From IMG/VR virus record IMGVR_UViG_3300019752_000027, positions 1 through 20,074 of that record: DNA of 20,074 nucleotides; one strand, written 5' to 3'. This DNA comes from a virus. How positions within the stretch are numbered: position 1 is the stretch's first letter; the number at the start of each line of letters is the position of its first letter. The translations under genes and the position numbers were made by a program. This document shows positions 1-20,074 of this stretch, one piece after another. The notes beneath the pieces were generated by a model. It was not told the DNA's origin and made no database searches. It saw only the letters and a program-made list of their open reading frames with translations.

Positions 1-1
1 A

Positions 2-370
2 ATTGCAGCAGGGATGACTGATATTAGATCAGAACTTGATGGGATGAAGCAGAATAGCATCAAAGAGGGGATTATCAATCAGACTAGAGAGAAAATCCAA
101 GAATACAATCTATCTGAAGCAGAATTAGCTCAGAGTGATTATATATTTAATAAGCTTATTGGTGGTGAAGTGAAAGATGTAGAATCTCTTACTAAGGCTT
201 GGGAAACTGAATACAATCAATTCAGATCAATAACAGGGCAAGGTTCGGTCGTTTTAAAAACTCCAGATGCTGGCGATAGTGATGAAGAAGATCCTTTTGT
301 GACAACAATAAGAGCAGAAAGAGCAGATGCGGATGCTAGAAGAAAAGCCGCAGCAGATAGACTTAAATAA
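2..370 (+). CDS. C-terminal part of a probable capsid scaffold/assembly protein (5' end outside window)
   Basis: The reading frame is open to the left edge (codons for I-A-A-G precede the first Met at 14), so this is most likely the end of a longer gene. The 122 visible residues are hydrophilic and predicted mostly helical. An acidic stretch (GDSDEEDP) is followed by a highly charged Ala/Arg/Asp/Lys-rich helix that ends ADARRKAAADRLK. A charged, helical, low-complexity tail directly upstream of decoration and major capsid genes fits an internal scaffold or a protease-scaffold fusion, because basic scaffold C-termini commonly contact the coat protein. This is inferred from position and composition; no diagnostic motif is visible. 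Nineteen bases separate it from the next start, so it is probably in the same operon. Confidence 0.5.
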   Translation: MAAGMTDIRSELDGMKQNSIKEGIINQTREKIQEYNLSEAELAQSDYIFNKLIGGEVKDVESLTKAWETEYNQFRSITGQGSVVLKTPDAGDSDEEDPFVTTIRAERADADARRKAAADRLK

Positions 371-388
371 TAATTTAAACAATAGTAA

Positions 389-1033
389 ATGGATACATAC
401 AATGTAATGCGTAAATCTTCTAGTAAAGTAGGTGGCGCAATGAACGTTTACCAAAAATCACTACAGATATTAACTGGTGGTTTTGGTGTGGCAATAGAAA
501 ATCTTCCACCAGTAGGTAGTGTTTTATCAGCAGGAACTCCAATTTTTTGTAACGAAGGTGATGACAGTAGAATGGCTACAGTACATTATGCTTTTAAGGT
601 TATGAATGTGGCGGACGCTGTTATTCAAGTAGAAAAAGGTGGAGAAGGAACAAGAGTTAAAGCTGGAATGTTTTTAATGGAAGCTCCAGCAACATATACA
701 GATACAGGAGTATCTAAAACAGTTTTATCTGTTGATACTTCAAACGAGACTTATGATGAGATTACTTTAGATGCAGCTATAACAGGCTTGGCTATGGGTG
801 ATATTGCTGTAGAAGCAGATGCTGCTAGTGATACGGCTAGTGTTAAAGTTATACCTAATGCTTTATCTGTAGGAGATGTTTATGTAGATCCAAAGGGATA
901 TGATTTTAGCATAGGTGGTGCTTACTTAGGTACTGGTGTTGTTTATCAAAGACGTATAGCTCCTTTAGCTGACTCAATTAAAATGGCACTTAAAGACAAC
1001 GAATGCTACTTTAGATTCTCACAATCAAAATAA
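389..1033 (+). CDS. Head decoration / head-fibre-like protein
   Basis: A 214-residue protein immediately upstream of the major capsid gene, the usual place for a decoration or head-fibre protein. The section around residues 37-60 (LPPVGSVLSAGTPIF, then an acidic turn and RMATVHYAFKV) looks like the N-terminal domain of capsid-surface fibre/decoration proteins seen in many Bacteroidota and Bacillota phages. It is Gly/Ala/Val/Thr-rich and predicted to be mostly beta, with a second Gly-rich beta section near the C-terminus (SIGGAYLGTGVVYQRR). The Met at codon 7 (407) and the Met at codon 18 are alternative starts; 389 gives the longest product and has only an A/T-rich leader, as is usual in Bacteroidota. 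Function is inferred from synteny and composition. No signal peptide or membrane segment is seen. Confidence 0.55.
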   Translation: MDTYNVMRKSSSKVGGAMNVYQKSLQILTGGFGVAIENLPPVGSVLSAGTPIFCNEGDDSRMATVHYAFKVMNVADAVIQVEKGGEGTRVKAGMFLMEAPATYTDTGVSKTVLSVDTSNETYDEITLDAAITGLAMGDIAVEADAASDTASVKVIPNALSVGDVYVDPKGYDFSIGGAYLGTGVVYQRRIAPLADSIKMALKDNECYFRFSQSK

Positions 1034-1039
1034 TAAATA

Positions 1040-2137
1040 ATGAAAAGAGAAGCAACACAATATAATATTAACGAAATCTTACAAGGTAAGAAGTTCGAAA
1101 TGGTTTCAAACCTAGCAAACGAAAAGTACAATAACGAAGATTGGAGATTTTATGCTGATTGGGATGTATTGCAAAGAGATACTACATGGAATCAGATGAT
1201 GAGAGAGGCTGATATAGCTATTATGGCTGTAAATCTTGACCCAGATTCAGATAAACCCCTAGTTTCTTTAGGTGGAATGGAAACTTATAGTGGTGATATT
1301 CCTTTTATGGGACTTGGAACTAGAATTGAAGGTAATGATATAAGACAAGCTTTACAATTAAAAGAGGTAGGGGCTTCATTAACATCAGAGGATGCTATGA
1401 GACTTACAATGACGTCTCTTGAAACATTATATCAAGGTATTCATAGTAAATTGAATTTCTATTGTTATCAAGGAATTTCTAAAGGACAAATAGTTGTAGA
1501 TACTAACAGTCAAAAAGATGGTAAGTTTATTTCTGTGGATCTTAATATTCCAGCAGCAAACAAAGTTAAAGTAGCTAAGGTTTGGTCGGATATTACTGCT
1601 AATCCTATTCAAGATTTGCTCGATAAGCAAAGATATGCTAAGAGAGAGTTAAATCTTGATATAACTGGAATGCACTGGGAAATGGATGAGGTTAAGTATA
1701 ACGCCTTTATGGAACATCCAAAGGTTGTTGAATTAATCCAAGCTAGATTACAGAAAGTGTCTGGAGATTATATTGTTACTGACGCTGAGAAGAAAGCGGT
1801 GATAAATACACTAGGAATTAGACCTATAGTAGTGGTAGATCAGGTTTGTAAATTCAACTCTGATGGCAAAAAACTTTCTATTAACCCATTTGAGGTTGAT
1901 AATGTAGTTTTAATACCAGATCTTCCATTCTTCAACATGAAGAGAGCTATTTCAAACCAAACAATTATTGGGCAAACTGTTTCAGCTCAACGTTCTACAG
2001 TAGAACAATGTATTGCAGCCGTTTCAACTTGGGATGACCAACATGGGGTTAATAATATTGATGTTGAGGCTTGGGCTTTTCCAGTTCCAAAAGATCCAAA
2101 AAACATTGTTATTATGGATACTACTACAGCAGCATAA
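1040..2137 (+). CDS. Major capsid protein (HK97-fold type)
   Basis: At 365 residues this has a typical size for an HK97-fold coat protein, and it lies between scaffold/decoration and connector genes. Recognisable coat-protein character includes an N-terminal helical region, an E-loop-like stretch (about residues 75-105: VSLGGMETYSGDIPFMGLGTR), a long spine-helix-like region (about 110-145, with SLTSEDAMRLTM), and a beta-rich P-domain/A-domain C-terminal half with PFEVDNVVLIPDLPFFNMKR. The product would form the icosahedral shell. It starts 6 bases after the upstream stop, with an A-rich leader and no clear Shine-Dalgarno. It is followed by a G/C hairpin at 2144-2163 that may reduce read-through and so favour coat production over downstream connectors. 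Assignment rests on sequence character and gene order; a structure-based search would settle the subtype. Confidence 0.85.
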   Translation: MKREATQYNINEILQGKKFEMVSNLANEKYNNEDWRFYADWDVLQRDTTWNQMMREADIAIMAVNLDPDSDKPLVSLGGMETYSGDIPFMGLGTRIEGNDIRQALQLKEVGASLTSEDAMRLTMTSLETLYQGIHSKLNFYCYQGISKGQIVVDTNSQKDGKFISVDLNIPAANKVKVAKVWSDITANPIQDLLDKQRYAKRELNLDITGMHWEMDEVKYNAFMEHPKVVELIQARLQKVSGDYIVTDAEKKAVINTLGIRPIVVVDQVCKFNSDGKKLSINPFEVDNVVLIPDLPFFNMKRAISNQTIIGQTVSAQRSTVEQCIAAVSTWDDQHGVNNIDVEAWAFPVPKDPKNIVIMDTTTAA

Positions 2138-2143
2138 CCATAT

Positions 2144-2174
2144 GGGGGATGAAATACTCCCCCTTTAATTTTAT
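2144..2174 (+). terminator. Hairpin with T-rich tail after the major capsid gene (probably leaky terminator)
   Basis: The six-base arms GGGGGA (2144-2149) and TCCCCC (2158-2163) enclose an 8-base loop and are followed by TTTAATTTTAT. This looks like a short intrinsic terminator or mRNA-stabilising hairpin just after the capsid stop and just before the next start at 2178. Because the connector genes continue in the same direction with no obvious promoter, it is probably only partly effective, lowering expression after the coat gene. Confidence 0.6.
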
Positions 2175-2177
2175 ACT

Positions 2178-2522
2178 ATGAATATAAAAGATTACCTAAA
2201 AGGACAGTTTATTAATCCACCATTTGAAGATGTTAATCTATCAACAGTTTTAGCAAAACGAGGAATAGCAGAAGATGCGGAACATGACACAGTATCAGAA
2301 CAAGATAGAGAGTTGGCTTATGCTGATCTATTAATGACACTGGTAACTATGTTTTCAGGGGGCGGCGCAACTAAAAAAAGAGGTAATTGGAGCGAGACAG
2401 CAGCTCAGGTTTCAATAGGTATAAATGATAGATTAAGCTTCATTAAGACAGCCAGAGAGATTTACAAGAAATATGGAGAAAGTATAAACTACACTATAAA
2501 AGATATTACAAATAGATGGTAG
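2178..2522 (+). CDS. Putative head-tail connector (adaptor) protein
   Basis: A 114-residue, largely helical protein, the first of four short overlapping genes between capsid and tail tube. N-terminal residues resemble small proteins common at this position in Bacteroidota phages (MNIKDYLKGQF followed by DVNLSTVLAKRGI). A long helix (EQDRELAYADLLMTLVTMF), a Gly-rich loop (SGGGATKKRGNW) and C-terminal helices follow. The portal-adjacent adaptor is normally a small helical protein, so adaptor is the best guess; this is by synteny, not by a diagnostic motif. Its last 7 bases overlap the next gene, which suggests coupled translation. Confidence 0.55.
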   Translation: MNIKDYLKGQFINPPFEDVNLSTVLAKRGIAEDAEHDTVSEQDRELAYADLLMTLVTMFSGGGATKKRGNWSETAAQVSIGINDRLSFIKTAREIYKKYGESINYTIKDITNRW

Positions 2523-2839
2523 AAGACATATATCCACATACAATAATAGTCTCTAGGGATTCTGTCTCGGATGATCCTTATCAAAACGATACTACAGCAG
2601 AAATTTTTAATGGCAAATGCTGTTGTCAAATTAGTGGCAATGGAGGAACAGGTGAAACTAACGGAGTTTCTGACAGTGATTATACTGTTTTTATAGAGTC
2701 TATTGATATTGAATTTAAAAAGGGTGATAATGTATCAATTGTAATGAAAGATGGTTATTCTCCAATTAAAGGCACTGTAAAGCAAAATTATTTCTCAGAA
2801 CTTGGGATTACACTGTGGATTAAGGAATATGAAAACTAA
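2516..2839 (+). CDS. Putative head-closure / stopper protein
   Basis: A 107-residue, beta-rich protein. The composition (VYP-type start HTIIVSRDS, alternating hydrophobic strands such as YTVFIESIDIEF, KKGDNVSIVMKDG and TLWIKEYEN) and its place as the second connector gene fit the small beta-barrel head-closure proteins that plug the neck below the adaptor. A CCC cluster (GKCCCQIS, about residues 33-40) is unusual for the family and might support disulfides or metal binding, or may be chance. It overlaps the previous gene by 7 bases and the next by 11 bases (if that starts at 2829). Confidence 0.5.
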   Translation: MVEDIYPHTIIVSRDSVSDDPYQNDTTAEIFNGKCCCQISGNGGTGETNGVSDSDYTVFIESIDIEFKKGDNVSIVMKDGYSPIKGTVKQNYFSELGITLWIKEYEN

Positions 2840-3260
2840 AAACGAGAAAGCCTTAGAACTAGGAATAAAGAAAGCTATGAGAATAGCTCAACATAAGGTT
2901 TTAGATTCTTTAGAAGCTACCGCTTGGGATTTGGTTGATGGTGTTTCAGTTCCTATTTTAACCCATAACCTTTGGGATTCTATCGGATGTGGAATATATT
3001 ACAAGGGAGAATTATTGAGAATATGTTTTCCTAATCCAGAAGCAGTAAATCCAAGTATATTCGAAGGAGAATGGGGTAGAGAAAATCTTGAAGATAAAAT
3101 ACTAGATGCTCCCACTGCGATAAAAACCTATCAAGGATATGTGTTGTATTATGTCGCTGCTATGCCTTATTCTGAAACGATAGACAACAGACCTGATGTA
3201 GATGTGTTAAGAAGTAATCTTGTAAAACCAATTTTTGAAACATATATTCACATGTTATGA
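2829..3260 (+). CDS. Putative tail-completion / neck protein (HK97 gp10-like position)
   Basis: The preferred start is the ATG at 2829 (MKTKNEKALELGIKKAM), giving 143 residues. An in-frame ATG at 2802 would add nine residues (MGLHCGLRN) but lies deep in the upstream gene and gives an atypical start. The N-terminal helix is basic and amphipathic, followed by a beta-rich domain with the segment SVPILTHNLWDSIGCGIY, a motif type seen in tail-completion proteins in which a long helix packs on a sheet. It sits third in the connector cluster and ends in a 4-base ATGA overlap with the next gene. Function is inferred from order; no catalytic residues are evident. Confidence 0.5.
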   Translation: MKTKNEKALELGIKKAMRIAQHKVLDSLEATAWDLVDGVSVPILTHNLWDSIGCGIYYKGELLRICFPNPEAVNPSIFEGEWGRENLEDKILDAPTAIKTYQGYVLYYVAAMPYSETIDNRPDVDVLRSNLVKPIFETYIHML

Positions 3261-3655
3261 TAGAAGCTAAATTAGATCCTAGTTTGATAGAATACACTAT
3301 TTACAATATTGTTAAAACTGTATATACAGGGAGAGTAACAATTGGGAATAGACCTTCTCTTTCAGAAACAGAGCTAAATGACTTAATAGTAGTTTTAGCT
3401 AATGGAGAGATAGAATCCATAAAAGCTACTGACAGACCTATTTTTGGCAATTGTTCTGTTATGATACAAATATGGGTTAAAGGTAAAAAAGATGGTACTA
3501 AAAATGCTGCTAGATTATCAGAATTACGTACACTAATAATGGGATTATTCCCAACAACTATAAACGAGTATTCAATCTCATATAAAAATGAAATAGGAAG
3601 CCGAGATAGTCTAGGCTTTCATTCGATAAATTTAAACTTTAAAATAAATTTCTAA
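3257..3655 (+). CDS. Putative tail terminator protein
   Basis: A 132-residue alpha/beta protein starting in an ATGA overlap with the previous stop, typical of translational coupling. It has an N-terminal helix (SLIEYTIYNIVKTVY) and beta strands (CSVMIQIWVKGKK, GFHSINLNFKINF), an arrangement common in the small proteins that cap the tail tube and join it to the head. It is the last gene before the tail tube, the usual place of the terminator. The assignment is positional; length fits (usually about 120-150 residues). Confidence 0.5.
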   Translation: MIEAKLDPSLIEYTIYNIVKTVYTGRVTIGNRPSLSETELNDLIVVLANGEIESIKATDRPIFGNCSVMIQIWVKGKKDGTKNAARLSELRTLIMGLFPTTINEYSISYKNEIGSRDSLGFHSINLNFKINF

Positions 3656-3665
3656 ATTAAATATT

Positions 3666-4199
3666 ATGGCAGATACAGCAATGACGCAAGCACTTAAGGT
3701 TTTAGCAAAAACTGGTAAGATATATCTTGCAGATAGAGGAACTATCACAGAAAATACAGCGTGGATGGAGTATTTTATGACAACAGAAAACACTCTTAAT
3801 ATTGACCAAGCCGAAGGTACTACACAAGATATTAGAACAGATCAAAAAACTGCTCCAGTTTCTACTATTAGAACAGCAGGTGAGTTCACTATTTCTTTTG
3901 ACGTTCCTTCTGTGGATTCGGTTGTTTTAGCATTGTTTTTCAATACTAGTACACCTTCTTATACTCCTTCTGGATATACATCTATCGGAGTAGGAACAGA
4001 GATGAAAACTCTTAATAAAATGATGAAAATCAACTTTACTAACAATGATTCAGATGCTATCTTTACGAACGTGGATTTAGTTGGGGTTGTTACAAAATCT
4101 TCTGATGGAGCATTTTCAATTAGAGTTACTGGAACAGTTCTTGCTGCTGGTGGTGTTGGAATGGAAGCTGAGGAAATGATTTTCGTTCATAAGGACTAA
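3666..4199 (+). CDS. Major tail tube protein
   Basis: A 177-residue, Thr/Ser/Ala-rich, mostly beta protein of the size usual for siphovirus tube subunits. Strands with alternating hydrophobics are visible (EFTISFDVPSVDSVVLALFF; MMKINFTNNDSDAIFTNVDLVGVV; FSIRVTGTVLAAGG). It follows the terminator-like gene and would precede chaperones and tape measure in a standard tail operon, so its role as the polymerising tube is well supported by order. Here the expected chaperone is separated from it by a reverse-strand insertion. A strong terminator at 4206-4240 follows the stop, so this unit ends here. Confidence 0.75.
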   Translation: MADTAMTQALKVLAKTGKIYLADRGTITENTAWMEYFMTTENTLNIDQAEGTTQDIRTDQKTAPVSTIRTAGEFTISFDVPSVDSVVLALFFNTSTPSYTPSGYTSIGVGTEMKTLNKMMKINFTNNDSDAIFTNVDLVGVVTKSSDGAFSIRVTGTVLAAGGVGMEAEEMIFVHKD

Positions 4200-4205
4200 T
4201 GTTAT

Positions 4206-4240
4206 AAAGCCCCACTTGTTAGGTGGGGCTTTCTTTTTAT
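4206..4240 (+). terminator. Strong intrinsic terminator after the tail tube gene
   Basis: Ten-base arms AAAGCCCCAC (4206-4215) and GTGGGGCTTT (4223-4232) enclose a 7-base loop and are followed by CTTTTTAT. The pyrimidine tail is on the + side, so it mainly ends the head/tail-tube transcript. The other side is A-rich and may also weakly stop the reverse-strand gene ending at 4237. Its core resembles the terminator at 6116-6146. Confidence 0.85.
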
Positions 4241-4434
4241 TTTAAAACATTAATAATAAATTTATGGAATTCTTCTGACTGTTTTGCAAAAGGTTGACAT
4301 ATTTTAACATGAGGGGTATCCATTTTAAGGTTACCTTGCTTGTTCTGGATAGCAACCATCCAATCAGCCGTAGTGATTATTTCTTTAACTTTAGGATTAT
4401 ATTTCCTAACTAGCTTCTCTGCTTCTTTTACCAT
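4237..4434 (-). CDS. Small hypothetical protein of first reverse-strand cassette
   Basis: A 65-residue basic, soluble protein, probably helix plus strand (KEAEKLVRKYNPKVKEI then ADWMVAIQNKQ). I do not recognise a family. It is the only start available in this frame, since a stop lies two codons upstream. Its orientation, its position 50 bases after the 4485-5255 gene and the shared promoter at 5279-5309 suggest a two-gene operon. A real gene is more likely than chance because it fills the space between the upstream gene and the terminator with a low-complexity-free sequence, but this is not certain. Confidence 0.5.
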   Translation of the reverse strand: MVKEAEKLVRKYNPKVKEIITTADWMVAIQNKQGNLKMDTPHVKICQPFAKQSEEFHKFIINVLK

Positions 4435-4484
4435 AATATCTTATTTTATCGGTTTACTTTTTGTTATTTCTATTCTCATATTTC

Positions 4485-5255
4485 TTATTTTAAAATTACT
4501 CCGCAAGGTGTGCCATTTTTGAAAGTATAGTCTCTTAACAATGCCTCATAGCTTATTGTACCATCGTGAACATATACGTCTTTACTATTGCAGCTAACTA
4601 CATATAGCCCTTCTTTAATTATTTTAGATATTATCCAGTTATTGTTTACTTCTATAAACTCCTCCATAGTGAAAGGTCTATACTTAGCCGCATGCTCTTT
4701 AATGTACTTCTCGGCACTTTCTTTTGTCATTATTTCAGACCTTACGTCTTCAATAGCCGTATATGTTTCAATATATATATTTCCTATATTGCAATGATAA
4801 ATCTTATAATCCTTAAAAGAAAACATCCAAACGATATCACCCTCAAAAAACTCCTCACCAAGAGAATTAACAAACAAAGGCTTAGGCTTATTATCAGCCT
4901 CCCATTGTTTTATTGTTTTGCAGTGCATAAATGCACAAATAACTCCCCTTTCATCTAATGCTACAATAGGATAATTATTCGTACGTCGAGGATTTGTGGA
5001 TAAATCAGCAAACACATCTAGCTTTATAGCATCCTTTTCACTAACATCCCAAACATACATATAATTAGGCTCTTGCTCCTGTTTTGCAAGTTTGAATCTT
5101 CTTTTTTTGTATTGACCAACAAACTTACCATCCTTCGTGACTCCTATATGAAAATCACCAACAGACTCAACTTCATATTTATTACCAAGTTCTAGATCAC
5201 AACCTACTACCTCAACACACTCAACTAAATCACCTTCTTTAAATTTATTTTCCAT
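4485..5255 (-). CDS. Hypothetical protein with SH3-like N-terminal domain (first cassette)
   Basis: A 256-residue soluble protein. Residues 1-56 form a compact beta unit of a kind found in many small Bacteroidota phage proteins (KFKEGDLVECVEVV, NKYEVESVGDFHIGV, ending RRFKL), which I read as an SH3/KOW-like barrel. A second, similar 'EFFEGDIVWMF' module starts near residue 137, followed by a helix with TKESAEKYIKEHA. No catalytic motif is seen. It lacks a signal peptide and membrane segments, so it probably acts in the cytoplasm. The start at 5255 is chosen because it lies 24 bases downstream of a Bacteroidota -7 box inside the 100-bp repeat. It is oriented against the tail genes, so it behaves like a moron; function unknown. 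Confidence 0.7.
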   Translation of the reverse strand: MENKFKEGDLVECVEVVGCDLELGNKYEVESVGDFHIGVTKDGKFVGQYKKRRFKLAKQEQEPNYMYVWDVSEKDAIKLDVFADLSTNPRRTNNYPIVALDERGVICAFMHCKTIKQWEADNKPKPLFVNSLGEEFFEGDIVWMFSFKDYKIYHCNIGNIYIETYTAIEDVRSEIMTKESAEKYIKEHAAKYRPFTMEEFIEVNNNWIISKIIKEGLYVVSCNSKDVYVHDGTISYEALLRDYTFKNGTPCGVILK

Positions 5256-5278
5256 ATCATTAATTTTTAATTACCCTA

Positions 5279-5309
5279 CAAACATAAAGCTAATTTCCCA
5301 CAATTCCAA
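5279..5309 (-). promoter_or_regulatory. Bacteroidota-type promoter for the first reverse-strand cassette
   Basis: On the reverse strand a TTG element (5307-5309) is followed by 20 bases and TATGTTTG (5279-5286), matching the Bacteroidota -33/-7 consensus TTG ... TAnnTTTG. Transcription would start a few bases beyond, leaving a leader of roughly 20 bases before the ATG at 5255. The leader contains the AT-rich dyad TAATT-TTT-AATTA. Confidence 0.75.
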
Positions 5310-5337
5310 GCAATTTTAAGAATTAATTTTTTTTCGT

Positions 5338-5345
5338 TATCTTTA
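5338..5345 (+). promoter_or_regulatory. Possible -7 element for the chaperone gene
   Basis: TATCTTTA matches TAnnTTTG at all but the last base and lies 21 bases upstream of the chaperone ATG, downstream of a long T-rich tract. It is preserved in the second copy of the repeat (7529-7536), also facing a + strand tail gene. Because a terminator at 4206 closes the upstream transcript, a promoter here is needed for good chaperone expression. No clear -33 TTG is visible, so this could depend on a phage factor. Confidence 0.45.
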
Positions 5346-5366
5346 CAACACATAAAATGAGAGATT

Positions 5367-5882
5367 ATGAGTGAAGAAATCAAAAGAGAAGCTGACATAA
5401 GAGCGCAGCAATTACAGATAGCATTATTAGAGGATAGGTCTTTCCCTACTAAAATAGGCAAGAAAACATATAAGTGCAAATATCTTAACAGTTGGACGCA
5501 AAGAAAGATTACTAATGTACTGTTAAAAGCAGAAGCTATTGATGAAAACGGAGGAATAGAAAACGTATTCAAAGCCGTAAACAAAAGTGGAACATTAGCA
5601 CCAAAAGTAGTATCGTATCTAATATTAAGACATCCAATAAAAGTCAAGCTATTTCACTGGTTATTCTGGCGCTATTTAGACATGACAACAAACTCTAGGG
5701 ATTTATACGATCCACTACTAAAGGCTCTTAAAGCGGCTGATGTTAATTTTTTTTTGACCAATATGGGATTGATGTCGGAAATAGTAATGACGAGGAAGAT
5801 ATGGACAGCGAAGGAAGTTGCAGCGATCCAAGCAAGTCAGAAATTGGGGCACGAGCAGGGTGGTGTAAAGAGTTCGGAATAA
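5367..5882 (+). CDS. Tail assembly chaperone, short form (gpG-like)
   Basis: A 171-residue product, the expected G-type tail chaperone by its place between tail tube and tape measure. The first 128 residues are mainly helical and charged (SEEIKREADIRAQQLQ; YLNSWTQRKITNVLLKAEA; HPIKVKLFHWLFWRYLDM), consistent with a protein that coats the unfolded tape measure before tube growth. At codons 127-130 (Asn-Phe-Phe-Leu) the message has a T9 run where ribosomes can slip -1. Without slipping, the frame continues 41 more codons with a high proportion of G at third positions, unlike neighbouring genes, so this tail may be loosely constrained. The slipped product is described in the next entry. Confidence 0.7.
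   Translation: MSEEIKREADIRAQQLQIALLEDRSFPTKIGKKTYKCKYLNSWTQRKITNVLLKAEAIDENGGIENVFKAVNKSGTLAPKVVSYLILRHPIKVKLFHWLFWRYLDMTTNSRDLYDPLLKALKAADVNFFLTNMGLMSEIVMTRKIWTAKEVAAIQASQKLGHEQGGVKSSE
5747..5756 (+). promoter_or_regulatory. Probable -1 ribosomal frameshift site (T9G slippery run)
   Basis: In the chaperone frame the codons are AAT TTT TTT TTG, so both U UUU UUU and U UUU UUG heptamers are present in the correct register for tandem -1 slippage. The last stop in the -1 frame ends at 5746, immediately before the run, and this frame then stays open to 6109. Such a site between overlapping chaperone frames just before a tape measure is the classical lambda G/GT arrangement. No strong downstream stem was evident by eye. 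Confidence 0.75.
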
Positions 5883-6109
5883 CCACTAAAGAATACGATA
5901 TGATGCCTATTGCTTTAAGACTCATAATAGGACAAGACTTGCCTAGTATAAAAACTAAGGAGAAGAAAAACAAGCCTAAAGAAACAATTAAAGTAATAGA
6001 TTATAATAAAAAACTAGGGGAGAAGATAAAAGCTGAAATGGCTAAGAAAGCCGAATTAGAAAAGATTAATTCTGAGATAAATTCTGACATGAAAGAAGCT
6101 AAGGGGTAA
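5747..6109 (+). CDS. Tail assembly chaperone, T-like extension made by -1 frameshift
   Basis: This frame has no credible independent start: its first ATG (5801) has no leader spacing typical of these genes, and the sequence before it reads sensibly right back to the T9 run (FDQYGIDVGNSNDEED). A slipped ribosome would make about 247 residues: 130 from the first frame plus 117 here. The extension has an acidic Ser/Asn/Glu linker, then a compact helical unit (WCKEFGITTKEYDMMPIALRLIIGQD) like the C-terminal modules of other frameshifted chaperones, and a Lys/Glu-rich tail. Third-position base use is A/T-rich, like the rest of the window, which favours this frame being the selected one over 5756-5880. 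It would bridge tape measure and tube subunits. Confidence 0.7.
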   Translation, partial: FFFDQYGIDVGNSNDEEDMDSEGSCSDPSKSEIGARAGWCKEFGITTKEYDMMPIALRLIIGQDLPSIKTKEKKNKPKETIKVIDYNKKLGEKIKAEMAKKAELEKINSEINSDMKEAKG

Positions 6110-6115
6110 TGATTT

Positions 6116-6150
6116 AACCCCACCTTTTTGAGGTGGGGTTTTCTTTTATT
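6116..6150 (+). terminator. Strong intrinsic terminator after the chaperone gene
   Basis: The nine-base arms AACCCCACC (6116-6124) and GGTGGGGTT (6132-6140) enclose a 7-base loop and are followed by TTCTTTTATT. It lies 7 bases after the chaperone stop and abuts the end of the converging antirepressor gene. The CCCCAC/GTGGGG core is shared with the terminator at 4206-4240, so both reverse cassettes begin next to the same kind of hairpin. Confidence 0.85.
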
Positions 6151-6775
6151 CATAATATCTACTTGTCAACCAATCTTGCCCTTTAGGTGTAATTAAGGTT
6201 TGCTGACTAATTATAGACTTATCCTCACGAACGTTTATAACTTTTTCAATAACTTCAAAATATTTTAAATCCATATATTTCTGATAAGGATTGTTCTTTT
6301 GTCTTCCTTGACTAATAAAAACCTTATCTTTTCTAAGTTGGCTAAAAAGCTTGTTTTGTCCCCAGTTAATCATCTTAGCAAACTGCCCCACTGAAATAGA
6401 AACATCAGACTGCATTAATTTATCATGCAACTCTACTTTAGGTTGCTGTTCTAACAATTTAGCTCTATCTTTTTTCCATCCATCTAGTAATCTCTGAATA
6501 TTGTTGGGATCTGAAAAATCCACTGCTATTGATAAATAACCTCCATTCTTTCTGATTGACTTAAGAATGTGTTTTACTTCTTTTTTAAACTGTTTTGCCA
6601 TCGGTTTTCTTGATTGCATCAAAGCTTCATATAAACCATCTTCTGTCAGCATGGTTACTTTTCTATTTTGACCTCCTACACAAATTGTGTGTATCAGCTT
6701 TTCTTCACCATCAACCTTACGAGTAACGGCATACCCATCTCTTTCTTCTAACAAATCGGCTACGTCTTTAGCCAA
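6146..6775 (-). CDS. Phage antirepressor, main part: rest of BRO-N plus KilA-C/ANT domain (5' end frameshifted)
   Basis: Residues 1-75 (AKDVADLLEERDGYAVTR, LTEDGLYEALMQSRKPMAKQF, LKSIRKNGGYL) are the body of a BRO-N domain, the N-terminal DNA/protein-binding module of phage antirepressors. Residues about 118-205 (SISVGQFAKMIN, NKLFSQLRKDKVF, NPYQKYMDLKYFEVI, then TLITPKGQDWL) fit the ANT/KilA-C domain. No ATG is available: the frame can start only at the TTG at 6775, in the middle of the domain, and the missing N-terminus is encoded just upstream in the +1-related frame (6760-6867). A one-base loss in a T run at 6774-6777 explains this. Restored, the protein would be about 240 residues, normal for the family. 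Such proteins relieve repression by binding a prophage repressor. Finding it inside tail genes on the opposite strand is unusual. Confidence 0.8.
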   Translation of the reverse strand: MAKDVADLLEERDGYAVTRKVDGEEKLIHTICVGGQNRKVTMLTEDGLYEALMQSRKPMAKQFKKEVKHILKSIRKNGGYLSIAVDFSDPNNIQRLLDGWKKDRAKLLEQQPKVELHDKLMQSDVSISVGQFAKMINWGQNKLFSQLRKDKVFISQGRQKNNPYQKYMDLKYFEVIEKVINVREDKSIISQQTLITPKGQDWLTSRYYE

Positions 6776-6867
6776 AATAAAGGCTCTTCTGGAGTTCCGT
6801 AAACATTAAATACTTGATTACTTAATACTTCTGCTTCTTTAATTATTTTAACTTCCTGTTCTTTCAT
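6760..6867 (-). CDS. N-terminal fragment of the same antirepressor (35 codons)
   Basis: The ATG at 6865-6867 starts a 35-residue frame, MKEQEVKIIKEAEVLSNQ, followed by VFNVYGTPEEPLF, then out-of-frame WLKT and TAG. The VYGTPEEPLF segment is the expected first strand/turn of BRO-N, which in intact relatives runs on as a hydrophobic residue followed by AKDVA. Re-reading one base after Phe31 (codons TTA TTT then TTG GCT AAA) joins it exactly to the main frame as PLF-LAKDVADLL. The start lies 18 bases after the stop of the upstream 6886-7446 gene, so the two form an operon. It may be a broken gene, a sequencing error in a short T run, or an uncommon frameshift. Confidence 0.75.
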   Translation of the reverse strand: MKEQEVKIIKEAEVLSNQVFNVYGTPEEPLFWLKT

Positions 6868-6885
6868 ACGCTTTATTATTTATTA

Positions 6886-7446
6886 TTACCAATACATTTC
6901 TACATTAACATCTCTATACACCTCTTCGCTATTCTCATCATCTTTAAGACTAAAATGAGCCTTGCCTTTTGTTGAGTTAAAAGCTACATCATTACTAGTT
7001 CCAGCGCTTACAAAATAACGAATATCAGGTTCATGCAAAAACTCCCCTATCGGCATAAGCGTAGTATTATCATACCTTCTCTCCCATTCTTGATTAAAAT
7101 CTAAAATACACTCAATATCAGTATTTTCCTCATTAGGGTAAGTAAAAATAATTTCTTTTATAGGAAAACTATACTCATAAGAGGAGTACCACTGTCGATA
7201 ATTTGTTATTATTCCAAAATTATTAATCTGAAAAGAATCTTTATTTACGATTGAGGGTACATGAAGATTAATTTTACATTTATAATCTCCTACTCTGAAT
7301 TTTTCTCCCAATGGAGGGAGGTTTAAAGTTGCTCCCCTTACATCTTCTATTTTAGCTTGTAACTCTAAAACTTCTTTTTTTAGCTTTTTAATCATTACAC
7401 CTTGCATCATTAGTAGATTTTTGATATCTATTATTTGATTTTCCAT
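6886..7446 (-). CDS. Hypothetical protein with N-terminal coiled coil (second cassette)
   Basis: A 186-residue protein with no family that I recognise. Residues 1-38 are a strong amphipathic helix with heptad spacing (MENQIIDIKNLLMMQG, KKLKKEVLELQAKI), likely to oligomerise. The remainder is predicted beta-rich, with many aromatic residues (FGIITNYRQWYSSYEYSF; HFSLKDDENSEEVYRDVNVEMYW). No signal peptide or membrane segment is seen. It starts within the 100-bp repeat, 24 bases from a consensus -7 box, and ends 18 bases before the antirepressor start, so both are probably co-transcribed. A structural or host-interaction role is possible, but nothing in the sequence fixes it. Confidence 0.65.
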   Translation of the reverse strand: MENQIIDIKNLLMMQGVMIKKLKKEVLELQAKIEDVRGATLNLPPLGEKFRVGDYKCKINLHVPSIVNKDSFQINNFGIITNYRQWYSSYEYSFPIKEIIFTYPNEENTDIECILDFNQEWERRYDNTTLMPIGEFLHEPDIRYFVSAGTSNDVAFNSTKGKAHFSLKDDENSEEVYRDVNVEMYW

Positions 7447-7469
7447 ATCATTAATTTTTAATTACCATA

Positions 7470-7500
7470 CAAACATAAAGCTAATTTCCCACAATTCCAA
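7470..7500 (-). promoter_or_regulatory. Bacteroidota-type promoter for the second reverse-strand cassette
   Basis: On the reverse strand TTG (7498-7500), 20 bases, then TATGTTTG (7470-7477), identical to copy A. It would drive the coiled-coil protein and the antirepressor from a leader of roughly 20 bases. Confidence 0.75.
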
Positions 7501-7528
7501 GCAATTTCGAGAATTAATTTTTTTTCGT

Positions 7529-7536
7529 TATCTTTA
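7529..7536 (+). promoter_or_regulatory. Possible -7 element for the tape measure transcript
   Basis: TATCTTTA, one base off the TAnnTTTG consensus, follows the T-rich tract as in copy A. It would start RNA around 7543, just upstream of the hairpin at 7558-7583. Since the chaperone transcript is closed by the terminator at 6116, this is the only visible candidate for transcribing the tape measure and everything to 19543. A -33 element is not obvious. Confidence 0.45.
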
Positions 7537-7557
7537 CGTAAAATTAACTAACCTACA

Positions 7558-7590
7558 AAGAGGTGTCATTCGTGGCATCTCTTTTTTATT
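7558..7590 (+). terminator. UUCG-loop hairpin with T-run directly upstream of the tape measure start
   Basis: Arms AAGAGGTGTCA (7558-7568) and TGGCATCTCTT (7573-7583) pair over 11 bases with two G-U pairs, closed by a UUCG tetraloop, and are followed by six T and ATT. It has every feature of an intrinsic terminator yet lies 17 bases before the tape measure ATG and after the presumed promoter. It may therefore be an attenuator, a leader-stabilising hairpin, or the relic of the terminator that once followed the chaperone gene. Confidence 0.75.
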
Positions 7591-7599
7591 TATATACAG

Positions 7600-10500
7600 A
7601 TGGCAGATAAAATTGGCGAACTTGAATACGACCTACGAGTATCGGATGAACAGTTTGAGAAAGACCTTAAAAAGCTTAATGAAAAGCTAAAAAAACATGG
7701 TGCACAGATGGAGAAATCTTTAACCATTTCTGCTAAGACAAACATAACAGCAGCTACAAAGCAACTACAAGGACAATTTCAAGAAAGTATTAAAGGAATA
7801 GGGAGGACTAATGATGGTCTTAAGTCCATGAATGCTTACTATAAGGATTTGGAGAAAACATCCAAAGCGGCTGCTAAGAGTACCGAAAAAGCTTCTAGGC
7901 TAGAAACGGCGGCGCTTAAAAAAGAGGCTCAAATGGCTATTAAGGCTGAATCTGCTATTAATAGAAAAATCAGACTAAGAGATAAAGCTATTACTGCTGC
8001 CGAAAGAGCCACCAAAGCCGAAGAAAGAGCTAATGCAGCGGCGGCTAAAAAAGTCTCTAATATAAATAAAGCTAATTCAGCATATAAAAAACAGAGCTTA
8101 TATTTACAAAATATTCGTACTGCGGCGGCTTCTTACGTCTCTTTATTTGCGGCTGTAGGAATACTTAATAACATAAGAAGGGTAACAGGTGAATTTGAAC
8201 TACAAAATAAAGCATTAGCAGCGATAATTCAAAACAAAGATAAAGCAGATCAACTTTTTGCTCAAGTGACAGATTTAGCACTAGAATCACCTTTCGGAAT
8301 ACGAGAGCTTCTTTCTTACACTAAACAGTTAGCAGCTTACAGAATAGAGAGTGAAGAATTAATACCTACACTTACAAAACTTGCTGATGTATCTGCTGGT
8401 CTTGGCGTGGATATGAATAGACTAATATTAGCTTATGGTCAGGTTCGTGCAGCTTCCGTTTTGAGAGGGTGTTTCGGATTAAATACTCCTGTATTAAAGA
8501 TAGATAAAACGGTTATACCTGTTCAAGATATTAAAAAGGGAGATGTATTAATAGGTGATGACAACACGAATAGAAACGTTCTCGAAACAATAAAAGGTCG
8601 TGAGCAAATGTATTGGATTAAACAGTCTAATGCAGATAATTACAGAGTAAATCATAATCACATAATGACACTTCTTAAGGATGGTCAATTAGTAGATATT
8701 TATCTTTATGAATTATTAAACAAGGATATTTCTGAATACAAAGGAGTAAATGCTATTAACGGAAATATTTCAGACATTGAGATAGAAAAAGATACTATTG
8801 ATGATTATTATGGCTTTGTTATAGATGGCAATAAAAGATTTTTATTGGGTGATGGTTCTATTGCGCATAATACAGAATTAAGACAATTCACAGAGGCTGG
8901 AATACCAATGGTAGCCTTACTTGCAGACAAATTCACAGAGCTTGAAGGGACTGCTGTCTCTACCGCTGATGTGTTTGATAGAATATCAAATAGAGCCGTT
9001 TCTTTTAAGGTTGTTTCTGAGATTTTTAATGACATGACAGCTAAGGGCGGAACATTTTTTGAAGCTCAAAAAGTACAAGCTGAGACATTATACGGTATGT
9101 GGAATATCTTAGGAGATGCTATGGATAAAATGTATAACCAAATAGGTCAGGCTAACTTAGGTGTTCTTAAAGATGGTGTAAAAGGAGCTATTGACTTAGC
9201 TCGTAATTGGGAAACAGTTGTTGATGTTTTAAAAGCTGCCGTTTTGACGTTTGGAGCTTACAAAACTGCCATGATGGTTAATTTGGTTATCAGGAAAAGC
9301 CTAAGAAATATGACCCTTTCCGAGATTCAAGCCTTAAAAGCTGCGGACGCAATACAGAAGAAAAGAATAATTACAATGAACTTAGCTAGCGTGGCAGGTA
9401 AAAAGCTAACTGGAGTTATGAAAAAACTATATGCTATTAAAGGAACTCTTGCTATTGCTGGGTTTGCTTTATTGGCTGAATATTTATATACATCATATGA
9501 AAATTCTCAAAAATTAACAAGAGAACTAGATAAACTAGCTTCCGAAGGTGTTGTCAAAGTAGGGGATTTAGTATCCAACTTTAAAGAATTAGCCAAAGCT
9601 GCACTGGAAGCAAATGATGGATCTAACAATCAAAGAGAGGCTATAGCTGAACTTAAGAGAACATATAAAGACTATCTTCCTATGCAGAAATTTACCATTG
9701 AAAATCTTAAAGAGATGAGTGGTAATTATGACTCTGTAACAGAAGCTATCAATAGAAAAGTGGAAGCTCAAATTAAAGAAAAGACACAAACAGCTATTGA
9801 TACTGAATTTAATGAGAAAAAACAAGATGCTCTTGGGACTATATCAGAGAGCTTAGTAGGGTTTCCTGTAAAAGGAGGGACTGAAAAACTTACGCAAAAA
9901 CAAGCTGCGTTTATAGCAAAAACATTTAGAAATCAATTAGAAAGTGAACTTAAAAAGGGATTAGATACAAATCCTTATGGTATATTACTACAAACTATTG
10001 AAGAGTTTGATTATGCTGGAAGTGCTAATGCTAGAATACAATACGGTTTTGACGAGGTTAGAAGAAGCACATATGCGTACAGAGACGCATTGCAAGAGTT
10101 AAGCAAAGCAGAATCAGACAGAGATACAAAACTAGATGCTGCTTTTGGATTTACAGATGTAAGAGCTAAAGATTTCAAAGCACTTACTAAAATAAGTGAA
10201 GATTACGAAAAAACTATTAGAGAGATAAACGCCAAACCATTAACTGATGATGCCTTTCAGGTGGAGACGCTCGAAGCTAAGAAAGATAAACTTAAAAACA
10301 TCATTTCTTATTATACTGAATTAGCCAATAAAGCTGATGGTTTTGATAAGAAGTTATTTGAGAAAGATAAGGTTAAACAATACACACAAGAGTTAAACAA
10401 ACTAACAGTAAACATAAAATCTTACGCTAAAGAAGTAAATGACATAATAAAAGCTAATCAGGGAGATACTACTTTTGGTCAAGTTTTTGCTGTAGGGGAA

Positions 10501-13500
10501 GATGAAGATCCGATAGAACATGGCAAAAAAACAGCAAAAGCTTATAAAGAACTAATATTAGACATTAAAGCTACAGAGGGTATAATAAAAGGACTTAAAG
10601 ATGGTGGTGAGGATATATTAGCGCAAACCAAAATACTGAAAATACTAGAAATTAAAAGCGTGGTGGCAAAAGCTATTATTGACGCTATGAATACCTCTCT
10701 ATCTAAAAATGGAGCTAAAAGCGATGGGAATATATCTAACTTACGTGCTGAATTAGATTTACTTAAGAAGATTAAAAAATCTCGTGAGGATTTAAGTAAA
10801 ATAATGACAACTGAAGATGTTGAAGCTAATATTCAAAAGTTGTTTGGTGGTCAAGCTAAAGATTTAAACATCAAAATTCCTATATCTTCTGACTCTTCTG
10901 CTTTTTATGAGCAACTGGAAAACCTAGCTGTTAGAGCTGAGAATTTAGGAGGGAAAGCTGGCATATCATGGGCTAAAGGGTTGCGTAACCAAATAGGCAC
11001 TATGCAAGTTGACGACATAAAAGAAACTGCTATTAGAGCTTTGAAAGCATTAGATATTGAAGTAGCTAAATATAAAGGAAAGTATAAATTCTACAAGGAT
11101 GTATTAGGAATTACTGGCAATGATGAATTAGCTGTAAAATTAGCTTTCGAAGGTACTGAATCAGCAACAAACTTTATTGATACGCTTAAGAAGAAGATAG
11201 AAGATTTAGCTCATAGTGGTGATTTCAATATAAATCCTAACTTAGATTTCGAAGGTATTAAAAAACTTGACAATCTTCCCGAAAAACTAGCTAAAGCCAT
11301 TAAGAAAGTAGACGATACAATAACAAAAGAGTCAACAAATACTCTTCTTAAGAGATTAAAGTTTCTGGAAACAAAAACTCCAGAAGGAATGGGATTAGCA
11401 TTTGATTTTTCTGATGTTATTACAGACACATCCAAATCGGCTGCCAAGATAAGAAGAGAGATAGAAAGTATAGTTAAAGACGCTAGTAAACAAGATATTA
11501 CTAGAATAAATCAGATTGGAGATTTACAATTAAAAAGCATATCAGAGCAAGCAAGACAACGAATTGAAAAAATGGGGGCTGCTTATACTAAAGAAAGGAT
11601 TGAAATTGCTGGACTTGGAGAATCTTATAGTAATATGACTAATGCTTCTTTAACTGACATAAACAAAATAATAGAATTAATAAAGAAGGGACAACAAGAT
11701 TTACTTAGTGGTGAAGGTTTACAAAACATGATAAATAGCCTAAAACTAGATTCAGATGTTTCTGACAGCTTGTTTGGCGATATTTTCAATTCTTCCAACA
11801 TAGATGATTTTGTTTCAAAAGTCAACGATTTAGAAGTGGAGATGAAAAATGCCAGCAATGTAAAAATAGGAACTAAAGTTGTATCAGAGGAACAAATACT
11901 AAAAATACAGGAATTTATCACGCTTCTTAAAGCTATGGGATTAGCGAATAAAAACGCTTTAGATACAACTACCGAGAAAAAAATAAAGAAACAAATAGCT
12001 GAATGGAGACAATTTAACAACTCACTGACAGATGTTATAGGTACTGTTAGAGACTTAGGGTCTACAATGGGTGAGAGCCTATCAGAAGAAGGAGAAAGAG
12101 CCTTAAATGCGATACAAGGAGTATCAACTGGCATAATGACAGCTATTTCAGAAACCAGTAAACTAGCCGTAGACGGAATAAGTGCCGTGGAAAAAGCTTC
12201 TGTTATCCTAGCTGTAATAAGCGCTTCATTAAAAATAATACAAGGAATAAGTGAAGCTATAGATACGCTTAATAACAAAGACATAACTGCACAACAAGAA
12301 CAAACAAAGCAAGTAGCTGACCGTATAAATATGGAGATGGCTATAAATAAAATAATTAGAGACAGAAACAAACTACAAGAAGAAAGTATTATTTTAGGCA
12401 AAGATGCTGGAAAATCTATGGGAGAAGCCTTTAGTTTAATGGATGAAAGTACTGCTGAATTTGATGAAGCAATAAAATCACTTTCTGAAAATGCTATTTT
12501 TAGTGATGAGGAATCTTGGAGAAACTTATGGGGATTTGGATCTAAAAGAAGCAAGGAATTTAGTTTTTCCATAAAAGATATTCTTGGGGAAAAAGGCTCT
12601 GGAGGAGGATCTGTATTAGACTGGTGGTTTACAGGTGTTTTTGATAAACTAGACTTGTTTGGGAAAGCTGGAAAAGGAGAAGCTAAAGGGAAAGCTTATG
12701 AGAGTATAATAAATACAATGAAAGAATCTCTTGGAGCTATCGGTAAAACAACAGAAGATTTACTAGATATGTCGTCTGCTGAATGGTTGGATTTCTTTAG
12801 ATTAATGAAAGAAGGAGGCAAAATAACCGACGAAGCAACATTAGGCTTAATAGCAAATGCAGAGGAAGCTCAGGCTAAATATGCTGAAGCTATGGAGAAT
12901 GTTAAAGAGATAATATTGAGCATTACTGGTGATTTAGGAAATCAACTAGGAGATACCTTAGCAGATGCTTTCGAAAGAGGTATAGATGGAGCTGAGGAGT
13001 TTAAGCATGTTGTGGAAGGAATGATAGAAGATCTCTTAAAAAAACAGTTAGTAAACACATTGTTTAAGAAAGATTTTGACGCACTAGAGAAACAAATGCA
13101 AGATTCCATGAGAATAGGTGGTGATGGAAGTTGGATAGATGATATTGAGACTTTCTTTACTAATATAGAAGGCAAAAGTGAAGAAGCTAACAAGTTATTC
13201 GAACAATTCAGAAGAGAAGGTAAAGCTAAAGGTTTCGATTTGTTCGGAGGAGATGGCGGTGATTTAGGTAACCTAGCTAAGGGAATTACTGGCGTTACAG
13301 AAGATACTGCTAGGGAATTAGCTGGAATGCTAAACAGTATCAGAGAAAGCGTTATTCTTCAAGGTGCAGATATAAAACACATAAGCGGAACTCTTAATAA
13401 TATGTATATCATACAAGGGCAAAGTTTAACTAATTTAATCGAGATAAACCAAAACACAGGAGCTATGAAAAATGCCATTGAATCTGTTTTAGGACAAGGA

Positions 13501-13536
13501 AGTAAAGGTACAGCAATCAAAGTAATAATAGAATAA
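7600..13536 (+). CDS. Tail tape measure protein interrupted by a mini-intein
   Basis: The 1978-codon frame is by far the longest gene and follows the chaperones, as expected for the protein that sets tail length. The N-terminus (residues 1-190) is charged and coiled coil (EYDLRVSDEQFEKDLKKLNE; Ala/Lys/Glu-rich repeats). Residues 190-290 and 425-530 form the conserved tape-measure domain (ELQNKALAAIIQNKDKAD; LALESPFGIRELLSYTKQLAAY; LRG joined to TELRQFTEAGIPMVALLAD; GGTFFEAQ; LYGMWNILGDAMDKMYNQIG). Hydrophobic segments occur near residues 546-564, 616-630 and 1533-1550, as expected for a protein injected through membranes. Most of 640-1480 is helical. Removing the intein (291-424) leaves 1844 residues, which at about 1.5 angstrom per residue implies a tail of roughly 275 nm. 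The ATG at 7600 lies 17 bases after a terminator-like hairpin. Confidence 0.92.
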   Translation: MADKIGELEYDLRVSDEQFEKDLKKLNEKLKKHGAQMEKSLTISAKTNITAATKQLQGQFQESIKGIGRTNDGLKSMNAYYKDLEKTSKAAAKSTEKASRLETAALKKEAQMAIKAESAINRKIRLRDKAITAAERATKAEERANAAAAKKVSNINKANSAYKKQSLYLQNIRTAAASYVSLFAAVGILNNIRRVTGEFELQNKALAAIIQNKDKADQLFAQVTDLALESPFGIRELLSYTKQLAAYRIESEELIPTLTKLADVSAGLGVDMNRLILAYGQVRAASVLRGCFGLNTPVLKIDKTVIPVQDIKKGDVLIGDDNTNRNVLETIKGREQMYWIKQSNADNYRVNHNHIMTLLKDGQLVDIYLYELLNKDISEYKGVNAINGNISDIEIEKDTIDDYYGFVIDGNKRFLLGDGSIAHNTELRQFTEAGIPMVALLADKFTELEGTAVSTADVFDRISNRAVSFKVVSEIFNDMTAKGGTFFEAQKVQAETLYGMWNILGDAMDKMYNQIGQANLGVLKDGVKGAIDLARNWETVVDVLKAAVLTFGAYKTAMMVNLVIRKSLRNMTLSEIQALKAADAIQKKRIITMNLASVAGKKLTGVMKKLYAIKGTLAIAGFALLAEYLYTSYENSQKLTRELDKLASEGVVKVGDLVSNFKELAKAALEANDGSNNQREAIAELKRTYKDYLPMQKFTIENLKEMSGNYDSVTEAINRKVEAQIKEKTQTAIDTEFNEKKQDALGTISESLVGFPVKGGTEKLTQKQAAFIAKTFRNQLESELKKGLDTNPYGILLQTIEEFDYAGSANARIQYGFDEVRRSTYAYRDALQELSKAESDRDTKLDAAFGFTDVRAKDFKALTKISEDYEKTIREINAKPLTDDAFQVETLEAKKDKLKNIISYYTELANKADGFDKKLFEKDKVKQYTQELNKLTVNIKSYAKEVNDIIKANQGDTTFGQVFAVGEDEDPIEHGKKTAKAYKELILDIKATEGIIKGLKDGGEDILAQTKILKILEIKSVVAKAIIDAMNTSLSKNGAKSDGNISNLRAELDLLKKIKKSREDLSKIMTTEDVEANIQKLFGGQAKDLNIKIPISSDSSAFYEQLENLAVRAENLGGKAGISWAKGLRNQIGTMQVDDIKETAIRALKALDIEVAKYKGKYKFYKDVLGITGNDELAVKLAFEGTESATNFIDTLKKKIEDLAHSGDFNINPNLDFEGIKKLDNLPEKLAKAIKKVDDTITKESTNTLLKRLKFLETKTPEGMGLAFDFSDVITDTSKSAAKIRREIESIVKDASKQDITRINQIGDLQLKSISEQARQRIEKMGAAYTKERIEIAGLGESYSNMTNASLTDINKIIELIKKGQQDLLSGEGLQNMINSLKLDSDVSDSLFGDIFNSSNIDDFVSKVNDLEVEMKNASNVKIGTKVVSEEQILKIQEFITLLKAMGLANKNALDTTTEKKIKKQIAEWRQFNNSLTDVIGTVRDLGSTMGESLSEEGERALNAIQGVSTGIMTAISETSKLAVDGISAVEKASVILAVISASLKIIQGISEAIDTLNNKDITAQQEQTKQVADRINMEMAINKIIRDRNKLQEESIILGKDAGKSMGEAFSLMDESTAEFDEAIKSLSENAIFSDEESWRNLWGFGSKRSKEFSFSIKDILGEKGSGGGSVLDWWFTGVFDKLDLFGKAGKGEAKGKAYESIINTMKESLGAIGKTTEDLLDMSSAEWLDFFRLMKEGGKITDEATLGLIANAEEAQAKYAEAMENVKEIILSITGDLGNQLGDTLADAFERGIDGAEEFKHVVEGMIEDLLKKQLVNTLFKKDFDALEKQMQDSMRIGGDGSWIDDIETFFTNIEGKSEEANKLFEQFRREGKAKGFDLFGGDGGDLGNLAKGITGVTEDTARELAGMLNSIRESVILQGADIKHISGTLNNMYIIQGQSLTNLIEINQNTGAMKNAIESVLGQGSKGTAIKVIIE
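8470..8871 (+). other. Mini-intein (134 residues) in the tape measure protein
   Basis: Residues 291-424 of the tape measure frame carry the landmarks of a splicing intein. Block A starts with Cys291 (CFGLNTPVL, then PVQDIKKGDVLIG). Block B is YRVNHNHIMTL, with His354 in the key position but Asn351 where Thr of TxxH is usual. Block F is DYYGFVIDGNKRFLLGDG. Block G is SIAHN ending in His423-Asn424, followed by Thr425 as the first C-extein residue. The upstream residue is Gly290. Joining the flanks restores LRG-TELRQFTEAG, a conserved tape-measure motif. Only about 48 residues separate blocks B and F and no LAGLIDADG, HNH or GIY-YIG motif is seen, so no homing endonuclease is present. Splicing itself is inferred. 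Confidence 0.93.
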
Positions 13537-13540
13537 TTAT

Positions 13541-13945
13541 ATGGGACTATTTAAAGTAACAAGAGAGGGTGAGATAGAAACAGACCTAGAAGATATGGGT
13601 GTGACAATAACACACTCACCTACTTATAAAGAAGAATATAAAGAACCTAGTAAGAGGAGTTGGGCTAACGAAGATGGGGATGATGTGTATTTCCCTGTAA
13701 CTAGAAAAACTAAGTCCCAAAAAATAATAATCGAGTTTTTCTGCGAAGGTAATAGCTATTTGTCGGATTATCGCAATTTTTGTATCTTTATGGCTGAGAA
13801 AAAGTTTGTTTGGAAAGATGAAAATCAAGGGCTAACCTTTGATGGAATCTGCTCTGAATCAGAAGCGACAAGACATGATGTTGCAAAAAAATTAACAGGT
13901 AAAATAATAATAAATAATTATACAGGAAGATATGGGAACATTTAA
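13541..13945 (+). CDS. Putative distal tail / baseplate protein downstream of tape measure
   Basis: A 134-residue protein starting 4 bases after the tape measure stop. It has beta strands with a polar N-terminal part (MGLFKVTREGEIETDLEDMGVTITHSPTYKEEY) and the central segment KKTKSQKIIIEFFCEGNSYL, then SDYRNFCIFMAEKKFVWKDE. Position immediately after the tape measure and before the large hub-like gene is where distal-tail proteins are found in siphophages. It is shorter than many distal-tail proteins (often 200-300 residues), so it may be only the core ring domain. Function by synteny only. Fourteen bases overlap the next gene. Confidence 0.45.
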   Translation: MGLFKVTREGEIETDLEDMGVTITHSPTYKEEYKEPSKRSWANEDGDDVYFPVTRKTKSQKIIIEFFCEGNSYLSDYRNFCIFMAEKKFVWKDENQGLTFDGICSESEATRHDVAKKLTGKIIINNYTGRYGNI

Positions 13946-14684
13946 TACAACAGCACAAAGTTCTGATGCTGATGAATTTACAACGGAAGAAAGAGCAGCT
14001 TTTTTAACATCTTGGGGGGCTGCTAAAGCTGGGGGCGATAGTGGTCAAGATTTTGCGGCTAAAAACATAACAGCAGATGGAGTACATGGACTTTTGAACA
14101 CATTGGATCAATACTTAAACTTATGTAATGGATTTGACAGGTCGGATGGTAGTTTGTATATCAACAGACTAGGGGCGACAACACCTGTTCAAACTATGTA
14201 TTTTAACAAAGGAAACGGTGTTTATAATGAATACGTGAACATTGTAGCTAATTCTTTTACACCTTTCACAGGCTGTCACATAATCCCAAAAGAAGACCAC
14301 GACTTCAAAATAGGGGAGCTTATTTGCATAGAAGCCATCCCAAACAAAGATACAAAACAACCAGACTGGAGAGGTAGATATGCCAAAAGGAATGAAAAAG
14401 GAATTTTCGGTATCGTTTTCCAAGAAGCGGAAGAATCTAAACCAAAACCTCAGATAGGTGTAAATAAATTTTATTCAATAGCTTGTTTAGGGGATATGAA
14501 AATTTTGTGTAATAACGAAAATGGAGATATAAAATATGGAGATGAATTAACGCCATCCTCAGTAAAAGGACAAGCAATGAAGGCTGATGAAAATATTCAT
14601 AGACGCAAAGTTTGCGGCATAGCAGGTCGCTCCCACACGTTCACATCAAGCGAGGCTATTTTATTAGACACAACTAAGGAATAA
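13932..14684 (+). CDS. Uncharacterised virion protein between distal-tail and tail-tip genes
   Basis: A 250-residue protein without a family that I can name. Residues 1-45 are an acidic, low-hydrophobicity leader (TTAQSSDADEFTTEERAAFL, GAAKAGGDSGQDFAAKN) ending in 'ITADGVHGLLNTLDQYL'. The rest is beta-rich. The C-terminal 60 residues (GDIKYGDELTPSSVKGQAMKAD, then RRKVCGIAGRSH) have the look of a small beta-sandwich used as a surface module in phage virion proteins, where a GD-L-S-G-A pattern precedes a final strand. Placed between tape measure and tail-tip genes, it is probably part of the tip or a fibre adaptor. Its start overlaps the previous gene by 14 bases, suggesting coupled translation; it ends two bases before the next ATG. 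Confidence 0.5.
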   Translation: MGTFNTTAQSSDADEFTTEERAAFLTSWGAAKAGGDSGQDFAAKNITADGVHGLLNTLDQYLNLCNGFDRSDGSLYINRLGATTPVQTMYFNKGNGVYNEYVNIVANSFTPFTGCHIIPKEDHDFKIGELICIEAIPNKDTKQPDWRGRYAKRNEKGIFGIVFQEAEESKPKPQIGVNKFYSIACLGDMKILCNNENGDIKYGDELTPSSVKGQAMKADENIHRRKVCGIAGRSHTFTSSEAILLDTTKE

Positions 14685-14686
14685 AT

Positions 14687-17600
14687 ATGATAGACATAAA
14701 AAGAAATATAACTACAATAGTAGCATCTTCTAGGAAATATGTGTATTCAGGTATTCATATGGGAGAAAAAACGGTGACTGTAACAGTTCAGTCACCTACT
14801 CCTATAACTTTCCTAAAAGGAGATGCTGTTGTTTACAATAATAACACCTTTAGACTTAGAGTAGTTCCGACAGGACATCAAGTTTACAATAGCGAGCTTA
14901 TTGAATACACACTAGAATTTAAGCATGAACAGTATGAATTAGGATTAACATCTTTTAAGGACGTTGTACCTGAAGGTGGTGTATCTGAGGCTTATTACAA
15001 CAACACATCAAATGTTGTAACGATAGGTACTGTAGAGAATTTAATGGGGCGCATAATCTCTAATATGAATAGAACTTATGCAGGGTGGTCTTTTGTCATA
15101 GGAGCAGAAGTTGAATTAATAGAGAAAGATATTATCTTAAACAATCAAAAATGTTCAGATGCTCTTGCTTTAGTGTCGTCATTGTTTGGATTACAATATT
15201 GGATTACTGGCAAGCAAATAAGAGTTGGTGGTACTGCACCTGTAGTTGGTGGTGTTTTTGAATATGGTAAAAACAAGGGAATATGTGAGATTACTAGATC
15301 TGGGGAGAACAAAGAAATGACTACTAGACTTTTCGCATATGGTTCAAGTAGGAACATTCCTTCTGACTATAACGTCACAGAGGATTATAAAAATAACCCA
15401 AGACTAATGCTTCCAAATTTTGTAAGCACTGGAGTCAATCATATAGATTCTCCATTAATAGACCTAAACAATATAGAAGAAGGTGAATTATCTAATGACA
15501 GTATATTCCCAAGCATAAACGATGGTACAGGAAGAAATCAAATCGTTTTGATGGATAACATAGAAGAAGATTTACAAGCTGGATTTTATGTTCATATAAA
15601 AGACATAGGATTCAACATAAACGACAAGCTTACTAGTAAACCGCCTGTTTTAAGCATGATTTCTGGATTAACAACTGGTTTAGAATTTGAAATAACAGAA
15701 GTTATACCATATACCGATGCTGGATTCCCAGAGGAAGATAAAATAACTGGTGCTGCTTATAGGTTGTTATGTAAAAGAAATACAACAATAGAAAACAGAC
15801 CACTACCTAATAACGTAGTGAAAATGATAAATGGGGATAAGTTTGTATTGTTAGATATCTTAATGGATGAATCTTATGTGTTAAACGCTGAAACAAGACT
15901 ATTAGAATGGGCACAAAAACAATTCTCAGAACAAAACATAGACAAACAAAAAACTACATATTCAGCAAAATTCACAGAGGAATATATAGATGCAAATCCA
16001 GCTATAAAAGACACTATACTAGAAGGTAGCTTAGTTCATATTAAATCTACTGAGTTTGATATAGATGATAATATAACTATACAAACTTTAACAATAACAC
16101 ATGACGAAAGTCCTTTCCCTAAATATGACTTAAGTATAGCTAATACGGTAATAGCTAGTAAATTCACTTCTGTGATAGACAGTGTTAAAAATGTTGAAAA
16201 CGAATTACAATATAAAGTAAGTACAGATGATATTAAAGCTCAACAAACATCTGAAAACATAAGATTACTAGAAGAAGCAAATAAGGCTGTTGTATTTGGA
16301 GAATCTATAAATAATTTCATTGTAGATGGGAATGTAAACATAAACAATTCAGCACTTACAGCTAGTGGTGGAACTATAGTACATAGAGGCAAAGATGTTT
16401 ATTTTGGTATAAATAACACACAAGCAAATAAAGTATGGCTGATTGCTGACCAATATTTAGCCACATTAGATGTAAATAAAACTTTTAGGTTGTATATAAA
16501 AGCTTCTAAAACATCTTCTTCTGCTTGGTGGATACATAGTGAAAATGAATTAATCCAAGATACTGATGATTTTTTCTATTTCGAGTGGGGTACAATATTT
16601 CCAATTGACGAAAATGGGAAGCGTCCTATTTCTTCAACAAAAGGGATAACAGCTATTGTTGGTGGCACTATATATACAGAAATGACTCGATCTTTGAATG
16701 GGTTTTCGTATTCTGATTGGGAGAACAATAGGGCTATATGGGGAGATGGTACTAATGGATGGGATTGGAATGTAACAACTCCAAACACAATGACTACTAG
16801 AGGTATGCAAATCCAATCTCCTTCTGGCATAACACAGCCATTAGGCGTTAATAGAGGTACTTATTCTCCACTAGTTACTTATTATGTTGGGGATCAGGTT
16901 TATTACGACCAGAGTACATATTTATGTATAACACAAAGCTTAGGCAATGATCCAAAAACAGGATATTGGCAAGCAGTAGCTCTTAAAGGTGAACCTTTTT
17001 CATTCGATCAAGGACTATTAGTAGATAGACCAGACGCCACAACAGAAGCTATTGGGTATTCGTATTTTGCCACAGACACCAGTTTGCTATATATGGTCAT
17101 AGCTGGAAATCCTCAAACTTGGAATGAAGGTGCGCCTTTTGGTAAAGGAGAAGATGGTAAAACATATTATACTTGGATAAAATATACAGACGTATTAGAT
17201 AGAACATTAGGATTTAATGGTAAAACATTAGGATTTAATGGTAAAACATTAGGACTTACAGGGGGGCAAGTTTTAGACGACAATAGAGGGGCAGTTTACC
17301 TTGGAATATCATACAATAATGAATCACCTACAGAATCACTAAATCAGGCTGATTACACTTGGACTAAAATCAAAGGAGACGATGGTGCAACTGGAGCTAG
17401 TGGATTAAATGGAGATACTTATGAATACAGATACGCTAAAAACGGATCTCCAATAACTCCTCCATCTTTAAACAATACAGATAGAACACCTATTGGATGG
17501 AGTATAGAAAAACCATCTATAGGGGCTATGGAAGCTATTTGGATGATTAGAGTTAAAATAAGTGGCGTTACAGGAAATCTGATAGGAAATTGGACTTCAC

Positions 17601-18586
17601 CTAATTTAGAGACATTTAATGACAAAGTATCTATAGGTCTCACTTATGAAGGAACTTACAACAGTGGAGTAGTATATACTGGGACGACATCATCTGTTCA
17701 GTCAGTATTATACAATGGTAGGTATTATTATACAAGACCTGATATTGGCTCTTTTAACGAACAAGTTCCTACAAACCTAAATTACTGGTGTCCTTTTGGG
17801 AATCAAGTAAGCTCTATGGCAACAGGGCTACTTTTGGCACAAAGTACAGTAATAGAAAATCTTATTGCTGAGCACATAAAAACATCCACGTCTGGCAAGA
17901 GAGTGGAGGTGAACGAAGGAGATAGTAACGCTATTGTAACATATGACAGCAACAGCAATGAAGTTGTTCGTATTGACGACAATATGAGTGGTGGATATGG
18001 AAGTGATGAGAGTGGTGTTAGAGTTCAAAACGGAAGCACCAAAACAGCAATGCTTACACCTTCTGGAGTTTTTGCTAACCACGCAAATATGAACATGTAC
18101 CCATCTTCAACAGGAAAAGAGGGCGTAGCATCTGTAGTTGGATTAGGATTTGCGAATGTAAATAAAAACTTTTGGGATGATAATTTTATTTGTGGTGGAT
18201 ATTTCAGATCTTACAATGATGGAACTGCAAAAGAATATGCTTCAGTACATGATGGAGATGTAAGAATAGATGGCATTTGTAGTGGTAGAAAGCCCTATTT
18301 AGAATTAGTATTACAGGGTCAATCAACAAACATAGAAAGTTGGTTTAAATATTATGGTAAGGATTCCGATTGGAATATATTAATATCTTCCACCGTAGGA
18401 ACTGGTGTAAATACAATAAATTTACCACCTAATGCTGCAATAGGAACTGTTTATACTTTCTCATGGACTGGAACTTCATTACTAACAGCCATAAAGGAAA
18501 ATGGAAATACAATAATCAACAAATCACAAGGTGATAACACACCTTCTATACTTATTAAAACATCAGCAGGGTGGAAAAAACTATAA
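14687..18586 (+). CDS. Large tail-tip / hub protein with fibre-like C-terminal modules
   Basis: A 1299-residue protein. Residues 1-490 are a baseplate-hub-like region (MIDIKRNITTIVASSRKYVY; strands FLKGDAVVYNNNTFRLRVVP; LIEYTLEFKHEQYELG; IISNMNRTYAGWSFVIG), followed by a helical neck around 495-545 (SVIDSVKNVENELQYKVS). From about 545 it looks fibre-like: a beta domain; a module about 722-765 with GDQVYYDQSTYLC and GYWQAVALKGE, which resembles small carbohydrate-binding modules; a 7-residue tandem repeat at 840-860; a short collagen-like GDDGATGASGLNGD near 898-911; a second Tyr/Trp-rich module near 987-1030; and a C-terminal ENLIAEHIKT region leading to a beta tail. It probably forms the tip and binds host surface glycan. 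The product overlaps the next gene by 16 bases. No peptidase motif was recognised. Confidence 0.75.
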   Translation: MIDIKRNITTIVASSRKYVYSGIHMGEKTVTVTVQSPTPITFLKGDAVVYNNNTFRLRVVPTGHQVYNSELIEYTLEFKHEQYELGLTSFKDVVPEGGVSEAYYNNTSNVVTIGTVENLMGRIISNMNRTYAGWSFVIGAEVELIEKDIILNNQKCSDALALVSSLFGLQYWITGKQIRVGGTAPVVGGVFEYGKNKGICEITRSGENKEMTTRLFAYGSSRNIPSDYNVTEDYKNNPRLMLPNFVSTGVNHIDSPLIDLNNIEEGELSNDSIFPSINDGTGRNQIVLMDNIEEDLQAGFYVHIKDIGFNINDKLTSKPPVLSMISGLTTGLEFEITEVIPYTDAGFPEEDKITGAAYRLLCKRNTTIENRPLPNNVVKMINGDKFVLLDILMDESYVLNAETRLLEWAQKQFSEQNIDKQKTTYSAKFTEEYIDANPAIKDTILEGSLVHIKSTEFDIDDNITIQTLTITHDESPFPKYDLSIANTVIASKFTSVIDSVKNVENELQYKVSTDDIKAQQTSENIRLLEEANKAVVFGESINNFIVDGNVNINNSALTASGGTIVHRGKDVYFGINNTQANKVWLIADQYLATLDVNKTFRLYIKASKTSSSAWWIHSENELIQDTDDFFYFEWGTIFPIDENGKRPISSTKGITAIVGGTIYTEMTRSLNGFSYSDWENNRAIWGDGTNGWDWNVTTPNTMTTRGMQIQSPSGITQPLGVNRGTYSPLVTYYVGDQVYYDQSTYLCITQSLGNDPKTGYWQAVALKGEPFSFDQGLLVDRPDATTEAIGYSYFATDTSLLYMVIAGNPQTWNEGAPFGKGEDGKTYYTWIKYTDVLDRTLGFNGKTLGFNGKTLGLTGGQVLDDNRGAVYLGISYNNESPTESLNQADYTWTKIKGDDGATGASGLNGDTYEYRYAKNGSPITPPSLNNTDRTPIGWSIEKPSIGAMEAIWMIRVKISGVTGNLIGNWTSPNLETFNDKVSIGLTYEGTYNSGVVYTGTTSSVQSVLYNGRYYYTRPDIGSFNEQVPTNLNYWCPFGNQVSSMATGLLLAQSTVIENLIAEHIKTSTSGKRVEVNEGDSNAIVTYDSNSNEVVRIDDNMSGGYGSDESGVRVQNGSTKTAMLTPSGVFANHANMNMYPSSTGKEGVASVVGLGFANVNKNFWDDNFICGGYFRSYNDGTAKEYASVHDGDVRIDGICSGRKPYLELVLQGQSTNIESWFKYYGKDSDWNILISSTVGTGVNTINLPPNAAIGTVYTFSWTGTSLLTAIKENGNTIINKSQGDNTPSILIKTSAGWKKL
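17203..17265 (+). repeat. 21-bp tandem repeat encoding TLGFNGK
   Basis: Three in-frame units of 21 bases: the first two (17203-17223, 17224-17244) are identical over the unit and the third (17245 on) diverges after AACATTAGGA. They encode TLGFNGK, TLGFNGK and TLGLTGG at residues 840-860 of the tail-tip protein. Exact identity of adjacent units points to recent slippage. Confidence 0.9.
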
Positions 18587-19011
18587 TACACAAAAGAAAA
18601 ACATTCTCTCCTAGAGCAACATTAGGAGAGGTGTTTATTGAAGACAAACACTTTTGCTATACTTTAGAAGATGTAGTAAGAAAAGCTGGCGAAAAAACAT
18701 ATGGGAAAACAGCTATTCCTGACATGGAATATTACGTAGATATCACTTATTCTCCTAAATACAAACGTGATATGATAATTCTATACAACGCCGAAAATTA
18801 CACAGTAACAGATGGGGTAGTTACATGGTCTGGAATCAGGGTTCATGGTGGGAATAATGTTGAAGATACATTAGGATGCGTTCTGGTAGGATATAATAAA
18901 TACAAAGAAACTATATACAAAAGAGCTGACAGAGAATTAGTTAAGATAGTGAAAAAATGGATAAACAGAGGATATAAAGTAAATTGGAGGATAACAAATG
19001 AAGAAATATAA
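18571..19011 (+). CDS. DUF5675-like protein, candidate lysis enzyme
   Basis: A 146-residue protein with the hallmarks of the DUF5675 family: a short N-terminal KRKTF strand, GEVFIEDKHFCYTLED, then an Ile-Pro turn with a Met-Glu-Tyr in place of the usual Gly-Thr-Tyr (AIPDMEYYVDITYSPKY), and the signature IRVHGGNNVEDTLGCVLVG. The His, Asn and Cys in the last segment are arranged like a Cys/His active site, and members are often placed in phage lysis modules, so a peptidoglycan-cleaving role has been suggested but is not proven here. Start is a GTG overlapping the end of the tail-tip gene; no ATG in frame is close enough to replace it. It overlaps the next gene by 14 bases, consistent with a tail-tip / lysis operon. 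Confidence 0.7.
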   Translation: MEKTIIHKRKTFSPRATLGEVFIEDKHFCYTLEDVVRKAGEKTYGKTAIPDMEYYVDITYSPKYKRDMIILYNAENYTVTDGVVTWSGIRVHGGNNVEDTLGCVLVGYNKYKETIYKRADRELVKIVKKWINRGYKVNWRITNEEI

Positions 19012-19543
19012 ATATATAATAGTAGTGTTAGTTGTAATAATAGGGTATTTAATCTTTACGCGCCCAAGCGAAGTCGTTCAACCGAATGAGCCGAAATGGA
19101 TTCACGATACAGTAAGAATTACAGACACGCTTCCTGTACCTATTTATGACACATTGGAGCTTCCTAAATGGTTTAGAGACACAATTACATTAAAAGATAC
19201 TTTAAGTCGCTTAGATTCGCTTAGAATATATAATATCATAACAGATTATTATACGACAAAAACTTACAGCGACACCCTTAAAAATGATTCGCTTGCTTTT
19301 ATAGTACTAGATGAAAACATAAGAGAGAATAGTATCATAAATCGTTCGCTAACATATAGGAATAACTACAAACCAGTAGTTTTAAGAGAGGATAAGAGAG
19401 GATTGTATGGATTTGGTACTGTTGGAAGAAATTCTGCCAGATTAGGCGTTATAATAGACTTAAATCACAGGGTAAATTATATTGGAGGATATGATGTTAT
19501 GACAGGTGGTGTGTTTTTTGGAGTAAGCTATCTTATTTGGTAG
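18998..19543 (+). CDS. Membrane-anchored protein, spanin candidate
   Basis: A 181-residue protein with an N-terminal transmembrane anchor (residues 5-21, YKYIIVVLVVIIGYLIF, after basic MKK). A periplasmic section about 25-110 is rich in Asp-Thr pairs (HDTVRITDTL, YDTLEL, RDTITLKDTL). The last 50 residues (GLYGFGTVGRNSARLGVIIDL; NYIGGYDVMTGGVFFGVSYLIW) alternate hydrophobic and small residues and end in Trp, as do outer-membrane beta proteins. Following the lysis candidate with a 14-base overlap, it could bridge inner and outer membranes like a spanin, with the order of anchors opposite to lipoprotein-type single-gene spanins. This is inference; similar Bacteroidota phage proteins are annotated only as domains of unknown function. 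Confidence 0.55.
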   Translation: MKKYKYIIVVLVVIIGYLIFTRPSEVVQPNEPKWIHDTVRITDTLPVPIYDTLELPKWFRDTITLKDTLSRLDSLRIYNIITDYYTTKTYSDTLKNDSLAFIVLDENIRENSIINRSLTYRNNYKPVVLREDKRGLYGFGTVGRNSARLGVIIDLNHRVNYIGGYDVMTGGVFFGVSYLIW

Positions 19544-19565
19544 CTTACTCCATTTTATTTACTTT
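19520..19565 (+). terminator. Perfect inverted repeat terminator overlapping the last + strand stop codon
   Basis: Arms GGAGTAAGCTA (19520-19530) and TAGCTTACTCC (19541-19551) are exact 11-base inverted copies with a 10-base loop, followed by ATTTTATTTACTTTT. The right arm begins with the stop codon of the spanin candidate. It ends the late operon and lies at the meeting point with the reverse-strand genes; the other side has only a run of A, as expected for a one-way T-tract. Confidence 0.85.
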
Positions 19566-19732
19566 TCTATATTATCACCATCTTCTGAGAATGTTTTACA
19601 TCCTCCAATACAACACTTAATAGTAAGAACCTCCCTACCATAATAAGAATCGTAATGCCAAGAGTGTGAAGTATAATACTTATCACATTTAAGACAATCA
19701 CTAACTGTTGCGTTTTTACAAATATTTTCCAT
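19559..19732 (-). CDS. 57-residue Cys-rich protein, zinc-ribbon-like
   Basis: A short frame, complete with ATG and TAA, whose product is MENICKNATVSDCLKC followed by DKYYTSHSWHYDSYYGREV and LTIKCCIGGCKTFSEDGDNIEK. Six Cys (5, 13, 16, 40, 41, 45) include a Cys-x2-Cys and a Cys-Cys-x3-Cys pair separated by a 23-residue span, which suggests a small zinc-binding fold. It begins Met-Glu-Asn like the two cassette genes and lies 9 bases after the stop of the gene upstream on its strand, so it is probably translated from the same message. Function unknown; not a chance frame, given the spacing and balanced composition. Confidence 0.65.
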   Translation of the reverse strand: MENICKNATVSDCLKCDKYYTSHSWHYDSYYGREVLTIKCCIGGCKTFSEDGDNIEK

Positions 19733-19741
19733 ATTTTTAAA

Positions 19742-20068
19742 TTATTTAATCTCCTCAGCTAATCCTCTTTCTATCCAATTGAAGATGTCGTAATGTTTTG
19801 ATGCAAGAAAATTAATTGCTTTGTATGTGTCTTCAAAAGACATAGCACCATCAAAACCAAACCTATTATCAGTCTTGTCAAACCTTCTGCCACATTCTTT
19901 TATTAGATATTGTTCTTCTTCAAAAGTAATACTACTTAAAGGCTTTATTAGGGGCTTAATTTCACTAAGATAATACTCATCCTCGTTATTATCTATAACA
20001 AGGGCTTCATCTACACCTCTAATAGTTTTACCATCTACATTTATCTGCAGATCAGTCCCCAAAAACAT
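19742..20068 (-). CDS. Conserved phage hypothetical protein, possibly partial at its N-terminus
   Basis: The 108 residues visible from the ATG at 20068 include IKPLIKPLSSITFEEEQYLIKEC and, toward the C-terminus, ISFED-like AMSFEDTYKAINFLASKHYDIFNWIERGLA. This resembles, from memory, an unnamed family found in many Bacteroidota phages (a PLSS/RPLS motif followed by a Phe/Trp-rich helix and H-x-D-x-x-x-x-I-E-x-G-L-A). No function is known to me. The frame stays open for two more codons to the edge of the window, so the true start may lie outside. It belongs to a separate reverse-strand unit, perhaps early genes. Confidence 0.6.
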   Translation of the reverse strand: MFLGTDLQINVDGKTIRGVDEALVIDNNEDEYYLSEIKPLIKPLSSITFEEEQYLIKECGRRFDKTDNRFGFDGAMSFEDTYKAINFLASKHYDIFNWIERGLAEEIK

Positions 20069-20074
20069 CTTAAT

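Follow-up and report, generated by a model that had tools for sequence, protein, structure and literature searches.

Two reverse-strand cassettes under near-identical 100-bp heads in the tail operon of a Bacteroidota siphophage: a possible reusable cargo socket

How phages gain accessory genes in the middle of an essential operon without breaking it is an old question, and the tail region of one Bacteroidota siphophage (capsid protein E family; tape measure of phrog_9959) raises it in a particular form: why do two gene cassettes, both read against the tail operon, begin with almost the same 100 bp? The window, meaning the whole stretch of DNA analysed here, is a virus record of 20,074 bases, itself a fragment. 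Its best tape-measure relatives are in Bacteroides, Parabacteroides and Riemerella phages. The best tape-measure relative is 47-49% identical over the conserved part, and the collections appear to miss close relatives of this phage. A scan that used a portion of the tape measure protein brought up related loci, 80 of them viral and 22 in genomes, and tail tube and chaperone profiles built from the relatives located both genes in 77 loci, the window counted in. The features on which the argument turns are the following.

3666-4199, forward strand: tail tube gene (weak Phage_TTP_17 match; relatives' tail tube profile, E 1.7e-14)
4206-4232, forward strand: intrinsic terminator that follows the tail tube gene, hairpin and T-run (z -4.4); cassette 1 ends against it
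4237-4434, reverse strand: 65-aa open reading frame without family match, second gene of cassette 1
4485-5255, reverse strand: 256-aa gene starting Met-Glu-Asn, first of cassette 1 (weak phrog matches)
5247-5346: repeat copy 1, a divergent control region including the first three codons of the reverse gene
5367-6109, forward strand: two-frame tail assembly chaperone gene, G/GT type (relatives' chaperone profile, E 4.1e-18)
6116-6140, forward strand: intrinsic terminator after the chaperone gene, hairpin and T-run (z -4.3); cassette 2 ends against it
6146-6867, reverse strand: antirepressor gene (Bro-N and KilAC), second of cassette 2 (ANT 1.3e-27, Bro-N 2.9e-11, phrog_130 1.4e-46)
6886-7446, reverse strand: 186-aa orphan gene starting Met-Glu-Asn, first of cassette 2 (no relative found)
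7438-7537: repeat copy 2
7557-7584, forward strand: terminator-like 12-bp hairpin and T-run, attenuator candidate (-14.1 kcal/mol, z -3.3)
7600-13536, forward strand: tape measure gene (phrog_9959, 6.5e-63; Hint domain; contains a mini-intein)

The chaperone gene is recognized as G/GT type by its two overlapping frames, a candidate programmed -1 slippery site (T9 at 5747-5755) and its place between tail tube and tape measure; the relatives' chaperones have the two-frame layout too, with an A9, A10 or T9 run in most of those inspected. The mini-intein of the tape measure (134 aa, residues 291-424, window 8470-8871; Hint domain of Hom_end_hint) begins with CFGLNT, ends with SIAHN and is followed by T, splitting a conserved LRG/ELRQFTEAG motif that relatives keep uninterrupted as LRGQELRQF. 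Further along, the gene of a large tail protein holds three tandem 21-bp units (TLGFNGK) at 17200-17262.

An earlier note on this DNA had pointed to two near-identical 100-bp stretches, each forming the head-to-head junction between a reverse gene starting Met-Glu-Asn and a forward tail gene, and both the identity and the layout were borne out. The copies are direct, 2191 apart, and align without gaps at 97 of 100 positions, where the best ungapped 100-mer match in an order-1 Markov sequence of equal length reaches 53-54; they differ at 5276 (C/A) and at 5317-5318 (TA/CG). Identity drops at once to chance beyond both sharp edges; the repeat extends from the third codon (ATGGAAAAT, Met-Glu-Asn) in the reverse genes up to the final base of a forward TATCTTTAC box. 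The record holds these two copies only; a third, partial candidate at 19715-19743 was rejected, being merely start-codon context (ATGGAAAAT) within a reverse operon. The note was also right that the control region is shared and the cargo is not: the 256-aa and 186-aa proteins are unrelated (BLASTP E > 1), and between repeat and terminator the two cassettes show no trace of common origin.

The wider claim of that note, namely repeated use of one promoter cartridge as a platform with exchangeable cargo, fared less well. Short AT-rich matches aside, the 100-mer is absent from 50,697 phage records and from 393 Bacteroidales genomes (a sample of a single order), and one exact 20-mer from its core has no match in 2.9 million viral contigs. 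The case stands at two copies in one genome, and repeated use and exchange of cargo are at most hypotheses, since no other record searched contains the 100-mer.

Comparison with intact relatives, also proposed at the outset, gave a clear outcome. The gap between tail tube and chaperone is at most 250 nt in 73 of the 77 tail modules (window counted), and the distance from chaperone frame 0 to the tape measure, second chaperone frame included, is at most 420 nt in 72 of 77; both are wide in the window. Because the tail tube and chaperone genes, as well as the chaperone and tape measure genes, adjoin in nearly all relatives, both reverse cassettes are, judged by gene order, insertions relative to intact relatives, and their genes are absent from comparable genomes at these places. 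In the relatives inspected, the first gap usually contains an intrinsic terminator and lacks a consensus -7 box, and the tape measure follows the chaperone almost directly, with no terminator between. Neither junction gap holds a consensus -7 box in the approximately 20 relatives inspected, the lone TAnnTTTG among them lying inside the second frame of the chaperone (L045). Since the relatives' chaperone/tape measure junction has no terminator, terminator 6116 and everything up to 7599 would have come with or after cassette 2.

The two terminators call for separate treatment. That each cassette ends at a similar terminator, as the earlier note had it, holds in so far as both are strong and more alike than 98.9% of random terminator pairs from relatives. 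Their identity is nevertheless clearly below the 97% of the head, and gapped; being far less alike than the heads, they need not share an origin, although a common one is possible from their likeness. Terminator 6116, the end of cassette 2, has no counterpart in relatives; terminator 4206 stands where relatives regularly have one and, because a terminator usually separates their tail tube and chaperone genes, is probably resident rather than borne by cassette 1, which departs from the earlier description.

Both junctions take other cargo in other phages, as gene order in a few related loci indicates. Genes lie between tail tube and chaperone in three further loci (L043, L066 and L068), and the chaperone-tape measure junction holds extra genes only in the window and in L007 and L008, where they are reverse genes (the L007 chaperone lay beyond the reach of the profile and was assigned by position only). 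A repeated 100-bp head occurs in none of these five loci. In L043, a reverse AntA/KilAC antirepressor and a 132-aa open reading frame abut the tail-tube terminator; next come an HTH_3 gene on the forward strand and a gene for 184 aa. The divergent antirepressor and HTH_3 repressor-like pair (L043, 4229-6006) resembles a miniature immunity module set within the tail operon. At the chaperone-tape measure junction, L007 and L008 show a full-consensus forward box (TATCTTTGC) and then a terminator-like hairpin with a T-run.

These comparisons also brought up other repeated elements. A unit of promoter, AGAGCC-rich leader and terminator hairpin recurs at 4213-4345 in L007 and at 6499-6630 and, in reverse, 70-190 in L008; it would give an RNA of approximately 60 nt and was found only in these two contigs, from one metagenome. 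L080 was considered as a second case of repeated junctions and rejected: its repeats turned out to be many tandem arrays of a 9-bp unit (TGGGAGGAC-like) and a GC-rich hairpin (GAAGCCCCC...GAGGGGAGG) that recurs, all in intergenic DNA among the tail genes from 1080 to 13580. Finally, self-complementary stretches (79-80%; approximately 100 bp long) in which each strand bears promoter-like boxes occur in L018 (96-194), L059 (110-209) and L061 (154-256).

What, then, does the shared head contain? The Bacteroidota promoter consensus consists of TTTG at -33 and TAnnTTTG at -7 (PMC7366714). A matrix was made from 102 sites upstream of relatives' genes and used to score 40,046 window positions; its training sites all read TAnnTTTG, so this box is favoured by construction. 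Four boxes lie within the repeat.

5279-5286, reverse strand: -7 box TATGTTTG of copy 1, with a -33-like TTGG 19 nt upstream; top promoter score in the window
5338-5345, forward strand: -7-like box TATCTTTA of copy 1, behind a T-tract; rank 53
7470-7477, reverse strand: -7 box TATGTTTG of copy 2; rank 3
7529-7536, forward strand: -7-like box TATCTTTA of copy 2; rank 68

On the reverse side, TATGTTTG agrees exactly with the sigma-ABfr consensus at -7, with TTGG or CTTG at -33 (one mismatch; spacer of 19 or 20), and lies 24 nt upstream of the start codon, the two boxes taking ranks 1 and 3 of all positions scored. The forward boxes rank 53 and 68 because the sequence there reads TATCTTTA, one mismatch that removes the consensus G; their -33 element has one mismatch as well. 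The bare TAnnTTTG is at chance level in the window (23 occurrences against 28 expected), and TTG-N20-TAnnTTTG occurs three times against 0.7 expected, two of the three inside the repeat: the distinctive thing is the full promoter geometry and its context, the -7 box alone being ordinary. A sigma-70 promoter scan of the window gave no more than chance. From the consensus, the repeat is predicted to carry promoters in both directions, and, as far as sequence alone can tell, each cassette has a promoter of its own.

The earlier note had further suggested that the forward side became a replacement promoter for the separated tail genes. There is a fair forward match in the repeat, of modest rank and without the consensus G, and the hairpin at 7557-7584 sits in the presumed tape measure leader, downstream of copy 2's forward box and ahead of the gene. 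Given that fair match and the terminator-like hairpin before the tape measure gene, the suggestion keeps the standing of a hypothesis.

The 256-aa protein has weak matches to phage families, DNA-binding ones and others of unknown function: its N-terminus matches phrog_4927 and phrog_14634 (DNA binding protein) weakly, and residues 176-242 match phrog_23901, again weakly. The 186-aa protein has no relative in viral contigs nor in 345 genomes of the class, nor do these 345 genomes encode a relative of either first cargo protein; a peptide-pattern search for relatives of these two proteins, the chaperone and the antirepressor was likewise negative. The predicted structure of the 186-aa protein is unusable (pLDDT 41), an Rfam search gave nothing, and a single PADLOC match (E 0.0055) carries no weight. 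Cargo GC (0.305-0.332) is close to that of the phage (0.34), so composition gives no sign of foreign origin. Both Bro-N and KilAC domains are present in the antirepressor, yet not in a single intact reading frame: the open frame runs from 6146 to 6775 and the first ~35 codons, from 6867, occupy another frame, so the gene reads as frameshifted and cassette 2 may be decaying. The window contains no repressor partner for this antirepressor.

The account that we favour, and hold to be reasonably probable from these sequence comparisons, is that one promoter head, copied recently, stands at the front of two moron-like insertions. Cassette 1 would have inserted directly behind the tail-tube terminator and cassette 2 between chaperone and tape measure. 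In each, a canonical sigma-ABfr-type promoter predicted in the head would drive transcription opposite to the operon, through two genes and up to a terminator that would also end the forward gene. The 97% identity with sharp edges suggests recent copying of the head, in an order that we infer. As the head is near-identical but the cargo differs, cassette 2 would either have been assembled behind a duplicate of the first head or have had its cargo swapped through recombination between the similar ends, head and terminator; whole-cassette duplication with later cargo replacement and re-use of the head alone could both fit the data. Because each insertion separates tail genes from their operon, a forward restart is attractive, and the weaker promoter at the forward edge of the head may re-start chaperone and tape measure transcription behind the insertions.

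Is the forward half a promoter at all? It is a serious possibility, if short of probable, that late transcription crosses the cassettes by read-through or antitermination and that the repeat serves the reverse genes only. The ranks of 53 and 68 and the terminator-like hairpin between forward box and tape measure gene agree with this, as do the relatives, which have no promoter box between terminator and chaperone, so that transcription presumably reads through there; the edge of the repeat nevertheless falls exactly at the forward box, and the boxes at the same junction in L007 and L008 are of full consensus. A plain segmental duplication from terminator to head by unequal recombination, with the middle replaced or diverged and the head without special role, would explain why the cassettes are alike at their ends and unlike between them, but we consider it on the unlikely side, the two ends being very unequal in identity and the middle keeping no trace of common origin.

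That the repeat serves regulation, with one operator in both heads for a phage repressor or late activator, kept alike by selection or gene conversion so that cassettes and tail genes are switched together, seems improbable: the repeat takes in both directions, cassette 2 includes an antirepressor and, in L043, a divergent HTH_3 repressor-like gene lies across from the antirepressor cassette, but the 100 bases show no convincing dyad or direct-repeat operator, and identity spans the entire stretch rather than sites alone. An assembly artefact from a mixture of strains, suggested by a repeat length near read and k-mer length, is hardly credible, since two direct copies leave a single linear arrangement in which the contig retains the chaperone, and in over 70 relatives tail tube, chaperone and tape measure come in the order seen here.

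With two insertions under one copied head as the preferred reading, how does the locus compare with known systems? For antirepressor modules (ANT/KilAC proteins), the textbook case is P22 immI; cassette 2 and L043 are like them in carrying KilAC antirepressors transcribed against late genes, but in the window there is no repressor partner and the antirepressor frame is broken. Like morons (a term from Juhala et al. 2000, as cited in PMC7067206, where an accessory locus antisense to lytic genes has its own promoter), the cassettes are additional genes that lie among late genes, run against the operon, have a predicted promoter of their own and end at a terminator (for cassette 1 probably a resident one), and are absent from relatives; unlike morons, they share a near-identical two-way head, which may also serve the downstream tail genes. 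Cluster O mycobacteriophages have a 17-bp palindrome in more than 30 copies, with Corndog gene 14 and a leftward gene in the structural operon as the points of comparison (PMC4351075). The likeness lies in a gene of one genome flanked by a direct repeat that relatives have once, and in a reverse gene with its own promoter within structural genes; the window repeat, in contrast, is 100 bp long, has two copies and is a promoter region. The start-associated sequences of cluster K (13 bp long, in many copies and tied to translation starts; PMC3203893) similarly place one control sequence before unrelated genes, near the start codon, whereas the window repeat is a whole divergent promoter plus three codons.

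The layout is thus unusual for familiar phage cargo, and a reusable cargo socket is a plausible description of it. In the full sense of the term, the 100-bp head would drive reverse cargo, restore the interrupted tail genes in the forward direction and, through its identity, permit homologous exchange of cargo without harm to the tail operon; this stronger proposal is rather doubtful. If true, it predicts paired starts on both strands, strain-variable cargo behind an unchanged head and a forward restart of the tail genes, and a two-way head copied to two tail-operon junctions would be a concrete, testable answer to the question of how accessory genes enter an essential operon. The tail tube-chaperone-tape measure junctions are also marked as insertion points in Bacteroidota siphophages.

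Follow-up and report, generated by a model that had tools for sequence, protein, structure and literature searches.

In tailed phages, the G/GT frameshift is a conserved, textbook case of programmed ribosomal frameshifting. The stretch of viral DNA analyzed here (20,074 bases, referred to below as the window), from a Bacteroidota-type phage of gut bacteria, carries a run of nine thymines at the overlap of two reading frames in a candidate gene of this kind, which raises the question of which machine slips at the run, the ribosome or RNA polymerase. The junction was characterized by the following elements.

5367 to 5882, plus strand: G, putative tail-assembly chaperone of 171 aa in frame 0 (open reading frame; profile E = 7.7e-38; homologs adjacent to the tape-measure gene)
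5747 to 5755, plus strand: T9, candidate slip site, in the codons AAT TTT TTT TTG
5747 to 6109, plus strand: T part of GT in the -1 frame, 120 codons (profile E = 5e-13)
5756 to 5882, plus strand: dual-coded stretch, in-frame tail of G (modelled helix) and -1-frame linker

A check of the open reading frames reproduced the layout described in the first-pass annotation: the G frame (5367-5882) overlaps a -1 frame that is open from 5747 to 6109, the last -1-frame stop (TAA, 5744-5746) directly abuts the T9, and 41 codons of unshifted tail follow the slip site. The heptamers T_TTT_TTT and T_TTT_TTG, at 5747-5756, are both in frame. T9 is the only homopolymer of at least nine bases in the window, in which two T8 runs (5327 and 7518), both intergenic, were also observed. 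The third-position composition previously proposed as a sign of -1-frame use was only partly found: guanine at in-frame third positions rose from 0.16 before the site to 0.46 after it, while the -1 frame was modestly A/T-rich at these positions (0.59 in the overlap and 0.68 beyond the G stop). Residues 126-164 of the in-frame tail were modelled as a confident helix (AlphaFold, mean pLDDT of 89.4 for the G model), and we therefore read the overlap as dual coding rather than junk; both frames probably code there, so that the tail past the site would be more than run-off. The T part consists of an acidic linker, followed by a conserved helical domain with a conserved Asp.

Gene position and the two-frame layout make it very probable that the window gene is a lambda-type G/GT pair. 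Profiles built with the window excluded matched the open reading frame at 5367-5882 (G) and exactly the -1 open reading frame (T, residues 1-116), with the E-values given above. Homologs of G sit directly upstream of the tape-measure gene in about 150 loci, and nearly all of the 155 G homologs, from Bacteroidota phages and related metagenomes, retain a -1 open reading frame leading to that gene; throughout the tabulated relatives, it overlaps G and heads in this direction. The earlier claim that a -1 shift yields a G/GT-type chaperone pair is thus supported by position, by the homology of both parts, and by a -1 open reading frame conserved to 33% identity and beyond. A separate start codon replacing the T run in relatives, which would have spoken against that claim, was not found: relatives without a T run exhibited another or an unrecognized slip site, and their -1 open reading frame still overlapped G.

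Structural and family searches were less informative. The G model weakly resembled tail chaperones: the weak matches that Foldseek gave against the predicted viral structures of BFVD included N15 GT (E = 0.017) and a number of tail assembly chaperones, all at E of 0.001 or more; VIA-align scores for HK97 2ob9 (Z 3.0) and YqbN 3klu (Z 3.2) were both at noise level, and a PDB fold search gave no match at E ≤ 0.001. No tail-chaperone family was matched in a Pfam search, and PHROG matches were only to families of unknown function. The only widely shared one, PHROG 12247, was matched by 13 of 49 G members (best E = 2.6e-41) and weakly by the window G (E = 0.0015). We infer that GT is produced and that G and GT act as chaperones.

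The G/GT gene is placed between the genes for the major tail protein and the tape measure; reverse-strand genes intervene, and the order is kept. The neighboring elements were the following.

3666 to 4199, plus strand: putative major tail (tube) protein, expected partner of T (PF25681 Phage_TTP_17, E = 5e-5, a match below the family cut-off; PHROG 807, E = 0.009)
5236 to 5346, plus strand: stretch upstream of G, putative promoter region (94% identity to 7427-7537, 111 nt)
6116 to 6140, plus strand: intrinsic-terminator-like hairpin (11 bp) and T tail, just past the GT stop
7600 to 13536, plus strand: tape-measure protein with an intein-like insert, expected partner of G (PHROG 9959, E = 6.5e-63)

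By analogy, G would be expected to bind the tape measure and T the tail tube. Counting the two strands of the region together, there were three terminator-like sites, versus 1.2 expected. The second copy of the 111-nt repeat (7427-7537) lies upstream of the tape-measure gene, and the two copies cover the starts of two reverse-strand genes; the repeat is a probable duplicated divergent promoter cassette, the promoter role being putative. Three minus-strand genes (4485-5255, 6146-6775 and 6886-7446) are inserted among the tail genes, with the one at 6146-6775 corresponding to a BRO-N/KilAC antirepressor. The tape-measure insert (aa ~291-435) is intein-like (PF05203 Hint, E = 1e-7), beginning at the Cys after AASVLRG and ending with HN before TELRQFTEAG; the tape measure of PF672P1 exhibits no such insert (AASVLRGTEVRQFTEAG).

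Relatives were gathered by tape-measure anchoring, which gave two partly overlapping sets of 80 IMG/VR loci, as well as 26 bacterial-genome loci, with ten annotated phage regions. An iterated profile identified G in 149 open reading frames (97 distinct); 58 further G sequences formed a held-out set, and the 155 G sequences were grouped into 87 clusters at 70% identity. Searches of IMG/VR with the single G protein or a small G alignment gave no matches, nor did a first scan of genome contigs. Using tblastn, the Parabacteroides phages PF672P1 and PF672P2 were detected at 33% identity; both carry T9 at the homologous place (CGC TTT TTT TTT CGG) and a -1 open reading frame reaching the tape-measure gene. 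The tape-measure segment closest to that of the window (78%) was found in locus L058 (1643-2101), whose G overlap lacks both a run and a canonical heptamer but keeps the -1 open reading frame; L108, L167, L257 and L297 were likewise devoid of a recognized slip site. Contigs L143 and L144, assigned to Clostridia and Lachnospiraceae MAG bins, carry the same phage type, for which a binning error or other hosts are possible. In published records, a short hypothetical gene of its own, from an internal start, is annotated at the T position between G and the tape measure (L003, 8552-8761; L164, 4312-4482; L166, 4624-4824; L169, 4608-4808).

Conservation of the T run among relatives, named in the first-pass annotation as a check on the shift, was observed in part: 26 of the 87 clusters have T9 at the corresponding position, and the other clusters have another site or none recognized. 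Across the 155 G sequences, the junction contained GGGTTTT (37 sequences), T9 (33), A9 (30), A10 (24), TTTTTTC (9), T7 (8), AAATTTT (4), T8 (3) or T10 (1), with six unrecognized; no A7 or A8 run was found at the junction in this set. By cluster, 27 exhibited T9/T10, 34 A9/A10, 8 T7/T8, and 12 a canonical heptamer, with none recognized in six.

Run length was markedly biased. Runs of at least nine were observed in 27 of the 35 T-run clusters and in all 34 A-run clusters, whereas the fractions expected from codon composition, given the need for an in-frame heptamer alone, were 0.155 (T) and 0.315 (A). This excess corresponded to P values of ~1e-15 (T) and ~1e-17 (A), which overstate the certainty because lineages clustered at 70% identity are still partly dependent on one another. 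The T9 runs were distributed over codon phases 0, 1 and 2 (9, 5 and 19 sequences, respectively); with all three phases in use, the run length is dictated neither by the protein nor by how many heptamers there are. In the other genes of the same loci, two A runs of at least nine were observed versus 19.8 expected from synonymous codon shuffling, and no such T run versus 2.8 expected; avoidance outside G was clear for A. The A runs and T runs occupy different positions in G, and all A-run loci fall in a single clade (98/80), so that a separate origin of the two is probable. On the tree, run and heptamer must have replaced one another three times or more. The generalization that T7 never occurs was ruled out by eight T7 loci in the held-out set, which exhibited 10-12 bp hairpins when folded.

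Downstream of the window T9, simple stem-loops, the only structures considered, were not detected (z of -0.32 for 75 nt and +0.44 for 60 nt; local hairpin rank of 0.25). In the discovery set, the 60 nt past heptamer sites had a mean z of -3.20 versus shuffles (27 of 28 below -1.5), compared with -0.27 past runs (5 of 37 below -1.5). At window-start offset 0, values were -3.14 and -2.26 for heptamer sites and -0.42 (T) and 0.07 (A) for runs, and the effect was confined to the position immediately downstream of heptamer sites. Two T8 representatives also had stems (z of -3.05 and -2.08). Some loci appear to have changed class: L056, a T9 locus, falls with a clade of heptamer loci that bear stems, and its own stem has been lost (z of 0.7), and L122, a heptamer locus inside a T9 clade (100/98), has a strong one (z of -4.6).

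In the held-out set, the classes could not be told apart by shuffle z (-0.60, n = 45, versus -0.67, n = 11; p = 0.46), and the strict rule that runs of at least nine have no stem and other sites have one failed there: 4 of 9 T9 loci were below -1.5, and all three TTTTTTC loci were without a stem. A local-hairpin rank test (hairpins at 6 of 80 runs of at least nine and 14 of 41 other sites) separated the classes in the discovery set (p = 0.008) and weakly in the held-out set (p = 0.04), but these p values are not confirmatory, since this test was designed only once the z test had proved unsuccessful. A paired test over the tree had only three independent pairs, with which significance is unreachable. 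Overall, relatives with a heptamer or T7/T8 appear mostly to have a stem-loop and runs of at least nine mostly to have none; on mechanism, the run-length constraint carries more weight than the stem contrast.

Several explanations dispense with slippage during expression. Homopolymers are typical sites of sequencing or assembly error, and the true gene could be a single open reading frame; this is scarcely credible, given that a like run and two-frame layout occur in the separately sequenced PF672P1, PF672P2, Dysgonomonas and Bacteroides, with runs in three codon phases. Homopolymers mutate readily, and replication slippage or phase variation, which the GeneTack authors name as a cause for poly-A/T runs (PMC3711429), could maintain coexisting T9 and T10 genomes, one for G and the other for GT. 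Such phase variation is nevertheless very improbable: near-identical pairs share the same run length, T10 was found in a single sequence out of 155, and both products should be required together. Annotations of PF672P1, PF672P2, LoVEphage and other genomes call a short separate open reading frame from an internal ATG, as would be expected if T were an independent protein, made from a start such as ATG 5801 with no fusion. However, conservation of the -1 open reading frame begins at the T run, before this ATG (profile from residue 1), and the slip run itself is conserved, which renders an unfused T highly unlikely.

The remaining choice is between the two machines. A programmed -1 ribosomal frameshift at U_UUU_UUU / U_UUU_UUG, as in lambda G/GT, with T9 serving the ribosome, is a substantial possibility, which we rate at somewhat less than an even chance. 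It agrees with the two in-frame heptamers and with the use of GGGTTTT, TTTTTTC and AAATTTT by relatives, mostly with a stem-loop, which is not obligatory, as three held-out TTTTTTC loci are without one. In E. coli, shifting is detectable at many heptamers with no stimulator present, for U_UU.U_UU.U at a level above 0.10% (PMC4066793), so ribosomal slipping at T9 may occur. Nonetheless, seven T would suffice for the ribosome, yet nine are kept in all codon phases; A runs shorter than nine were not seen in the 155 G sequences; and no hairpin, as a simple stem-loop, was found at the window site. From the first-pass reading of a programmed ribosomal frameshift, the in-frame heptamers and the shift to -1 were retained, while the ribosome as the slipping machine is not established.

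A run length of 9-10 in any codon phase, mostly with no stem-loop, points instead to RNA-polymerase slippage, a mechanism absent from the first-pass annotation. The RNA-DNA hybrid of RNA polymerase is 9-10 bp (review, PMC5009743), and bacterial RNA-polymerase slippage is efficient at nine A or T (PMC5009743, PMC1088944). Based on these sequence comparisons, we lean slightly towards RNA polymerase as the main slipping agent at T9; RNA polymerase and the ribosome may both act. Against this reading speak the outcome of the z test on held-out loci, the ribosomal heptamers within T9, and L058, with its close tape-measure segment but no run or heptamer. Standard reading would give G (171 aa), and a share of expression would enter the -1 frame at T9 to give GT, of ~247 residues (G core, acidic linker and T domain). 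RNA polymerase would realign on T9, which would fill its 9-10 bp hybrid, and add one U in some transcripts, whose ordinary translation would give GT; ribosomal slipping at the internal U_UUU_UUN heptamers may contribute some GT. By analogy with lambda, G would coat the tape measure and GT would recruit tail-tube subunits.

For the family, we consider it an even call that this large group of Bacteroidota phages sets its G/GT ratio by RNA-polymerase slippage at A/T runs of 9-10, with several lineage switches to and from stem-loop ribosomal frameshifting. If this is true for many of them, the product ratio would be conserved rather than the mechanism, as with dnaX, and what changes in evolution would be the machine that slips, while the product pair stays the same. 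GT output would then be tied to the RNA polymerase of the host or to its phage-modified form, frameshift finders designed around heptamers and stem-loops would overlook such genes, and many 'hypothetical' open reading frames beside tape-measure genes would become nameable. A search of the open-access literature gave no description of tail-chaperone genes that use transcriptional slippage, subscription journals being largely outside the search.

Like lambda G/GT and its counterparts in dsDNA tailed phages, the window pair lies between tail tube and tape measure and comprises a short G and a longer GT in the -1 frame, with the two frames overlapping. It differs in that neither a Pfam family nor a named PHROG could be detected for it (PHROG 12247, matched by G members, is assigned no function), in a slip site that in this family is mostly 9-10 A or T in a row instead of a heptamer like GGGAAAG, and in the long, probably dual-coded in-frame tail of the window G. 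A run of about nine A or T inside a coding region is also present in Shigella mxiE and spa13 and in Thermus dnaX (A9), which are not phage tail genes and for which slippage was shown by experiment. In mxiE, as proposed here, one nucleotide gained at a U run joins two overlapping frames (PMC1088944). The closest parallel is dnaX, whose homologous genes give the same two products by ribosomal frameshifting in E. coli and by transcriptional slippage in Thermus; here, we propose such a switch of machine inside a single family of phage genes, from sequence alone.

What the first reader, a model, noticed from the sequence alone, without database searches (positions are those of the whole stretch)
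8470..8871. Mini-intein inside the conserved domain of a tape measure protein
The sequence shows a complete 134-residue intein-like block: Cys at its first position, a block A of CFGLNTPVL type, a block F with YYGF-VIDGN, a C-terminal His-Asn, and Thr as the next residue. It is inserted between Gly290 and Thr425 so that removal restores LRG-TELRQFTEAG, a conserved tape-measure motif. Inteins usually sit in replication or packaging enzymes; a structural ruler protein is an uncommon host. Splicing would gate tail assembly: an unspliced ruler would be longer and its folded domain could not thread into the tube. A conditional (for example redox or temperature sensitive) splicing step would make this a switch on virion production.
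Basis: partly seen in the sequence, partly recalled or inferred. Interest (0 to 1): 0.9.

Follow-up and report, generated by a model that had tools for sequence, protein, structure and literature searches.

The report
Self-splicing mini-intein in phage tail ruler
A phage gene for the protein that sets tail length is interrupted by a small self-cutting protein element (an intein); relatives without it show the exact insertion point, and inteins of the same family have invaded this same short stretch of the tail ruler at least twice, which no paper I could find describes.

Summary
Residues 291-424 (window 8470-8871, +) of a 1978-aa tape measure protein (TMP) are a mini-intein. Pfam Hom_end_hint scores E 5.5e-12. 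AlphaFold2 (pLDDT 97.9) matches the Prp8 intein at 1.3 A over 133 residues (Z 22.3). C1, the block-B His, His133-Asn134 and Thr+1 are present. C1 is the only cysteine in the ORF. Seventy distinct homologous TMP sequences run straight through the junction, so the boundaries are exact.

New here: the family normally sits in P-loop ATPases and helicases (GK^T), usually with a LAGLIDADG endonuclease. A second TMP (L002) has a sister intein at the same site, but the two host TMPs are not sisters (AU p 3e-6), so the intein moved sideways or was lost repeatedly. TMPs of Ruegeria phages and of L194 and L195 carry a separate clade four residues away in the same motif. TMP was therefore invaded at least twice. 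I found no paper reporting a TMP intein.

Most likely this is a selfish element that lost its endonuclease and must splice for a functional TMP. Splicing itself is inferred, not shown.

The parts
7600..13536 (+). Tape measure protein gene; 1978-aa precursor, 1844 aa after predicted splicing
   Evidence: ORF; phrog_9959 tape measure E 6.5e-63; TMP homologues in Bacteroidota phages
7600..8469 (+). N-extein (residues 1-290), ending ...GQVRAASVLRG
   Evidence: continuous alignment of 70 distinct intein-free homologue sequences across the junction
8470..8871 (+). Mini-intein, 134 aa (residues 291-424), no homing endonuclease domain
   Evidence: PF05203 E 5.5e-12; AF2 pLDDT 97.9 and Prp8 intein match Z 22.3
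8470..8496 (+). Block A, CFGLNTPVL; Cys1 is the predicted first nucleophile and the only Cys of the ORF
   Evidence: alignment A3
8641..8661 (+). Block B, YRVNHNH; His64 catalytic candidate (family form N-x-x-H in place of T-x-x-H)
   Evidence: N61 and H64 nearly invariant in the 62-sequence alignment
8806..8853 (+). Block F, YYGFVIDGNKRFLLGD
   Evidence: G115, F116, D119 invariant in the 62-sequence alignment
8857..8871 (+). Block G, SIAHN; penultimate His133 and terminal Asn134 for cyclisation
   Evidence: H133 and N134 invariant in the 62-sequence alignment
8872..8874 (+). +1 extein Thr (second nucleophile)
   Evidence: family census of +1: T 58, S 8, C 1; intein-free TMP homologues mostly Q
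8872..13533 (+). C-extein (residues 425-1978), beginning TELRQFTEAGIPMV

Best explanation
A class 1 mini-intein of the Hom_end_hint (Prp8/PI-SceI-like) family sits in the conserved N-terminal domain of a tape measure protein of a siphophage related to Bacteroidota phages. Expected route (inferred from the residues, not shown): Cys291 makes an N-S acyl shift, Thr425 attacks to form the branched ester, Asn424 cyclises with help from His423, and LRG is joined to TELRQFTEAG, giving an 1844-aa ruler plus a free 134-aa intein. It probably derives from an endonuclease-bearing intein of P-loop ATPases, reached TMP, spread sideways at this site while it could still home, and has since lost its endonuclease. 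It is kept because the ruler is presumably essential, and only continued splicing or a precise deletion leaves it functional.
For: Pfam, PDB sequence and fold matches. All seven columns invariant in the 62-sequence family alignment are kept, and departures at near-invariant columns are conservative. Exact splice boundaries shown by 70 distinct intein-free homologue sequences. Only one Cys in the ORF, at C1; the same holds in L002. The junction lies in the most conserved 16-residue stretch of the aligned TMP region, in a loop between two predicted helices. The sister intein L002 is at the same site (clade 100/94), but the host TMPs are not sisters (AU p 2.8e-6). Relatives are mostly at GK^T/S or G^TGK P-loop sites, most of them 330-366 aa with a LAGLIDADG-type insert.
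Against: No splicing assay, virion proteomics or reads were available. The tree of short intein sequences is weakly resolved outside the starred forks. Shared ancestry with many losses fits the incongruence as well as horizontal movement does. The window is a 20-kb fragment, so a trans-acting endonuclease elsewhere in the genome cannot be excluded.
Confidence: 0.92

Rival explanations
1. The intein is a post-translational switch on tail assembly: splicing is delayed or blocked by a cue (oxidant, metal, temperature), so tails form only when conditions suit.
For: The fold-nearest intein, Prp8 of Cryptococcus, is inhibited by copper through C1 oxidation and by zinc (PMC6805012). The site is at the heart of the TMP N-terminal domain. 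TMP was invaded repeatedly.
Against: No partner Cys exists in the whole TMP, so an intramolecular disulfide trap is excluded. Related TMPs lack the intein, so no conserved regulatory role is visible. There is no direct evidence.
Confidence: 0.08
2. A Hint-fold remnant that no longer splices and stays in the virion as an extra domain, or only cleaves (BIL-like).
For: No activity data; the endonuclease has already been lost, so some decay has occurred.
Against: The catalytic residues and Thr+1 are kept, and the reading frame is open through 1978 aa. A retained Hint fold inside the most conserved TMP stretch would very probably break the ruler. Both site-a TMPs carry Thr+1 although intein-free relatives mostly carry Gln.
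Confidence: 0.06
3. A normal domain of this TMP family and not an insert.
For: None beyond the open frame.
Against: 70 distinct homologous sequences lack it with no gap at the junction.
Confidence: 0.01

Closest known systems
Prp8 intein (Cryptococcus gattii and C. neoformans; PDB 6mwy, 6mx6)
   Same: Closest solved structure, Z 22.3, 1.3 A over 133 residues, 29% identity; C1, HN end; also a mini-intein
   Different: Host is the spliceosome core protein; block B is T-x-x-H preceded by C61, here V60 followed by N-x-x-H
Phage P-loop ATPase, helicase and terminase inteins with LAGLIDADG (e.g. L113, L118, L123, L125, L003, L005)
   Same: Same family: about 40-50% identity to the window intein, HN^T ends
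   Different: Sit in Walker A motifs (GK^T) and usually carry the endonuclease; the window one does not
Inteins in TMPs of Ruegeria phages DSS3-P1/V18 (L107) and viral contigs L194, L195
   Same: Mini-inteins in the same conserved TMP motif; the Ruegeria genes are annotated only as tape measure protein
   Different: Separate intein clade (99/89) with a helicase intein as sister, inserted 4 residues upstream
TMP split by a homing endonuclease with transcript splicing in Vibrio phage ICP1 (PMC10448857)
   Same: A mobile element interrupts a tape measure gene
   Different: Removed at the RNA level, not by protein splicing

Membership tests
Intein (class 1, cis-splicing) | Hint fold | tested here: met
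   AF2 pLDDT 97.9; 93 chains at Z >= 5, led by inteins
Intein (class 1, cis-splicing) | Nucleophile Cys/Ser at position 1 | tested here: met
   C291, the only Cys of the ORF
Intein (class 1, cis-splicing) | Block B His | tested here: met
   H64 aligned with the family's nearly invariant H
Intein (class 1, cis-splicing) | C-terminal His-Asn and +1 Cys/Ser/Thr | tested here: met
   H133 N134 then Thr425
Intein (class 1, cis-splicing) | In-frame insertion whose removal restores the host protein | tested here: met
   70 distinct homologue sequences continuous at the junction
Intein (class 1, cis-splicing) | Self-splicing activity | not testable with these tools
   needs expression or virion proteomics
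Mobile (homing) intein | Homing endonuclease domain | tested here: not met
   134 aa, only a ~45-aa linker between blocks B and F; relatives of ~330-366 aa have a LAGLIDADG-type insert there; Pfam found no endonuclease in the ten other window ORFs scanned
Pfam PF05203 Hom_end_hint | Score above the curated cut-off | tested here: met
   46.6 bits against 32.1
Redox-gated intein by intramolecular disulfide | Second Cys in intein or extein | tested here: not met
   single Cys in 1978 aa

The most novel reading that the evidence does not exclude
The conserved N-terminal loop of tape measure proteins is a recurrent intein landing site in unrelated tailed phages, and splicing there acts as a checkpoint that holds back tail assembly (for example through oxidation of the lone Cys1 in a phage of an anaerobic host). 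The first half is supported here; the checkpoint half is not excluded.
Probability: 0.08. Interest if true: 0.85.

Novelty: new member of a known kind. Interest (0 to 1): 0.5.

Why it matters
Inteins are usually explained by their liking for active sites of replication and packaging enzymes. Here a non-enzymatic structural ruler has been invaded at least twice, at two positions four residues apart in a highly conserved motif. This suggests that conserved sequence and essentiality matter more than catalysis, and it points to a critical but uncharacterised loop of tape measure proteins. Ruegeria phage DSS3-P1 and its relatives have a cultured host, so splicing in a virion structural protein can be tested directly. 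The Ruegeria records annotate the gene without an intein, which overestimates the mature ruler by 139 residues (134 in the window).

Tried and rejected
Normal TMP domain: rejected by 70 distinct intein-free homologue sequences. Disulfide redox switch: rejected, one Cys only. Search for closer intein-bearing TMPs: a degenerate HN^[TSC] junction pattern over 2.9 million viral contigs found only the L002 contig and over genome contigs found none; the A1 search of genome contigs found none. NCBIfam gave nothing for the intein. Literature: 44 papers hold both 'intein' and 'tape measure' (30 listed; seven of them opened and searched within), and none of those opened describes an intein in a TMP; the mycobacteriophage intein survey has no mention of tape measure. 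The library is open-access only, and Novikova 2016 is not held. No paper linking intein and DSS3-P1 was found. dN/dS between the window and L002 was not attempted, since at about 50% protein identity it would be saturated. The fold of TMP residues 151-600 with the intein gave low confidence over the intein (pLDDT mostly under 60), so only the flanking helices are used from it.

Full report
OBSERVATION. The window is a 20,074-base virus record, probably a fragment. The ORF at 7600-13536 (+) encodes 1978 aa and is a tape measure protein: phrog_9959 E 6.5e-63, with homologues among Parabacteroides, Bacteroides and Riemerella phages. Its neighbours fit a siphophage late region: major capsid (phrog_29, 1040-2137), tail genes, and an overlapping pair that looks like tail chaperones before the TMP.

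IDENTITY. The 134 residues match Pfam Hom_end_hint at E 5.5e-12, above the curated cut-off, and Cryptococcus Prp8 inteins at E 5e-11 by plain sequence. AlphaFold2 with a 62-sequence alignment gave pLDDT 97.9 and pTM 0.89. Foldseek and VIA-align place it with the Prp8 intein (E 5e-13; Z 22.3, 1.3 A over 133 residues), then PI-SceI, gp41-1 and other inteins. In the alignment the invariant columns are T6, G43, G115, F116, D119, H133 and N134, and the window has them all. The near-invariant C1, N61 and H64 are also present; departures such as M28I, G55A, T130S and V131I are conservative. The splicing mechanism is therefore inferred to be class 1: C1, block-B His, HN and Thr+1 are present, but activity is not shown.

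BOUNDARIES. A spliced query was compared with all fetched loci. Apart from the window itself and L002, the homologous loci that cover the junction aligned straight through it, 70 distinct sequences in all. MAFFT placed no residues in the intein columns for 45 of 46 homologues, the exception being L002. The +1 residue is Gln in most intein-free homologues, and Thr without an intein was seen only in L040, L056, L057 and L086. The junction falls in the most conserved 16-residue stretch of the aligned region. In a model of residues 151-600 the flanks are two well-predicted helices (about residues 272-285 and 427-432), so the insertion is in the loop between them; the intein part of that model is poor.

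CYSTEINE. The full 1978-aa protein has a single Cys, C291 = C1. L002 has a single Cys at the same place, and 11 of 16 sampled intein-free homologues have none. This fits a cysteine kept for catalysis, and it excludes an intramolecular disulfide trap. It does not exclude C1 oxidation or metal binding: in the Prp8 intein, copper inhibits through C1 without needing C61 (PMC6805012), and the window has Val at that second position.

ORIGIN AND SPREAD. A census of 67 distinct relatives in viral contigs shows lengths of 133-156 aa (8 of them) or 274-366 aa (mostly 330-366, with an endonuclease-type insert), +1 residues T 58, S 8, C 1, and hosts that are, judged by the flanking motifs, overwhelmingly P-loop ATPases, helicases and terminases cut at GK^T/S or G^TGK. 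L002 (IMGVR_UViG_2529293266_000006) carries a 133-aa intein at the identical TMP position, 48% identical. The two site-a inteins are sisters (100/94), yet the host TMPs are not: L002's TMP pairs with intein-free L045, the window's groups with other intein-free TMPs, and forcing them together is rejected (AU p 2.8e-6). Sideways transfer at a fixed site, or an old intein lost many times, both fit.

A SECOND TMP SITE. Ruegeria phages DSS3-P1, V7, V11 and V18 have a 139-aa intein in genes annotated only as tape measure protein. A pattern scan for HN^[S/T]..EELR.QLG found L194 and L195, with full inteins in TMPs, and L196, a contig-end fragment that is only suggestive. L107 (Ruegeria), L194 and L195 form one clade (99/89) whose sister is the helicase intein L128, far from the window. 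Profile comparison of the exteins aligns the two TMP families (E 8.5e-8) and puts the two sites four residues apart in the same motif. TMP was therefore invaded at least twice.

WHAT IT DOES. Most likely it is a selfish element, now without its endonuclease, that persists because splicing is needed for a working ruler. The argument that an unspliced ruler would be longer is weak, since the insert is a compact Hint fold; that it would spoil tail assembly is a reasonable inference.

LITERATURE. Known phage inteins lie in terminases, ribonucleotide reductases and other enzymes (PMC3556154, PMC5050341, PMC8228797), and one minor head protein is recorded (PMC7468147). TMP genes broken by an intron/endonuclease are known in ICP1 (PMC10448857). 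No paper found in the held library describes a TMP intein; subscription papers are not covered.

Noticed in passing
L107, L194, L195, L196; Ruegeria phage DSS3-P1 NC_025428 26067-31301: Inteins at a second TMP site four residues upstream, in genes annotated only as tape measure protein in the Ruegeria records; a separate intein clade related to a helicase intein (L128). L196 is only a C-terminal fragment at a contig end.
   Followed up: yes
5367-6109 (+): Two overlapping ORFs in -1 relation with a T-run at 5747-5755, likely the programmed frameshift of the tail assembly chaperones before the TMP gene.
   Followed up: partly
6146-6775 (-): BRO-N/KilAC antirepressor gene on the opposite strand inside the tail gene cluster, between the tail chaperones and the TMP gene.
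   Followed up: partly
4237-5255 (-) and 6886-7446 (-): Further opposite-strand ORFs of unknown function breaking the late gene block; no Pfam match.
   Followed up: no
L106 (MT835760.1, human fecal phage): 135-aa mini-intein of the same family in what looks like a terminase large subunit; record unannotated.
   Followed up: partly
L040, L056, L057, L086: Intein-free TMPs with Thr at the +1 position, possible empty target sites or scars of intein loss.
   Followed up: partly
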